Shown: positions 1 through 64,000 of the stretch, piece after piece
Layout: the number at the start of each line of letters is the position of its first letter
Numbering within the stretch: position 1 is the stretch's first letter
DNA from: an uncultured Bacteroidota bacterium
Lineage (GTDB): Bacteria > Bacteroidota > Bacteroidia > Flavobacteriales > Flavobacteriaceae
Direction of reading: 5' to 3'
Length of the DNA: 64,000 nt
Assembly: GCA_902584445.1 (NCBI GenBank)
Contig: CACHZY010000005.1
Span: 1-64,000, forward strand
Notes under the pieces: model-generated
What the model was told of the DNA's origin: nothing
Databases searched by the model: none
Seen by the model: only the letters and a program-made list of their open reading frames with translations
Translations under genes and position numbers: made by a program

Positions 1-2
1 CA

Positions 3-1058
3 ATTGACCTAAATGCTGAGCGAAACCATTCCAATAATTTATCAGAAAACTATAGGATAGAGGATCAGAATTATATTTCACTGAATACCAATGAATATGG
101 TAATTTTGGAATGTCTACTATTCTAATAAAAACAGCCTTCTCAGGTGGGACAGGAATTGTAAATAAAAATTTTCAAAAGTTTAGGGATAATCGATTGATT
201 ATTGCAGAAAGAATAGCTCAGAAAAACCAAGAAGGGACAATTTTATATGATCAAGATGGTTTTCCTGAAGGGTATAATAAAAATCATCAGACGATAATGG
301 TTGCATCCTTTTTGTCTGCATATACCGGAACAAGTCCCAATAAAATTTCCTTAAACCCAATTCAATCTACGCCATTACCAAATTGGAACCTTACATACAC
401 TGGATTCACAAAAATTAAATCTATAGGTCGAATTTTTAACCGTTTTTCAATTTCACATGGATATCGATCCAGTTATACATTAACAAATTATCAAACAAAT
501 TTAGAATTTGATTCCTCCCAACCATTTCAAAAAGACCGCGTTGGAAACTATATGACTTCTCGATTTTATTCTAATATTAACTTGGCAGAGCAATTCAATC
601 CCTTAATTCGTCTGGATATTGAGTTTAAAAACTCTTTTAAAATTTTAGCTGAGTTAAGAAAAGATCGGAGCCTTTCACTTAGTTTAGACAATAGCTTGTT
701 AACCGAACAAACGGGGAATGAATATGTGGTTGGTATGGGATATCGATTGAAAGACCTTAGAATTAGAACTCGTCTGGGCGGTAATAGAGTTACGCTTAGT
801 GGCGATCTTAATCTCAAAGCAGATTTCTCCTACAGAAAAAATATAACACTACTTAGAAACTTGGAATACGATAATAATCAGGTCACTGCTGGACAAACAC
901 TTATGTCGATTAAATTTTCTGCGGGGTACAACTTGTCGAAAAATTTAACAAGCTTATTGTTCTATGATCATAATTTCTCAGAATTTGCCATATCGACTGC
1001 TTTTCCCCAAACATCAATTCGCTCTGGAATAACCATTCGATATAATTTTGGAAACTAA
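3..1058 (+). CDS. sprA: Gliding motility / T9SS translocon protein SprA, C-terminal part (5' end outside window)
   Basis: Frame is open from the window edge (IDLNAERNHSNNLSENYRIEDQNYISLNTNEYGNFGMST...); ends AISTAFPQTSIRSGITIRYNFGN, typical of the SprA C-terminus; followed by gcvH and a TonB-like gene as in flavobacteria. Confidence 0.85.
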   Translation: MDLNAERNHSNNLSENYRIEDQNYISLNTNEYGNFGMSTILIKTAFSGGTGIVNKNFQKFRDNRLIIAERIAQKNQEGTILYDQDGFPEGYNKNHQTIMVASFLSAYTGTSPNKISLNPIQSTPLPNWNLTYTGFTKIKSIGRIFNRFSISHGYRSSYTLTNYQTNLEFDSSQPFQKDRVGNYMTSRFYSNINLAEQFNPLIRLDIEFKNSFKILAELRKDRSLSLSLDNSLLTEQTGNEYVVGMGYRLKDLRIRTRLGGNRVTLSGDLNLKADFSYRKNITLLRNLEYDNNQVTAGQTLMSIKFSAGYNLSKNLTSLLFYDHNFSEFAISTAFPQTSIRSGITIRYNFGN

Positions 1059-1097
1059 AAGTGAATTACATTACTTTGTCAAATCTAATTTTGGTAA

Positions 1098-1478
1098 ATG
1101 AATATTCCTACAGAACTAAAGTACACTAAAGACCATGAATGGGTAAAAATAGATGGTGAAATAGCTACAATTGGTATTACTGATTTTGCTCAACAAGAAT
1201 TAGGTGACATTGTTTATATTGAAATCGAATCAATTGGAGAGACATTGGATGCAGAAGAAGTTTTTGGCACTGTTGAAGCCGTTAAAACCGTTTCTGACCT
1301 TTTTATGCCATTAAGTGGAGAGGTATTAGAATTTAATGCCGCTTTAGAAGATACACCCGAATCTGTTAATGATGACCCTTACAAATCTGGTTGGATGATT
1401 AAAGTTAAAATTGAAGATCCAAGTCAAATATCTGACTTACTTGACTTTGATGCCTACAAACAATTAATCAAAGCTTAG
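1098..1478 (+). CDS. gcvH: Glycine cleavage system H protein
   Basis: 126 aa; [34 protein letters not shown] and the lipoyl-lysine context [20 protein letters not shown]. Confidence 0.97.
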
Positions 1479-1557
1479 AAATAAAAATCTATATCATTAA
1501 AAAAACCTTGTTTTTTATTGTTTTTTTTTTAGTTTAGCAAACTATATTTAATCCTCC

Positions 1558-2262
1558 ATGCAGCCAAAAAAAAATGAAAAAGCCGATTTATCCAAGAACA
1601 GCAGCTTATATTTTATTATAGGCTTATCATCAATTTTACTTTTCACATGGATAGCTATTGAATGGAAAACATATGACCGAAGTGGATATGGATATGAGGC
1701 ATTGAATGTTGATGATGATGATGATGAGGATGTTCCTATAACCGAACAAATTAAAGTCCCACCACCCCCACCACCTCCACCACCTGCTCCTGAAATAATT
1801 GAAGTAGTTGAAGATGAGGAAGAGGTTGAGGAAACGGTGATTGAATCTACTGAAACAGATCAAGAAGAAATAGTTGAAATAGTTGAAGTCGAGGAAGAAT
1901 TTGAAGACGTAGATGTTCCATTTGCTGTGATAGAGGATGTTCCTATTTACCCTGGCTGTGAAAGAGTTGCTAAATCAAAAAGAAGACAGTGTTTTCAAGA
2001 ACAAATTAATAAGCATATTCGAAAAAATTTCAGATACCCTGAAATAGCCCAAGAAATGGGAATACAAGGGAGGGTTTATGTTAATTTTATTATTTCAAAG
2101 AACGGATCTATTACTAATATAAGAATGCGGGGTCCAGATAAAAATCTTGAAAAAGAAGCTGCTCGAATTATAGGGAGATTACCAAAAATGACTCCAGGAA
2201 AGCAAAGAGGTAGACCTGTTCGAGTTCCATTTAGTATCCCTATTACTTTCAGACTTCAGTAA
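1558..2262 (+). CDS. TonB-family energy transducer
   Basis: N-terminal TM helix, polyproline PPPPPPPPPAPE, acidic Glu/Val stretch, C-terminal TonB domain (YPEIAQEMGIQGRVYVNFIISKNGSITNIRM...VPFSIPITFRLQ). Confidence 0.92.
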   Translation: MQPKKNEKADLSKNSSLYFIIGLSSILLFTWIAIEWKTYDRSGYGYEALNVDDDDDEDVPITEQIKVPPPPPPPPPAPEIIEVVEDEEEVEETVIESTETDQEEIVEIVEVEEEFEDVDVPFAVIEDVPIYPGCERVAKSKRRQCFQEQINKHIRKNFRYPEIAQEMGIQGRVYVNFIISKNGSITNIRMRGPDKNLEKEAARIIGRLPKMTPGKQRGRPVRVPFSIPITFRLQ

Positions 2263-2298
2263 CATCAACTTATTATTTTTAAAATTACATTCTGGTCT

Positions 2299-2329
2299 TT
2301 GGTCAATGATAATTTGTAAACTATCTTTG
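2299..2329 (+). promoter_or_regulatory. Candidate Bacteroidetes sigma-A promoter of cyoE/ctaB: TTG-N20-TATCTTTG
   Basis: TTG at 2299-2301 and TATCTTTG (TAnnTTTG) at 2322-2329, 11 nt before the ATG at 2341. Confidence 0.55.
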
Positions 2330-2340
2330 TCTTTGGAAAA

Positions 2341-3252
2341 ATGATGATGAAGTTTTATTCTAATAGTTTACCATCTACAACCTTTAATATTGGACTAATA
2401 GTTACTGATTTTTTGCAGTTAACCAAGTTTCGTCTTGCAATTAGTGTTGTTTTTTCTTCATTAGCTGGATATTTACTGGCTGTGGATAAAATCGAAACTA
2501 ATATTTTATTGGGTTTATCCTTTGGAGGCTATGCTATGGTAGGCGCATCCAATGCTTTTAATCAATTGATTGAAAAGAACAAAGACTCATTAATGTTAAG
2601 GACTCAAAATCGGCCCCTTCCTGGTGGGAGAATGACAAATACTTTAGCTATCACAATCGCCATTTTCTTAGCTATTACTGGAGTTATAATTTTACACTAT
2701 ATCAATTATAAGACTGCAATTTTTGGAGCTTTATCTATATTTCTATATACCTGTGTTTACACCCCATTAAAGTCGAAAACTTCTTTAGCAGTTTTTATTG
2801 GCGCATTTCCAGGAGCCATTCCCTTCATGTTGGGTTGGGTTGCAGCTACAGGAAGCTTTGGAATTGAACCTGGGATTCTCTTTATGATACAATTTTTCTG
2901 GCAGTTTCCACACTTTTGGGCAATCGGTTGGATGGTGGATGAAGATTATAAAAAGGCAGGATTTAAAATGTTACCAACAGGAAGTCCAGATAAAACTACA
3001 GCATTTCTAATTGTTTTTTATTCTTTTTGGACTATTGTTGTTTCGATTTTACCCTACACTAGATACTCAGGAGACTTAAATCTATCTATCCAAGCTACTT
3101 TTGCCTTAGTTATAATAGGTATTTATTTTCTCTACTTTGCTTTTAAGTTAATGCAAGAAAAAACTAAAAGGGCAGCTAGAAAACTAATGTATGCTAGTAT
3201 TTTATATATCAGTTTTCTACAAATTATTTATGTTATCGATAAATGGATTTAG
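2341..3252 (+). CDS. cyoE: Protoheme IX farnesyltransferase (UbiA family)
   Basis: 303 aa polytopic; NAFNQLIEKNKDSLMLRTQNRPLPGGRM and YTPLKSKTSLAVFIGAFPGAIPFMLGW; next to cytochrome oxidase subunits. Confidence 0.93.
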   Translation: MMMKFYSNSLPSTTFNIGLIVTDFLQLTKFRLAISVVFSSLAGYLLAVDKIETNILLGLSFGGYAMVGASNAFNQLIEKNKDSLMLRTQNRPLPGGRMTNTLAITIAIFLAITGVIILHYINYKTAIFGALSIFLYTCVYTPLKSKTSLAVFIGAFPGAIPFMLGWVAATGSFGIEPGILFMIQFFWQFPHFWAIGWMVDEDYKKAGFKMLPTGSPDKTTAFLIVFYSFWTIVVSILPYTRYSGDLNLSIQATFALVIIGIYFLYFAFKLMQEKTKRAARKLMYASILYISFLQIIYVIDKWI

Positions 3253-3824
3253 GGATGAATGATTTACAAATAAAACAAGAAAGGGCAAAGAAAATGATGC
3301 TTTGGGTAGGAATGATTAGTATGTCTATGACATTTGCTGGGTTGACAAGTGCGTATGTTGTAAGTAGCACAAGAGCTGATTGGCTTTCCAAATTTGATCT
3401 ACCAAGCGCTTTTACAATTAGTACTTTTTTAATTGCTACTAGCAGTTTGACGTTTTTTTTGGCTAAACAATCTCTTAATAATGGAAATAAAAAAAGTACT
3501 AAGTTGTTAATATTAAGTACCCTAGGATTGGCTCTTCTTTTTGTTTATTTTCAATTTAAAGGTTTTGGAGATATTATTGATCAAGGATATTACTTTACTG
3601 GAGCAGAAAGTTCAATTACTACTTCCTTTTTGTATGTATTAATTTTACTTCACTTGGCTCACCTATTTTCCGGATTAATTGTATTAATGGTTGTTTATTA
3701 TCAATTGCAAAAAGGGCGTTATTTTGGATCAAATACTTTAGGTTTTGAATTGGCTCATTTGTTCTGGCATTTTCTAGATTTGTTGTGGATTTATTTGTAT
3801 CTATTTATTATACTGTACAGGTAA
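3243..3824 (+). CDS. Cytochrome c oxidase subunit III family protein
   Basis: 193 aa; GSNTLGFELAHLFWHFLDLLWIYLYLFII signature; overlaps cyoE by 10 nt. Confidence 0.9.
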   Translation: MDLGMNDLQIKQERAKKMMLWVGMISMSMTFAGLTSAYVVSSTRADWLSKFDLPSAFTISTFLIATSSLTFFLAKQSLNNGNKKSTKLLILSTLGLALLFVYFQFKGFGDIIDQGYYFTGAESSITTSFLYVLILLHLAHLFSGLIVLMVVYYQLQKGRYFGSNTLGFELAHLFWHFLDLLWIYLYLFIILYR

Positions 3825-3863
3825 AATATATAAATTTGTAATAACTAATTTGAATTATACTTT

Positions 3864-4840
3864 ATGGAATTGACTGCAGCTGAAAAGGAGGCAAATCTTT
3901 GGTCTGGAGGCCAAAGACCCCTTAACGCGAGCTATGGAAAATTAATGATGTGGTTTTTCATTGTTTCTGATGCCTTGACTTTCTCAGGCTTCTTGGTTTC
4001 ATATGGATTTTCAAGATTTAAAAACATCGACTCTTGGCCCATTGCAGACGAAGTTTTTACTCATTTCCCATTTTTACATGGTATAGACGCTCCGATGTAT
4101 TATGTTGCTTTGATGACATTTATATTAATTTTTTCCTCTGTTACAATGGTTTTAGCTGTTGACGCTGGACATCATATGAATAAATCCAAAGTAACATTTT
4201 ATATGCTTTTAACAATTATTGGTGGTGCAGTTTTTGTGGGTTCACAGGCTTGGGAATGGAAAAATTTTATCAAGGGAGAATATGGTGCTCTTGAAACAAA
4301 AGGAGGTCAGATTCTTCAATTTATCAATGCTGATAATGGTGAAAGAGTTTCCATTGCAGATTTTTCGATTTCAATTCCCACAGAAAGAAGTGCTCACAAA
4401 GGCAGTAATGGAGTATGGTATAAAAGTGAAGGTACTTTACCATCCTACTCTGTCAATGAAGTAGTCGAGGGATTTCAGGGTAATAAAAATCTGGTAATCA
4501 GAATTGAGAAGCTCGATGAAAATGGTCAAAAGATTATTCTTTCTCGAGATGATTCTTTAGATAAAGTTGAAAATGCTGTTGCTGTAGTCGAAGGTGCAAA
4601 TTTAGTTCATAATGAGTATGGAAATCGCTTATTTGCAGATTTCTTTTTCTTCATTACTGGGTTTCATGGATTTCATGTGTTTTCAGGTGTTGTAATTAAT
4701 TTAATCATATTTTTCAATGTTATAATTGGAACTTATGAAAGAAGAGGGCATTATGAAATGGTTGAAAAAAAGTTGGTTTATATTGGCATTTTGTCGATTT
4801 AGTATGGGTATTTGTTTTCACATTTTTCTATTTAGTTTAA
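3864..4840 (+). pseudogene. Cytochrome c oxidase subunit III, 0-frame ORF ends at 4802; canonical C-terminus continues in the -1 frame to 4840
   Basis: 0-frame product ends ...EMVEKKLVYIGILSI*. A one-base shift at the A7 tract (4765-4771) gives EKKVGLYWHFVDLVWVFVFTFFYLV*, the expected subunit III end; 325 aa total. Confidence 0.85.
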
Positions 4841-4855
4841 TAATAAATTTTGCTT

Positions 4856-5239
4856 ATGGCTGAAGACTTTCACAAACTAGCTATTTTTAGAGGACTGTTA
4901 AAATTTAAATCAAACGTTCAAAAAATTTGGGGGGTTTTGATTTTTCTATCAATTGTAACTACAATTGAGGTCGTTCTTGGGATTTTAAAACCTGAGTTTC
5001 TGCTTTCGTATTTCCTAAATATGAAATTATTGAATTGGATATTCATTATATTAACCTTGGTTAAAGCATATTATATAGCCTGGGATTTTATGCATATAAG
5101 AGATGAAAGGGGGAGTCTTCAAGGCTCTATTGTTCTTCCACTAATTATATTGATCCCTTATTTAATATTCATATTAGTATTAGAGGCAGACTATATTTTT
5201 GATGTCATGAATACTGGTTTTCAAAGTTGGAACTTTTAA
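4856..5239 (+). CDS. Cytochrome c oxidase subunit IV-type membrane protein
   Basis: Small 3-TM protein with KAYYIAWDFMHIRDERGSLQ, directly after subunit III. ORF track starts at TTG 4850; ATG at 4856 (MAEDFHKL) preferred. Confidence 0.85.
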   Translation: MAEDFHKLAIFRGLLKFKSNVQKIWGVLIFLSIVTTIEVVLGILKPEFLLSYFLNMKLLNWIFIILTLVKAYYIAWDFMHIRDERGSLQGSIVLPLIILIPYLIFILVLEADYIFDVMNTGFQSWNF

Positions 5240-5269
5240 TAAAAATCTTTAATTAGCAAAAGACTTTTC

Positions 5270-5923
5270 ATGAGTCAAAAAACAAAAAAATATTTTGTTC
5301 TCTGCATTCTTTTTATATTCCCAATAGTCATTTACCTGTTTTTTGCATCTGGTAAAAATAATTTCGCATTACTTCCAGTTTTAACTGAGAATGTTAACGA
5401 GATCAAAAACTTCAAAACTCTTTCTGGAGCAAAGATTCAATTGGAAGATAAAATTTCCATTTTAGGTTTTTGGGGAGAAGATCTTTCCGAAAAAAAAGGT
5501 CATGCCTTAAACCTCAATCAAAAGATTTATAAACGTTTTTATCAATTTAACGACTTCCAATTTGTAATGGTTTTAGAAAATGGTCAACAGGATCAGGTTA
5601 ATACTTTGAAAGAAGAACTACAAGAGGGAGCTGGGACAGATTTAGTTAAGTGGAGATTTGTTTTTGGCACTCCGGACGAAATACAAGATTTATTTGACAG
5701 TCTGAGAACTAATTTAAATCTTTCTCAAGGGAAAAGTTCTCCTTTTGTTTTTATTATCGATAAAGAAGTTAACCTAAGAGGCCGAGATGACGACGAGGAT
5801 GTAGGAACCTTATATGGTTTCAATTCTCAGTCAGTTGCCGAAATAAACAATAAGATGGTGGATGATGTAAAGGTAATTTTAGCAGAGTATCGACGAGCTT
5901 GGAAAAAGTACAACCATAATTAA
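5270..5923 (+). CDS. Conserved membrane-anchored protein of the cox/SCO cluster (possible degenerate thioredoxin/SCO-like fold)
   Basis: N-terminal TM; VFIIDKEVNLRGRDDDEDVGTLYGFNSQSVAEINNKMVDDVKVILAEY; no CxxxC; immediately upstream of SCO. Confidence 0.6.
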   Translation: MSQKTKKYFVLCILFIFPIVIYLFFASGKNNFALLPVLTENVNEIKNFKTLSGAKIQLEDKISILGFWGEDLSEKKGHALNLNQKIYKRFYQFNDFQFVMVLENGQQDQVNTLKEELQEGAGTDLVKWRFVFGTPDEIQDLFDSLRTNLNLSQGKSSPFVFIIDKEVNLRGRDDDEDVGTLYGFNSQSVAEINNKMVDDVKVILAEYRRAWKKYNHN

Positions 5924-5924
5924 T

Positions 5925-6623
5925 ATGAGGAAAAATTATAAATACCTTGGATTGATCGTCATCATTATTGTCTTTGCTCTTCTTTTTATTCCAAAGATTA
6001 TTGAGAGATTGAGAAGTGATACTGCCATTCAGGATAACCGATCAGCCCCCGCAAAGCCTTTAGCGTATATTAAACTTAATGGAGAAGCTAAAAAGGTTCC
6101 TGATTTTTTAATGTATAATCAAGATAGCCTATTGATTAGTAATGAAGATTTTTTAGGTAAGGTATATTTAGCAGAGTTTTTTTTTAGTCGTTGTCCTACT
6201 ATTTGTCCAATAATGAATAGAAATATGAAAATTTTGGATGATAGATTTTGGAAAAGACAAGATTTCGGTATAGCCTCTTTTACTATTGACCCTGCTCATG
6301 ATACTCCGATTATTTTAAAAGAATACGCCCAGAATTATAAAGTAAAATCTAAAAATTGGCATTTTCTTAACGATAAGAAAGATCAGGTATATGAGCTAGC
6401 AAATTCAGGATTTAGTATCTTTGCAAGTATAAATCCATCAGTAGCAGGCGGTTTTGAGCACCAAGGGTATTTTGCCTTGATTGATAAAAAGGGATATATA
6501 AGATCCAGAGTCGATCGCTTTGACAATCCGATCGTATACTATTCAGGAATTGACAGAGATGATCAAGACATCCAGGGGGTAGATATGCTACTAGAGGATA
6601 TTGAGCTGCTCTTAAAGGAATAA
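5925..6623 (+). CDS. SCO family protein (cytochrome oxidase copper insertion)
   Basis: FFFSRCPTICPIMNRNMK (CxxxC copper motif), SFTIDPAHDTPIILKEYA. Confidence 0.93.
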   Translation: MRKNYKYLGLIVIIIVFALLFIPKIIERLRSDTAIQDNRSAPAKPLAYIKLNGEAKKVPDFLMYNQDSLLISNEDFLGKVYLAEFFFSRCPTICPIMNRNMKILDDRFWKRQDFGIASFTIDPAHDTPIILKEYAQNYKVKSKNWHFLNDKKDQVYELANSGFSIFASINPSVAGGFEHQGYFALIDKKGYIRSRVDRFDNPIVYYSGIDRDDQDIQGVDMLLEDIELLLKE

Positions 6624-6634
6624 AAGTTTAGAAA

Positions 6635-7168
6635 ATGAAAATTAATAAAGAGATTCAAGAGTCCCAAAAGTACACCAAACTAATTACCCTAATCTCAATT
6701 GCGGTTCCAGTATTGGTGGCAGTTCTTTTTACGGTAAGAATTCCCAATGTTGCATCCTTTGACTTTTTACCACCCATTTATGCTACCATTAATGCATTAA
6801 CTGCGGTAATTTTAATCATAGCTTATATAGCTATAAGAAATAAAAAAATTAAACTTCACGAAAGGTTGATGAAAATTGCGATTGGTCTATCTCTGGCTTT
6901 CCTAGCCATGTATGTGGCATATCATATGACCTCCGACTCAACCCCATATGGAGGTCAAGGAATGAAAAGATACGTCTACTATTTTATTTTGATTTCTCAT
7001 ATCATTTTCTCGATTGGAATCATTCCAATGGTTCTTGTCACCTATGTACGTGCCATTTCAAAAAGGTTTGTAGACCACAAAAAAATTGCTGTGATTACCT
7101 TTCCAATTTGGCTGTATATTGCTGTCACTGGAGTGATTGTTTATCTTATGATCTCACCCTACTATTAA
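6635..7168 (+). CDS. DUF420 family membrane protein
   Basis: 177 aa multi-TM; ATINALTAVILIIAYIAIRNKKIKLHERLMK, YFILISHIIFSIGIIPMVLVTYVRA; located after SCO as usual. Confidence 0.85.
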   Translation: MKINKEIQESQKYTKLITLISIAVPVLVAVLFTVRIPNVASFDFLPPIYATINALTAVILIIAYIAIRNKKIKLHERLMKIAIGLSLAFLAMYVAYHMTSDSTPYGGQGMKRYVYYFILISHIIFSIGIIPMVLVTYVRAISKRFVDHKKIAVITFPIWLYIAVTGVIVYLMISPYY

Positions 7169-7172
7169 TATT

Positions 7173-7379
7173 ATGAGGATTCTTTTATTTTTATTTGTAA
7201 GTCTTTTGCTTTTGGGAGAAGCTTCAGCCCAGTGCTCAATGTGTAGAGCTGTATTAGAATCTGGAGATGCTAAAGAAACTGCAAAAGGAATAAATAATGG
7301 AATAATTTATTTGATGGCCATCCCCTATGTTTTAGTTGCTTTTGTTGGTTATCAAATTTTTAAACTCATCAAAAAATAA
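7173..7379 (+). CDS. Small secreted/membrane protein with CxxC motif, cox-cluster associated
   Basis: 68 aa; signal sequence then AQCSMCRAVLESGDAKETAKGINNGIIYLMAIPYVLVAFVGY; 4 nt after DUF420. Confidence 0.7.
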   Translation: MRILLFLFVSLLLLGEASAQCSMCRAVLESGDAKETAKGINNGIIYLMAIPYVLVAFVGYQIFKLIKK

Positions 7380-7390
7380 TGTTTAGCAAA

Positions 7391-7478
7391 TTAAAATAAA
7401 TACTGTTTCCTTTTTAATTCAAATAAAACCTTTTGAGTTTTATACAGTCAAAAAAAGGGAAATAGTATATTTTATTTA
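7391..7478 (+). other. Nested imperfect inverted repeats (possible terminator/leader structure)
   Basis: Inner perfect hairpin ATAAAAC-CTTTTGA-GTTTTAT (7423-7443), flanked by imperfect arms AAATAAATACTGTTTCCTTTTT and AAAAAAGGGAAATAGTATATTTTATTT. Confidence 0.4.
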
Positions 7479-7490
7479 AAATACAACCCA

Positions 7491-8180
7491 ATGATTCAAA
7501 TCAGCAACCTTCATAAATCCTATAAAATGGGTTCTAATTCCTTACATGTATTGAAGGGAATTAATTTTAAAATTGATGAGGGGGAATTGGTTGCCATAAT
7601 GGGCTCTTCAGGATCAGGAAAGTCAACTTTACTTAATATACTTGGAATGCTAGATATTGCCGATGAAGGAAATTACTTGCTTGATAATGTATTAATAAAA
7701 GACTTAACAGAAACAATTGCTGCCAATTACCGCAACCGATTTTTAGGCTTCGTTTTCCAATCTTTTAATCTGATAAATTATAAAAATGCATTGGAAAATG
7801 TTGCTTTGCCACTGTACTATCAGGGTTTAAGAAGAAAAACCCGACAACAAAAAGCTTTAGAGTACCTCAAAAAAGTTGGCTTATTAGATTGGGCTAAGCA
7901 TTTACCCAGTGAGCTTTCTGGAGGCCAAAAGCAACGCGTTGCTATTGCCAGAGCAATGGCATCAGAACCGAAAGTACTTCTTGCTGATGAGCCAACGGGT
8001 GCATTGGACTCCAATACTTCTCGTGAGGTAATGAGTCTCATTCAAAAAATCAATGACGAGGGAAAGACCATTTTAGTTGTAACCCATGAAATTGATATTG
8101 CCAAGATGTGTAAAAGAATCATAACCCTTAAAGATGGGGTCATTATAGAAGATAAAAAAACAGATCAAATTTTATTATAA
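7491..8180 (+). CDS. ABC transporter ATP-binding protein (MacB/LolD-like)
   Basis: Walker A GSSGSGKST, signature LSGGQKQRVAIARAMA, Walker B VLLADEPTGALD. Confidence 0.95.
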   Translation: MIQISNLHKSYKMGSNSLHVLKGINFKIDEGELVAIMGSSGSGKSTLLNILGMLDIADEGNYLLDNVLIKDLTETIAANYRNRFLGFVFQSFNLINYKNALENVALPLYYQGLRRKTRQQKALEYLKKVGLLDWAKHLPSELSGGQKQRVAIARAMASEPKVLLADEPTGALDSNTSREVMSLIQKINDEGKTILVVTHEIDIAKMCKRIITLKDGVIIEDKKTDQILL

Positions 8181-8184
8181 GATT

Positions 8185-9414
8185 ATGTTTAGTAGAGACC
8201 AATGGCAGGAAATATTTGAAACTATTCGTAAGAATAAGCTTAGAACCATTCTGTCTGGTTTTACCGTAGCCCTAGGGATTTTTATTTTCATTATTCTATT
8301 TGGATTTGGCAATGGATTAAAAAACAGTTTTGAACAATTTTTTCTTGACGATGCCACTAATACCCTTTGGCTATATCCGGGGGTAACTTCAAAAGCCTAC
8401 CAAGGATTTAAAGACAATAGAAGAATTGAATTTGAAAATAGCGATTTAATTGATATTAAGGAAAACTTTACTTTTTTTTTAGAAAACATTACCCCAAGAA
8501 TAAATAGAAGGGAGGTCCTGAGTTACAAAGGTCAATCTAATATTTATAACATTAGAGCTGTAGCTCCGGCTCATCAGAATGTAGAGAAAACTATTATAAT
8601 GAAAGGACGGTTTATTAATCAAAAAGACATAGACGAAAGAACTAAGAACATTACAATTGGTAGGCTAGTTGCACAAGATATATTTAAAAAGGAAGATCCT
8701 ATGGGAAAGTATATCGAAATTGGAGAAAGCGCCTTTAAAGTAGTGGGTGTTTTTCAGGATAAAAGTGGAGATAGAGAGGAGCGACTCGTTTACTTGCCCT
8801 ATACAACCCGACAATTAATGGAAAAAAATAATGATAAAATTGACCAGATAATTGTAAGCTTTAAGCAAGAGTTAGGTTATGTTGGTGCATTGGCCTTTGA
8901 AAAACAGCTAGGTGATTTTTTTAAAAGTAAAAAAGTTATAGATCCAACTGATAAGAGTGGATTATATATAAGAAATACTACAGAAAGAGTGAGACAAAAT
9001 CAGCGATTTGCTTCAACACTTCAAATTATTGTTGCCTTTGTAGGTATTGGAACATTGATCGCAGGGATTATAGGCATTTCCAATATTATGGTTTTTGTAG
9101 TTAAGGAGAGAACTAAAGAGTTAGGTATAAGAAAAGCCTTGGGAGCTAATCCAATTAGTATTGTTGCAATGATCTTAAACGAATCAATTTTCATTACCAC
9201 ACTGTCTGGAATTTTTGGTTTACTTATAGGTATTTTTATGCTCAGCAGGCTGGATGATCAGTTAGAGCAATATTTTATATTAGATCCTTATGTTGATTCC
9301 CTAACAGCATTAATAGCCACTTTTCTACTCATTTTTTTTGGAGCCATTGCCGGATTTATTCCCGCCAAAAGAGCAGCTAGTATCAAACCCATAGTAGCCT
9401 TGAGAGATGAATAG
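8185..9414 (+). CDS. MacB-like ABC transporter permease
   Basis: FtsX/MacB architecture; VVKERTKELGIRKALGANPISIVAMILNESIFITTLSG. Confidence 0.92.
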   Translation: MFSRDQWQEIFETIRKNKLRTILSGFTVALGIFIFIILFGFGNGLKNSFEQFFLDDATNTLWLYPGVTSKAYQGFKDNRRIEFENSDLIDIKENFTFFLENITPRINRREVLSYKGQSNIYNIRAVAPAHQNVEKTIIMKGRFINQKDIDERTKNITIGRLVAQDIFKKEDPMGKYIEIGESAFKVVGVFQDKSGDREERLVYLPYTTRQLMEKNNDKIDQIIVSFKQELGYVGALAFEKQLGDFFKSKKVIDPTDKSGLYIRNTTERVRQNQRFASTLQIIVAFVGIGTLIAGIIGISNIMVFVVKERTKELGIRKALGANPISIVAMILNESIFITTLSGIFGLLIGIFMLSRLDDQLEQYFILDPYVDSLTALIATFLLIFFGAIAGFIPAKRAASIKPIVALRDE

Positions 9415-10681
9415 CTTAAAAATCATTTTTGACTACGACACTTGGCAAGAGATTTTTAGCTCTATCGCGAAGAACAAAACCCGAACAGTTGTTACTATAA
9501 TTGGGGTGCTATGGGGGATATTTATTTATATCACTCTCTCCGGCTCTGCAAAAGGATTGGACAATGGATTTGACCGCGAATTTCAGGATATGGCAATGAA
9601 TTCGATGTTTGTTTGGCCTCAAAGTACAAGCATACCGTATGCTGGATTTAAAATTGGCAGATCGCCACGTTTGACCATTCAAAATGTCAAAATGCTCAAG
9701 CAACAAGTTCCTGAGATTCAATATATCGCTCCAAGAAATGCCCGTGGAGTAAGAAGCGGTCCACCAGCTAGTGTAGTTTATGGTGATATTTCGAGAACTT
9801 ATAATATTTATGGAGACTATCCTGAATACACTGAAATCTCCACAAAGAAAATCTATAAAGGGGGTAGGTTTATCAATAATTCAGATATAACGAATAAACG
9901 TAAAGTTTGTGTAATTGGGGAAAGGACAAAAAAAGAATTATTTGAAAAGGATGATAATCCAGTAGGGAAATTTATTAGAATAGATAACGTATATTTTCAA
10001 GTGGTTGGAGTACATAAATATAATCCAGGTGGAGGTTTTGAAACTGATGGGGATATCTTTATTCCTTTTGAAACCTTTAGAAATCTCTACAATACAGGTG
10101 ACAAGGTCAACTGGTTTGTTATTGCCGCATACGATAATGCCGATGTAATTGCGGTAGAAAAAAAGGTTAAAAAGGTACTTAAGAGAATTCATAATGTATC
10201 TCCTGATGATGAAAGGGCTTTTGGTTCATTTAATTTAGGAGAACTTTTTAATCGCATTAAAGGATTCGCCGATGGAATGACCTTCTTGTCTCTAGTGGTA
10301 GGAATGGCAACTATTATTGCAGGTGTGATCGGTATAGGTAATATCCTTTTAATATCGGTTAAGGAAAGAACTAAAGAGCTGGGAGTAAGACGTGCACTAG
10401 GAGCTACGCCAGCAGAGGTAAGGATTCAGATTGTTTTAGAATCTATTTTCTTGACATTGATTGCAGGAGTTTTAGGGATAATTTTAGGCGCAGTTGCTTT
10501 GGCGACTATCAATTTTTTTACTCAAGACTTAGCTGATTTTCCATATACTAATCCAACCGTTCCAACTCCATTGGTTTTGGGAGCGCTATTGATCATGACT
10601 GTTATGGGAACACTAATAGGGTTAATTCCTGCACAGCGAGCAGTTAGTATAAAACCTATAGATGCACTTAGAGAAGAATAA
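9407..10681 (+). CDS. MacB-like ABC transporter permease (second)
   Basis: SVKERTKELGVRRALGATPAEVRIQIVLESIFLTLIAG; overlaps previous gene by 8 nt. Confidence 0.92.
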   Translation: MNSLKIIFDYDTWQEIFSSIAKNKTRTVVTIIGVLWGIFIYITLSGSAKGLDNGFDREFQDMAMNSMFVWPQSTSIPYAGFKIGRSPRLTIQNVKMLKQQVPEIQYIAPRNARGVRSGPPASVVYGDISRTYNIYGDYPEYTEISTKKIYKGGRFINNSDITNKRKVCVIGERTKKELFEKDDNPVGKFIRIDNVYFQVVGVHKYNPGGGFETDGDIFIPFETFRNLYNTGDKVNWFVIAAYDNADVIAVEKKVKKVLKRIHNVSPDDERAFGSFNLGELFNRIKGFADGMTFLSLVVGMATIIAGVIGIGNILLISVKERTKELGVRRALGATPAEVRIQIVLESIFLTLIAGVLGIILGAVALATINFFTQDLADFPYTNPTVPTPLVLGALLIMTVMGTLIGLIPAQRAVSIKPIDALREE

Positions 10682-10696
10682 TTAATAACACCTAAT

Positions 10697-11821
10697 ATGA
10701 AAATTTTAAAAAATACAGCAATTGCATTCTTGTTTTTTGGAATGGCATTTGCTATGGGATACTTTATCAAAACCAATGCTAAATCACTAATTGAATATGA
10801 AACCAAAACTCCCAGAATTTTATCTATTGAAAATAAAACAGTAGTGACTGGAAAAGTTATTCCTGAGGATGAGGTTGAGATTAAACCTCAAATATCGGGT
10901 ATTATCGAAAAACTTTTTGTCGAAGAAGGAGATTTAGTTACAAACGGAGACCTTTTAGCCAAGGTAAAAGTCGTTCCAAATGAACAATCACTAAATTCTG
11001 CTAAAGGGAGACTTTCAAACGCTAAGCTTGTTTTGAGAAACGCTGAGGTCGAATACGATAGAAATAAGCAGCTTTTTGATAAAGAGATTATTTCAAGACA
11101 AAATTTTGATAATGTAGAACTAAGTTATAACCAAGCAAAACAAAATGTTGAAAATGCAAAATCTGATCTTGAGATTATTCAATTGGGTTCTACTGGGGGT
11201 TCTACAATTGCAAATACAAATATTAGGGCGATTGTCCCCGGAACTATTTTAGAAATTCCAGTTAAAGAAGGAGACCAAGTAATTGAGAGTAATACTTTTA
11301 ACGCAGGAACAACGATCGCGACCGTAGCGGATCTTAATAAAATGATTTTTGAAGGAAAAGTAGATGAGGCTGAAGTTGCCAAATTGAAAATTGATATGCC
11401 TCTTAAAGTCACACTTGGAGCAATAGAGAATAAAGAGTTTGATGCCCAATTAAAATTTATTGCCCCTAAGGGAAATGAGGAGCAAGGGACAGTTCAGTTT
11501 AAGGTTGAAGGAGAAGTATTTCTTGATGATTCGGTTTTTGTTCGTGCAGGTTATAGCGCAAATGCCTCTTTGCTTCTTGAGAAAAAAGATAGCGTCATGA
11601 GTATTCCAGAGGCACTTCTGCAATTTGACAGGGAGACAAATAAACCCTATGTTGAGATCAAAGATGAAAAAGGAAAGTTTGTTCGAAAAAAAATAGAAAC
11701 TGGAATTTCGGATGGTATAAATGTTGAAATTTTGTCAGGTCTTGAACTGGAAGATAAGATTAAGGTTTGGAATAAAACTGAGCCTTTCAAACTCGATGAA
11801 GAAGAGGAAGACAAAAATTAA
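10697..11821 (+). CDS. Efflux periplasmic adaptor (MacA/HlyD family)
   Basis: VTGKVIPEDEVEIKPQISGIIEKLFVEEGDLVTNGDLLAKVK; coiled-coil; IRAIVPGTILEIPVKEGDQVIE. Confidence 0.93.
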   Translation: MKILKNTAIAFLFFGMAFAMGYFIKTNAKSLIEYETKTPRILSIENKTVVTGKVIPEDEVEIKPQISGIIEKLFVEEGDLVTNGDLLAKVKVVPNEQSLNSAKGRLSNAKLVLRNAEVEYDRNKQLFDKEIISRQNFDNVELSYNQAKQNVENAKSDLEIIQLGSTGGSTIANTNIRAIVPGTILEIPVKEGDQVIESNTFNAGTTIATVADLNKMIFEGKVDEAEVAKLKIDMPLKVTLGAIENKEFDAQLKFIAPKGNEEQGTVQFKVEGEVFLDDSVFVRAGYSANASLLLEKKDSVMSIPEALLQFDRETNKPYVEIKDEKGKFVRKKIETGISDGINVEILSGLELEDKIKVWNKTEPFKLDEEEEDKN

Positions 11822-11827
11822 TTTAAT

Positions 11828-13252
11828 ATGAAAAACTTCAGAGTACTTTTATCGATTTATTTTTTGTTTACAATCTACAGCCTTCAATCCCAAAAGGTTA
11901 ACATGAACCTAATTGAGTGCGTAGAAATGGCGGTGAAAAAAAATATTTCCGTTAAGCAAATTGAACTTAGAGGTCTTGAGGCAGCAATCGATAAAAATGA
12001 TGCTAAAGGAAACTTTTTGCCATCGATCAACGCTCAGGCCAATCACTCTTGGAATATAGGTTTAAACCAAGATATTACAAGAGGGACACTTGAGAATAGA
12101 ACTACCCAATATACATCTATGGGTGCTAACTTAAGCGTTGATCTATATCGTGGATTACGAAACTTAAATCAAATGTACCGTGCTAATTTAGCAATATTGG
12201 CGAGTCAGCTGCAGCTCGATGACGTAAAGGACGATATTCGTCTTATGGTAGCTAATTCCTATCTTCAGATCATGTTTAACATCGAAATCCTGGATGTTCA
12301 AAAATCCCAATTGGAGGTTACCAAAGCAGATGCTGATAGAACCCAAAAAATGATTGAATCAGGAATTCGTATAAAAGCTGATTTACTTGAGATTGAAGCA
12401 ACCATGGCATCACAAGAGCAGGCTGTTGTAATCGCCGAAAATAATTTGAGATTATCAAAAATTAATTTAGCACAGATGCTCTCAATTACTGATTATGAAA
12501 ACTTTGATATCGTAGTTATGGATATGGACGTTCCTTTTGCTCAGATATTAGCCCAAAATCCAAAGACTATTTACGAAAAAGCACTTACACATCGCAATGA
12601 TATTAAACTGCTTTTGACCAATATTGAGATTGCAGAAAAAGATATTCAATTAGCTAAAGGAGGTTTACAGCCAAACCTTACCGCCTTTTACGGTTTTAAC
12701 AGTCGGGTCTCTTACGCAGATAGGTTTACTGGGAATGGGATTTTTAACGATGTACCCATTGGATTTGTCCCTTCGACAAATGAGACTGTTTTAAGATCTG
12801 TTGAGGGGAGTAAAACGGTTGGACCACTTTCTTTTGAAGACCAATTCAATTTTAATAAAGGGCATAACCTAGGTTTGAGATTAAACGTCCCTATTTTTAA
12901 TGGTAATGCTGCTAGAAATAATGTAGAAAGATCTAAAGTTAATTTACTCCGTCAGCAAAATCAATTAGAACAAGAAAAACTAAACTTGGAAAGCACAATC
13001 AATGAGGCATATAATAGTGCTAAGGGGGCTTATAAGTTATATGAGGCATCAAAGAAAACCGCACTCGCTAGGGATAGGGCTTATCAAGATGCTATCAATC
13101 GCTTTGAGGCAGGCGTAATGAATTCTTTTGATTTTAATCAAATCAAGCAGCGCTTTGATGTAGCCACATCGGATGTCGTTCGTGCTAAGTTTGATTATAT
13201 TTTTAAGCTGAAAGTCCTTGAGTTCTATTTTGGTCTGACCATAACGCTTTAG
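11828..13252 (+). CDS. TolC-family outer membrane efflux protein
   Basis: Signal peptide, paired OEP-type domains, INEAYNSAKGAYKLYEASKKTALARDRAYQDAINRFEAG; last gene of efflux operon. Confidence 0.92.
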   Translation: MKNFRVLLSIYFLFTIYSLQSQKVNMNLIECVEMAVKKNISVKQIELRGLEAAIDKNDAKGNFLPSINAQANHSWNIGLNQDITRGTLENRTTQYTSMGANLSVDLYRGLRNLNQMYRANLAILASQLQLDDVKDDIRLMVANSYLQIMFNIEILDVQKSQLEVTKADADRTQKMIESGIRIKADLLEIEATMASQEQAVVIAENNLRLSKINLAQMLSITDYENFDIVVMDMDVPFAQILAQNPKTIYEKALTHRNDIKLLLTNIEIAEKDIQLAKGGLQPNLTAFYGFNSRVSYADRFTGNGIFNDVPIGFVPSTNETVLRSVEGSKTVGPLSFEDQFNFNKGHNLGLRLNVPIFNGNAARNNVERSKVNLLRQQNQLEQEKLNLESTINEAYNSAKGAYKLYEASKKTALARDRAYQDAINRFEAGVMNSFDFNQIKQRFDVATSDVVRAKFDYIFKLKVLEFYFGLTITL

Positions 13253-13263
13253 ATCCGTTTTTT

Positions 13264-13271
13264 TACTTTTG
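13264..13271 (+). promoter_or_regulatory. TACTTTTG (TAnnTTTG -7 element) 4 nt upstream of the tsaB GTG start
   Basis: Direct match to the Bacteroidetes -7 consensus; no well-spaced -33 TTG seen. Confidence 0.4.
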
Positions 13272-13275
13272 TGAA

Positions 13276-13956
13276 GTGAGTATTATTTTACATATAGAAA
13301 CAGCTACTAGAAACTGTTCTGTCGCTTTAAGCCATTCAGGAAAACTATTGGCTTTAATGGAAAATTATTCTGAAAATTATAGTCATAGTGAACAATTGCA
13401 CGGGTTTATCCAAAAGGTTTTAAAAAAGGCTGATATGCAAGCTTCTTTTATTGACGCTGTTGCTGTAAGTAAAGGTCCAGGCTCCTATACTGGCCTAAGA
13501 ATCGGAGTTGCTGCAGCTAAAGGTATTTGTTTTGCTTTAGATCTTCCACTTATTGGAATCAATTCCCTCGAAGTTCTTGCGGGAAAAGCAAACCTGATCG
13601 AGGAGACCTTGTTGTTTCCAATGTTTGATGCCCGAAGAATGGAAGTTTACACAATGGTGCTTAATGAGAAAAAAGAAGTTTTGAAACCTACCTTTGCTGA
13701 GATCATTACAGAAAACAGCTTTGATTATTTCCCTAAGGACAAAAAGTGGATTTTTATGGGTGAAGGTGCTCAAAAGTGTAAAACCCTTCTCAATGCACCT
13801 CATATTGATTACAGGGATGATTTGAAATTCCCCTCAACTAAGGAAATGATTCCATTGGCATGGGAGTCCTACAAAGTTAAAAAATTCGAGGATGTTGCCT
13901 ATTTCGAGCCTTTTTACCTTAAGGAGTTTTTTACTAATGCAAAGAAGAAAATTTAG
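13276..13956 (+). CDS. tsaB: tRNA threonylcarbamoyladenosine biosynthesis protein TsaB
   Basis: ILHIETATRNCSVALSHSGKLL, VSKGPGSYTGLRIGVAAAKGICFALDLPLIGINSLEVLA. GTG start. Confidence 0.95.
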   Translation: MSIILHIETATRNCSVALSHSGKLLALMENYSENYSHSEQLHGFIQKVLKKADMQASFIDAVAVSKGPGSYTGLRIGVAAAKGICFALDLPLIGINSLEVLAGKANLIEETLLFPMFDARRMEVYTMVLNEKKEVLKPTFAEIITENSFDYFPKDKKWIFMGEGAQKCKTLLNAPHIDYRDDLKFPSTKEMIPLAWESYKVKKFEDVAYFEPFYLKEFFTNAKKKI

Positions 13957-13962
13957 GATTAG

Positions 13963-14856
13963 TTATCCATTCACTGCCTCTACTAAATTTACCTTTCCAG
14001 GTAGCATTTCTTTTAAGATATTTTCAATACCGTTTTTTAAAGTAAAAGTAGAGGAGGGACAACCACTGCAGGCACCTTGAAGTAGAACCTTTACTAATTT
14101 TTCTTTTTTATTGTAAGAGTCAAATATAATATTACCACCATCTGACGCCACAGCAGGCTTCACATATTCGTCCAAAACTTTAATTATTTCTTTCTCTGTT
14201 TTATTTAAACTATCAAAGCTTACTGAGGTGACTTTTTTTTCAACCTTTAGAAAAGAGCTGCCTAAAATTATTTTTTCATTCTCTAAATAACTTTTGATAA
14301 AACTTCTTAAGTCCATTACGATTTCCTCCCATTCTGTTCCATCGTGTTTAGAAATTGAAATATAGTTTTCGTCTAAAAAAACTTCTCTCACAAAAGAGAA
14401 ATTAAAAAGGGCTTTGACTAAAGGAGCATCAATAGAGTCATCTATACTTTCAAATGAAATAGATTGATCGGTAAGTTTTATATTGGCCACAAACTTCATT
14501 ACTGATGGATTGGGAGTGCTTTCTGCGTAGATCGTAATAGGTGATTTTTTCATATTTTTTGGCTCATCGATAATCGATCCACCATCATTCAAGTAATCCT
14601 CAATCTGCGAAGCAACTTCAGTTATTACTTCCTCCCAATCTAGTATATCAAATCGTTCTACTATAATTGTATTATTCTTAATAGATACTCTTTTGACAAA
14701 TGGAAGATAAAATAATTGTTTTACCAATGGTGAGTCGACAGCTTGGTCTATATTCGTATAGGTTTTAGTAAAATTAATTTTGGCGGTCTGATTAATGGTA
14801 AACTTTGCCAGTTTGGCTCCGCTTTTGCAACTTGCGACAATCTGTATCCTCTGCAT
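13963..14856 (-). CDS. NifU/Nfu-type Fe-S scaffold (duplicated Nfu N-terminal domains plus NifU C-terminal domain)
   Basis: ESTPNPSVMKFVANIKL repeat region; C-terminal VASDGGNIIFDSYNKKEKLVKVLLQGACSGCPSSTFTLKNGIENILKEMLP. Confidence 0.92.
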   Translation of the reverse strand: MQRIQIVASCKSGAKLAKFTINQTAKINFTKTYTNIDQAVDSPLVKQLFYLPFVKRVSIKNNTIIVERFDILDWEEVITEVASQIEDYLNDGGSIIDEPKNMKKSPITIYAESTPNPSVMKFVANIKLTDQSISFESIDDSIDAPLVKALFNFSFVREVFLDENYISISKHDGTEWEEIVMDLRSFIKSYLENEKIILGSSFLKVEKKVTSVSFDSLNKTEKEIIKVLDEYVKPAVASDGGNIIFDSYNKKEKLVKVLLQGACSGCPSSTFTLKNGIENILKEMLPGKVNLVEAVNG

Positions 14857-14948
14857 TCTTTTTTTACAAATTTACAAAAATCCATTTCCATTTAAGAAAT
14901 CTGCTTGCGCTTTGTATCTATTTTTTAATTTAGAGGAAATATCCAATT

Positions 14949-15458
14949 ATGTTAATCAAATCAGTTCGGGGTTTTACCCCAAAATATGGTATCGATTGTT
15001 TTTTTGCAGAAAATTCTACAATTATCGGTGAAGTCATCATGGGAGACAATTGTTCCGTCTGGTATCAAGCGATTATTCGAGGGGATGTTAACTCTATAGA
15101 GATAGGTAATTGTGTTAATATTCAGGATGGCGCTGTTGTGCACGGGACTTATGAGCAATCAGGGACAAAAATCGGAAATCATGTTTCTGTTGGACATAAT
15201 GCTATTATTCATGGTTGTACAATAAAAGATAGTGTTTTGGTTGGCATGGGAAGTATAATAATGGACGATAGTGTCATAGAGTCCAACAGTATCATAGCTG
15301 CAGGAAGTGTTTTACCGAGAAATACAATTGTTCCCACAGGATCTGTTTTTGCTGGGGTACCTGCAAAAAAAATTAAAGAAATTGATCTCGGCCTTCAAAA
15401 GGGAGAAATAGAGAGGATTGCTAAGAATTATCTTACCTATGCTTCTTGGTTTAAATAA
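14949..15458 (+). CDS. Gamma carbonic anhydrase-family hexapeptide-repeat protein
   Basis: Left-handed beta-helix hexapeptides; NCSVWYQAIIRGDVNSIEIGNCVNIQDGAVVHGTYE...VGHNAIIHGCTIKDSVLVGMGSII. Confidence 0.92.
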   Translation: MLIKSVRGFTPKYGIDCFFAENSTIIGEVIMGDNCSVWYQAIIRGDVNSIEIGNCVNIQDGAVVHGTYEQSGTKIGNHVSVGHNAIIHGCTIKDSVLVGMGSIIMDDSVIESNSIIAAGSVLPRNTIVPTGSVFAGVPAKKIKEIDLGLQKGEIERIAKNYLTYASWFK

Positions 15459-15460
15459 AA

Positions 15461-15482
15461 AAACTCCCAATTATGGGAGTTT
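15461..15482. terminator. Bidirectional Rho-independent terminator between convergent genes
   Basis: Perfect 9-bp stem AAACTCCCA / TGGGAGTTT with A- and T-rich flanks between ORFs ending at 15458 (+) and 15508 (-). Confidence 0.75.
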
Positions 15483-15507
15483 AATCTTCTTTTAAACGTT
15501 GGAAAAA

Positions 15508-16017
15508 TTAGAATCCTAATTCAACTTTTACATCAGACATAATATCTTTACCTTTTGCGATGATAACACTGCCACCGGCAGAAGAATCTAACACATAATC
15601 AAACCCCAATTGTACTGCGATCTTGTCTATGGCAGCTCGGGCTTTTTCTATTAATGGCTGCATCATATCTACAGACTTTTTTTGAAGCTCCTGAGAAACA
15701 GTTTGCTGGAATTCTTGAATTCCTCTCTGCATATCTTCAAGCTCTTTTTGTCTTTTTTGATTTATAATTTCAGTTTGGTTATTAGCATCAGCAGCGTAAG
15801 TTTGAGCTTTTGTTTGCAATTCCTTGTAAGTACTTTCCATATCGGCAGTATATGTATCTTCTAGTTTTTTTAATTCCTTTTGAGCGGCAATGACTTCTGG
15901 CATTTCACTAATTAGTTTCTGAACTTCAATATGTGCTACTTTTACTTGCCCACTAATAATACTCAATGGAGTAATTAAAAATAAAAGGGGAATAAAAAGA
16001 TTTTTTAATTTTTTCAT
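15508..16017 (-). CDS. OmpH/Skp-family periplasmic chaperone
   Basis: Signal peptide, VKVAHIEVQKLISEMPEVIAAQKELKKLEDTY, coiled-coil, FDYVLDSSAGGSVIIAKGKDIMSDV. Confidence 0.92.
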   Translation of the reverse strand: MKKLKNLFIPLLFLITPLSIISGQVKVAHIEVQKLISEMPEVIAAQKELKKLEDTYTADMESTYKELQTKAQTYAADANNQTEIINQKRQKELEDMQRGIQEFQQTVSQELQKKSVDMMQPLIEKARAAIDKIAVQLGFDYVLDSSAGGSVIIAKGKDIMSDVKVELGF

Positions 16018-16047
16018 CGTAATAGTTTTAATTTTTGTATACAGGTT

Positions 16048-16614
16048 TCAATTTTTTCTGGAGCTAATTTTCTCTTTTCTTTCTTTAATTCTTTCTTGGA
16101 CTTGAATTCTTTTCAAAACCAGGTCGCTAATATCGTAATTTTTTGCTGAATACAACATAATTATATCGGAAGATCGATCGAAAACAAAGTCGTACTTACG
16201 TTCTTTTGCAATATCTTGCACAATTGACAATACTTGATCTTGAACAGGTTTTATTAGCTGATTTTTTTGGATTATCATATCTCCGTTGGGACCAAATCTT
16301 TTCTCCTGAAGACTTACTATTTCGGAAGCAAAATCTCTAATTTCTAATTCCCTATCTTCAATGAGCTCAGGGGTTAAAAGTATTTTTTCAACCGTAAACT
16401 GATCTTGGATTTGTTTGAGTTTGATTTTTTTTAATTCTATCTCTTTTTTCCACTGAGAAATTTTTTCATCTAGTAGGATATTTGCAGTACTAAACTCTTT
16501 GTTATTGCTTAATATTATATCCATATCAATATATGCAATGCGAGCTCCTCTTTGACCCTGAAGTATTGAGGGAATCATGTAAATTATAAAAATTAAATTT
16601 AAAATTCTTTTCAT
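16048..16614 (-). CDS. OmpH/Skp-family periplasmic chaperone (second copy)
   Basis: RIAYIDMDIILSNNKEFSTANILLDEKISQWKKEIE...YDFVFDRSSDIIMLYSAKNYDISDLV. Confidence 0.9.
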   Translation of the reverse strand: MKRILNLIFIIYMIPSILQGQRGARIAYIDMDIILSNNKEFSTANILLDEKISQWKKEIELKKIKLKQIQDQFTVEKILLTPELIEDRELEIRDFASEIVSLQEKRFGPNGDMIIQKNQLIKPVQDQVLSIVQDIAKERKYDFVFDRSSDIIMLYSAKNYDISDLVLKRIQVQERIKERKEKISSRKN

Positions 16615-16681
16615 TATGCTCTTAAGAATATTGTACTAAATTAATAACGATAAAAACGAACAAATATTTTAGTTATAAATT

Positions 16682-19243
16682 TTAAAATTGTTGTCCAATA
16701 ATAAAATGAGTTTCCCAACCATTTGGCTCATTAGCACCAGTTGGATTATCAAAGCCATAACCAAAGTCAATTCCTAAAAGTCCAAATGCAGGCATGAAAA
16801 TTCTTACACCCATACCAGCTGAACGCTTTGAATTAAAAGGATTAAAATCTCTAAAACTATTATAACCATTTCCTGATTCAAGAAATGATAATGCAAATAT
16901 TGAAGCACTTGGCTTTAAAGTCAATGGATACCTCAATTCCACAGTAAATTTATTGTAGATTAATGAGCCATCTTGACTGGAAAGCGATTGATTTTTATAT
17001 CCCCTTAGAGCAATTGTCTCTCGTCCATCTAATGCATAATTTTGCATTCCGTCTCCCCCCAAGTAAAATCTTTCAAAAGGGATATTTCCTCTTTCATTAT
17101 TATAAGCACCAATAAAACCAAAGTCTGTTTGAGTCTTAAGAACTAATTTCCCAATTAGAGTTGTATACCACTCCCCATTAAACTTGAGTTTGTAGTATTC
17201 TAACCATCTAAATTTTTCTTGGTCAATTTTCTCCGTATTAGGATTGCCATTTGAAAGTTGAAACTCTTTCTGGCTTTTTAAATTCGAATAGTCCACTCCA
17301 TTTATAAGAGAATACGGAGGAGTTAGTTTAGCACTTATTGTAAATTTTGAGCCTCCTACTGGAAAAATAGGATTTGTAAAGGTATTATTTCTGGACAGTG
17401 CTATGGTATAGGCCAAGTTATTTGCTTGACCATCTCCAAATGTGAAAAGACCTGTATAGTAGTTGTTTAGATCGTAATATTGATAAGCAATTGCTTGTGA
17501 TAGGGTGAAAAAGTCGTCAGGAACTTTAAGTCTTTTTGCCAATCCAAGGGTAAGACCACTAATTTGAAAATATTGGCTTTTATCAGCTCGACCAGTGAAG
17601 AAGTCATACCTATACTGAACAGTATGGGATAGAGATGTAGAAAATTGTACAGGCTGCCTTCCACCTAGCCAAGGTTCAGCAAAACTAAAACTATAAGTAC
17701 TGTAAAACTGACTTGCTTGCAATCGAAGACTTAGACTTTGTCCATCTCCCATTGGAAGAGGCTTATATGTATCAAGATTAAAAATATTTTTCATAGAAAA
17801 ATTATTGAATGAAAGCCCAAGAGTTCCAATAAAACCTCCACCGCCATAACCTCCCTGCAGCTCAATTTGGCTGGCGCCAGCCTCTGTTAATCCATATTCT
17901 ATATCAACTGTTCCTGCATTTGGATCTACATTTTTAAAATCAGGATTTATATTCTCAGCATCAAAAAAACCTAGTTGACCTAATTCTCTCACTGTTCTAA
18001 CGACCATGTCTTTACTGTATAATTCTCCAGGTTTTGTTCTCAATTCTCTGAAAATAACATGGTCATTGGTCTTTGTATTTCCAATTACAGATATTTTATT
18101 GAATTGGGCAATTTTACCTTCATTAACTCGTATTTCAAAATCGATTGTATCATTTTCTGCACTTACCTCAACTGCATTGATACTTGAAAAAAGGTAGCCA
18201 TTATTTTGATATAAGTTTGAAAGATCATTGGCGTCAGGTTTTTCGTCTGCAATACGTTTTTTTAGGAGTACACCGTTGTATGCATCTCCTTTTTTTATTC
18301 CAAGAATCTGAGCTAATTGAAAATCACTATATATAGAGTTTCCAAGAAAATTAATATCACCAAAATAATACCTATTACCCTCTTCTACCTTGAAATTAAT
18401 TGAAAGCGTGTTGTCATCATTCATTGACAAACTATCCTTTATGATCCTTGCATCACGATAGCCCTTTTCTTTAAAAAAATCTAATAAATTTTGTTTGTCT
18501 TCAGCATATTCTTCCTCAAGTAATTTAGATTTTTTCCAAAAACGTAATGGGAAACTCTTTTTAGTCTTTTTTAGCTGAGATCGAAGTTTTTTATCACTAA
18601 AAATTTTATTCCCTTCAAAATCAATGTCCTTGATTTTCACTCTCTCACCCAAGTCGACATTAACCAACATCTTAAATGTATTACTCTTTAAAGAGTCTTC
18701 TAACATATTAAAATTAACTTTAGTATTTATAAACCCATCTTTTTTGAATTTATTAATAATATAGTTTTTTGTATTGGTTAAAAAGCTTTCAGAAAGTTTC
18801 TTTCCTGGAGAGAGTTCGGTTTCATCGATTAGTGGATCTATTTTACTAGACTTAAGTCCTGTAATTTTTACCTCACCAAGAGTGGGAAGTTCCTCAATTT
18901 CTATTTCAAGCCCAACTCTATCTCCATCAAATTTTGTAACATAAAAATTTATATCACTAAATAATTGCAGGTTCCAAAGTTTTTTAATTATGCTACTAAT
19001 TTCATCACCAGGAATATTAATTTTTTGCCCTTTCCTGAGTTGACTGTATGAAATTACGGTTTGGTCGCTAAAAGTTTTTATACCACTTACTGAAATAGAA
19101 TCTATAGTGTAGAGTTTTCCTTTGACAAATTTATCCAAGCTTTGAGCTTGGGAAAGTTTAGTCCCTAATAAAAAGATTGAACACAAAAATAAACCTGTCT
19201 TAAATAAATAATTATTTAAGAAGCTGCTCGCTCGTTTTTCCAA
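16682..19243 (-). CDS. bamA: Outer membrane assembly factor BamA (POTRA domains plus Omp85 barrel)
   Basis: 853 aa; POTRA repeats; barrel with GGDGMQNYALDGRETIALRGY and GMGVRIFMPAFGLLGIDFGYGFD; ends in aromatic IIGQQF. Confidence 0.94.
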   Translation of the reverse strand: MEKRASSFLNNYLFKTGLFLCSIFLLGTKLSQAQSLDKFVKGKLYTIDSISVSGIKTFSDQTVISYSQLRKGQKINIPGDEISSIIKKLWNLQLFSDINFYVTKFDGDRVGLEIEIEELPTLGEVKITGLKSSKIDPLIDETELSPGKKLSESFLTNTKNYIINKFKKDGFINTKVNFNMLEDSLKSNTFKMLVNVDLGERVKIKDIDFEGNKIFSDKKLRSQLKKTKKSFPLRFWKKSKLLEEEYAEDKQNLLDFFKEKGYRDARIIKDSLSMNDDNTLSINFKVEEGNRYYFGDINFLGNSIYSDFQLAQILGIKKGDAYNGVLLKKRIADEKPDANDLSNLYQNNGYLFSSINAVEVSAENDTIDFEIRVNEGKIAQFNKISVIGNTKTNDHVIFRELRTKPGELYSKDMVVRTVRELGQLGFFDAENINPDFKNVDPNAGTVDIEYGLTEAGASQIELQGGYGGGGFIGTLGLSFNNFSMKNIFNLDTYKPLPMGDGQSLSLRLQASQFYSTYSFSFAEPWLGGRQPVQFSTSLSHTVQYRYDFFTGRADKSQYFQISGLTLGLAKRLKVPDDFFTLSQAIAYQYYDLNNYYTGLFTFGDGQANNLAYTIALSRNNTFTNPIFPVGGSKFTISAKLTPPYSLINGVDYSNLKSQKEFQLSNGNPNTEKIDQEKFRWLEYYKLKFNGEWYTTLIGKLVLKTQTDFGFIGAYNNERGNIPFERFYLGGDGMQNYALDGRETIALRGYKNQSLSSQDGSLIYNKFTVELRYPLTLKPSASIFALSFLESGNGYNSFRDFNPFNSKRSAGMGVRIFMPAFGLLGIDFGYGFDNPTGANEPNGWETHFIIGQQF

Positions 19244-19945
19244 ATCTACGTTCTCTTTTTTGGTAATTTATTATTGCTTTGTGCAGATGTCTTTTATTGA
19301 AATCTGGCCACAGCACTTTTGAAAAATACAATTCGGCATAGGCAATTTGCCACAACAGAAAGTTACTAATACGCTTTTCCCCGCTTGTTCTTATAAGCAA
19401 GTCCACATCTGGTAAATTTTGCGTGTAAAGATGCTCATTTATAATGGATTGGTCAATTTTTTCGGGGGAAATTATATTATTTTTGACTTTGATTGCTAAC
19501 TGTTTAAATGTACTTGCAATTTCCTCTCTTCCTCCATAACTAAGCGCAAGGGTCAAAGTCATCTTTTTATTATTTATTGTTTTTTTTTATTACATATTTC
19601 AATTCGTTCTGAACTATTTTTGGTAATTGATCTATGTTTCCAATAACATTCAATTTAATTCTATTCTCAAGAAGTTTTTCAAATTCATTTTTTAAACTAT
19701 TCACTAATAATTTCATTAAGACCCCTATTTCTTCTCTTGGACGATTCCAATTTTCTGTTGAAAAAGCATAAAGAGTAAGGTATCTTATTTTTTAACTCAA
19801 CAGCTTCTTCAACAACTTTTTGTACCGCTTTTATACCATTTTTATGACCAAAAATTCTTTTTTTACCTTTCTGCTCAGCCCAACGTCCGTTGCCATCCAT
19901 AATAATAGCTAGATGGTTTGGCAAGTGATTTTTATTATCTATCAT
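19212..19945 (-). pseudogene. uppS: Isoprenyl transferase (undecaprenyl diphosphate synthase) interrupted by two apparent homopolymer frameshifts
   Basis: ORF 19697..19966 encodes [31 protein letters not shown] 19212..19562 encodes MTLTLALSYGGREEIA...DLLIRTSGEKRISNFLLWQIAYAELYF. The missing middle ([39 protein letters not shown]...ELKYVIKK) lies in a third frame. Removing one base from each of two runs (T6 19788-19793, T9 19580-19588 on +) gives one 243-aa ORF. Confidence 0.9.
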
Positions 19946-19947
19946 AA

Positions 19948-20643
19948 TTATTCTTTGCAGTAACAAGGCAGATCGCCAAAGGTAAATGAAATTGTTAAAC
20001 CTGTAAAAACATACCAGTCATTATTATTTATGTTTCCAAATTCATTTCCGTTAGGAACTCCAGAATCAGATTTTGGAAGACTTCCATCTAAATTATCTGA
20101 AAAGGTATATCTCGCTCCAATTTCTATTCCAAGTATAACTACTGGAGAGACATTAGCTTTAAGTCCAATTATAATAGGAAGAGAGATGTTACTGCCTTTT
20201 GCATATTCGATATTTTCAAATGTTTTTGGATCATGATAAAATAAATCATATTTAATATATCCCACTCCTAAAAATAAATATGGTGTAAATAGTTTATCTG
20301 ATCCATGTAAATTAAAATCAAAAAAATTTATTTCGGTACCTGCAGAAAACTCCAAAATTGAATTTTCAAACCGATACCTTCTCATAAATCTAGCAAAATC
20401 ATTAGGGTTATAATCACTTTTATCTATAGATGTATACATGAAATTTGCACGCAAAGAATAACGCGTAGTTCGATTCCACTTGTAAATCAATCCTAAAGCA
20501 GGGTTTTCAGGATATACATAATTTGAAGAGCCTACATCACCCACATAATTGGCTCCTCCTATAAATATTCCAATTTCATGGTATTGAGAATGAACAATGT
20601 ATTGTGTGAAAACAACAACAACAAGCAACCAATCTTTTTTCAT
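19948..20643 (-). CDS. DUF6089-type outer membrane beta-barrel protein
   Basis: Signal sequence then [50 protein letters not shown]; usual position upstream of uppS-bamA. Confidence 0.85.
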
Positions 20644-20722
20644 TTAAAACATAAGTAGCTAACCTAGCCATAAATTTTAGCTAGAAACACCAGTTGTAAT
20701 CTTAAACTAAGAAAAGTTAAAT

Positions 20723-21604
20723 TTATTGTCTGTTGCGGGTGTCTTGGCCCCAAAAAAGCTTGTTGCGAAGTGTTTTAAAATAATTGTCTCCATTAAGCTC
20801 AACTGTAAAGACAGGAAAAGCCGCTTTCTTGATGGTTATTGAAGAACCATTTTCTACACTAAATAACCTAGAGTCTAACGACATTAAATATCCATCTCCT
20901 CTTCCGTCAACACTAATCTTAATTGCAACTTCATCTGGAACAACCAGTGGTCTTATATTCAGATTATGAGGGGCAATTGGATTAAGTATAATTCCTTTAG
21001 TTTCAGGAGTTAAAATTGGACCATTACTACTCAACGAGTAGCCTGTTGAGCCTGTAGAGGTAGCAATTATTAGTCCGTCAGCCCAATAAGTTGTAAGATA
21101 TTCCTCATTGATTTTAGTCTGAATACTTAACATTGAGGTAGTATTCATTCTATTGATACTAATTTCATTTAAAGCAAATGAAAACGAATTGCTAAAAGCA
21201 TGATCAGTACCGGAAAGTGCTACAGATAGCAAGCTTCGCTCAACAAGTTTAAATTTTTCATCAAAAAATTCGTCTAAAGCTTCATTAAGTGTTTCTTTTT
21301 GAAGACTTGTCAAAAATCCCAATCTTCCTGTATTTATTCCTAAAATTGGGATTTTAGAATCTTTAACAAATGGAATTGAGCGAAGTAATGTCCCATCGCC
21401 CCCAATGGAAAATAAAAAATCAATATTAGAGTTGATTGTGCCTGAAGCCTCAAATTGACTGTGATCAATTGGCCTGGAAATGTATTCAATTAATCTATTA
21501 TCTATATCTAGCTTATGACCTTTTTTTTCTAAATATGAAACAGTAGCTAGAGCATACTCAATCGTCTCGGGTGTATCAAACGCACAAAATATGGCTATTT
21601 TCAT
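20723..21604 (-). CDS. nadK: NAD kinase
   Basis: FLFSIGGDGTLLRSIPFVKDSKIPILGINTGRLGFLT, TSTGSTGYSLSSNGPILTPE. Confidence 0.95.
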   Translation of the reverse strand: MKIAIFCAFDTPETIEYALATVSYLEKKGHKLDIDNRLIEYISRPIDHSQFEASGTINSNIDFLFSIGGDGTLLRSIPFVKDSKIPILGINTGRLGFLTSLQKETLNEALDEFFDEKFKLVERSLLSVALSGTDHAFSNSFSFALNEISINRMNTTSMLSIQTKINEEYLTTYWADGLIIATSTGSTGYSLSSNGPILTPETKGIILNPIAPHNLNIRPLVVPDEVAIKISVDGRGDGYLMSLDSRLFSVENGSSITIKKAAFPVFTVELNGDNYFKTLRNKLFWGQDTRNRQ

Positions 21605-21714
21605 TTAGCTTAATTTCTTTGTAAAATTACGAAACTTTATTCGGCTTGGCTTTTGATTTGTAAAATTTAGAAGATGCGAGAAGAAGTTCTTAATTTTGAA
21701 TTAAAAGTAATTAT

Positions 21715-22428
21715 ATGACTAAGCTAAGCGTAAACATCAATAAAATTGCTACTTTAAGAAATTCTAGGGGAGGGAGTGTACCCAATCTACTTACAGTTGC
21801 TAGTGACCTACAAGATTATGGAGCCCAGGGAATTACAATTCATCCAAGACCAGATCAACGTCATATCAAATATGATGACGCCTTGGCATTACCCGAAGTT
21901 TTAACTACCGAATTTAATATCGAGGGAAATCCCATTACCAAGTTTGTTGATTTGGTAAATCGTATAAAACCCGATCAGGTCACTCTTGTACCTGATGAAG
22001 AAAATGCCCTTACATCAAATACAGGATGGGACACTTTAAAACATCGGGATTTTTTAAAAGAAGTCATCAATGAATTCCAAGGCAATGGGATCAGAACTTC
22101 TATTTTTGTTGATCCAAATGAAAAAATGATCGAGGGTGCAAAAGCAACTGGAGCAGACAGAATTGAACTCTATACTGAAGCCTATGCGACAAACTACCCA
22201 CAAAATCCTGAGAAAGCTATTGCAGCATATGTTAAAGTCGCTAAAGTGGCCAACAAGTTAGATATTGGAATCAATGCTGGGCATGATTTAAATTTAGAAA
22301 ATATAGCTTTCTTCGCCAAAAAAATTCCCCAACTATTGGAGGTTTCTATTGGTCATGCGCTTATTAGCGAGTCACTATATTTTGGCTTTGAGAATGTCAT
22401 TCCCATGTACCTTCAACGACTCTCATAA
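21715..22428 (+). CDS. pdxJ: Pyridoxine 5'-phosphate synthase
   Basis: KLSVNINKIATLRNSRGGSVPN, GITIHPRPDQRHIKYDD, GINAGHDLNLEN. Confidence 0.96.
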   Translation: MTKLSVNINKIATLRNSRGGSVPNLLTVASDLQDYGAQGITIHPRPDQRHIKYDDALALPEVLTTEFNIEGNPITKFVDLVNRIKPDQVTLVPDEENALTSNTGWDTLKHRDFLKEVINEFQGNGIRTSIFVDPNEKMIEGAKATGADRIELYTEAYATNYPQNPEKAIAAYVKVAKVANKLDIGINAGHDLNLENIAFFAKKIPQLLEVSIGHALISESLYFGFENVIPMYLQRLS

Positions 22429-23201
22429 TGGAGCTATTGAATAGCAATATTATAGGAGAAGGAGAAAAAAACTTACTTATACTTCACGGCTTTTTGGGAA
22501 TGGGTGACAACTGGAAGACCCATGCTAAAAATCTAGCCGAAAAAGGTTATTGTGTTCACTTAATAGACCAGAGAAATCACGGAAGAAGTTTTTGGAGTGT
22601 AGATTTTAGCTATAAGCTTATGGTTGAAGACCTTAAGTATTACATGGATCATCACCAAATATCCTCTGCTATTCTCCTAGGACATTCTATGGGTGGAAAA
22701 ACAGCTATGAATTTTGCCTTAAGATACTCTGAACTCGTAGAAAAACTAATTATTATCGATATTTCACCTAGATATTATGCACCTCACCACCAGAATATTT
22801 TAGCAGGTTTAGTGAGTCTTGATTTTCAAGTTATTAGATCAAGAAAAGCGGCAGAGGAACAATTATCCAATTACATCAGTGATTTTGGAACTCGACAGTT
22901 TTTATTGAAAAACCTTCACTGGCTTGAGAATGGTAAATTGGGTCTGAGGATAAATATAGAAGCTCTAAAAAATAGTGGGGAAGCGATTGGACAGGCAGTC
23001 AATTGCGATAAAGTTTTTGATAAGCCCACCTTATTTATGATTGGATCCAAATCAAATTATGTTGATAAAAATAATGATAATCATATGATTTCAAGTTATT
23101 TTCTTAAAACAGAAATGATCGAAATTAAAGGTGCAGGACACTGGCCTCATGCAGAACAACCAAATCTTTTCTTTAATCACTTAATCTCTTGGATAGATTG
23201 A
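22428..23201 (+). CDS. Alpha/beta-fold hydrolase
   Basis: LLILHGFLGMGDNWKTHAKNLAEKGYCVHLIDQRNHGRS, nucleophile elbow LGHSMGGKTAM, catalytic GAGHWPHAEQP. Confidence 0.93.
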   Translation: MELLNSNIIGEGEKNLLILHGFLGMGDNWKTHAKNLAEKGYCVHLIDQRNHGRSFWSVDFSYKLMVEDLKYYMDHHQISSAILLGHSMGGKTAMNFALRYSELVEKLIIIDISPRYYAPHHQNILAGLVSLDFQVIRSRKAAEEQLSNYISDFGTRQFLLKNLHWLENGKLGLRINIEALKNSGEAIGQAVNCDKVFDKPTLFMIGSKSNYVDKNNDNHMISSYFLKTEMIEIKGAGHWPHAEQPNLFFNHLISWID

Positions 23202-23296
23202 ATTGTTTACATTTCTACATTCAAGCTCAAAAATGTTATAAAATATAAGAAATTGTAAAGGGATATATGGCTAACCTTAAATTTGGTAAATATCTT

Positions 23297-23782
23297 ATGG
23301 AAACGATAATTCGAAAAGCAGAAAAATCTGATACTGAGGCAATATTTACATTGATTAAAGAACTAGCTGTTTATGAAAAAGAGCCTGATGCAGTAATTAT
23401 AAATAAAAGAACTTTTAAAGAACATGGTTTTGGAAAAAAGCCTTTGTTTAAGTGCTTTGTTGCAGAAATCAATGAAAAGGTTGTCGGAATTGCCCTTTTC
23501 TACTCAAGATACTCTACATGGAAAGGTCCTACTCTGCATTTGGAAGACCTGATCGTGACCGAAGAAATGAAAGGCAAAGGAATCGGATCCATGCTTTACA
23601 CTGCTTTCCTAGAATATGCGGACAAAGCCGGGGTGGAGAGAGTAGAATGGGCAGTCCTAGACTGGAATCGCACAGCGATAACTTTTTATCAACAAAGTGG
23701 AGCTAAAGTTTTGAGTGATTGGAGAACCGTTCAAATGGATAAAAAAAGTATACAAAACTATTTTCAAAAAATTAATTCATGA
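23297..23782 (+). CDS. GNAT-family N-acetyltransferase
   Basis: METIIRKAEKSDTEAIFTLIKELAVYEKEPDAV...LEDLIVTEEMKGKGIGSMLYTAFLEYA...DWNRTAITFYQQSGAKVLSDWRTVQM. ATG at 23297 preferred over 23267. Confidence 0.93.
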   Translation: METIIRKAEKSDTEAIFTLIKELAVYEKEPDAVIINKRTFKEHGFGKKPLFKCFVAEINEKVVGIALFYSRYSTWKGPTLHLEDLIVTEEMKGKGIGSMLYTAFLEYADKAGVERVEWAVLDWNRTAITFYQQSGAKVLSDWRTVQMDKKSIQNYFQKINS

Positions 23783-25035
23783 AGATATTTAAGTTTGGAG
23801 GAGCTTCCGTTAAAGATGCTGATGGGGTCAGAAATATTTTATGTGTTTTAAAACATACTGGTTTTAAAGACACTTTTATTGTGGTGTCTGCTATGGGTAA
23901 AACCACCAATGAATTAGAGAAGGTCGTTCAGAGCTATTTTGAGAATAAAGAGCAGTTCCCCAAAAAATTCGAAGCAGTTCGTTCCAATCATCATAAAATT
24001 ATAGAAGGTCTTTTCACTGATGACAAAATGCTGGTCTCCGAAAAAATAGATGCTCTTTTTAATGAGGCTTTAAACTTTTTATCTGATAACGCAATCTCTA
24101 ATTACAGTCTGGTTTATGATCAAGTAGTCAGTATCGGAGAGTTGGCTTCCTCCACTATAATTAGTTATTATATGAGACATCATGATATAGAAAATACATG
24201 GTTGGATGCAAGAAAATGTATCAAAACCGATACCTACTACCGAGATGCAAATTTGGACTGGGAAAAGACCAAAACTGAAATTCTAAAAATGGTCAAAGGA
24301 AAAAGTATACTGATTTCTCAGGGATTCATCGGCAGTGCGCCCAATGGAATGACCACTACCCTTGGCCGCGAAGGTTCAGATTATAGCGCAGCGATTTTTG
24401 CATATGCCCTAGTGGCAGATTCTGTAACCATCTGGAAAGATGTTCCAGGTGTTTTAAATGGAGATCCCCGAGAATTTGAAGACACGGTATTGCTTAATCA
24501 AATTTCCTACCGCGAAGCAATTGAACTGGCTTTCTACGGTGCTTCTGTCATTCACCCCAAAACCCTTCAGCCACTTCAACGTAAAGAAATTCCATTGTAC
24601 GTTAAGTCTTTTGAAAACCCAAAGGAACCTGGTACAGCAGTTTCAAAAGGAAAAATCTTGGAACCATATGTTCCCTGCTATATTGTCAAAAAAAATCAAA
24701 CTTTACTTAAATTGTCTTCCAAAGATTTTTCTTTTATCATTGAGGAGAATATCAGTGAGATTTTTGCTTTATTGCACCAATACAAGATGAGGGTTGAAAT
24801 GATCCAAAACTCCGCTATCAGTTTTTCCATTTGTATCTTCAATAAGTATAGTAAGCTAGAACTCTTAGTTAAGGCATTAAATGCAAAGTTTAATGTAAAA
24901 GTTACTGATCCGGTTGCTCTTTACACCATTCGTCATTTTGACAAGCCCGCTATCAACTTTATAAAAAATAAGGTGGGTAAGATTGTTTTAGAACAAAGAA
25001 CAACAGACACTGCCCAATTTGTGGTGATGGATTAA
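23779..25035 (+). CDS. Aspartate kinase (monofunctional)
   Basis: KIFKFGGASVKDADGVRNI, TTTLGREGSDYSAAIFAYAL, VPGVLNGDPREF, ASVIHPKTLQPLQRKEIPLYVKSF. Confidence 0.95.
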   Translation: MKIFKFGGASVKDADGVRNILCVLKHTGFKDTFIVVSAMGKTTNELEKVVQSYFENKEQFPKKFEAVRSNHHKIIEGLFTDDKMLVSEKIDALFNEALNFLSDNAISNYSLVYDQVVSIGELASSTIISYYMRHHDIENTWLDARKCIKTDTYYRDANLDWEKTKTEILKMVKGKSILISQGFIGSAPNGMTTTLGREGSDYSAAIFAYALVADSVTIWKDVPGVLNGDPREFEDTVLLNQISYREAIELAFYGASVIHPKTLQPLQRKEIPLYVKSFENPKEPGTAVSKGKILEPYVPCYIVKKNQTLLKLSSKDFSFIIEENISEIFALLHQYKMRVEMIQNSAISFSICIFNKYSKLELLVKALNAKFNVKVTDPVALYTIRHFDKPAINFIKNKVGKIVLEQRTTDTAQFVVMD

Positions 25036-25976
25036 AAAAATATATTTTTAATCTTTTCCACGATGGTAGTTGCTAGTTTGATGTGGCTTTCACGAGTCCA
25101 TCCTCCCACATGCGGGCTAAGGATTACATTTTTGGCGTTCATTAAATATTCCAAGGCTAAGGGAAGTTTGTCATCATTAAAAATAGAAGAAAAAGATCTG
25201 GTTTCATACTCCAAAACATCCAATCCTGCGCCCATAATTTTTCCGGATTTTAATCCCTTCACTAGATCCTCTGTAACCACAGCTGAACCTCTAGCTGTAT
25301 TCAACAACCAAAAAGGGCGGCTCATTTCTTCGATAAAATTATAATCAATAATACCCCTTGTAATAGCTGTATGAGGTGTATGAATACTAATTACCTCGCT
25401 TTTAGCCATAAGTTCTTCCATGCTTACCTGCATTGCGTTTTCATCCCTAACATTATCTAAAATGTCATAGCAAAGCGTTGTTACATCAAAACCAGAAATT
25501 CTTTGGGCAAAACTTTTTCCAGTATTTCCATAACCAATAATCCCAATCGTTCTCCCACTGAGTTCCCAACCTCGATGTCCATCCCTGTCCCATTGACCCC
25601 CTTTAATAGAATCATGGCCTGCTTTTAGATTATTCATCAAACTAAGTAACATTCCTACACAATGTTCGCCCACAGCATTTCGATTACCTTCAGGTGCATT
25701 AATCAAGTAAATATTCTTCTTTTTAATAGCTTGATCATCAATATTTTCAATCCCTGCACCAACACGACCAATAAATTTTAAATTTCTGGCATGTAAAAGA
25801 AATGTCTTATCTATTTTAAATTTACTCCGCAGAATAAGGCCATCGTACGCACCAATTTTAGAGAGTACTTCAGGTAGGCTGTCATCTAAAGCCAAATCAT
25901 TTTGAAAGCCCAAAAGATCGAGTCCTTCAATCAGGGAGGGATGATTTTCTTCAATGTGTAAAACTTTCATTTTCAT
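25032..25976 (-). CDS. D-2-hydroxyacid dehydrogenase / phosphoglycerate dehydrogenase-like oxidoreductase
   Basis: GRVGAGIENIDDQAIKKKNIYLINAPEGNRNAVGEH, RTIGIIGYGNTGKSFAQRI, LLNTARGSAVVTEDLV, LSPHVGGWTRESH. Confidence 0.92.
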   Translation of the reverse strand: MKMKVLHIEENHPSLIEGLDLLGFQNDLALDDSLPEVLSKIGAYDGLILRSKFKIDKTFLLHARNLKFIGRVGAGIENIDDQAIKKKNIYLINAPEGNRNAVGEHCVGMLLSLMNNLKAGHDSIKGGQWDRDGHRGWELSGRTIGIIGYGNTGKSFAQRISGFDVTTLCYDILDNVRDENAMQVSMEELMAKSEVISIHTPHTAITRGIIDYNFIEEMSRPFWLLNTARGSAVVTEDLVKGLKSGKIMGAGLDVLEYETRSFSSIFNDDKLPLALEYLMNAKNVILSPHVGGWTRESHIKLATTIVEKIKNIFF

Positions 25977-25979
25977 AGA

Positions 25980-27338
25980 TTAAAATCCCAAAAAGATTTT
26001 AGCCATGTAAAAAAACAAGAAAATCCCGAAAATATCATTGGCAGTGGTGATAAAGGGGCCTGTAGCAATAGCAGGGTCAATCCCTCGTTTATTAAGAATA
26101 ATTGGCACAAAAGTACCCACTAATGCAGCGATAATAATTACCCCCATCATGGCGCCCGCAATGGTAAGGCTTATTATAGGGTCTTGATTGATAATGAAAC
26201 CAAATAAAATAAGAATTAATGCCAACACTAGTCCATTAATAAGACCCAAGCCTATTTCTTTAAACAGTAGAGGGAGCAATGACCCTTTCACTAGGTTATT
26301 GGCCAGTCCCTGAACTATGATTGCTGAGGATTGAACACCAACATTTCCAGCCATAGCTGCGATCAGTGGAGTGTAAAAAAATAAACTCCGTAATTCAGGT
26401 AATTCCATTATTTTTTCAAAGTCTTGAAGAATAAAAACACCTCCTAAACCACCAAGTAATCCTAGAAATAGCCAAGGTAATCGAGCTTTTGTAAGCTCAA
26501 AAACACCATCATTAGCTTCAACATCGTTAGATATTCCAGCCGCCAGCTGGTAATCCTTTTCTGCTTCTTCTTTAATGAGGTCAACGATATCGTCAATCGT
26601 AATTCTTCCCACTAATTGTTTTTTTTTGTCCACAACAGGAATGGCTTCCAAATCGTATTTTGACATAATATCAGCAACTTCTTCCCCGGGTTGATCGATT
26701 GTTACAGCATCAACTTGGGGAATATAAATATCTTTAACAATTGCCCTAGAATTGGCCGTTATCAAGTCTTTTAAAGAGAGTCTTCCCTTAAGAATATTGT
26801 GCTCATCTACTACATAAATGGAATGAACTCGAGTAACCTCTTCTGCCTGAGCACGCATTGCGTTGAGACATTTTAAAACACTGAGATTTTCTTCTACTTT
26901 TACCAATTCCTTCGCCATCAAACCTCCTGCAGTATTTTCGTTATAGGTAAGCAGCTCACGAATATCTTCAACATGGTCAGAATCTTTAATTTGAGACATG
27001 ACAATTTCCTGTCTATCTTCTGGTAGTTCTGAAATAAGGTCAGCAGCGTCATCTGTATCGAGCTCTTCGATTTCTTCTGCAATCTCTTTGGCAGAAAGTT
27101 TTTCTAGTATTCTCTCTCTTATGTCTTCATCCACTTCTGCAAGTGCATCAGCTGTCTTTTCACTTTCTAGAAGTTTGATTAGATAAGTCGCTTGTTCAGT
27201 TGAGAGTTCGTAAATGACTTCAGCAATATCTGCGTAATGCAAATCCTTTAATCTTTTGCGCAGCCGCACATCAGAGCTTTTATTTATGAGCTCCTTGATG
27301 TTATCTATCACAGATTTACTGATTTCAAACTTTGGCAT
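25980..27338 (-). CDS. mgtE: Magnesium transporter MgtE
   Basis: MgtE N-domain, two CBS domains, GNVGVQSSAIIVQGLA and GPFITTANDIFGIFLFFYMAKI TM domain. Confidence 0.95.
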   Translation of the reverse strand: MPKFEISKSVIDNIKELINKSSDVRLRKRLKDLHYADIAEVIYELSTEQATYLIKLLESEKTADALAEVDEDIRERILEKLSAKEIAEEIEELDTDDAADLISELPEDRQEIVMSQIKDSDHVEDIRELLTYNENTAGGLMAKELVKVEENLSVLKCLNAMRAQAEEVTRVHSIYVVDEHNILKGRLSLKDLITANSRAIVKDIYIPQVDAVTIDQPGEEVADIMSKYDLEAIPVVDKKKQLVGRITIDDIVDLIKEEAEKDYQLAAGISNDVEANDGVFELTKARLPWLFLGLLGGLGGVFILQDFEKIMELPELRSLFFYTPLIAAMAGNVGVQSSAIIVQGLANNLVKGSLLPLLFKEIGLGLINGLVLALILILFGFIINQDPIISLTIAGAMMGVIIIAALVGTFVPIILNKRGIDPAIATGPFITTANDIFGIFLFFYMAKIFLGF

Positions 27339-28104
27339 TTTCCACTTTTTTTGTCAGCGCAATGAATTCGTCTCCAGATAATTTTTCCGGTCGCAGGTCA
27401 AAGATACTATCTTCTATAACATTTTTTGGAATGCCAAGGCTTTTAAGACTGTTTCTTAAGGTTTTTCTGCGCTGTTGAAAACTTAGTTTTACGACTTTAA
27501 AGAGCAGTCTTTCATCGAAATCATTAGATAAATTCGTTTTTCTCGTTAGAGCAATGACCCCAGAATCTACTTTTGGAGGAGGTGAAAAGACTAATGGAGC
27601 TACACTGAAAAGGTATTCAGTATTATAGAAGATTTGACAAAGTACTGAAAGAATTCCATAGGCTTTACTTCCTGGTCTTTCACAGATTCTTTTGGCCACT
27701 TCTTTTTGGAACATTCCACAAAAAAAAGGAATTCGATCTCTGTTTTCAAGTGTCTTAAATACTATTTGACTTGAAATATTGTAAGGGAAGTTTCCAATAA
27801 TTGAAAACTTTTCATTTCCAAAAAAACTTTTCAATTCCATTTTAATAAAATTTCCAGATATAATTTTATTTTTCAATGTCGGAAATTTTTTGGTTAAGAA
27901 ACTTACAGCCTCATTATCAATTTCTATAAGTTTTAAATTGATATTTTTTTTGATTAAAAAGTTTGTTAATACTCCCATTCCTGGGCCAATTTCTAAAACA
28001 TTTTTTCCATGATTAATAAATGGCTGATCAGTAATTTTTTCTGCAATATTTAAATCATTCAAAAAGTGTTGTCCTAACTTTTTTTTTGGAGTTACAGCTT
28101 TCAT
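27325..28104 (-). CDS. rsmA: 16S rRNA (adenine1518/1519-N6,N6)-dimethyltransferase
   Basis: KKKLGQHFLNDLNIAEKI, VLEIGPGMGVLTNFLI, GNFPYNISSQIVFK, FSPPPKVDSGVIAL. Confidence 0.96.
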   Translation of the reverse strand: MKAVTPKKKLGQHFLNDLNIAEKITDQPFINHGKNVLEIGPGMGVLTNFLIKKNINLKLIEIDNEAVSFLTKKFPTLKNKIISGNFIKMELKSFFGNEKFSIIGNFPYNISSQIVFKTLENRDRIPFFCGMFQKEVAKRICERPGSKAYGILSVLCQIFYNTEYLFSVAPLVFSPPPKVDSGVIALTRKTNLSNDFDERLLFKVVKLSFQQRRKTLRNSLKSLGIPKNVIEDSIFDLRPEKLSGDEFIALTKKVENAKV

Positions 28105-28218
28105 ACTTTTAAATTATGATTTAAAGTTTTAGGCTAAATTTAGTAACCATTTACCTAATCAGAATATTAGGGAACAATGGAGGATTTGAATAAAACTTTA
28201 CATTTAAGAATATCATTT

Positions 28219-29490
28219 TTAATCAATCATTTCAAACCCAGTATAAGCTATTAAAGCTTCGGGTATTTTAATCCCACTCTTAACTTGAAAATTCTCTAGT
28301 AGTCCAGCAACTACTCTAGGGATGGCGAGTGAACTTCCATTTAAAGTATGAACTAAAGCTTTTTTACCTTCACTATCTTTATATCTGATTTTAAGCCGTT
28401 CTGCCTGAAAACTGTTAAATGTGGATACAGAACTCACTTCTAACCATCGCTCTTGAGCTGCTGAATAAATCTCAAAATCAAAGGTTAAGGCTGAGGTGAA
28501 GCCTAAATCTCCGCCACATAACTTTAATATCCTGAAGGGCAATTCTAATTCAGCTAAAATGTTTTTTACATGATCTACCATTCCATCTAGAGAATCTCTG
28601 GAATTATCAGGTCTTTCAATTCTGACGATTTCGACTTTATCAAATTGATGTAGTCTATTGAGTCCTCTAACATTTGCTCCATAGCTGCCAGCCTCTCTTC
28701 TAAAGCAGGGAGTATATCCAGTCATACAGATTGGAAGCTCCTTATTACTAAGTAATTTATTTCTATATATATTAGTTAATGGAACTTCCGCGGTTGGAAT
28801 TAGATACAAGTTATCTTCTTTAATGTGATACATCTGCCCTTCTTTATCTGGAAGTTGGCCCGTTCCAAATCCTGATAATTCATTAACTAGGTGTGGAACT
28901 TGATATTCTTTGTAACCAGCATCAATATTTTTATCGAGAAAATATTGAATTAGCGCTCTTTGAAGTTTAGCCCCTTTTCCTTTATATACAGGGAATCCAG
29001 CACCAGTAATTTTACTCCCAAGATCAAAATCAATTAGATTGTATTTTGTGGCTAATTCCCAATGTGGTAATGCCTTTTGAGGAAACTCAGGTATTAAGCC
29101 TGTACGAAAAACTTCTTCATTATTGTCCTCGTTATTTCCTGAGGGTACAATATCCTCGGGAATATTTGGGATTTGAGTTCTCAACGACATTAAGTCTGCT
29201 TCTATCTTTTGTATCTGTTCTTGCAAATCTTTTGTGACTATTTTCAAGTTTAGAGTTTCCACTTTTAGGTTGTTCGCTTCAACTTTTTTTCCTGATTTAA
29301 ATAATATACCTATATCATTTGAGAGTTGATTGCTTTTTGAAAGAACCTCATCTAATTGAGTTTGGAGGGCGCGACGATTTTGATCAATTTCAAGGAGTTG
29401 ATCAATAAGTTCGGGGTGTGAAAAATTTCTCTTGGCTAAACCCTCTTTAGCTTTGGTCGGGTTTTCTCTAAGATAAACAAGCGATAACAT
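28219..29490 (-). CDS. serS: Serine--tRNA ligase
   Basis: MLSLVYLRENPTKAKEGLAKR; class II motifs YLIPTAEVPLTNIYRN, CFRREAGSYGANVRGLNRLHQFDKVE, LNGSSLAIPRVVAGLLEN. Confidence 0.97.
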   Translation of the reverse strand: MLSLVYLRENPTKAKEGLAKRNFSHPELIDQLLEIDQNRRALQTQLDEVLSKSNQLSNDIGILFKSGKKVEANNLKVETLNLKIVTKDLQEQIQKIEADLMSLRTQIPNIPEDIVPSGNNEDNNEEVFRTGLIPEFPQKALPHWELATKYNLIDFDLGSKITGAGFPVYKGKGAKLQRALIQYFLDKNIDAGYKEYQVPHLVNELSGFGTGQLPDKEGQMYHIKEDNLYLIPTAEVPLTNIYRNKLLSNKELPICMTGYTPCFRREAGSYGANVRGLNRLHQFDKVEIVRIERPDNSRDSLDGMVDHVKNILAELELPFRILKLCGGDLGFTSALTFDFEIYSAAQERWLEVSSVSTFNSFQAERLKIRYKDSEGKKALVHTLNGSSLAIPRVVAGLLENFQVKSGIKIPEALIAYTGFEMID

Positions 29491-29509
29491 GTAATTTAAT
29501 TTTTCATTA

Positions 29510-29517
29510 CAAAGGTA
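29510..29517 (-). promoter_or_regulatory. TACCTTTG (TAnnTTTG -7 element) upstream of serS
   Basis: CAAAGGTA on + strand, 19 nt upstream of the serS ATG. Confidence 0.4.
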
Positions 29518-29544
29518 TGTGAAAGCATTGGATTTCTAATTAAA

Positions 29545-30477
29545 CTAGAGGTATTGTGGGATCAATTTTTGACAATGCTTCTTATCAATATCTAATTGAA
29601 TCTTAAGCTTTTCAATAGATTCAAACTTTTTTTCCTCTCTAATTTTTTCTAATATTTCAAGAGTCATTTCGTGGCCATAGAGGTTTCCATTAAAATTAAA
29701 TAAATGTGTTTCTATTTGATTATTTTTTGCTGATATCGTTGGTCTAATTCCAATGTTCATCATTCCAAAATAGGTTTGTTTTTTTAGCCTTGTCCTTGCA
29801 AGATAGACTCCATTTTGAGGTTTGAGCTTATACTTTTCAAATATATTTAAGTTAGCTGTGGGGTAACCAATTTTTCTTCCCAATTCATCCCCTTTTATTA
29901 TTTTTCCAGATAAATTAAATGGTCTGCTGAGGAATTTATTAACTAATTTAAAGTCTCCACTTATTATAGCATTTCGAACTTTGGTTGAACTTACCGAAAT
30001 CGATTTAATATCTTGGGCAGGAATTTCATCAACCTCAAAATTATAATCTAAACCAAAACTCTTTAGGGTTTGAACCGTGGCCTCTCTATTTCGGCCAAAA
30101 CGGTGATCATAACCAATCATCAGTTTTGATACTTTTAGACTATTTACTAAGATATCTCGTGTAAATTTTATGGCTGACATTCTAGAAAAATCCTTTGTGA
30201 AAGGATGAATAATCAAAACTTCCACTCCTAATTTTCTGAAAATATTTTTCTTTTCGTTCATGGTATCGATCATCTTAATATTTGAGTCCTTTTGCAAGAC
30301 CATGCGGGGATGGGGAAAAAAAGTAAGCAATATCGTTAGTAAATTTTCTTTTTTCCCCTTTGCTACCATATCAGTGATAATTTTCCTATGTCCAATATGG
30401 ACTCCGTCGAATGTTCCAATTGTTACAATTGATTCTCTTGAAGGTTTGTATTCCAATATGTTTTCAAATACTTTCAT
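29545..30477 (-). CDS. ribF: Bifunctional riboflavin kinase / FAD synthetase
   Basis: SIVTIGTFDGVHIGHRKII, MIGYDHRFGRNREATV, GRKIGYPTANLN, NGVYLARTRL. Confidence 0.96.
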   Translation of the reverse strand: MKVFENILEYKPSRESIVTIGTFDGVHIGHRKIITDMVAKGKKENLLTILLTFFPHPRMVLQKDSNIKMIDTMNEKKNIFRKLGVEVLIIHPFTKDFSRMSAIKFTRDILVNSLKVSKLMIGYDHRFGRNREATVQTLKSFGLDYNFEVDEIPAQDIKSISVSSTKVRNAIISGDFKLVNKFLSRPFNLSGKIIKGDELGRKIGYPTANLNIFEKYKLKPQNGVYLARTRLKKQTYFGMMNIGIRPTISAKNNQIETHLFNFNGNLYGHEMTLEILEKIREEKKFESIEKLKIQLDIDKKHCQKLIPQYL

Positions 30478-30565
30478 CTAAAATTAAGTATCACTTCAAA
30501 AGTACATTATAATTGCTTTAAGTTTTGTGGTCTTTTTTTTTTAATTTAAAGGAAAAATAATTGCA

Positions 30566-33500
30566 TTGGTCATTCGACGAGTAATATTACTCTTTCTGTT
30601 CATTATTTTATTTTTCTTTAACGAGATCCAAGCCCAAGATTATTGGTCTAAAGCTGATAAAGAAATAGTCTTACCTCAAACATTTCAAGCAAGGGAAGAT
30701 TGGCATTACTTATCATTGGATAATGATAAATTAAAAGCTTTATTAATACCTAAAAACATTTCTACCTCCGAGTCTCAGGAAAATAATATATCGATTGAGC
30801 TTCCAAATGAAAAGGGAATTGAAGAAACATTTTCATTAACTTCTGTTGCTGTTCTATCTCCTGAACTAGCCAGACAATTTCCTAAGATTAAAACTTATGT
30901 GGGAAGAAGTAAAAGTAGACCAGATGTATCTGTAAGAATGTCATATACACCAATGGGAATCAATGCTTGGATACGTTTTCCAGACGGTAAAAATAGATTT
31001 ATTCAACCGATTGATAAAGATAGAAATTACTTGTCTTATTTGCGATCAGAGAATAATACGATCAGTAGTTTTGAATGTACTACTCCATTGGATCAAAATT
31101 CGATTGTAGAAGAAAAATTAAAACGAAGGGGAAGTAGTCTCAGAACCTCTGATAGCCATCTTAAAATATTCAGGTTAGCCATCTCTACTTCTGGAGGTTA
31201 TACTTCTTTTTGGGGAGATGATGATCAAAGTAATGGTAGTAATAAAGAAGATGCTTTTGCTGCAGTAGTTAGTACAATTAATCGAGTTAATGAGATTTTT
31301 GAAAATGAATTAGGAATTCACTTGGAGTTGGTAAATGGTCTGGATTTAATTTATGACGACCCTGATAATGACCCCTACACTGATGATTTTGGTTCTGAGG
31401 TTCAAGAAACCCTTGATGAGGTATTTGGCTCTCAAAACTACGATATTGGGCACTTATTTGCATATTCTACAGCAAGCGGTGGAGGGAATGCTGGTTCAGT
31501 AGGTAACGTCTGCATAGATAATAAAAAAGGGTCAGCTTACAGTTATCATCCCTTTGAGGGATCATTTAATGATCCTTTTTTTGAGCGATCATTTTGATAT
31601 CGATTATGTAGCCCACGAAATGGCTCACCAATTTGGAGCATTTCATACTTTTGGTTATGAAAATGAATTTGAGGGAGTAAGCTCAGAGCCTGGCAGTGGT
31701 TCAACTATAATGGGTTATGCTGGAATTACTGGATCGGACAATGTACAAAGGCATAGTGATCCTTATTTTCATTATCATAGTCTAAAAAATATAAATGATT
31801 ATGTTCAAAATCAAACCTGCTATACCACAACATTAAATGAAAATGAACCCCCTACTGTAAATGCTGGTATAGATTATACTATCCCAATAGGTACTGCATA
31901 TGAATTGAAGGCAACTGCGAGCGATCCAGATAATCTAAAATTGTATTACTGTTGGGAACAATTGGATAGTGGGGAAGTAGGAACTAATAATTTTGGACCT
32001 AATTTTCATTTGGGTAGTCAGGCTCGTTCGCTACCACCAACTGAAAGCGCTATAAGGACGATTCCAAGGATGGAGTCAGTTTTGGATGGAAAACTGACAG
32101 AAACGAATCCTACAATTGGAAGTAATTGGGAAACAGTTTCAAATATTGAAAGAACTCTAACATGGGGTGTAACTGTTAGAGATTATTTTCCTGCTTTAGC
32201 AAATGGAAAAGGTAAAACTACTTCTGATGCTAGAATAATAAAAGTGACATCTAAAGCTGGTCCATTTAAAATTTTATCTCAGGCTGAAGAAGGAATTTTT
32301 TGGGAAGGGGGCTCTAGGCAAATCGTTTCTTGGGATGTTTCAAATACTGATCAGAGCCCTATTAACACCAAAAACGTTTCAATTTTAATATCTAAAGACT
32401 TAGGACAGACTTTTAATGAAATTCTAGTTGCCAATACACCAAACGATGGTAATGAAGAAATAACTGTGCCAGCAGATATCAATTCCGATCAAGTGAGAAT
32501 TAAAATTGTTCCTGATAATTCTATTTATTTCACTGTAAACACTCAAAATATAGAAATTCAACAGTCGCCATTTACTTTTTTATTTGATAAATATAATCAA
32601 GAGATTTGCGAGGAATCAGAAATTATTTTTAATTATTACTATGAAACTTACCTTGGATTTAATGAAGAAGTAAATCTCGGCATAAGCAACTTACCTGAAG
32701 GATTAGAAGCTGTTTTCTCATCACCTAAATTAACACAAGGCTCGAGTTCGGGAACCTTGAGGCTCTTAGGACTTGAAAATTTATCTAATCAGGATTTAAC
32801 ACTAGAGGTTTTCGCTCTAGGGAGCACAATTTCAAAAACAGTTGAGTTAGAACTAAGGGCTTTAAACGATAATTTTTCCAATATTGAACTTTTAAGCCCA
32901 ACTATGGATGAAGAGGGTATTAGTAGAAATGTTACGTTGACTTGGGAGGTTGAGACTAGTGCTACTTCTTATATTTTAGAGGTAGCGAAAGATGTAAATT
33001 TTTCAAATATTATTGTTTCTACCTCTACCATTATGAACTCGTATTTTCTTAAAAATTTAGATTTTGCAGAGGAATATTTTTGGCGGGTTAAACCATTAAA
33101 TATTTGTGGCACTGGTGCCTTTTCTGAAACTAGAGCTTTTAATACAACTTTGATTAATTGTAAAAATTATTACCCCTCAAGTCTGCCTAGTCAAATTAGT
33201 GATAGTCAAGGGGTTTTTCCTGGAGTAACAAAAGTCACTATAAATGTTTTTGATCAAGCTTTTATTGAAGATATCAACGTAAAGATATCTATTGAACATG
33301 CCTATATTGAAGATATTTCAATCTATCTAATTGCACCTAACCAAACCAAAATTAAATTATCACAGAATTTAGGAGAAAATTTGGGTAATTACATAAATAC
33401 TGTTTTTGATCAGGAGTCCTCAAATCCAATTGTATTTGCACTGCCCCCATTTATAGGTTCATTTAGTCCAATTGAAGATTTATCAGATCTTTATGGCAAT

Positions 33501-34442
33501 GAAATGAAGGGGGAATGGATACTTCAAATAGAGGATAATTTTGAAGGAACATCAGGAAATTTAACTGACGCTGAATTGCAAATATGCTACAGTGGAGAAA
33601 TTATTCTAGATACTGATAATGATTCAATAGCAGACTTTAAGGATAATTGCCCAACTATAGCTAATAATGATCAATCTGATATTGATAGAGATGGGTTGGG
33701 AGACTTATGTGACTTGAATACCTTTAATAATTTTTTAATTACAAAATCAAATCCAACTTGTGCATTAAAGAACAATGGAATAATAAGTATAAATGGTAAG
33801 GCTCATTTTAGCTACAAAGCAGATATTAAGGGTCCCAATGGGTATTTTTCTCAAAAGAGATTTAATCACTTATATGATGCTACAATAAAAAATCTTTCTC
33901 CAGGGAATTATTCAATTTGTATAACTTCTGATGAGGAAATCAATTTTGAAAGTTGCTTCAAGACCTTACTTGAAAGTCCGGATCCGCTTAACGTTTTAAC
34001 CGAGTTAAATTATCAAAATCAATCCCTTACAATTGATCTTTCAGGAGCTATAAACTATGAAATATTACTTAATAATAGCCGTTATAAATTAAATTCAGGA
34101 AGACACCAACTTTATTTAAAGGAGGGATTAAATAGGTTAGAGATTAGAACTAACCAAGAATGTCATGGAAAAGTGGAAGAGAATATTTATCTATCAGATG
34201 TATCAACTATTTATCCAAATCCAGCTTTTGATTCGGTTAACGTCTTATTAGGAGGACAAGCCAATGACTTTATAATCTCTATTTTCAGCATTCAAGGGGA
34301 TTTAATAGAGCAATTTAAGGAGCAACATCTACCTAGTAACCGAACCTTTACTATTCCTTTAGATTATTATCCCAAAGGGGTTTATCTCATCAATGTTATT
34401 TGTGGAGATAAAATTGAGAATATCAAATTACTTAAGAGATGA
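30566..34442 (+). pseudogene. Secreted reprolysin-like zinc metalloprotease with Fn3, P-domain, TSP3-like and T9SS sorting domain; split by an apparent homopolymer frameshift
   Basis: ORF 30566..31597 (signal peptide, prodomain, start of catalytic domain) and ORF 31554..34442 (HEMAHQFGAFH zinc site; P-domain; DTDNDSIADFKDNCPTIANNDQSDIDRDGLGDLCD; C-terminal YPNPAFDSVNV...PKGVYLINVICGDKIENIKLLKR). T7 to T6 at 31576-31582 joins them as ...NDPFLSDHFDIDYVAHEMAHQFG. Confidence 0.88.
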
Positions 34443-35122
34443 AATTAGAGAATTTATTTTTGATATTAACTCTTTTTTTAGCCATTGCCTGTGAAAAAGA
34501 AGTAATCATAACCCCAGATCCACCCCTTTTAATTGGACCTGAAAATAACAATAGTTGTACCTCAGAGACAATTATTACATCTCAAAAAAGTCAAGTAAAC
34601 TTTCTTTGGCAAGCTGCATTGAATGCAGATGAATATGAATTAGTAATTAGAGATATTCAAACAAATTTAGACATTCAATTAAATACGTTTCGGACTTTTA
34701 GCCCTGTGGTTTTAGACCGTGGTAAACAGTATTCGTGGTGGGTAATCTCGAAGTACAATGCGGATCAAACCTTTTCAAAAAGCAGAATTTGGACTTTTTA
34801 TCTAGAGGGTCCCCAAAAGTCAAGTCATTTTCCATTTCCTGCAAATCTTTTAAATCCAAAATCTAATGAACAAATAAGTTTGAATGATGGAAAATATATT
34901 TTTATATGGGAATCAACTGACCTTGATGAAGACATAATTGAATATGACTTCTATTTAGGCTCTGATCCTGATGAGTTAACTCTTTTGGCAGAAAGATTAT
35001 CATTAAACTCGATTGAGTTATCGCTTAATCCCAATCAATTCTATTATTGGAAAGTTATAACTAGAGATTCAGAGGGTAATGTTTCTAGTTCGCCTGTTGA
35101 AGGTTTTAAAACTTCTTTTTAA
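34439..35122 (+). CDS. Two-domain Fn3-like lipoprotein coupled to the upstream T9SS metalloprotease
   Basis: Lipobox LFLAIAC; two beta-sandwich-like repeats (YSWWVISKYN..., FYYWKVITRDSEGN); ATGA overlap with upstream CDS; homologous over its length to ORF 48849..49583. Confidence 0.75.
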   Translation: MKLENLFLILTLFLAIACEKEVIITPDPPLLIGPENNNSCTSETIITSQKSQVNFLWQAALNADEYELVIRDIQTNLDIQLNTFRTFSPVVLDRGKQYSWWVISKYNADQTFSKSRIWTFYLEGPQKSSHFPFPANLLNPKSNEQISLNDGKYIFIWESTDLDEDIIEYDFYLGSDPDELTLLAERLSLNSIELSLNPNQFYYWKVITRDSEGNVSSSPVEGFKTSF

Positions 35123-35760
35123 GAGGTTTTACCATTATATAAGTTCATGGATTTTTCAAGTCCTCTTTGGATGAAAGAGAGGGCAATCTCCTCACATTTT
35201 ATTATACCTTTAACTACCTGATTTTTTTCTTCAGAGCTAAATTTTCCTAGTACAAAATCAATTTGGTTAAAACTTTTATCATCATTCTTAATTCCGAATC
35301 TAAGTCTTGGGTAGTTATGTGTATTAAGATGTGCTTCGATGTCTTTTAGTCCGTTATGACCTCCATCACTTCCTTTTCCCTTAAGCCTAAGTTTAGCTAG
35401 GGGAAGATGGAGATCATCAGTAACTACTAAGATATTTTCAATGGCTATGTTTTCTTTTAAAGCCCAGTATCGAACTGCTTTCCCACTTCGATTCATCAGG
35501 GTAGAAGGTTTGATAAGAATAATTTTTTCCCCTTTAAAACGTAATACACCTTTTTTGCAAAGCTTAGATTCTTCCATATCAGCCTTATACTTTTCAGCAA
35601 TGTAATCAATTACTTCAAATCCAATATTATGACGCGTATTTTTATAATCAGCACCAATATTTCCTAAACCAACGATTAAGAATTTTCTCATGTCAATCGA
35701 TTTTGATTTTCCTTTAAGCCAACGGAGGATCATCTTGTAAAAATAAAAAAAGCATCTCAT
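35119..35760 (-). CDS. pth: Peptidyl-tRNA hydrolase
   Basis: FLIVGLGNIGADYKNTRHNIGFEVID, IKPSTLMNRSGKAV, VTDDLHLPLAKLRLKGKGSDGGHNGLKDI. True start probably internal MRKFLIVG. Confidence 0.95.
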   Translation of the reverse strand: MRCFFYFYKMILRWLKGKSKSIDMRKFLIVGLGNIGADYKNTRHNIGFEVIDYIAEKYKADMEESKLCKKGVLRFKGEKIILIKPSTLMNRSGKAVRYWALKENIAIENILVVTDDLHLPLAKLRLKGKGSDGGHNGLKDIEAHLNTHNYPRLRFGIKNDDKSFNQIDFVLGKFSSEEKNQVVKGIIKCEEIALSFIQRGLEKSMNLYNGKTS

Positions 35761-35799
35761 CTAAGAGATGCCTTAATTTAAAATCAAATATTATAGAAA

Positions 35800-36441
35800 T
35801 TATTCTGCGGGAGTACCACTTTTAGTTTCTTCTACTTCTCCTTCCTCAGAATCCTCAGTTGTTTCATCCTCTACTTCCTCAACTTCAATTGAAGCTCTTG
35901 AGGTTCTCACTTTACATACAACCATGTTGTCAGGGTGTAAAATAATATAATCACTAGTTTTAAGCTCTTCAATAATAAGCTTATCCCCTAATTCAAGTTC
36001 AGAAATATCGGCCTTTATAAAGTCTGGTAGGTTAGAAGGTACAGCTCTTACCTTAAGCTTTCGTTTATTAATAGATAAGACACCGCCGCTAATCAATACT
36101 CCTGGTGCGGAACCTTCAAAAATTACTGGAATTTCCATAGTAACAGGTTTGTCGTCAAAAACCTGATAGAAATCAACGTGAAGAATCTTGTCACTAACAG
36201 GATGAAATTGGATATCTTGTAAAATGGCATTAATTTTTTCTCCTCCTTCTAAATTAATTACTACAGTGTGGGCATTAGGGGTGTAAACTAATTTACTGAA
36301 ATCAAGTTCGTTTGCGGAAAAATGGATTGGATTTTCTCCTCCATATAGTACGCAAGGAACCTTATCAGCATTACGAAGTGCTTTAGTAGCTAACTTGCCT
36401 ACGCTTTCTCTTTTAGATCCTTTTATTGTAATAGATTTCAT
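35800..36441 (-). CDS. rplY: 50S ribosomal protein L25/general stress protein Ctc
   Basis: [67 protein letters not shown]; acidic C-terminus. Confidence 0.94.
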
Positions 36442-36452
36442 TTTTGTTTAAT

Positions 36453-37385
36453 TTATATTATGTAGTTGTTACTAATAGATTTGTTGTGGTGAACATTGTG
36501 CATAGTCTTTGCAAATATTTTTGCACAACTTAATACTTTAATTTTTTTACTTTTCTTCTTTGATGGGATAGTATCGGAAACTATTAGTTCCTCTAAACGA
36601 GATTTTTCAATTTTATCAAAAGCATCTGCAGATAGTAATGCATGTGTACATATTGCTCTAACAGATAATGCTCCCCTTTCCATCATCAAATCAGCGGCCC
36701 GAGTAAGTGTTCCAGCAGTATCGACCATATCATCAACTAAAACTACATTTTTACCAGTCACATCACCAATGAGCTCCATATTAGTAATCACATTTGCTTT
36801 AGCTCTTTGTTTATAACAAATGACAACGTCAGACTCCAAAAATTTAGAATAAGCGTATGCTCTTTTTGAACCACCCATGTCTGGTGAGGCGACAGTTAAT
36901 TTATCTAAATTAAGTTGTTGCAAATAAGGTATGAAAATTGCCGAGGCAAATAGGTGGTCAACAGGTTTTTCAAAGAAACCCTGAATTTGATCTGCGTGTA
37001 AGTCCATTGTAATAATCCTTGTAGCACCTGCAGATTCAAGAAGTTTAGCAATAAGTTTTGCACCAATCGGGACTCTAGGTTTATCTTTTCTGTCTTGGCG
37101 AGCCCACCCAAAATATGGCATAACCGCAGTGATGTGTCTAGCTGAAGCTCTTTTCGCAGCGTCTAGCATTAAAAGCATTTCCATAAGATTTTCTGAGCTA
37201 GGATGTGTTGAACCCACAATAAAAATTCTAGCACCTCTTACAGATTCTTCAAAAGAGGGTTGAAATTCCCCATCGCTGTAGTGCGAAAAGTTTACCTGAC
37301 CTAGTGGCAAGCCATATTCTCTAGCTATGGCAGTAGCCAATTCAAAGGACTGGTTACAACTAAATAATTTTACCGGAGTTTTCAA
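36453..37385 (-). CDS. prs: Ribose-phosphate pyrophosphokinase
   Basis: GQVNFSHYSDGEFQPSFEESVRG, YFGWARQDRKDKPRVPIGAKL, TMDLHADQIQGFF, VVLVDDMVDTAGTL. Confidence 0.96.
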   Translation of the reverse strand: MKTPVKLFSCNQSFELATAIAREYGLPLGQVNFSHYSDGEFQPSFEESVRGARIFIVGSTHPSSENLMEMLLMLDAAKRASARHITAVMPYFGWARQDRKDKPRVPIGAKLIAKLLESAGATRIITMDLHADQIQGFFEKPVDHLFASAIFIPYLQQLNLDKLTVASPDMGGSKRAYAYSKFLESDVVICYKQRAKANVITNMELIGDVTGKNVVLVDDMVDTAGTLTRAADLMMERGALSVRAICTHALLSADAFDKIEKSRLEELIVSDTIPSKKKSKKIKVLSCAKIFAKTMHNVHHNKSISNNYII

Positions 37386-37495
37386 TGGTTAGTGCTTTTT
37401 GGATTGCAAATTTATAAATAAAATCAAGTCGTTAAAGCTTATTCATCAATAATTTAGAATGAAACTTCTTTAAAATTATTAATTTTAGCGTCGCT

Positions 37496-37577
37496 GCCTT
37501 GGTGGCGGAACTGGTAGACGCGCTGGATTCAAAATCCAGTTCTTTCGGGAGTGTGGGTTCGATTCCCACCCAAGGTA
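37496..37577 (+). tRNA. tRNA-Leu (anticodon CAA)
   Basis: Acceptor GCCTTGG/CCAAGGT plus discriminator A; anticodon arm CTGGA-TTCAAAA-TCCAG; long variable arm; T arm GTGGG-TTCGATT-CCCAC; CCA not encoded. Confidence 0.95.
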
Positions 37578-37583
37578 CTTTAA

Positions 37584-37608
37584 CCTCGCAATTTTTGCGG
37601 GGTTTTTT
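37584..37608 (+). terminator. Rho-independent terminator after tRNA-Leu
   Basis: CCTCGCA-ATTTT-TGCGGGG stem followed by TTTTTT. Confidence 0.8.
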
Positions 37609-37778
37609 CTTTGAAAATATTTAATAAACTAAAAAAAATGGATTTAATGAATTTAATTTGAGCTTACTTATAATTGACCATAATAGTTCAAATAAGTCCA
37701 ATTGATTTTATTTAAAAAGTTATAGTTTTTGGCATATAATATTTCAAAAAAAAATTAAATATTAGCTACTTTTAGCCC

Positions 37779-39365
37779 ATGAATAGAAAAATATATTTTC
37801 AATTATTTTTATTATTACTTTTCAGTTGTTCAAGGGCTGAAAAAGAGGTTCAAGAAGACTTATTTTTCTCAAATACAACTGAATCGACAACTGAAAATAG
37901 CTCAAATATTCAAAATACAATCGAAGATTCTAGTAATGGAGGAACTATAGCTGAGGATTCCTCTTCAACTACTCCTAATGAGGAAATTGAAGGTAATGGA
38001 GTAGTAACTATAGGTGGACCGCTTGAAAAATATCTCACATTAAATAAATCGATTACCTATCAAAAAGTTGATGGATTTGGCGCTGGAATAAAGCGAAGGA
38101 CTGAGGATTTATATAAGCTCTCTAGCTCTTTGAGAGAGAAAGTTGAAAAATACTGTTTTCACGATTTAGAGGTAAATATGATTCGCTTTTTTATTTATCA
38201 TGATTTGGAACCTATTAACGATAATGACAATCCTCTAGAATTAGACGAAAGTAAGTTGGATTGGACTCCTTTTGACAGCGATCCAAATAAAAATAGGACG
38301 CGATATGTAGGTGAGGCTTTAAATAATGCAATGTTTTTAAGTAAAAATGGATTTGATCATATAATTGGAAACTGTAATAGTCCGCCTGGTTGGTTAAAAT
38401 CCAACGGAAAACACAACGGTGGTGGAACACTAATAAATGGAGGTGAATCGGAGTACAGTGAATTTTTAATTGCTACGCTAAAGGGACTTAAAACAAGATA
38501 TGGAATTAATATGACTGCAATTTCTCCTACCAATGAGCCAGATTATGAAGTTGCTTATGAGTCTATGGATACACCGCCAACCGAATTGTCTAGCATTATT
38601 TTGAATCTTGATGATCGTCTTGATCGGGAAGGCTTGAGCGATATAAAAATTGTTTCTCCGGAGTGTTTTAGGGTACATCAAAATTCAGAAAGGTCTACAA
38701 CAACATATATCAATGCGATGTTTGCTGATGATAAGGTTAAAAATGCAGTCGATATTGTTGCTACTCATACTTATGCAGATCCCAATCATAATGCTAATTG
38801 GAGGTTATTAAAACAGGCGGCATCTGATAAGCCTGTATGGGTTACAGAGTCAGGAGTCAATCGAAGTTTAGATCAATCTATGAGTGACGCTGCTAACTAC
38901 ATCAAGTGGATTATTAGAGGGTTTAATGAGGGCGGATTGACAGCATATATGTTACATCTTTTTTATGGTGAGGCAGAGGAAAGAGGCTATTCTAGTCTAG
39001 TTGCTTGGACACCTTCAGGGGAAATAATTTTACCAAAAAGATATTATTCCTTAAAACACTTTGCTAATCTTATTAAGCCAGGATACCTTAGAATTTCAGC
39101 CGATTTAAGTGAGGCAAATATGTTTGTACTTGCATTTAAATCTCCAAATGAGGACAAAGTAGTTTTACAAATATTTAACCAGGGTATTGAACAGAATTTA
39201 TCTATTGACGTAATTCCAGGTTCAAAGTCAATTCAACATATTATTACCTCTGACAATGAGGGAGAAGATTTTATTTCAAAAAATTACTATTCCCCTGATA
39301 AGAATTACTTTAACTTAAATGTTCCATCAATGACACTGAACTCGATTATTTTCAATCTGAATTGA
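37779..39365 (+). CDS. GH30-family glycoside hydrolase, lipoprotein (PUL)
   Basis: Lipobox LLFSC; KVDGFGAGIKRRTEDLYKLSS; acid/base ISPTNEPDYE; nucleophile KPVWVTESGVNRS; C-terminal beta domain. Confidence 0.85.
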   Translation: MNRKIYFQLFLLLLFSCSRAEKEVQEDLFFSNTTESTTENSSNIQNTIEDSSNGGTIAEDSSSTTPNEEIEGNGVVTIGGPLEKYLTLNKSITYQKVDGFGAGIKRRTEDLYKLSSSLREKVEKYCFHDLEVNMIRFFIYHDLEPINDNDNPLELDESKLDWTPFDSDPNKNRTRYVGEALNNAMFLSKNGFDHIIGNCNSPPGWLKSNGKHNGGGTLINGGESEYSEFLIATLKGLKTRYGINMTAISPTNEPDYEVAYESMDTPPTELSSIILNLDDRLDREGLSDIKIVSPECFRVHQNSERSTTTYINAMFADDKVKNAVDIVATHTYADPNHNANWRLLKQAASDKPVWVTESGVNRSLDQSMSDAANYIKWIIRGFNEGGLTAYMLHLFYGEAEERGYSSLVAWTPSGEIILPKRYYSLKHFANLIKPGYLRISADLSEANMFVLAFKSPNEDKVVLQIFNQGIEQNLSIDVIPGSKSIQHIITSDNEGEDFISKNYYSPDKNYFNLNVPSMTLNSIIFNLN

Positions 39366-39377
39366 TGGCAAAACATA

Positions 39378-40781
39378 TTATTGATTCTCCATAAGTTGAC
39401 TATCAATCTTTTTGCCAAGGCTATCCATTAATTTATTATATGATTTTAAATGTGATAAATTATTCATTTGTAAAGGGTCTAAATTATTTTCATAAATCAT
39501 TCTGTCTAAAATCTTATCTCCAATATTATATTTCCATTCAGAGTAGAAAAAATTATCAGACATATAAGTGTCACCATTTATATATCTTGAAAAAGCAAAT
39601 GTTTTAGTTGTTTTATTTGGGTCATTTAAATTCTCTACTAATGAGTTTCCTTGAAGATTTTTGGGTCCATTTATATTTAGGAGTTCACAAATAGTAGGGT
39701 ATAGGTCAACTAATTCAGCAAATGAATCAGATTGAGAAGATTTTGTTAATCCTGGAACTTTAATTATTAATGGTACCTGTAACTCTGTCTTGAAGAGACT
39801 ATGCTTTGACCATCTGTTATGTTCTGACAAGCTGAAACCATGATCACTAGTTAAAATTACTATCGTATCCTCAGCAAGACCCAATTCATCCAAAGCATTT
39901 AAAACACGACCGATTTGAGCATCAATATAACTGACACAAGCATAATAAGCATGAATTAGTTTTTTTGCAAGCTTTTCCTCTACATCAACATTTTTGGTAA
40001 TGTCTTTATATGCAGTCAGTTCATACCATGTCTGAGCTCTTTTAGGAGCCGTAAATGGAAAATCTTTGTTAATGGGAAATTTAATTTCAGTTGGATCATA
40101 AAGATCCCAATATTTTTTGGGAGCATTAAAAGGAAGATGAGGTTTTACAAATCCACTAAATAGCAGAAACGGTTTCCCATCATCTTTTAATTTTATAAGA
40201 TCAGAGATAGTTTTTGTTGCAATTTGGCCATCAAAATAGGCGTCATCATCCACTATAGCCGCTTCATAAGCTGGCACCTCTTTTTTCGATTTTTCGTTTT
40301 CGATGTTTTCCTCTAGTTTATAATTTCTCCAAGTTACTTCTTGAGGAGGGTCCCAAACCTCTGACCAGGTGTGTTTCATGTCAGCTGAATTATGTGATAC
40401 TTTTCCATTACTTATTGTAGTGTATCCATTATCCTTAAGTAATCCAGAAAGCGTTATAGCATCTGGCATCTCCTCATCAATTCTTGAGAAATAATTTACA
40501 AAACGGGTTTTATTTGGACGAAACCCTGTAAGTAAACTTGCACGCGAGGCACCACATACTGGAATATTACAAAAAGCATTGTTAAACTGAACTGATGATT
40601 TCGATAGTTCCTCAATATTTGGCGCTATAATATGTTTTTTCCCATAATTAGGCAGCTCAGGTCTTAAGTCATCTACAATAATAAAAAGGACATTTTTTGG
40701 TTTTTTTTCCTGTGAAAAGATTTCCTGTGAAAAAATAAATAGTGACAGAAAAATTATGGATTTAAAGAATTTATATTTCAT
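39378..40781 (-). CDS. S1-family sulfatase (iduronate-2-sulfatase-like), secreted
   Basis: Signal peptide; VLFIIVDDLRPELPNYG; formylglycine motif CGASRASLLTG; LTSDHGFSLSEHNRWSKHSLFKTELQVPLIIKVPG. Confidence 0.92.
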   Translation of the reverse strand: MKYKFFKSIIFLSLFIFSQEIFSQEKKPKNVLFIIVDDLRPELPNYGKKHIIAPNIEELSKSSVQFNNAFCNIPVCGASRASLLTGFRPNKTRFVNYFSRIDEEMPDAITLSGLLKDNGYTTISNGKVSHNSADMKHTWSEVWDPPQEVTWRNYKLEENIENEKSKKEVPAYEAAIVDDDAYFDGQIATKTISDLIKLKDDGKPFLLFSGFVKPHLPFNAPKKYWDLYDPTEIKFPINKDFPFTAPKRAQTWYELTAYKDITKNVDVEEKLAKKLIHAYYACVSYIDAQIGRVLNALDELGLAEDTIVILTSDHGFSLSEHNRWSKHSLFKTELQVPLIIKVPGLTKSSQSDSFAELVDLYPTICELLNINGPKNLQGNSLVENLNDPNKTTKTFAFSRYINGDTYMSDNFFYSEWKYNIGDKILDRMIYENNLDPLQMNNLSHLKSYNKLMDSLGKKIDSQLMENQ

Positions 40782-40820
40782 ATTTAAAATTTTGAACTTG
40801 AGATTTATCTCAAGTTTAAT

Positions 40821-43448
40821 TTATTGTTGGGTTAAAATCATTTTTTTAATGGCGTAATAGGCAGGTTTCGGTTTTAATTTAGAATCAAAAATGAATCGAT
40901 GTTTATTATGATGAGGACCTGGTTTACCATCCACCATACCCCAAGTGTTAAAAGTAACAACACCTTGATCTTTTTTTGAAAGTAAGACACCTATTATATT
41001 TGCATAAGCTTTAGCCTGCCTCTGAAGTGCTTCATTTGAATTATTTCCATCCTCAATTCGGTAATCCATTTCAGTTACATGGAAATCTAAATCGTTTTTA
41101 TGTGCCCAATCGATTAAATCGCCTAAAAATTTTAATTGTGAACTATCATTCGCTAAAGGTTGGTCGCTCCTAAGGTGTGCTTGCCATCCTAGACCATTTA
41201 TTCTCAGTCCTTTTGATCTTAGGTAAAGAATTGTTTTCTTTACTTGCCTCCACATTTTGGGCTCCATTCCCCCATGCTGGTTGAAAACCAAACTGATGTT
41301 GGGTGCATAACGATTGGCAATTTCAAAAGCCTTAATTATATATGAAGGATAACCATTTTCATCTCTCCCAATTTGTACCCACGGGTTTTCCCATTTATCC
41401 ATTCCTGGTTTTTCTTTAAACCAATTTCCTTCTCTTGTTATCGTCTCATTTACTACGTCCATCCACTTTACACTCGGCTCTTGATTCATTTTTTTACACA
41501 GGGCTGTGAAATATTCAGTCATATTTTTTTCGAGTTCTTTTGGGGTTCTATTATCTGCTTTTGCCCACCTCGAAGCTTGTGGGCTTACCGGACCGTGTAT
41601 CCTTAATTTAATTTGGTATTTATCTGCAAAACTTAGATAATCATCTATTAAGGTCCAGTCCCATACTCCAGGGGAAGGATGAACTCTAACTTGTTTTGCG
41701 CAATTCTCGGGAGTTGAGTAAGTAAATTCTCCTAAGAATAGATCTGATACTTTTGTATTTAGCTGATCATGATTTAAAGTTGCCCCAATGACTACATTAT
41801 TGTTATCGTAATTATTTTGATCTAATAATTTTTGAATACCAATTCCAAATTTACTTTTGGGTTTATTGATAAGGGTTTTCTTTGGAGGACTTAAAAAAGC
41901 CAATCCATCTGCTTTAATTTTCTTGTAAATACTTTCATATCCATCGACTTGTATCAAATTTTCTGTTTCTAAGGGATCTTTAGAATAATCAAATAATTCC
42001 TCTTGAATGATATCTTTTTCACTTATTTCTTTCCCAATTTTTGATTTATTGATCCAAAGGGTATACCTGTAATCTGATGATCTAAAGCTGTAGCCCATAT
42101 TTTGATTTCTTAGGTACTGGCTAACTGCATATTCTTTAACGGACTGAACTGAGCCATCCATTAATGGCAAGAGTGATTTGCCATCCAATCCATTATGCAA
42201 AGGAATATTGGCTAGTTCACAAAGTGTTGGAAAAATATCGACAAATTCAGTTGGGGAGTAAACCTTTCTAGGTGTTTGATCTTGAGGGGCATATATAATT
42301 AGAGGGGATCTAGTGGCCTGCTCAAAATTGGAATGCTTATTCCACAAACGGTGATCACCCAAATGATAACCGTGGTCTCCCCAAATAACTATAATGGTGT
42401 TGTCCATTAATCCTTTTGCATTTAATTTCTTTAAGATTTTTCCTATTTGAAAATCGATAAAAGTTACACATGCATAATAACCGTGGATTAATTCTCTTTC
42501 TAAATTATCATCTAGTTGTAATTGTCTATTTTCATCTAATTTATAGTCCCAATCAGGTGCTGAAAATGAGCGCATTTCACCGGAATTGTGATACGATAAT
42601 CTACCTGTATTCTTTGCCCTTTCTCTAAACTCAGCTAATGGCATACGTTCCCTCTTATAAAGATCCCAATATTGTTTTGGGGCGGAAAACGGAAGATGAG
42701 GTTTTCTAAAACCAACTGCCAGGAAAAATGGAGATTTACTGTCTTTGGTCAAATCATCAATCATATCAACTGCTTTAGCTGCAATAACTCCATCTGCATA
42801 TGCCTGATCAGGTTTATCACTAAATGAGACGGGTGGCTTATATTTATTTTTTAGTGATTCGCCTAGATTGCCATTTCTGCTTATGCCATCTTTTTTTATG
42901 ATAGAATTAATGTTAGCCTTTATTTTTTCATTTTGATAGTCTCCAAGAGTAGGGGGTCCGAAGGGTTTGGGGTAAGATAGCTGGTGAGGCTTAACAAATG
43001 GAATACTCCATGAAGGGGCATCGCTTTTTTTATCTACTCCCCTGGGGTCGAATATTTTTCCAACTCCAGCAGTAATAAATCCCATGGCTTTGAAATGTTG
43101 TGGAAGGGTGACAATATTGGGCTTCTTATCTCTCATTTTGGTATTTAAATCGTAAACCTTGGTATAATCTGGACGTTTTCCTGTCAAAAGACTTATCCTA
43201 GACGGACTACAAATCGCTTGTTGTGTGTGATTATTTAAAAATAAGGTTGACTTACGCGCTAAGAAATCAAGATTAGGTGTTATAGCCATCGCATCACCAT
43301 AGCTTCTTATAGTTGGTTTTAAATCATCAACTGCGATGAAAACAATATTATAGGAAGTATTGTTTTGAGCTTTACTAAATGTCAGAAACAATAAGTAAAT
43401 TACAACAAATGTATTTCTGTATTTTTTCCTTGATGAAATTAGAACCAA
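40821..43448 (-). CDS. Bifunctional protein: N-terminal S1 sulfatase fused to C-terminal GH10 endo-xylanase domain
   Basis: 875 aa. Sulfatase: NIVFIAVDDLKPTIRSYG, CSPSRISLLTG, GDHGYHLGDHRLWNKHSNFE. Linker SPPKKTLINKPKSKFG. GH10: IKLRIHGPV, MDVVNETITREGNW (acid/base), GWQAHLRSDQP, FHVTEMDYRI (nucleophile). TTG start by ORF track. Confidence 0.9.
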   Translation of the reverse strand: MVLISSRKKYRNTFVVIYLLFLTFSKAQNNTSYNIVFIAVDDLKPTIRSYGDAMAITPNLDFLARKSTLFLNNHTQQAICSPSRISLLTGKRPDYTKVYDLNTKMRDKKPNIVTLPQHFKAMGFITAGVGKIFDPRGVDKKSDAPSWSIPFVKPHQLSYPKPFGPPTLGDYQNEKIKANINSIIKKDGISRNGNLGESLKNKYKPPVSFSDKPDQAYADGVIAAKAVDMIDDLTKDSKSPFFLAVGFRKPHLPFSAPKQYWDLYKRERMPLAEFRERAKNTGRLSYHNSGEMRSFSAPDWDYKLDENRQLQLDDNLERELIHGYYACVTFIDFQIGKILKKLNAKGLMDNTIIVIWGDHGYHLGDHRLWNKHSNFEQATRSPLIIYAPQDQTPRKVYSPTEFVDIFPTLCELANIPLHNGLDGKSLLPLMDGSVQSVKEYAVSQYLRNQNMGYSFRSSDYRYTLWINKSKIGKEISEKDIIQEELFDYSKDPLETENLIQVDGYESIYKKIKADGLAFLSPPKKTLINKPKSKFGIGIQKLLDQNNYDNNNVVIGATLNHDQLNTKVSDLFLGEFTYSTPENCAKQVRVHPSPGVWDWTLIDDYLSFADKYQIKLRIHGPVSPQASRWAKADNRTPKELEKNMTEYFTALCKKMNQEPSVKWMDVVNETITREGNWFKEKPGMDKWENPWVQIGRDENGYPSYIIKAFEIANRYAPNISLVFNQHGGMEPKMWRQVKKTILYLRSKGLRINGLGWQAHLRSDQPLANDSSQLKFLGDLIDWAHKNDLDFHVTEMDYRIEDGNNSNEALQRQAKAYANIIGVLLSKKDQGVVTFNTWGMVDGKPGPHHNKHRFIFDSKLKPKPAYYAIKKMILTQQ

Positions 43449-43490
43449 TTTATTTCAAGTTATTATCTATGTTAATTTTATTGAAATGAC

Positions 43491-43532
43491 TTAAAAAAAA
43501 ACCCGCCATTTTAAAAAATTAGCAGGTTTTAA
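43491..43532 (-). terminator. Probable terminator downstream of the SusC/SusD/43573 unit
   Basis: On minus strand AAAACCTGC-taattttttaaaatg-GCGGGTTTT followed by a long T tract; imperfect stem. Confidence 0.5.
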
Positions 43533-43572
43533 AATACTTAATCATTAAAATAATTTGACAATAAAGAACTAA

Positions 43573-43923
43573 TTACTTAGTATCAGCTTCTTTTCTTGCT
43601 TTGTTACTCAGACTCATGACCTTATTCGCCATTTTTTTTCCAAACCGATCAGTTAGTTTATTTTTAGCGTTCACATATTCTTCAGTATAAATCTCTCTTT
43701 TTTGCTCTTGTGAAAGTCCTTTGCCTCTGATTTTTTTCGATGCGTTTACCACGCGATCTAAAAAAACTTGATTAATAAAAGCCGTGTCCTCTTCTGTAAG
43801 TTCCATATTTTTAGCAACATAATCTGAAAATAGTTTTGCTCTATCTACTTGATATTTATTTGCAGTTTGTGCAAGGCCAACTATAGGCAAAGCAAGAAAA
43901 AGAATTAAAAATAATTTTTTCAT
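43573..43923 (-). CDS. Small secreted helical protein of the PUL (Spy/CpxP-like by composition)
   Basis: MKKLFLILFLALPIVGLAQ signal peptide then charged helical region MELTEEDTAFINQVFLDRVVNASKKIRGKGLSQEQKREIYTEEYVNAKNKLTDRFGKKMANKVMSLSNKARKE; 10 nt after susD-like stop. Confidence 0.6.
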   Translation of the reverse strand: MKKLFLILFLALPIVGLAQTANKYQVDRAKLFSDYVAKNMELTEEDTAFINQVFLDRVVNASKKIRGKGLSQEQKREIYTEEYVNAKNKLTDRFGKKMANKVMSLSNKARKEADTK

Positions 43924-43933
43924 TTTAAATACT

Positions 43934-45472
43934 TTAATCAATTAATTCGTTAGTGTTGATTTCATCCGTTGGAAAAGGCAAAAACATAACTTTACCTTCA
44001 TCTTCTGATAGAATAAGATCTCTGTTAGCTACATAATGAGCAGTACCAATTTTATCGTTATTTGGTTTAATAGTATTCTCCAAGAAATATTGGAAACCTC
44101 TTCTTCTGTTATTATGTGCATCCTGTCCCTCTCCTAAAAGTTCAAACTTATACTCATCCATAATTGCGTCTCTAAATGATGCTTGACCTTGACTATATTC
44201 AGCTCGAGCAGTTACTCCTGCCCTAGAAAGAACTTCATTAAGATAAATCATTTCCTCACCATTTTGAAGTTCGTTTGATATTTCGGCTAACATCAAAAGT
44301 AAGTCAGCATAACGATATATAAGAATATTTTGACTGTTGTATTGTTGGTTATGAGAAGTGTCTTTTTCAACAAATTTAAAGAAGTAGGGATGTGCATTCC
44401 TGAAGTTATTTCTATTTTGTCTTACAGGCCAAACCTCAACTGGGTTACCATTATCTGCACGATTCCAAGAAGATAAATAAGTCCCAGCAATTCGATTGTC
44501 ATTAGGGTAAGTAGCTACGTGATAATCATAAAAAGTTGCAAGAACACTGAACCATCCAAAATGCATCCCCATTTTATATTTAAATGGAGTATAGTTTCTT
44601 CCCATTTGAGAATTCGCTGCAGCTTCAGAAATTTGAAGCTCAAAAATTGATTCCGTAGAATTTTCTCCATCAGTACTAAAAAGGCTACCAAAATCGCTAA
44701 CTAAAGTATATTGTCCGTAAGCTTTTTTCGCTTCATTATAGGCCTCTTGCCAATAGTTACTAATCGATGGATCAGCAATCGTTGCATTGGTAGCCATAGT
44801 CATATACAATTTTGCCAATAACATTGAAGCAGCGTGTTGTTTAGGATAACCCTTGCCAGCATCCCCATTCATAAGGCTTTGAGCCATTTTAGCATCCGAA
44901 ACAATTTGAGCGTAAACTTCAGCCTGAGTAGATTTAGCTTTATTAAGGTTATCAGATGAGGGTAATTCTAACCATAAAGGAATGTCTCCCCACAAACGAA
45001 CTAAATTAAAATAGGACCATGCTCTAATAAAATATGCATGACCAGCTACATCATTAATAGGGTCAAGTGCATCATTTTCATTGATTGCTACATATGAAAT
45101 TATTGCATTACTCCTAGCAATTGCAGAGTAGAGTCCCCGCCATAGAAATGCTGAATCAGCATCTAGAGTGGGCTTTAATGAATATAAGTTAGCATTATTT
45201 ACATTGTTTACATTGTTACCATTTTTTCCGGTACCAAATAGTCCTGAAAAACCATTTACTACGAAATACCTTCTTTCTTGGGCATCATAATTGGTTAAGG
45301 CTTCATAGGCGCCGTCCCTTGCAGCTGCAGCTGTGTTGGGGTCAGTGTATATATTACTATCAAGAAAAATTGGTGATTCATCAAGATCACAGGAAAGATA
45401 AATTCCTGAAAGCATTATAAATAATAGGGCTTTGAAGTAATTTGATATATTGTTTATTATAAATTTTTTCAT
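43934..45472 (-). CDS. SusD/RagB-family glycan-binding lipoprotein
   Basis: Lipobox YLSC; AAARDGAYEALTNYDAQERRYFVVNGFSG; HAYFIRAWSYFNLVRLWGDIPL; ILIYRYADLLLMLAEISNEL; C-terminal LILSEDEGKVMFLPFPTDEINTN. Confidence 0.95.
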   Translation of the reverse strand: MKKFIINNISNYFKALLFIMLSGIYLSCDLDESPIFLDSNIYTDPNTAAAARDGAYEALTNYDAQERRYFVVNGFSGLFGTGKNGNNVNNVNNANLYSLKPTLDADSAFLWRGLYSAIARSNAIISYVAINENDALDPINDVAGHAYFIRAWSYFNLVRLWGDIPLWLELPSSDNLNKAKSTQAEVYAQIVSDAKMAQSLMNGDAGKGYPKQHAASMLLAKLYMTMATNATIADPSISNYWQEAYNEAKKAYGQYTLVSDFGSLFSTDGENSTESIFELQISEAAANSQMGRNYTPFKYKMGMHFGWFSVLATFYDYHVATYPNDNRIAGTYLSSWNRADNGNPVEVWPVRQNRNNFRNAHPYFFKFVEKDTSHNQQYNSQNILIYRYADLLLMLAEISNELQNGEEMIYLNEVLSRAGVTARAEYSQGQASFRDAIMDEYKFELLGEGQDAHNNRRRGFQYFLENTIKPNNDKIGTAHYVANRDLILSEDEGKVMFLPFPTDEINTNELID

Positions 45473-45483
45473 GATTTCGTATA

Positions 45484-48400
45484 TTAAAAGTTCATGTTAA
45501 TTCCTACCAAAATATTCTTAGCGTTTGGAGGACTGTGCCAATCCACACCTTGAATAAGACCTGTCCACATAAAGCTTGTGACCTCAGGATCAAAGCCAGT
45601 ATAGTCTGTCCAAGTAAACAAGTTTTGACCAGTAACATAAACACTTAGTTTTGACGGTTTAAATGCTGACGCGCCTCCAAAGAACTCATTCACAGGAACA
45701 TCATAAGCCAATGTTACATTATTTAATCTAAGGAAACTTCCATCTTCTAAAAAGTTGTCAGTCATTGTCCTTCTGTTTATATGTTTTTGATACCCAACTT
45801 TTGGATAAGTGGTATTAGGGTTTTCAGGGGTCCAAGCGTTAAAATAGGCATCTGACATTATATTTCTAGCAAAGTTTCCTCCCTCAGCCATTGCTGTCCC
45901 TAGTTGTGGTGTTGCTCCATTAGCTATTTGATTACCTTCAACACCATTAAATAGCATACTTAAAGATAAATTTTTGTATGAAGCATTAATGTTAAATCCA
46001 TAAACAAAGTCAGGATTAGGGTTCCCAATAATCGTCCTATCTAATGTATTTACCTCGCCATCACCGTTTGAATCAATAATCTTGAGATCACCTGGCTCAG
46101 ACATAACACCATCAATTAGATACATTTGATCATCCTGTTGAAAGATACCATCAGTTTTCCAACCATAAAAAAGCGCAGCTTCCTCACCATCAATAAATGC
46201 ATTTGCAGGATGAGAAAAATGTTGGCCTCTACTTATTGACTGGCCTTGATAAAAAGCTCTTTTCTCTAATTTTCCATCAATCAAAATATCAGCAGGTGGC
46301 AAACCTAGATTTACAATCTTAGTTCTATTAAATGCTATGTTTCCACCTATTGAAAGGTTTAAGTCCTCTCTTTCCAATGCTGCTATATCAAGTCCAAGTT
46401 CAATTCCTTTGTTCTCAAGTTCCCCTCTGTTTAGAGAAATATTAGAAAAACCTGATGAGGTAGGTATTGGGGCAACTTGAAGCAGATCTTTTGTAGTCTT
46501 ATCGTACACATCTACAGTTCCAGAAATCCTACCATTTAAAATTCCAAAATCAACTCCAACATTTATTTGCTCCGTAGTCTCCCAAGTTAATTGATCATTA
46601 GCAATATTATTTAAGATTAAAGGAATAGTAGTTCCATTACCAGGAGTACCATATAATACGTTTGGATCTGAACCAAAATTTGAAAGGGTTGCGTATGATC
46701 CTATACCATGATTTCCAATTTGACCCCATCCTGCCCTTACTTTAAAGTTAGAAAAAAGATCCAAATCTTTTATAAAATCCTCACTGCCTGCTCTCCAAGC
46801 AAAGGCAAATGAGGGGAAAAAGCCATATCTGTTGTCTTCACTGAATTTTGAGACCCCATCTCTCCTGAAAGTTGAGGTTAAAACATATTTGTCTCTAAAT
46901 GTGTAATTAAATCTTCCCAATAATGAAAACATCTTTTGGTCTTGTGCAATATACGCTAAGGGGGTTGTTATGTTGGACCCTAGAAAAGGTTGCCTTACGG
47001 TTAACTGAGTAGAATCAAAATTTGTTACTATGTAAACACTTTTTTCGACATCTCTGACATCATAAGTTACACCAAGTGTTGCATTTACTCTATGATTTTT
47101 ATTAAAGTTTCGGTTAAATCTCAAAAAATTATTAACCTGATAAGACTTTTGATTTAAACCGTTTAGCACTAACATTCCGTTATTAACTGCTCCTTGGAAG
47201 GTTGTTACTCCATAAAAACGTCTTCTGTCTTTACTTCTCATATTTCCTCCAGCCTTGAATTCGTATGAAAGACCTTTGATAGGGAAATCATATTTTACAG
47301 ACAAAGAACCAATAAGTCTATCCTCTACTGATTCGTCATGATAATCATCTATCCAAGTGTAAGGGTTTGCATTAAAGTCATCGTCATCTTGTGCTAAATC
47401 AGGATCGGTAAAGTCATCTATTATACTTGGATTAGCTGGTCTAAAAGAAAGAATATTTCTTACAAAACTTTGCTTGTTTCCAATTAGGTCGCCACCTTCA
47501 GAAAAATCTGATTCAGAAAAGAAAGCACTAAATCTAGCCTCAACTTTTAAATTATCAGTAACATTTTGGTTAACATTAATTCTGATGTCTCCCGATTTAA
47601 AACCTGAATTTTTTACAAGTCCAGCTTGGTCATTGAAACCTGCTGAGATATAATAGTCTCCCTTCTCACTCCCTCCAGATACAGAAGCTCCAAAATTTGT
47701 GCTTTTACCAACTTGTAAAACTTCATCTTGCCAATCAGTCAGTGAAGCCGGTTCAGCTTGTAATACATTACCTGAATAACCAAAAACTGTTCCGTCAATT
47801 ACCTCCCAATTTCGAGGGTTGCCTGCCCAGTCTTGAACGTCATTATCGTAATTTATGTAATCCATAGGGTCAAGAACATCAATTCTTTTTGAAAGACTTC
47901 TGAATGAAGAACTATAGAATACATTTATATCATTTTTATCTTTTTTACCTTTTTTAGTTGTAATTAAAACTACACCATTAGCTCCCCTAGAACCATATAT
48001 AGCAGTAGCAGATGCATCTTTTAGTATTTGCATACTTTCAATATCTCTAGGATTTATACCATTTAGTCCATTTTGTTGCTCTTGGCCAGTATTTCCAAAA
48101 CCACCTGTTCCTTGAGTACCTTCTCCAGCAGATGAGATAATAACACCATCAACAACATAAAGAGGCTCGTTATTCCCTCTTAAACTGTTTGTTCCTCTTA
48201 TTCTTACACTAATTCCTGAGTTAGGATTAGCTGCGTTTTGTGTTACTTGAACACCAGCAGCCCTACCTTGAAGTAATTGATCAATAGTAACGGATTGTCT
48301 AGCAATATTGTCCTCCACTTTCACAGAAGCTACGGACCCTGTTAGATCCCGCTTTAATACTGTTCCATATCCGACAACTACTACCTCGTCAAGCTCAGAT

Positions 48401-48687
48401 ACGTCAGGACTTAAATTTACATTAACTGTACTTTTGCCAGTAATATTGACTTGGCTTTCAAGAAAGCCAATGTAAGAAAAAATTAGTGTGTCAGATCCTT
48501 CAGGGATATTTACACTGTAATTACCATCAAAATCAGTAATAGATCCAACTCCATCTGATCCTTTAACAGATACCGTTGCCCCAGGAAGTGGGTTTCCTGT
48601 ATCGTCAAAAACCACTCCACTAACAATGGAATCTTGGGCCATTATTAATGAGGGTAACATTAAAAGTGTTATTAAAAACTTTTTCAT
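45484..48687 (-). CDS. SusC/RagA-family TonB-dependent outer membrane transporter
   Basis: Carboxypeptidase-like N-domain (VSGVVFDDTGNPLPGATVSVKGS), TonB box DEVVVVGYGT, plug NSGISVRIRGTNSLRGNNEPLYVVDGVII...ASATAIYGSRGANGVVLITTKKG, 1067 aa. Confidence 0.96.
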   Translation of the reverse strand: MKKFLITLLMLPSLIMAQDSIVSGVVFDDTGNPLPGATVSVKGSDGVGSITDFDGNYSVNIPEGSDTLIFSYIGFLESQVNITGKSTVNVNLSPDVSELDEVVVVGYGTVLKRDLTGSVASVKVEDNIARQSVTIDQLLQGRAAGVQVTQNAANPNSGISVRIRGTNSLRGNNEPLYVVDGVIISSAGEGTQGTGGFGNTGQEQQNGLNGINPRDIESMQILKDASATAIYGSRGANGVVLITTKKGKKDKNDINVFYSSSFRSLSKRIDVLDPMDYINYDNDVQDWAGNPRNWEVIDGTVFGYSGNVLQAEPASLTDWQDEVLQVGKSTNFGASVSGGSEKGDYYISAGFNDQAGLVKNSGFKSGDIRINVNQNVTDNLKVEARFSAFFSESDFSEGGDLIGNKQSFVRNILSFRPANPSIIDDFTDPDLAQDDDDFNANPYTWIDDYHDESVEDRLIGSLSVKYDFPIKGLSYEFKAGGNMRSKDRRRFYGVTTFQGAVNNGMLVLNGLNQKSYQVNNFLRFNRNFNKNHRVNATLGVTYDVRDVEKSVYIVTNFDSTQLTVRQPFLGSNITTPLAYIAQDQKMFSLLGRFNYTFRDKYVLTSTFRRDGVSKFSEDNRYGFFPSFAFAWRAGSEDFIKDLDLFSNFKVRAGWGQIGNHGIGSYATLSNFGSDPNVLYGTPGNGTTIPLILNNIANDQLTWETTEQINVGVDFGILNGRISGTVDVYDKTTKDLLQVAPIPTSSGFSNISLNRGELENKGIELGLDIAALEREDLNLSIGGNIAFNRTKIVNLGLPPADILIDGKLEKRAFYQGQSISRGQHFSHPANAFIDGEEAALFYGWKTDGIFQQDDQMYLIDGVMSEPGDLKIIDSNGDGEVNTLDRTIIGNPNPDFVYGFNINASYKNLSLSMLFNGVEGNQIANGATPQLGTAMAEGGNFARNIMSDAYFNAWTPENPNTTYPKVGYQKHINRRTMTDNFLEDGSFLRLNNVTLAYDVPVNEFFGGASAFKPSKLSVYVTGQNLFTWTDYTGFDPEVTSFMWTGLIQGVDWHSPPNAKNILVGINMNF

Positions 48688-48848
48688 TTGTTTGGTTTAA
48701 ATTAATTGCTCAAAATTAACTAGTCGCTAACCTTCAACTTACAACTTTTGGTTTATTTTTTATAATAAATTAATCAATAATTGGAAAATCTTTGTTCTGG
48801 TCTATTTCCTTTATAGGAGTTTTTAAGCTTTAGTTTTGAGTAATTAAA

Positions 48849-49583
48849 TTAATCAACCTTAAATGAAAAGACTATGGAGTAAGAGCTATTGTTGTTAGAA
48901 TCAGTTGCTTTAACTCTCCAATAGTAATTATTTCCTGAACTAACTTGTACAGACTTAGATTTAGCTGATAGGTTTTTGTTTGAAGAAATAGGCTCTTGTA
49001 ATCCATCAGTTGTATCAATATAAAGGCCATAAGTAAGGGATGAATTTTCTGGGTGAGATCCCTCCCAGCTTAGCTCAACTGAAGTAGTGCTTGATGGGAA
49101 TACATGTCCAGAAGAAGGAGATATAAGAGTTGATGGATAAGGGGGATAGTTACTTATTCCATTCCCTGATAAATAGAATTTCCAAGTAGAAGATTCAGCA
49201 GTCTTGGATGTGCCATTCCTTTTTGACGTAACCTTCCATGAGTATGGTGTACCATTGCTTAGTGTAACCGCTTTGTTTGTAGACGTTATGTTTGTTTGAT
49301 TGATTACTTGATTAGAATTTAAATTAGTAATTCTAAGATCATAACTATCTGTATTATTTCCTGCAGTCCATTGAAAGTTTACACTACTTTGAGAATTACT
49401 TACAGATGTTCCTTCCTCACAGACTTTGTTGTTCGTAGGACTTGTTAGCATTGCCACAGAGGGAGGATCAACTGTTTGAACGGGAGGGGTGATTACATCA
49501 TCACTACCACCGTCACCTCCACCTCCACAAGAAATTATGAAAAGGGATGCAAACGCAAAATATTTGAAAAACACCTTTTTCAT
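48849..49583 (-). CDS. Two-domain Fn3-like lipoprotein coupled to the upstream T9SS giant protein
   Basis: Lipobox FIISC followed by GGGGDGGSDD; PYSWKVTSKRN..., NYYWRVKATDSNNNSS; ATGA overlap with 49580..54553; homologous to 34439..35122. Confidence 0.78.
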   Translation of the reverse strand: MKKVFFKYFAFASLFIISCGGGGDGGSDDVITPPVQTVDPPSVAMLTSPTNNKVCEEGTSVSNSQSSVNFQWTAGNNTDSYDLRITNLNSNQVINQTNITSTNKAVTLSNGTPYSWKVTSKRNGTSKTAESSTWKFYLSGNGISNYPPYPSTLISPSSGHVFPSSTTSVELSWEGSHPENSSLTYGLYIDTTDGLQEPISSNKNLSAKSKSVQVSSGNNYYWRVKATDSNNNSSYSIVFSFKVD

Positions 49584-52500
49584 TCTCTAACTATTTTAAC
49601 TGTTTTATCAACTGTTTTACCGCTTAATTGAATCAGGTAAATCCCTTTTGAAAATTCTTCTAAATTGATTTGAACCTTTCTGCTAGATTGAATTTCGTTA
49701 CAACTCGTTTTAAGGATATTACCATCTCCATCAATTACTCTAATATCTACAGTACTGTCTTTTCCATGAATATATAGGTTTACATTATCCTTTGTTGGAT
49801 TGGGATAGAACTCTACTTCTTCACTTATAAATACTTCCTCTGTGTATGATCCTTGGCAAGATTTATCAGTCCTAACCATTAGAAAGTTTACACCTTTTTT
49901 GAGATCAATTTTAGGATTTGAATGGTCAAAATCTTTTTCAATACCATTGTGAACGATAGTATATTTGTCTGAGCCACTTAGATCAAACGAAATAGACCTA
50001 TTTGCATTATTAACTCTCGAGGAAGCGGATAGGGGAGCTGGCTCCATGATGTTAATATCAAAACACTGATTATAACCACTCTTATCCTCAACAGTGAAAC
50101 AAAGGTTGTACTGACCAGTATTTAAATTAGTTATTGATTTAGAATATCCACTTGATGAATTTAAGTTATGAGTATCGTTCCCATTAATTGTAAGGGTGTA
50201 GTTTAAATTTTTGTCTTTGGCAGATACATCTATTGAACCATCGGATGAACCTCGACAACTTAAATTTTCAATTGAAATAGAAAAATTATCATTAGGAAGA
50301 GAGAATATTTTATTACCGTTTACATCATTGGAATTTGAGTATGGATCATTTGGATTGGCATCATTTTGATTAATTACTCCGTCTTTGTCAGAATCATAAA
50401 TTAGCTCTACAACATCATAATTAATATCATTTGCTGAACCTTGATAACCACTTCTCATTTGAACAATCTCAAAATAACCGTCCCCATCTAAATCAACCGG
50501 TATTTTGAATCCTTTGAACCATCCCGACGGATCAATAAACCCAGACGAATTCTTATGATTTTCTGGAAACACAACCTTTGTTGGAATAAATTTTTTTCCA
50601 TTATTTATAAAAATAAAATAGTTGTAATCTCTACTTGACATTTCATCAGCTCCAGTAGAATTGAAGTACCAGCCATTTTGGGGGACTATATCCACATCTC
50701 CATCATTATCGAGATCGACTACGTGGATCCCATTAGCATGGTTATATGACAGGTCATAATTAAAATTATCGGAATCCATGACTCCATTATGATTATTACT
50801 TAAATCTATATTGAAATCTTTATATGAGGACCAACCTATCCATTTGCTTGTAATATCTGCTCCATCATGGTCAAAAACTCTTATGTGACCCTGTTTATAG
50901 GTATAATTTTCCATGAATAATAAAATATATTCATATTCATCATCTTCATCCAAATTTTCTACAAATACGCACCAGTCATCAGCAATTACATAGTCCTGAT
51001 CAATTCCTTCAAAAATATTAACAGTATTATATGAATTAAAATCTATTTGATCATTAATATTAAAATTCAATATTTCAAGAGATAAAAATTGGTGTGCCTC
51101 TTCATGTAAATCATATGAAGATTGATAACCGTGATTTTCCCAATATTCGTCACCTGAAAATCCAATATGGTTTCCATGTTTATACTTTTTTCTAAATAGT
51201 GGTAAATATAGTTTACCTCCTTTCTCATAGACCAAATTAGAGTCAAAGGAGTTAGGATATTTTAGAAATTCCTCCCTGGTAAAAGCAAAATTCAAACTGA
51301 AGACTTTTCCCTCCTTTGAATCATTTATATCATAATACCTGATTATATGCGCTTCCCTTTTGTTATTTATCGAAGTCATATTTTCTCTTGTATTGTAAGC
51401 ACTTGTTATAACTTCATCAACTCCATCTCTGTCAATATCAAAAGCCGTTGAATTATATCTATTCAAAGGACACTTTGTGAACTCCCCATATTGAAATGTA
51501 TCATCAATTTCATATTCTTTGAAGCCATTACCTGTATTGATAAATAATTTATCGTGCGTGTTAAAAGGACAACCATCAATATAAAAATCTGGCTGATACC
51601 CATCTCTTCCATGATAATTTTGAGTATGATGAAAAATGTCTACCAACCCATCACCATTAAAATCTGAAACACTTCTATGAATTTGAGCAGCATCTCCTTT
51701 AACAAAAATTGAATAATCTTCATCATACTCAAAAGATATGATTCCATTATTATTTTTTTGAATTAAAAGAGTAGCAAATGAACCAACTTCAGGATCACTT
51801 CCAACTGGTATAACAAGATCAATTAGCCCGTCTCCATTCCAATCAGAGCTATAATTCATATATCTGTTAAGAAAAATCTGTTTGTCTTTTGTAAAACCAG
51901 ATTTTTGAATTGCAAGATCAATCAGCCCTTGCATATTTTCAATTGTATTTTTGTGAACCTTACTTACTTTAATTTCATCTAATGTCCTGGTTTGATCATT
52001 TCCTTCATTACCCCCTGATTCATTACCCTCATTTACAGTTACAGTCAAGGTGATATTTTTAGAAAAGGCTTCATAATTATCATCTTCCGCTTGATTAAGT
52101 GTTATTTGGGTAGTTCCTGTTCCAACCAAAGTAACAGTATTTCCAGATACAGTAGCTACACTTAAATTGGAAGAACTGTATGTAATTAAACCACTGCTTC
52201 TGGAGCTTGCATTCATATTAAATTGTGAGTCATTTAAATTTTTACTAATGTTTTCAAAACCAATTAATGACGCTGCAGCGCTATGCTTACTATTATTTCC
52301 TGATGTTACAGTCAAGGTTATATTCTTAGAAAAGGCTTCATAATTATCATCTTCCGCTTGATTAAGTGTTATTTGGGTAGTTCCTGTTCCAACTAAAGTA
52401 ACAGTATTTCCAGATACAGATGCTACATTTGGGTTTAAGGAGGTGTATGTTATCGAACCAGTGCTATTGGAACTTGCATTAATATTAAAATCAGGGTCAT

Positions 52501-54553
52501 CAATATTTTTGTTAATGTTTTCAAATCCAATTAATGATTCAGCAGCACTTTGTTTGCCATAGCTTACTGGATACTCATAAGCCCCGATATCAGGATTGAC
52601 TCTAACACTACTATTTATATCGTAGAGGGGAATATTATTGTTTTGAACCCCGTTATCAACTAGATAACTACTTTGTAGTAAATCAAAATCAAATGCAGCA
52701 GAATTTTTAAATAAACTCTCTTTTTCAGATCTTTTATCTACATAAAAACCATTTGGGAAAAATGATATTCCTGTATTGGAAACCTCTCCAAAAGCCAAAA
52801 CATTATTTGATCCTGTAACAGCATTTGGATTATTCTGAGTATTTATACTGAAAATTTGAAATGCATTATCACTGGCTTGTTTTGCCCAGCTTACATTATT
52901 AAAAACTTTCACATTATATGAACTATGGATCGTTATACCAGAAGTACCCTGACGACCATGATTAAGTGCATCTTTCCAGTCTACTCCATAAGTTGTATTT
53001 ACATTTGTGGGGATTTCACCATTTTCAAAAATGGTATTGTTAGCAACAATAGAATTATTGGTTTTATGTACGACAAGACCATTAAGCCCATTGCCATAGG
53101 ATACATTATTAGCAAAGTAAAAAGTTCCTTTGTATTGACCATTAGGATTTTGGTCATTAGCTCCCGATCCATTGCTATTATTTCGAGTTATGTAACAACC
53201 TGATCCGTCAATGATATAGTCTTGAACATCACACCCGTATTTATCACTTTTTGGAGAATTAGCAGTTACTCCATTACAGGTGCCATTGTTCATATATGTC
53301 TTATTGAAATATGGGATTTTATTAATGTTATCATAAGTCCTATTATGAGTAATACGCATTTTAATTGTATAGGTCTTATCATCTAGATGTTTAGATTGCG
53401 CAATAACTATTGCACTTTCCGCATTGAAGGACCACCAAGTTGTATTGTACACCTGATTATGAGCAATTACTACATAATCACCGTTATTTACCCTAATTCC
53501 CGAATTGGGACAATTATAAACTTTATTATGATGTAAAATAATATGGTGTCCACTCCAAATAGCAATACCTCTCCCAGTAAATTTTTTCTGGGGCTGTACA
53601 TTTGGATTACTTGCAACTAGATTCACAAAATTAGTTCTGTTAGCAATCGCTTGACTATAAGTAATATTTGCATTAGGCCCCTCAATTTCAAAACCTGAAA
53701 TTTCTAGATAGCTTGTTTCAGTACCTGAATTACCTCCAATAAAACCGCCCATACCATCAAATTTTATTTTAGGTTGCTCTCCAATATAATTTCTTATAAC
53801 CAATGGGTTGTAAATATCTGGCGCGGTAGCAGCATTATTGTATGCCAATGACAAGTTAACCACTTGGTTATTATTTGTCCCCGATCCATAATTACTATTG
53901 TAATAAGTTCCTGAGCGGACATAGATTACATCTCCCTTTTGCCAAGAGTTTACTGCTTGCTGAATAGTATTGAATGGACTCGCCAAGCTACCATTTCCAC
54001 CTCCTCCAGCGGTTGATGATACGTATAGATTAGACGTAGACTTATTTTCAAGGGTTAACGCATCAATATAATAAGTACCAGAACTTGCAAAAATTAATTT
54101 AATTTTTCCAGAGGTACTCGCTGTAGTTGGAATAAATTTGAAAGAATAATATGACCACTCATTTGATCTTATTGTTTGAGTCTGAGGGGTTTCTTCAGCA
54201 GCATTTCCCCAACCATCTTTTATTGTAACACTAATAGAATTTCCTTTTTTAGACTTGGCATAAAAGGAAATATTTACTTCTTGCCCTATTTGTTTATTAA
54301 AATTTGAAGCATCATAGTTAATTAAGGTGTGCTCTCCTCCGGAAATCACTTTTAATGATCCTGACTGTTCGAAAAAATCACTGTCTGAATTAGTAAAGTC
54401 TAAATTCTCAGGTGCTGCTTTCCATTTGCCATGAACATTAGATTCGAAACTCCCAATTCCTCCAGGCGTTAACTGACTATAAAGTGTCTGATTTATTAAA
54501 CAAATAATTAAAATAAAAAAAAGAAAGCCACTATTTATGATTGATTTCAACAT
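49580..54553 (-). CDS. Giant T9SS-sorted protein: CBM-like N-domain, right-handed parallel beta-helix, two Ig-like repeats, FG-GAP/VCBS repeats, C-terminal sorting domain
   Basis: 1657 aa; signal peptide; jelly-roll-like NISFYAKSKKGNSISVTIKDGWG...YIDALTLENKS; beta-helix LYVSSTAGGGGNGSLASPFNTIQQAVNSWQKGDVIYVRSGTY; DWNGDGLIDLVIP, DFNGDGLVDIFHH, DIDRDGVDEVITS, DLDNDGDVDIVPQ, DLDGDGYFEIVQM; terminal YPNPTKDNVNLYIHG...SKGIYLIQLSGKTVDKTVKIVRE. Confidence 0.85.
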   Translation of the reverse strand: MLKSIINSGFLFFILIICLINQTLYSQLTPGGIGSFESNVHGKWKAAPENLDFTNSDSDFFEQSGSLKVISGGEHTLINYDASNFNKQIGQEVNISFYAKSKKGNSISVTIKDGWGNAAEETPQTQTIRSNEWSYYSFKFIPTTASTSGKIKLIFASSGTYYIDALTLENKSTSNLYVSSTAGGGGNGSLASPFNTIQQAVNSWQKGDVIYVRSGTYYNSNYGSGTNNNQVVNLSLAYNNAATAPDIYNPLVIRNYIGEQPKIKFDGMGGFIGGNSGTETSYLEISGFEIEGPNANITYSQAIANRTNFVNLVASNPNVQPQKKFTGRGIAIWSGHHIILHHNKVYNCPNSGIRVNNGDYVVIAHNQVYNTTWWSFNAESAIVIAQSKHLDDKTYTIKMRITHNRTYDNINKIPYFNKTYMNNGTCNGVTANSPKSDKYGCDVQDYIIDGSGCYITRNNSNGSGANDQNPNGQYKGTFYFANNVSYGNGLNGLVVHKTNNSIVANNTIFENGEIPTNVNTTYGVDWKDALNHGRQGTSGITIHSSYNVKVFNNVSWAKQASDNAFQIFSINTQNNPNAVTGSNNVLAFGEVSNTGISFFPNGFYVDKRSEKESLFKNSAAFDFDLLQSSYLVDNGVQNNNIPLYDINSSVRVNPDIGAYEYPVSYGKQSAAESLIGFENINKNIDDPDFNINASSNSTGSITYTSLNPNVASVSGNTVTLVGTGTTQITLNQAEDDNYEAFSKNITLTVTSGNNSKHSAAASLIGFENISKNLNDSQFNMNASSRSSGLITYSSSNLSVATVSGNTVTLVGTGTTQITLNQAEDDNYEAFSKNITLTVTVNEGNESGGNEGNDQTRTLDEIKVSKVHKNTIENMQGLIDLAIQKSGFTKDKQIFLNRYMNYSSDWNGDGLIDLVIPVGSDPEVGSFATLLIQKNNNGIISFEYDEDYSIFVKGDAAQIHRSVSDFNGDGLVDIFHHTQNYHGRDGYQPDFYIDGCPFNTHDKLFINTGNGFKEYEIDDTFQYGEFTKCPLNRYNSTAFDIDRDGVDEVITSAYNTRENMTSINNKREAHIIRYYDINDSKEGKVFSLNFAFTREEFLKYPNSFDSNLVYEKGGKLYLPLFRKKYKHGNHIGFSGDEYWENHGYQSSYDLHEEAHQFLSLEILNFNINDQIDFNSYNTVNIFEGIDQDYVIADDWCVFVENLDEDDEYEYILLFMENYTYKQGHIRVFDHDGADITSKWIGWSSYKDFNIDLSNNHNGVMDSDNFNYDLSYNHANGIHVVDLDNDGDVDIVPQNGWYFNSTGADEMSSRDYNYFIFINNGKKFIPTKVVFPENHKNSSGFIDPSGWFKGFKIPVDLDGDGYFEIVQMRSGYQGSANDINYDVVELIYDSDKDGVINQNDANPNDPYSNSNDVNGNKIFSLPNDNFSISIENLSCRGSSDGSIDVSAKDKNLNYTLTINGNDTHNLNSSSGYSKSITNLNTGQYNLCFTVEDKSGYNQCFDINIMEPAPLSASSRVNNANRSISFDLSGSDKYTIVHNGIEKDFDHSNPKIDLKKGVNFLMVRTDKSCQGSYTEEVFISEEVEFYPNPTKDNVNLYIHGKDSTVDIRVIDGDGNILKTSCNEIQSSRKVQINLEEFSKGIYLIQLSGKTVDKTVKIVRE
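52034..52556 (-). repeat. Two tandem ~265-bp coding repeats (Ig-like Big_2-type domains) in the giant T9SS protein
   Basis: Both copies contain the near-identical block AAGGCTTCATAATTATCATCTTCCGCTTGATTAAGTGTTATTTGGGTAGTTCCTGTTCCAAC; protein repeat SVSGNTVTLVGTGTTQITLNQAEDDNYEAFSKNITLTVT. Confidence 0.9.
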
Positions 54554-54601
54554 CGTTATTTAATTAAGATGTAATTAGCTCAAAATTTCATCTAAAAAAA
54601 A

Positions 54602-55699
54602 TTAAAACTTCCAGTCAGAACCAAAATACGTTTTAATTGGCGAAATACTTCCATCATCGTTATGTTTAAATCGGGTAAATTTAACATTTCTCAAATGGGT
54701 TTTACCAGAGATTTCGGTGTCATGGTAAAAAAGGTACCATTGGTCGTTAATTTTAATTGTCGAGTGATGATTAGTCCAACCTTGAACGGGCTCCCCTAAT
54801 ATTCCTTGATAGGTAAAAGGGCCATAAGGGTTATCACCAGTTGCATAAGCTAAATTATGTGAATCTCCAGTGGAGTAACTAAGGTAATAAACATCGCCAA
54901 TTTTATGAATCCATGGAGCTTCAAAAAATCTAATTTCAAGCTCTTTTGTAAGTATAGGCTTCCCCGATTTGTTTAAGATTTGAATCTGCTTAACTTCTTC
55001 ATCAAATTCCAGCATGTTATTTTTTAGTTTTGCCATACGTGGCATAATGGCTGGATTATTTTCCACACCAAGATCTGTCAATGATCCTTTTGGATCAAAC
55101 TCACCAGATTCCCATTGTTGTAATTGACCTCCCCAAATACCTCCAAAATACATATAGGCACTTCCGTCATCATCAATAAATGTTGTTGGGTCTATGCTAT
55201 AACTACCTCTCATAGGTTTTGGTCTGGCTTTAAACGGGCCAGCAGGATTTTTTGATGTTGCAACTCCAATTCTGAAAATTTCGTCTTTATCTTTTGCGGG
55301 AAAATACAGGTAATAAGTCCCATTTTTATAAGCTGCGTCAGGTGCCCAAAATCTGCTTTTGGCCCATTTTACGTCTTCTACAGAAAGCCCCACAGGATGA
55401 ATCTTTAAGTCACTCCCATCTTTATTCATAGAAATTACATGATAATCCTTCATATTAAAATGATTTCCAGTGTCGTCCTCTACACTTCCAGTTTCAATAT
55501 CGTGAGAGGCATATATATAAACTCTTCCTTCAAAAAGGTGGGCGGATGGATCAGCCGTGTAGATCTCACTTATTAAGGGCGAATTTTTAAAATCGGTGTT
55601 GGGATTAATTAATTCGATTGGCTGAGCAATCATTTTTAATGAAGCCAAACAAGCTAATAATAATAATTCTTTGCAGGTAATTTTAAAAAAATTATACAT
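54602..55699 (-). CDS. GH43-family glycoside hydrolase (beta-xylosidase/arabinofuranosidase-like)
   Basis: ADPSAHLFEGRVYIYASHD, AKSRFWAPDAAYKNGTYYLYFPA, SIDPTTFIDDDGSAYMYFGG, FFEAPWIHKIGDVYYLSYSTG, NHHSTIKINDQWYLFYHD. ATG at 55699 preferred; the TTG at 55723 overlaps a promoter motif. Confidence 0.92.
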   Translation of the reverse strand: MYNFFKITCKELLLLACLASLKMIAQPIELINPNTDFKNSPLISEIYTADPSAHLFEGRVYIYASHDIETGSVEDDTGNHFNMKDYHVISMNKDGSDLKIHPVGLSVEDVKWAKSRFWAPDAAYKNGTYYLYFPAKDKDEIFRIGVATSKNPAGPFKARPKPMRGSYSIDPTTFIDDDGSAYMYFGGIWGGQLQQWESGEFDPKGSLTDLGVENNPAIMPRMAKLKNNMLEFDEEVKQIQILNKSGKPILTKELEIRFFEAPWIHKIGDVYYLSYSTGDSHNLAYATGDNPYGPFTYQGILGEPVQGWTNHHSTIKINDQWYLFYHDTEISGKTHLRNVKFTRFKHNDDGSISPIKTYFGSDWKF

Positions 55700-55720
55700 T
55701 TTAAATTTTAAATTAATAAG

Positions 55721-55728
55721 CAAAAGTA
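55721..55728 (-). promoter_or_regulatory. TACTTTTG (TAnnTTTG -7 element) upstream of GH43
   Basis: CAAAAGTA on + strand, 21 nt upstream of the preferred ATG. Confidence 0.45.
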
Positions 55729-55803
55729 GGTCTAGAAAATACTCTGCTTTATAAGAAACAGATCAAAAAATAAAACAAGATCGTCATACCCAAGTTTTTA
55801 AAT

Positions 55804-57207
55804 TTAATAGTGTACAGGAATGTAATCCTTTGATTCAAGAATTCCTTCTAAAGAGGGATTAATTTTATTGAATTTGGATATACGATCCAATGGGTGAAAA
55901 GTCGGCTTTATTAGAGGCATTTTGTATGTGATTAAGAAATCACCTTGTTCAACCATCCAATCATGTAGTTTAACCTCAAGTTTTTCTTTAATTTTTTGAT
56001 AGCTATCAATTTGTGCAATATTATTGTGTTCATAGGGGTCATTTTCCAAATCATATAGTTCTTCATAAGGAGTTTCTTTAAAAGCATTGGAGCCTCTAAT
56101 AATAAATTTATTTACTTCTTCATTATCCCCTAGGTTGTTTTGAACTACTTCATTCGAATTAAAGTTTTTTATATACTTATATTTCTTATCTCTGACAGAT
56201 CTAGAGGGGAAAACATAACACTTTTGAATGTTCTGACGAGTTGCTACGCCATATACATAATCTTTAATGGGTTTATCTTTACCTTTTAAAATTGAGAGAA
56301 AACTTTTACCATCAAGTCCATATGATTTGCCTCCAGCAAGATCAATAATTGTAGGTAGTATGTCAATGACTGAAACAATTTGATTAGAGGAAATCCCCTT
56401 CTTAATAATTTTTGGCCATCGTACGATTAAAGGTATTTTTAAGCCAGTCTCTTTAACACTCCATTTACCCTTCAAGCTGTGGTCAGATAAGTAAAAAAAG
56501 ACCCCATTGTCAAGTACATTTAAACGAGATAGCATTGATATCGTTTTTTCCAATTGGATATTATTGTCTTTTATATTTTGATAATATCCTGCTTTAAAAG
56601 AGCTATTTTGACCTTTTCCTCTAGGAGTTGTTGGGTCATGACTTAAATCCATATCTAAATATGACGTTTCTTTGGGGTAGGGGCCATGTGGATAGTCTGA
56701 AGAAAAAATTATGCAATAAGGTTTATTGGTACTTTTTATATAATCTTCAACTTTATTTAATGGTATTTGTCTACTTTTTTCTTTTCCAAAAAACTTCGAC
56801 CAGTTAAATTTTTTATTAGGATAAATGTGTCCTTTTCCAGCAAGGATTACCTCGTATCCTAACGGTTTAAGAAGACTATTAATTTCTTTAACATTTTTTA
56901 CCGGAAGGTGATTAGCCATACATCCATTTTTAATAGGGTATAAACCGGTAAATAGCTGTGATCTACTTGGAGAACAGATTGCTTGAGAAGTGTAGGCGTT
57001 ATTAAATTTTATTCCCTCCCTTGCAAGCCTATCAGCCCCAGACGTTGATACTTCTGGATTTCCATAGGCACCATAATCCCATTGATTTTGGTCATCTGAA
57101 ATATAAATAAAGATATTTGGAGGTGTGCTGGTTTTGTTCTCATATCTGCCATATATAAGTCCAGTTAAAATTGATATTAAATAAATCTTATAGAGGAAAT
57201 ATATCAT
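55804..57207 (-). CDS. S1-family sulfatase
   Basis: NIFIYISDDQNQWDYGAYGNPEVSTSGADRLAREGIKFNNAYTSQAICSPSRSQLFTGLYPIKNG; FYLSDHSLKGKWSVKETGLKIPLIVRWP. Confidence 0.92.
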   Translation of the reverse strand: MIYFLYKIYLISILTGLIYGRYENKTSTPPNIFIYISDDQNQWDYGAYGNPEVSTSGADRLAREGIKFNNAYTSQAICSPSRSQLFTGLYPIKNGCMANHLPVKNVKEINSLLKPLGYEVILAGKGHIYPNKKFNWSKFFGKEKSRQIPLNKVEDYIKSTNKPYCIIFSSDYPHGPYPKETSYLDMDLSHDPTTPRGKGQNSSFKAGYYQNIKDNNIQLEKTISMLSRLNVLDNGVFFYLSDHSLKGKWSVKETGLKIPLIVRWPKIIKKGISSNQIVSVIDILPTIIDLAGGKSYGLDGKSFLSILKGKDKPIKDYVYGVATRQNIQKCYVFPSRSVRDKKYKYIKNFNSNEVVQNNLGDNEEVNKFIIRGSNAFKETPYEELYDLENDPYEHNNIAQIDSYQKIKEKLEVKLHDWMVEQGDFLITYKMPLIKPTFHPLDRISKFNKINPSLEGILESKDYIPVHY

Positions 57208-57333
57208 TTGTAAAAATTCCCTTTAGCTAGTTAAAATTATTCGAACCTATAATAAATATTCTAATTAAAGTAATTTTAAAATTGATTATTTGAAAATATA
57301 CATTAAAATGAATAAAATGTTATATTGAGATTG

Positions 57334-57361
57334 TTGTAATGACTAAATAGTTATAATTTAG
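57334..57361 (+). promoter_or_regulatory. Candidate promoter of the hybrid two-component regulator: TTG-N17-TAATTTAG
   Basis: TTG 57334-57336 and TAATTTAG 57354-57361, 15 nt before the GTG start; -7 element diverges from TAnnTTTG. Confidence 0.35.
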
Positions 57362-57376
57362 CGCAAATCGTTACAG

Positions 57377-60300
57377 GTGCTTAGATCTTCTCTCTTTTCT
57401 TTTATTTTGTTCTTTTTTCTACAAGTATTTGCACAGCAAGAACCATATTTATTTGTGAATTCCTCTAGTGAGATGGGAAACCGACCTATTACATCTATTG
57501 CCAAGGACAATAATTCTTTTTTATGGGTCGGTACTTATGGAGGGGGATTGAAAAAATTTGATGGGATTGATGTAAAAACCTATCGTCATGATATATATGA
57601 GGAGACTGCCCTGTCAAGCTCTATTATTCACGATTTGATGATTGATGAGGTCGGTCAGCTTTGGGTAGGATCTAATGATGGACTTCATTTGTATAACCCT
57701 GAAAAAGATAATTTTTTTAGGTTTTTAAATAATTTTCAAGGAAAACCGATTAAAGTCCATGCAATTGAATCATTGGATGATGAGAATATTTTAGTTGGAA
57801 CGCACCAAAGTGGTCTTTTTGTAATTAATTACCTAAGTAAATCAATAATTGAGATTGAACTCTCAATTAACATAGAAAAAAATAATTTTTTAATACATGA
57901 TATCAAAAGAGATATTTCTAATAGGATTTGGGTTGCTACAAATCTTGGCCTATTCCAATTTGATAGTAATGATTTTTTATTAAAGAGAGTTAAAGTACAA
58001 GATCAAAAGTCGTCGCGATTACTTGAAAAAAATATTTTATCAATATTGGTAGATAATCAGAGCAACATTTGGCTAGGAACTACTTCTTCAGGAATCCTTA
58101 AAATCCAATCTAATAATTCTAATTATTTAATTGTAAATCAAATTTCACTTACAAATAAGAGAATTCTTGCTTTAGAAGAATATAAAAATGGGAAAATCTT
58201 ATGTGGTACTGAAAATGACGGATTATTCATTTTAGATTATAATGGAAATGTTCTTGATAGATATCTTTCTAAGAGCACCGACAACTTTAGTATAGCTTCC
58301 AACTCTGTTTGGTCAATTTTTTCTGATGATGAGGATAGGGTATGGATTGGTTATTATGATAAAGGGTTAGACAAATATGACCCAAGACATTTTAAATTTA
58401 ATTTTTTAAAAAATATAATATCAAAGCCTAACCCTTTCCCGAAATCTATTTCAGGTATAGCAAAAGATAAAAAAGGGCTCATTTGGTTTAGTAGTATAGA
58501 TCAGGGGGTTTATGCTTATAATTCACGTAACAATTACTATTATTATTTGAATGATCCTAAGAACAAATTAGCTAGTGGTATAAATAGTTTTGATATCCCC
58601 TCACTTTACATAGACAAATCGGGAAACATTTGGGTTGCTTCTTGGTACTCAGGAGTTTATTTATTGAAAAATGGTACAGATGGATTTATTAACTTTAACA
58701 GGAAAACCCACCCTAAAATTTTTAAATCTAATCGTATAGCAAGTTTCTCAGAGGATTTAAATGGAAAAATTTGGATTGGAACTTTTCAAAGTGGTTTAAT
58801 TTCATATGAGCCTATTTCAAAAACTTTCACTAAACATGACTCTCCAAGTATTCGTGAAAACGGGCTTAATAGAGCCAATATCAGAAAAGTATTGGCAGAT
58901 TCCCGAAATAATATTTGGTTAGGAACACGTCAAGGTGTTTTTATTTATGATAAAAAAACTTCTGCTTTAAAATCATTTAATTATAGAATTAAGGAACTTA
59001 TTGGGAAACAATTTTCTGAAATTGTAATTTTTTCCCTTTATGAAGATCTTAATAAAAAAATATGGATAGGGACTGACGGCTTCGGAGCTTTCTGTTATAA
59101 CCCTTCGGATGATACTTTGGAATGGTTTAATAAAAATAATAGAATGCCTTTGCTTACTGTAAACTCCATTACACAAACTAATGATGGTTTTCATTGGTTT
59201 GGTGGTGATGATGGTTTGGTTCGCTTTGACACTACTTTAGATGAAATCAAGTTTTATAATTCTTCAGATGGATTAATGAGTAACATGATCAATAAGAATA
59301 CTTTTTATAAGGATAATGATATTCTTTATTTAGGAACAAACAAGGGAGTAAATTTTTTCAATTACAATAAATTAACCAACAATTTATTGGCCCCTAAGAT
59401 TAAACTGAAGGAATTGAGAATTTCAAATCAGCCAGTTGCAGTAGGAGAAAGCGGTCCGCTTCCAAATGCGCTGGATGCTTTAAAAGTCCTTGAGCTTGAC
59501 CATTATCAATCATCTTTTTCAATCGATTATGTTGGGATTAATTACACTCGGGGAAACCAAAATAATTACGCATATAGACTAAAGGGATTTGAGGAAAATT
59601 GGAATTATGTAGGAAATTCTAGCAGTGCCAATTACACAAATATTAGACCAGGAAATTATACTTTCGAACTTAATGCTTCTAATTCAGATGGAACATGGAA
59701 TGAAGAACCTTTTGTTCTTCCAATTATAATTAGGCCTCCTTGGTGGATTACCAATGTTGCTTATTTAATTTACGTTCTTATATTTTCTGGCCTGCTGTTT
59801 GTTTTTTATAAACTGGTTGATCAGCAATATAAAGAAAGAAGGAGAGCTGAGCTGGAAAAAGATAAACGTAAGCAAGTTGAGGAGTTAAATGAGCAAAAAA
59901 TCCAGTTTTTTACTAATATCTCTCATGAATTTAGAACCCCTTTAACATTAATTTTAAACCCTATGGAGTCATTAATTTCTAGATCCTTTGAATCAGAAGG
60001 AAAAGAGGTTAGACAAAAATATATTACTGTCTACAATAATGCCAACAGAATGCTCAGATTAATTGACGAATTAATGGATTTCAGGAAAATTCAATTTAAT
60101 AGAACAAAACTTCAGGTTGAAAGGTGTAGCTTGACAGAAAGTTTATCATCAGTAGTTTCAAATTTTACTATTGAGGCTAGTGACCGAAAAATAATTTTAG
60201 ATACAGAGTTTAATCTTTCAAAGGATGAAATTTGGATAGATACTTCGATGTTTGAAAAAATTGTGTTTAATCTTTTATCAAACGCCTTCAAAGCAACCTC

Positions 60301-61513
60301 TGAAAATGGGAAAATAGGGATAGTCTGTAATTACCATAATTCAGGGGTTTTATTCCCCTCCATAAATCCCGTTCGTACTTATCCTGCTTTTGAGATAATC
60401 ATTCGAGACAGTGGATTTGGTATTAAAAAAGAAAATTTAGATAAGGTTTTTGAGCGTTTTTACCAGGATGAGGAAAACAATAGGCAAAACTATGGAGGGA
60501 CTGGAATAGGACTTGAGGTAGTTAGTACTTTTATAAAATACCACAAGGGAAAAATTGAAGTTGAAAGTGAAGAGAACATTGGAACTGCTATGAAAGTTTT
60601 TTTTCCTGCAGGGAAAAGTCACTTTGTTGCGAGTCAATTCAGAAAACAACCAAATAAAGACAAAAATATTAGTTCAATTAAAGAGACAATTATAAGTGAA
60701 GAAAATGTAGACTACGTTCAATCAGAAACTCAGTCAAAAAACAGCTTACTTATAGTGGAAGATAACTCTCAATTAAGGAAGTATTTAAAAAGTGAACTAA
60801 ATGATAATTATAAAATATACGAGGCCAATAATGGAAAAATTGGACTCGAGATAGCAAAAATCAAAAGACCAAATATTATAGTCACTGACGTAATGATGCC
60901 CGAAATGAATGGAATCGAAATGTGTTCACTTCTAAAAGCGGATAGCCTAACTAAAACCATACCAATAGTCATGCTTACCGCAAAAGTGAGTCATAAGGAT
61001 AGGATATTGGGGATCAATTCAGGAGCAGATGTATACTTAAAAAAACCATTTAGTATAGAATTACTAAAGTCCCATTTGGAACAACTGTTGCAAAGTAAGA
61101 GTGATTTCTTTGAAGTTTTTATGGGGAAATTAAATATTGATACTGAAATAAATAATACCAATAGTTTTTTGACTGATGTAATCAGCTTTATCAATGAGAA
61201 TCTTTCTAATGAAAATTTAGTGATTGAGGATATAGCGGATCAATTAAATATAAGTAAGAGCAAACTTTATCGAAACATTAAAAATACTTCAGGAATTTCA
61301 GCTAATCAATTGATAAGAAAATTACGTATCGAGAGGTCAAAAGAATTATTATTAAAATCTAACTTTTCGATTTCAGAAATATGCTATAATGTTGGTTTTT
61401 CGTCCCCATCTTATTTTACTAAAAGGTTTAAAGAGTATGCCGGAATGGTTCCCAAACAATTTAAGCTTAAATATCTTAATGAAAATAAAATTGGAAAAAA
61501 CAAAGACCTCTGA
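57377..61513 (+). CDS. Hybrid two-component system regulator (HTCS): periplasmic beta-propeller sensor, Y_Y_Y, histidine kinase, receiver, AraC-type HTH
   Basis: 1378 aa; repeated IWVGT/IWLGT blades; Y_Y_Y domain; ISHEFRTPLTLILNP; GGTGIGLEVVSTFIKYHKG; receiver IIVTDVMMPEMNGIEMCSLLK; AraC SKLYRNIKNTSGISANQLIRKLRIERSKELL...SEICYNVGFSSPSYFTKRFKEYAGMVPKQF. GTG start. Confidence 0.95.
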   Translation: MLRSSLFSFILFFFLQVFAQQEPYLFVNSSSEMGNRPITSIAKDNNSFLWVGTYGGGLKKFDGIDVKTYRHDIYEETALSSSIIHDLMIDEVGQLWVGSNDGLHLYNPEKDNFFRFLNNFQGKPIKVHAIESLDDENILVGTHQSGLFVINYLSKSIIEIELSINIEKNNFLIHDIKRDISNRIWVATNLGLFQFDSNDFLLKRVKVQDQKSSRLLEKNILSILVDNQSNIWLGTTSSGILKIQSNNSNYLIVNQISLTNKRILALEEYKNGKILCGTENDGLFILDYNGNVLDRYLSKSTDNFSIASNSVWSIFSDDEDRVWIGYYDKGLDKYDPRHFKFNFLKNIISKPNPFPKSISGIAKDKKGLIWFSSIDQGVYAYNSRNNYYYYLNDPKNKLASGINSFDIPSLYIDKSGNIWVASWYSGVYLLKNGTDGFINFNRKTHPKIFKSNRIASFSEDLNGKIWIGTFQSGLISYEPISKTFTKHDSPSIRENGLNRANIRKVLADSRNNIWLGTRQGVFIYDKKTSALKSFNYRIKELIGKQFSEIVIFSLYEDLNKKIWIGTDGFGAFCYNPSDDTLEWFNKNNRMPLLTVNSITQTNDGFHWFGGDDGLVRFDTTLDEIKFYNSSDGLMSNMINKNTFYKDNDILYLGTNKGVNFFNYNKLTNNLLAPKIKLKELRISNQPVAVGESGPLPNALDALKVLELDHYQSSFSIDYVGINYTRGNQNNYAYRLKGFEENWNYVGNSSSANYTNIRPGNYTFELNASNSDGTWNEEPFVLPIIIRPPWWITNVAYLIYVLIFSGLLFVFYKLVDQQYKERRRAELEKDKRKQVEELNEQKIQFFTNISHEFRTPLTLILNPMESLISRSFESEGKEVRQKYITVYNNANRMLRLIDELMDFRKIQFNRTKLQVERCSLTESLSSVVSNFTIEASDRKIILDTEFNLSKDEIWIDTSMFEKIVFNLLSNAFKATSENGKIGIVCNYHNSGVLFPSINPVRTYPAFEIIIRDSGFGIKKENLDKVFERFYQDEENNRQNYGGTGIGLEVVSTFIKYHKGKIEVESEENIGTAMKVFFPAGKSHFVASQFRKQPNKDKNISSIKETIISEENVDYVQSETQSKNSLLIVEDNSQLRKYLKSELNDNYKIYEANNGKIGLEIAKIKRPNIIVTDVMMPEMNGIEMCSLLKADSLTKTIPIVMLTAKVSHKDRILGINSGADVYLKKPFSIELLKSHLEQLLQSKSDFFEVFMGKLNIDTEINNTNSFLTDVISFINENLSNENLVIEDIADQLNISKSKLYRNIKNTSGISANQLIRKLRIERSKELLLKSNFSISEICYNVGFSSPSYFTKRFKEYAGMVPKQFKLKYLNENKIGKNKDL

Positions 61514-61517
61514 AACA

Positions 61518-62888
61518 ATGAAAAAAATAATATTTTTTTTCACGGTTATTTTTATTGTGATAAATCTAAAAGCTCAAGATGGAAGTAAGCATATTCCATG
61601 GAAGCTTGATGGTGCATTAGAAAGAATTGAAAAAATAAGAAAAGGGGAAGTAGTTTTAGAATTTTATCATGAAAATAAAAGATTAAAAAATAAAAAAGGT
61701 GACTTTAAAATAGAGTTAATTAGTCATAATTTTAATTTTGGTGTCTCCATGACTCAATCCAGGGATTTATTTCAAACAGCTAAATTTGAGATCTACCGAG
61801 ACCGAGTTAAAGAACTTTTCAATTTTATTACAGTTGGTTTTTACTGGGTTCTATTTGATGAAAAAGGTGATACTAACTATGCAAATAAATATATGAATGA
61901 TAACCTCCAATGGGCTGATAAAAATAATTTGAGGGTAAAAGGACATCCACTTTTATGGCATGAATCTTTACCAAATTGGATTATAGACTTTGAGGATATG
62001 AAGGAGTTGGAGAAAATTATTAATAATAGAATTTCTAAATTAATCAATTCTTATCCTAAAATTCCTTATTGGGATGTTTATAATGAACCAGTTGCGCCGT
62101 TCAAAGCCCATGTGCATCCAAGTGGTATTACACGATGGATTACTTACAAGGGCGGTATTGAGCCAGCTATGAAATACTTGTATGATTTGGTCAATCAAAT
62201 AAACCCTACTAAAAAGTATGTAAATAACCATTACCATCCTAAGGAGCCAGAATTTATTGCCATTAATCAATATTTTATTGATGAAAACGTAAATTATAGT
62301 GCTATAGGAATGCAAGCACACATGCAAACAGATTCAGGAGTTTTGTCTGAAACGGATCTTTGGAATTTACTTGAAGATTATTCTAAGTTTGAAAAGGAGA
62401 TTCATTTTACTGAAATTACCGTTACCAGTTCAAAAAGATTTAAAGACTGGGAAGAGCATAAAATCTATCTTAAAAATAGAGATGATCTACTAAAACAAGG
62501 TAAGGATTTATACCTTGAAAGTCTGGATGAATATGAAATTTATCAAGCCGAGTATCTAAAAGATTTTTTCACTTTAGCATTTAGTCATCCATCATTAACT
62601 TCAATTACCATTTGGAACCTAACGGATCTAAATGCATGGAGAGGCCATGCAGGAGGAATTTTAGATAAAGACTTCAATCCTAAAAAAGCTTTTTATACTT
62701 TAAAAAAGCTTATTAAAGAGGATTGGTCAACCAAAACTGAGATTACTCAAAAACTAAAGAAACCAATTGTTTTTAAAGGTTTCTATGGTGATTATTTAGG
62801 AGAGGTTACTATTGAGGGTAAAAAATATAACTTCACTTTTAACCACAGCGCAGATAACACTGATACTATAAAGGTAATTATTCAATAG
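61518..62888 (+). CDS. GH10-family endo-1,4-beta-xylanase, secreted
   Basis: Signal peptide MKKIIFFFTVIFIVINLKAQ at 61518 (ORF-track start 61389 lies inside the HTCS gene); VKGHPLLWHESLPNWI, YWDVYNEPVAPF (acid/base), SAIGMQAHMQTD, EIHFTEITVTS (nucleophile), TSITIWNLTDLNAWRG. Confidence 0.94.
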   Translation: MKKIIFFFTVIFIVINLKAQDGSKHIPWKLDGALERIEKIRKGEVVLEFYHENKRLKNKKGDFKIELISHNFNFGVSMTQSRDLFQTAKFEIYRDRVKELFNFITVGFYWVLFDEKGDTNYANKYMNDNLQWADKNNLRVKGHPLLWHESLPNWIIDFEDMKELEKIINNRISKLINSYPKIPYWDVYNEPVAPFKAHVHPSGITRWITYKGGIEPAMKYLYDLVNQINPTKKYVNNHYHPKEPEFIAINQYFIDENVNYSAIGMQAHMQTDSGVLSETDLWNLLEDYSKFEKEIHFTEITVTSSKRFKDWEEHKIYLKNRDDLLKQGKDLYLESLDEYEIYQAEYLKDFFTLAFSHPSLTSITIWNLTDLNAWRGHAGGILDKDFNPKKAFYTLKKLIKEDWSTKTEITQKLKKPIVFKGFYGDYLGEVTIEGKKYNFTFNHSADNTDTIKVIIQ

Positions 62889-62932
62889 CTCAATAGAGGC
62901 CTTGTTTTTTAGAATGTTATTTATTCCCGTGG

Positions 62933-63955
62933 TTAATTTAAAACACACCTAAAACCTGTGTGCTGTGAACCAGTATCAGGAGACGACTTCATTTTGGAGG
63001 CAACACGGTAGCCCGAACAGTATGTGTCATTGCAAAGAAATGAGCCTCCGCGAATAATTTTTTGGTCAATGTATGGATTATAGGGATCAAAACTTTCATT
63101 AGCTCCCTTGGGATTTAAAGTAGTCTGTTTTGCTATGGTTTTATAGTAGTCATAGTTATACCAATCCGAGCACCATTCCCACACATTTCCTGCCATATCA
63201 TAAAGCCCATATCCATTGGGCTCAAAAGATTTCACTGGAGCAGAATAAAAAAATAAGTCTTTATTTGAATTATTATATGGAAAGGTACCCTCCCAACTGT
63301 TAGCTTTTACCTTTCCAGTACTAATTTCTTCATCTCCCCATGGATATTTTTTATCCTTTAGTCCCCCTCTCGCAGCCCATTCCCATTCAGCTTCAGTAGG
63401 CAGTCGCTTTCCCGCCCAATTTGCATAAGCTACAGCATCATCCCATGAGACATGAACAACAGGGTGATTTTCTTTTCCTTCAATAGTACTTCCCTTGCCT
63501 CTAGGGCTTCTCCAATCTGCCTTTGGTTTCCATTCCCACCAAGCTGAAAAGTTATTTAAATCCACTGGACCAGCGGTAGGTTTAAAAACTAATGAAGAAG
63601 CTTGTAAAAGCGTGTCATGTGGTTTGGGGGTATCAGGGGGTAGTTGTTTTTTCATTTCCTCCCAATCCACTGGTTTCTCAGCTGTGGTTACATATCCTGT
63701 TTCTTCAATAAATTTTGCAAACTGTGCATTGGTTACTTCAGTTTGATCAATCCAAAATCCATCAACTTTTACTAGATGTACAGGCCCTTCGTCTGGTCTA
63801 GCCTGATTATCTTCACTTCCCATTTGAAAAGTACTTCCAGGGATCCAAATCATTCCTTTTTTATTTTCAACAGGGCTAAGTTCAGATTTTTTAGTTTTTG
63901 ACTGGCAACCAATTATTCCAATTAATAAAAAGATTAATGTTATAGATTTATACAC
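62933..63955 (-). CDS. Formylglycine-generating enzyme (SUMF1/FGE family), lipoprotein
   Basis: Lipobox IIGC; MIWIPGSTFQMGSEDNQARPDEGPVHLVKVDGFWIDQTEVTNAQFAKF; RLPTEAEWEWAARGG; MAGNVWEWCSDWY; C-terminal IIRGGSFLCNDTYCSGYRVASKM...GFRCVLN retains the Cys-x4-Cys pair. Confidence 0.92.
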   Translation of the reverse strand: MYKSITLIFLLIGIIGCQSKTKKSELSPVENKKGMIWIPGSTFQMGSEDNQARPDEGPVHLVKVDGFWIDQTEVTNAQFAKFIEETGYVTTAEKPVDWEEMKKQLPPDTPKPHDTLLQASSLVFKPTAGPVDLNNFSAWWEWKPKADWRSPRGKGSTIEGKENHPVVHVSWDDAVAYANWAGKRLPTEAEWEWAARGGLKDKKYPWGDEEISTGKVKANSWEGTFPYNNSNKDLFFYSAPVKSFEPNGYGLYDMAGNVWEWCSDWYNYDYYKTIAKQTTLNPKGANESFDPYNPYIDQKIIRGGSFLCNDTYCSGYRVASKMKSSPDTGSQHTGFRCVLN

Positions 63956-64000
63956 TTTATATATTTTTTCATTGGCAAAGGTGCTAATTTAAAGATTAAC

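Follow-up and report, generated by a model that had tools for sequence, protein, structure and literature searches.

One of the main substrates predicted for bloom Bacteroidetes is sulfated xylan, and the SusC-like proteins of predicted sulfated-xylan loci are expressed during blooms (Krüger et al. 2019; PMC6794258). The same work describes these loci as marked by 'a sulfatase domain-containing GH10', in a pattern conserved in Formosa, Aurantivirga and Polaribacter (PMC6794258). In the passages devoted to them, these loci resemble the one described here in domain pairing, in make-up (sulfatases with GH3 or with GH30/GH43/GH10) and in belonging to the same group of marine Bacteroidetes, but are treated as a genomic pattern only, and their active sites, linkers and fusion history are not analyzed. 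An S1 sulfatase and a glycoside hydrolase are also joined, by molecule name, in the GH78/sulfatase P36 (6HR5) of an ulvan locus, a precedent that differs in uniting subfamily S1_25 with GH78. P18_S1_7 of Formosa agariphila is listed in a review as an endo-2-sulfo-D-xylose sulfatase, within a polyspecific subfamily, S1_7, that also includes a kappa-carrageenan 4-sulfatase (PMC9096561). In the main texts of the open-licence literature we found neither a characterised enzyme for sulfated xylan nor a biochemical study of any sulfatase-GH10 fusion.

A sulfatase-GH10 fusion in a xylan-type locus

We analyzed a stretch of 64,000 nucleotides of contig CACHZY010000005.1 (the window), which carries an S1 sulfatase and a GH10 in one gene (Table 1). 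A preliminary description of the window reported one uninterrupted ORF of 875 residues, and this is borne out: both Pfam domains are encoded on the minus strand with no internal stop codon, and the start codon, TTG, is also found in-frame at the matching position in two sister species. The active-site motifs named there are likewise present (C80-S-P-S-R84, VNE668TI and TE793MD). The pairing itself, which had seemed unfamiliar, was published in 2019 in the loci cited above (PMC6794258); the fusion architecture is therefore not new, but known as a genomic pattern for predicted sulfated-xylan loci.

Table 1. Features of the fused gene and of the surrounding locus, with positions in the window
Feature	Position	Strand	Basis
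S1 sulfatase-GH10 fusion ORF, 875 aa	40821..43448	-	ORF list, Pfam, conserved fusions
Signal peptide, residues 1-27 (...FSKA/QNN), no lipobox Cys	43368..43448	-	read by eye
S1 sulfatase domain and C-terminal subdomain, residues 34-513	41910..43349	-	Pfam, alignments, structure comparison
Linker, residues 514-546, Lys/Pro-rich	41811..41909	-	interdomain comparison, dN/dS, structure model
GH10 domain, residues 547-869	40842..41810	-	Pfam, alignments
GH30-like enzyme, lipoprotein-type signal	37779..39365	+	ORF list, Pfam
Second S1 sulfatase, directly downstream of fusion	39378..40781	-	ORF list, Pfam
122-aa secreted protein, predicted helical	43573..43941	-	homology to inserted interdomain domain
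SusD-like lipoprotein	43934..45472	-	Pfam
SusC-like TonB-dependent transporter	45484..48687	-	named by sequence and position beside SusD
244-aa secreted protein, weak Ig/fn3-like matches	48849..49583	-	Pfam
1657-aa T9SS-secreted protein	49580..54553	-	Pfam, sequence reading
GH43	54602..55723	-	Pfam
Third S1 sulfatase	55804..57207	-	profile match
HTCS hybrid two-component regulator	57377..61513	+	profile match
Second, separate GH10 with usual 'GHPLLWHES' motif	61389..62888	+	profile match, sequence
Formylglycine-generating-enzyme-like protein (sulfatase-modifying factor family)	62933..63955	-	profile match

The locus fits the published type as it is set out in the relevant passages, with sulfatase and GH10 in one ORF, SusC/D, more sulfatases and GH30/GH43. 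In related genomes GH3 and several sulfatases follow the fusion, and the locus types of the window and of these genomes match two patterns described there (PMC6794258). The N-terminal part of the 1657-aa protein reads like a right-handed β-helix; this protein may be a candidate for the PL9-CBM22 protein of the same passages, and Pfam gave no PL9 match in it. The second GH10 ORF, as listed, overlaps the HTCS gene, and its true start is probably near 61518, where a signal peptide begins. Four same-genus genomes hold further loci with related S1 sulfatases (G006:C9, G007:C2, G000:C32 and G014:C63), some of which also hold a related GH10 as a separate gene. A suspected second fusion in one genome (G167, L038) proved to be two adjacent lipoprotein genes.

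Conservation of the fused gene

Three sister genomes within the genus carry the fusion without interruption (99, 96 and 88% identity), and it occurs in eight genomes of seven other genera at 52–68% identity, with the junction intact throughout. Our search for homologous S1-GH10 architectures by a scan of species genomes brought the total to 52 fused ORFs, the window's own counted and re-fetched copies taken out. Cultured carriers are Lutibacter sp. HS1-25, L. agarilyticus DSM 29150 and Reichenbachiella faecimaris DSM 26133. A phylum-wide sample returned the same family among the matches listed and nothing further, and a plasmid search gave partial matches but no full-length fusion. Were the gene an assembly artefact, with two ORFs wrongly joined, the identical architecture would not be expected in so many independent genomes; these rule the artefact out, we found no evidence in its favor, and its probability is negligible. 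The fusion is thus a true, well-conserved feature. Some of its sequence detail we have not found described, namely an invariant Asp for His in the sulfatase, the loss of cleft Trp residues from the GH10, the re-splitting suggested in Polaribacter, and a helical protein that is separate here and inserted elsewhere.

Purifying selection acts strongly on both halves, with dN/dS of 0.06–0.08 against two sister species (95% and 88% identical). In the same comparisons the linker gives 0.11–0.16, a value drawn from few changes in a short stretch. An AlphaFold model built from an alignment of 40 fusions has a mean pLDDT of 85; its two domains are confident, confidence falls at residues 521–530, and its pTM of 0.61 leaves the mutual placement of the sulfatase and GH10 domains unsure. 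The Lys/Pro-rich linker of the preliminary description is present in the window but is confined to this lineage, its length and content being different elsewhere.

The sulfatase half

PF00884 (Sulfatase) matches residues 34–415 with an E-value of 1e-44 (153 bits; cut-off 25), followed by SGSH_C at 364–513, and the C-x-P-S-R formylglycine motif (C80-S-P-S-R84) identifies this half as an S1 sulfatase. Conserved in its active site are C80, the predicted FGly site, with R84, the metal ligands D41, D42, D358 and H359, and K131, H251 and K371. Among solved structures, 6HHM is closest in both sequence (33% identity) and fold (TM-score 0.87 on the target), and human iduronate-2-sulfatase (IDS) comes second. 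Iduronate-2-sulfatase is another S1_7 member. Possible membership of the fusion in S1_7 is suggested by these top sequence and fold matches, which are to solved structures. The resemblance to 6HHM, the structure of P18_S1_7 from F. agariphila, is the strongest pointer to the probable substrate: the fold, FGly and metal site are as in the fusion, but P18_S1_7 acts on ulvan, has no GH10 partner and carries His at a position where the fusion clade has Asp. IDS (5FQL) likewise shares the fold and most active-site residues, and its substrate carries a 2-O-sulfate, but it is 29% identical, acts on another sugar and has the same His.

The residue in question is D134, which occupies the position of the catalytic-site His beside K131 in IDS and 6HHM. 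All 40 aligned fusions have the Asp, and the His is retained by more distant unfused relatives. Such a substitution might mean that the sulfatase half is inactive or serves mainly as a binding domain. However, across the same 40 fusions the FGly Cys, the Arg, the Lys and the metal ligands show little or no variation, and dN/dS of this half is 0.06–0.07, which together make either reading very improbable.

The GH10 half

PF00331 (Glyco_hydro_10) matches residues 547–869 (E 1e-42, 147 bits against a cut-off of 22), and with the fold match to GH10 4K68 this places the second half in GH10. The acid/base E668 and the nucleophile E793 are invariant among the 40 fusions, and K585, H618, N667, Q756, H758 and W836 are retained; most subsite residues are kept, and the matches of this half are xylanases. 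GH10 endo-xylanases (8HKG, 1VBR and 4K68) have the same fold, the same catalytic Glu pair and several of the same subsite residues, but identity to 4K68 is ~22% in the structure alignment, and two Trp residues of their cleft, that of the 'WHSQ' stretch and that of the C-terminal cleft loop, have no counterpart here in the alignments. In place of the usual GH10 motif, a 'HGPxSPQASxW'-like motif is found across the clade, in fused and unfused members alike. With two cleft Trp lost, it should not be taken for granted that this half acts on plain xylan.

The altered cleft would also suit a sulfated polymer that contains xylose but is not a plain β-1,4-xylan, for example a β-1,3/1,4-xylan of mixed linkage, an ulvan-like polymer or a glucuronoxylan, on which the enzyme would otherwise act as proposed below. 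The activity of the nearest sulfatase on ulvan points the same way, as does the β-helix-like protein of the locus, which could be a uronate lyase. We nevertheless regard such a substrate as unlikely, given that GH10, GH43 and GH30 form the usual xylan set and that no rhamnosidase or lyase family was found among the PUL genes scanned by Pfam.

Proposed function

We propose, with a little better than an even chance of being right, that this is a sulfated-xylan utilization locus whose fusion gene encodes a bifunctional periplasmic enzyme, which would remove 2-O-sulfate from internal xylose and cut the backbone. Fragments of sulfated xylan made at the cell surface would enter through SusC/SusD; the S1_7-type half, once matured to formylglycine, would take the 2-O-sulfate off xylose within the chain; and the GH10 half would then cleave the β-1,4-xylan backbone beside the freed residue, leaving GH43, GH30 and the other sulfatases to complete breakdown. 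Fusing the halves would co-locate desulfation and cleavage and fix their ratio. The secreted protein of the preliminary description does have a plain signal peptide, but because it has neither a lipobox nor a T9SS tail, its last domain being the GH10, a periplasmic location, judged solely from the type of signal, is more likely than release.

The sulfated-xylan reading is favored because 6HHM, the closest solved sulfatase, is a xylose-2-sulfatase with endo action, because the locus is of xylan type (GH30, GH43 and another GH10 beside two further sulfatases, HTCS and an FGE-like protein), and because Polaribacter carries separate S1 and GH10 genes side by side. On these grounds the coupled desulfation and xylan cleavage put forward in the preliminary description is the best-supported interpretation, and is supported in part. 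It appears to be the best explanation of the fusion as a whole since the domains and catalytic residues are largely intact, the GH10 matches xylanases, both halves are held by purifying selection, other genomes combine the fusion gene with GH3 and more sulfatases, and the passages cited above independently predict sulfated xylan for such loci, with SusC-like expression in blooms (PMC6794258). The features that weigh against it are the polyspecificity of S1_7, the Asp in place of a catalytic-site His and the two missing GH10 cleft Trp. It is conceivable, though doubtful, that the fused clade is a distinct type of enzyme, an endo-xylan-2-sulfatase with Asp for His and a GH10 cleft rebuilt for sulfated xylan, in which desulfation and cleavage are mechanistically coupled. 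The fusion protein offers a single testable target that could reveal both the identity of the polymer and the order of sulfate and backbone removal, and the clade-wide active-site changes point to where to look.

Changes of fusion state and of the interdomain region

Fused genes cluster in the trees of both domains, but the fused or unfused state must have changed 7 times on the GH10 tree and 8 times on the sulfatase tree, both being quick trees with SH-aLRT support only. Polaribacter encodes the sulfatase and GH10 in separate adjoining genes that nest among fused relatives, which suggests that the fusion was re-split there. These genes and the numbers of state changes do not support a single fusion inherited unchanged. 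The Reichenbachiella fusion takes different positions in the two trees.

The region between the domains ranges from ~20 to 210 residues across fusions and varies in content. This variability, the low model confidence in the linker and the repeated changes of fusion state would also fit the opposite order of action, in which the GH10 takes sulfated xylan directly, through a cleft perhaps opened to sulfated sugars by the loss of two Trp, and the sulfatase acts later on short products, the two being fused for export and dosage rather than for coupled catalysis. The nearest characterised sulfatase is endo-acting, however, which fits desulfation first, and we consider the GH10-first order improbable. 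In one group of fusions (L098) the interdomain region includes a domain with homology to the window's 122-aa protein (35% over 69 aa, E 3e-13), and the interdomain domain of another group (L106) gives a weaker match (E 5e-6). Both the window and close relatives of it encode this protein in a gene of its own beside SusD, which in the window lies just upstream of the fusion; neither Pfam nor NCBIfam gave a family match for it.

The fusion of R. faecimaris (L125:9986-13471; 1161 aa) carries a CBM_4_9 between sulfatase and GH10 and ends in a GH101_dom-5-like piece. An uncultured Bacteroidetes group has tailed sulfatases of the fusion clade, ~634 aa long, with no GH10 in the stretch compared (loci L105, L108, L109, L113, L114, L115, L117, L118, L121 and L123).
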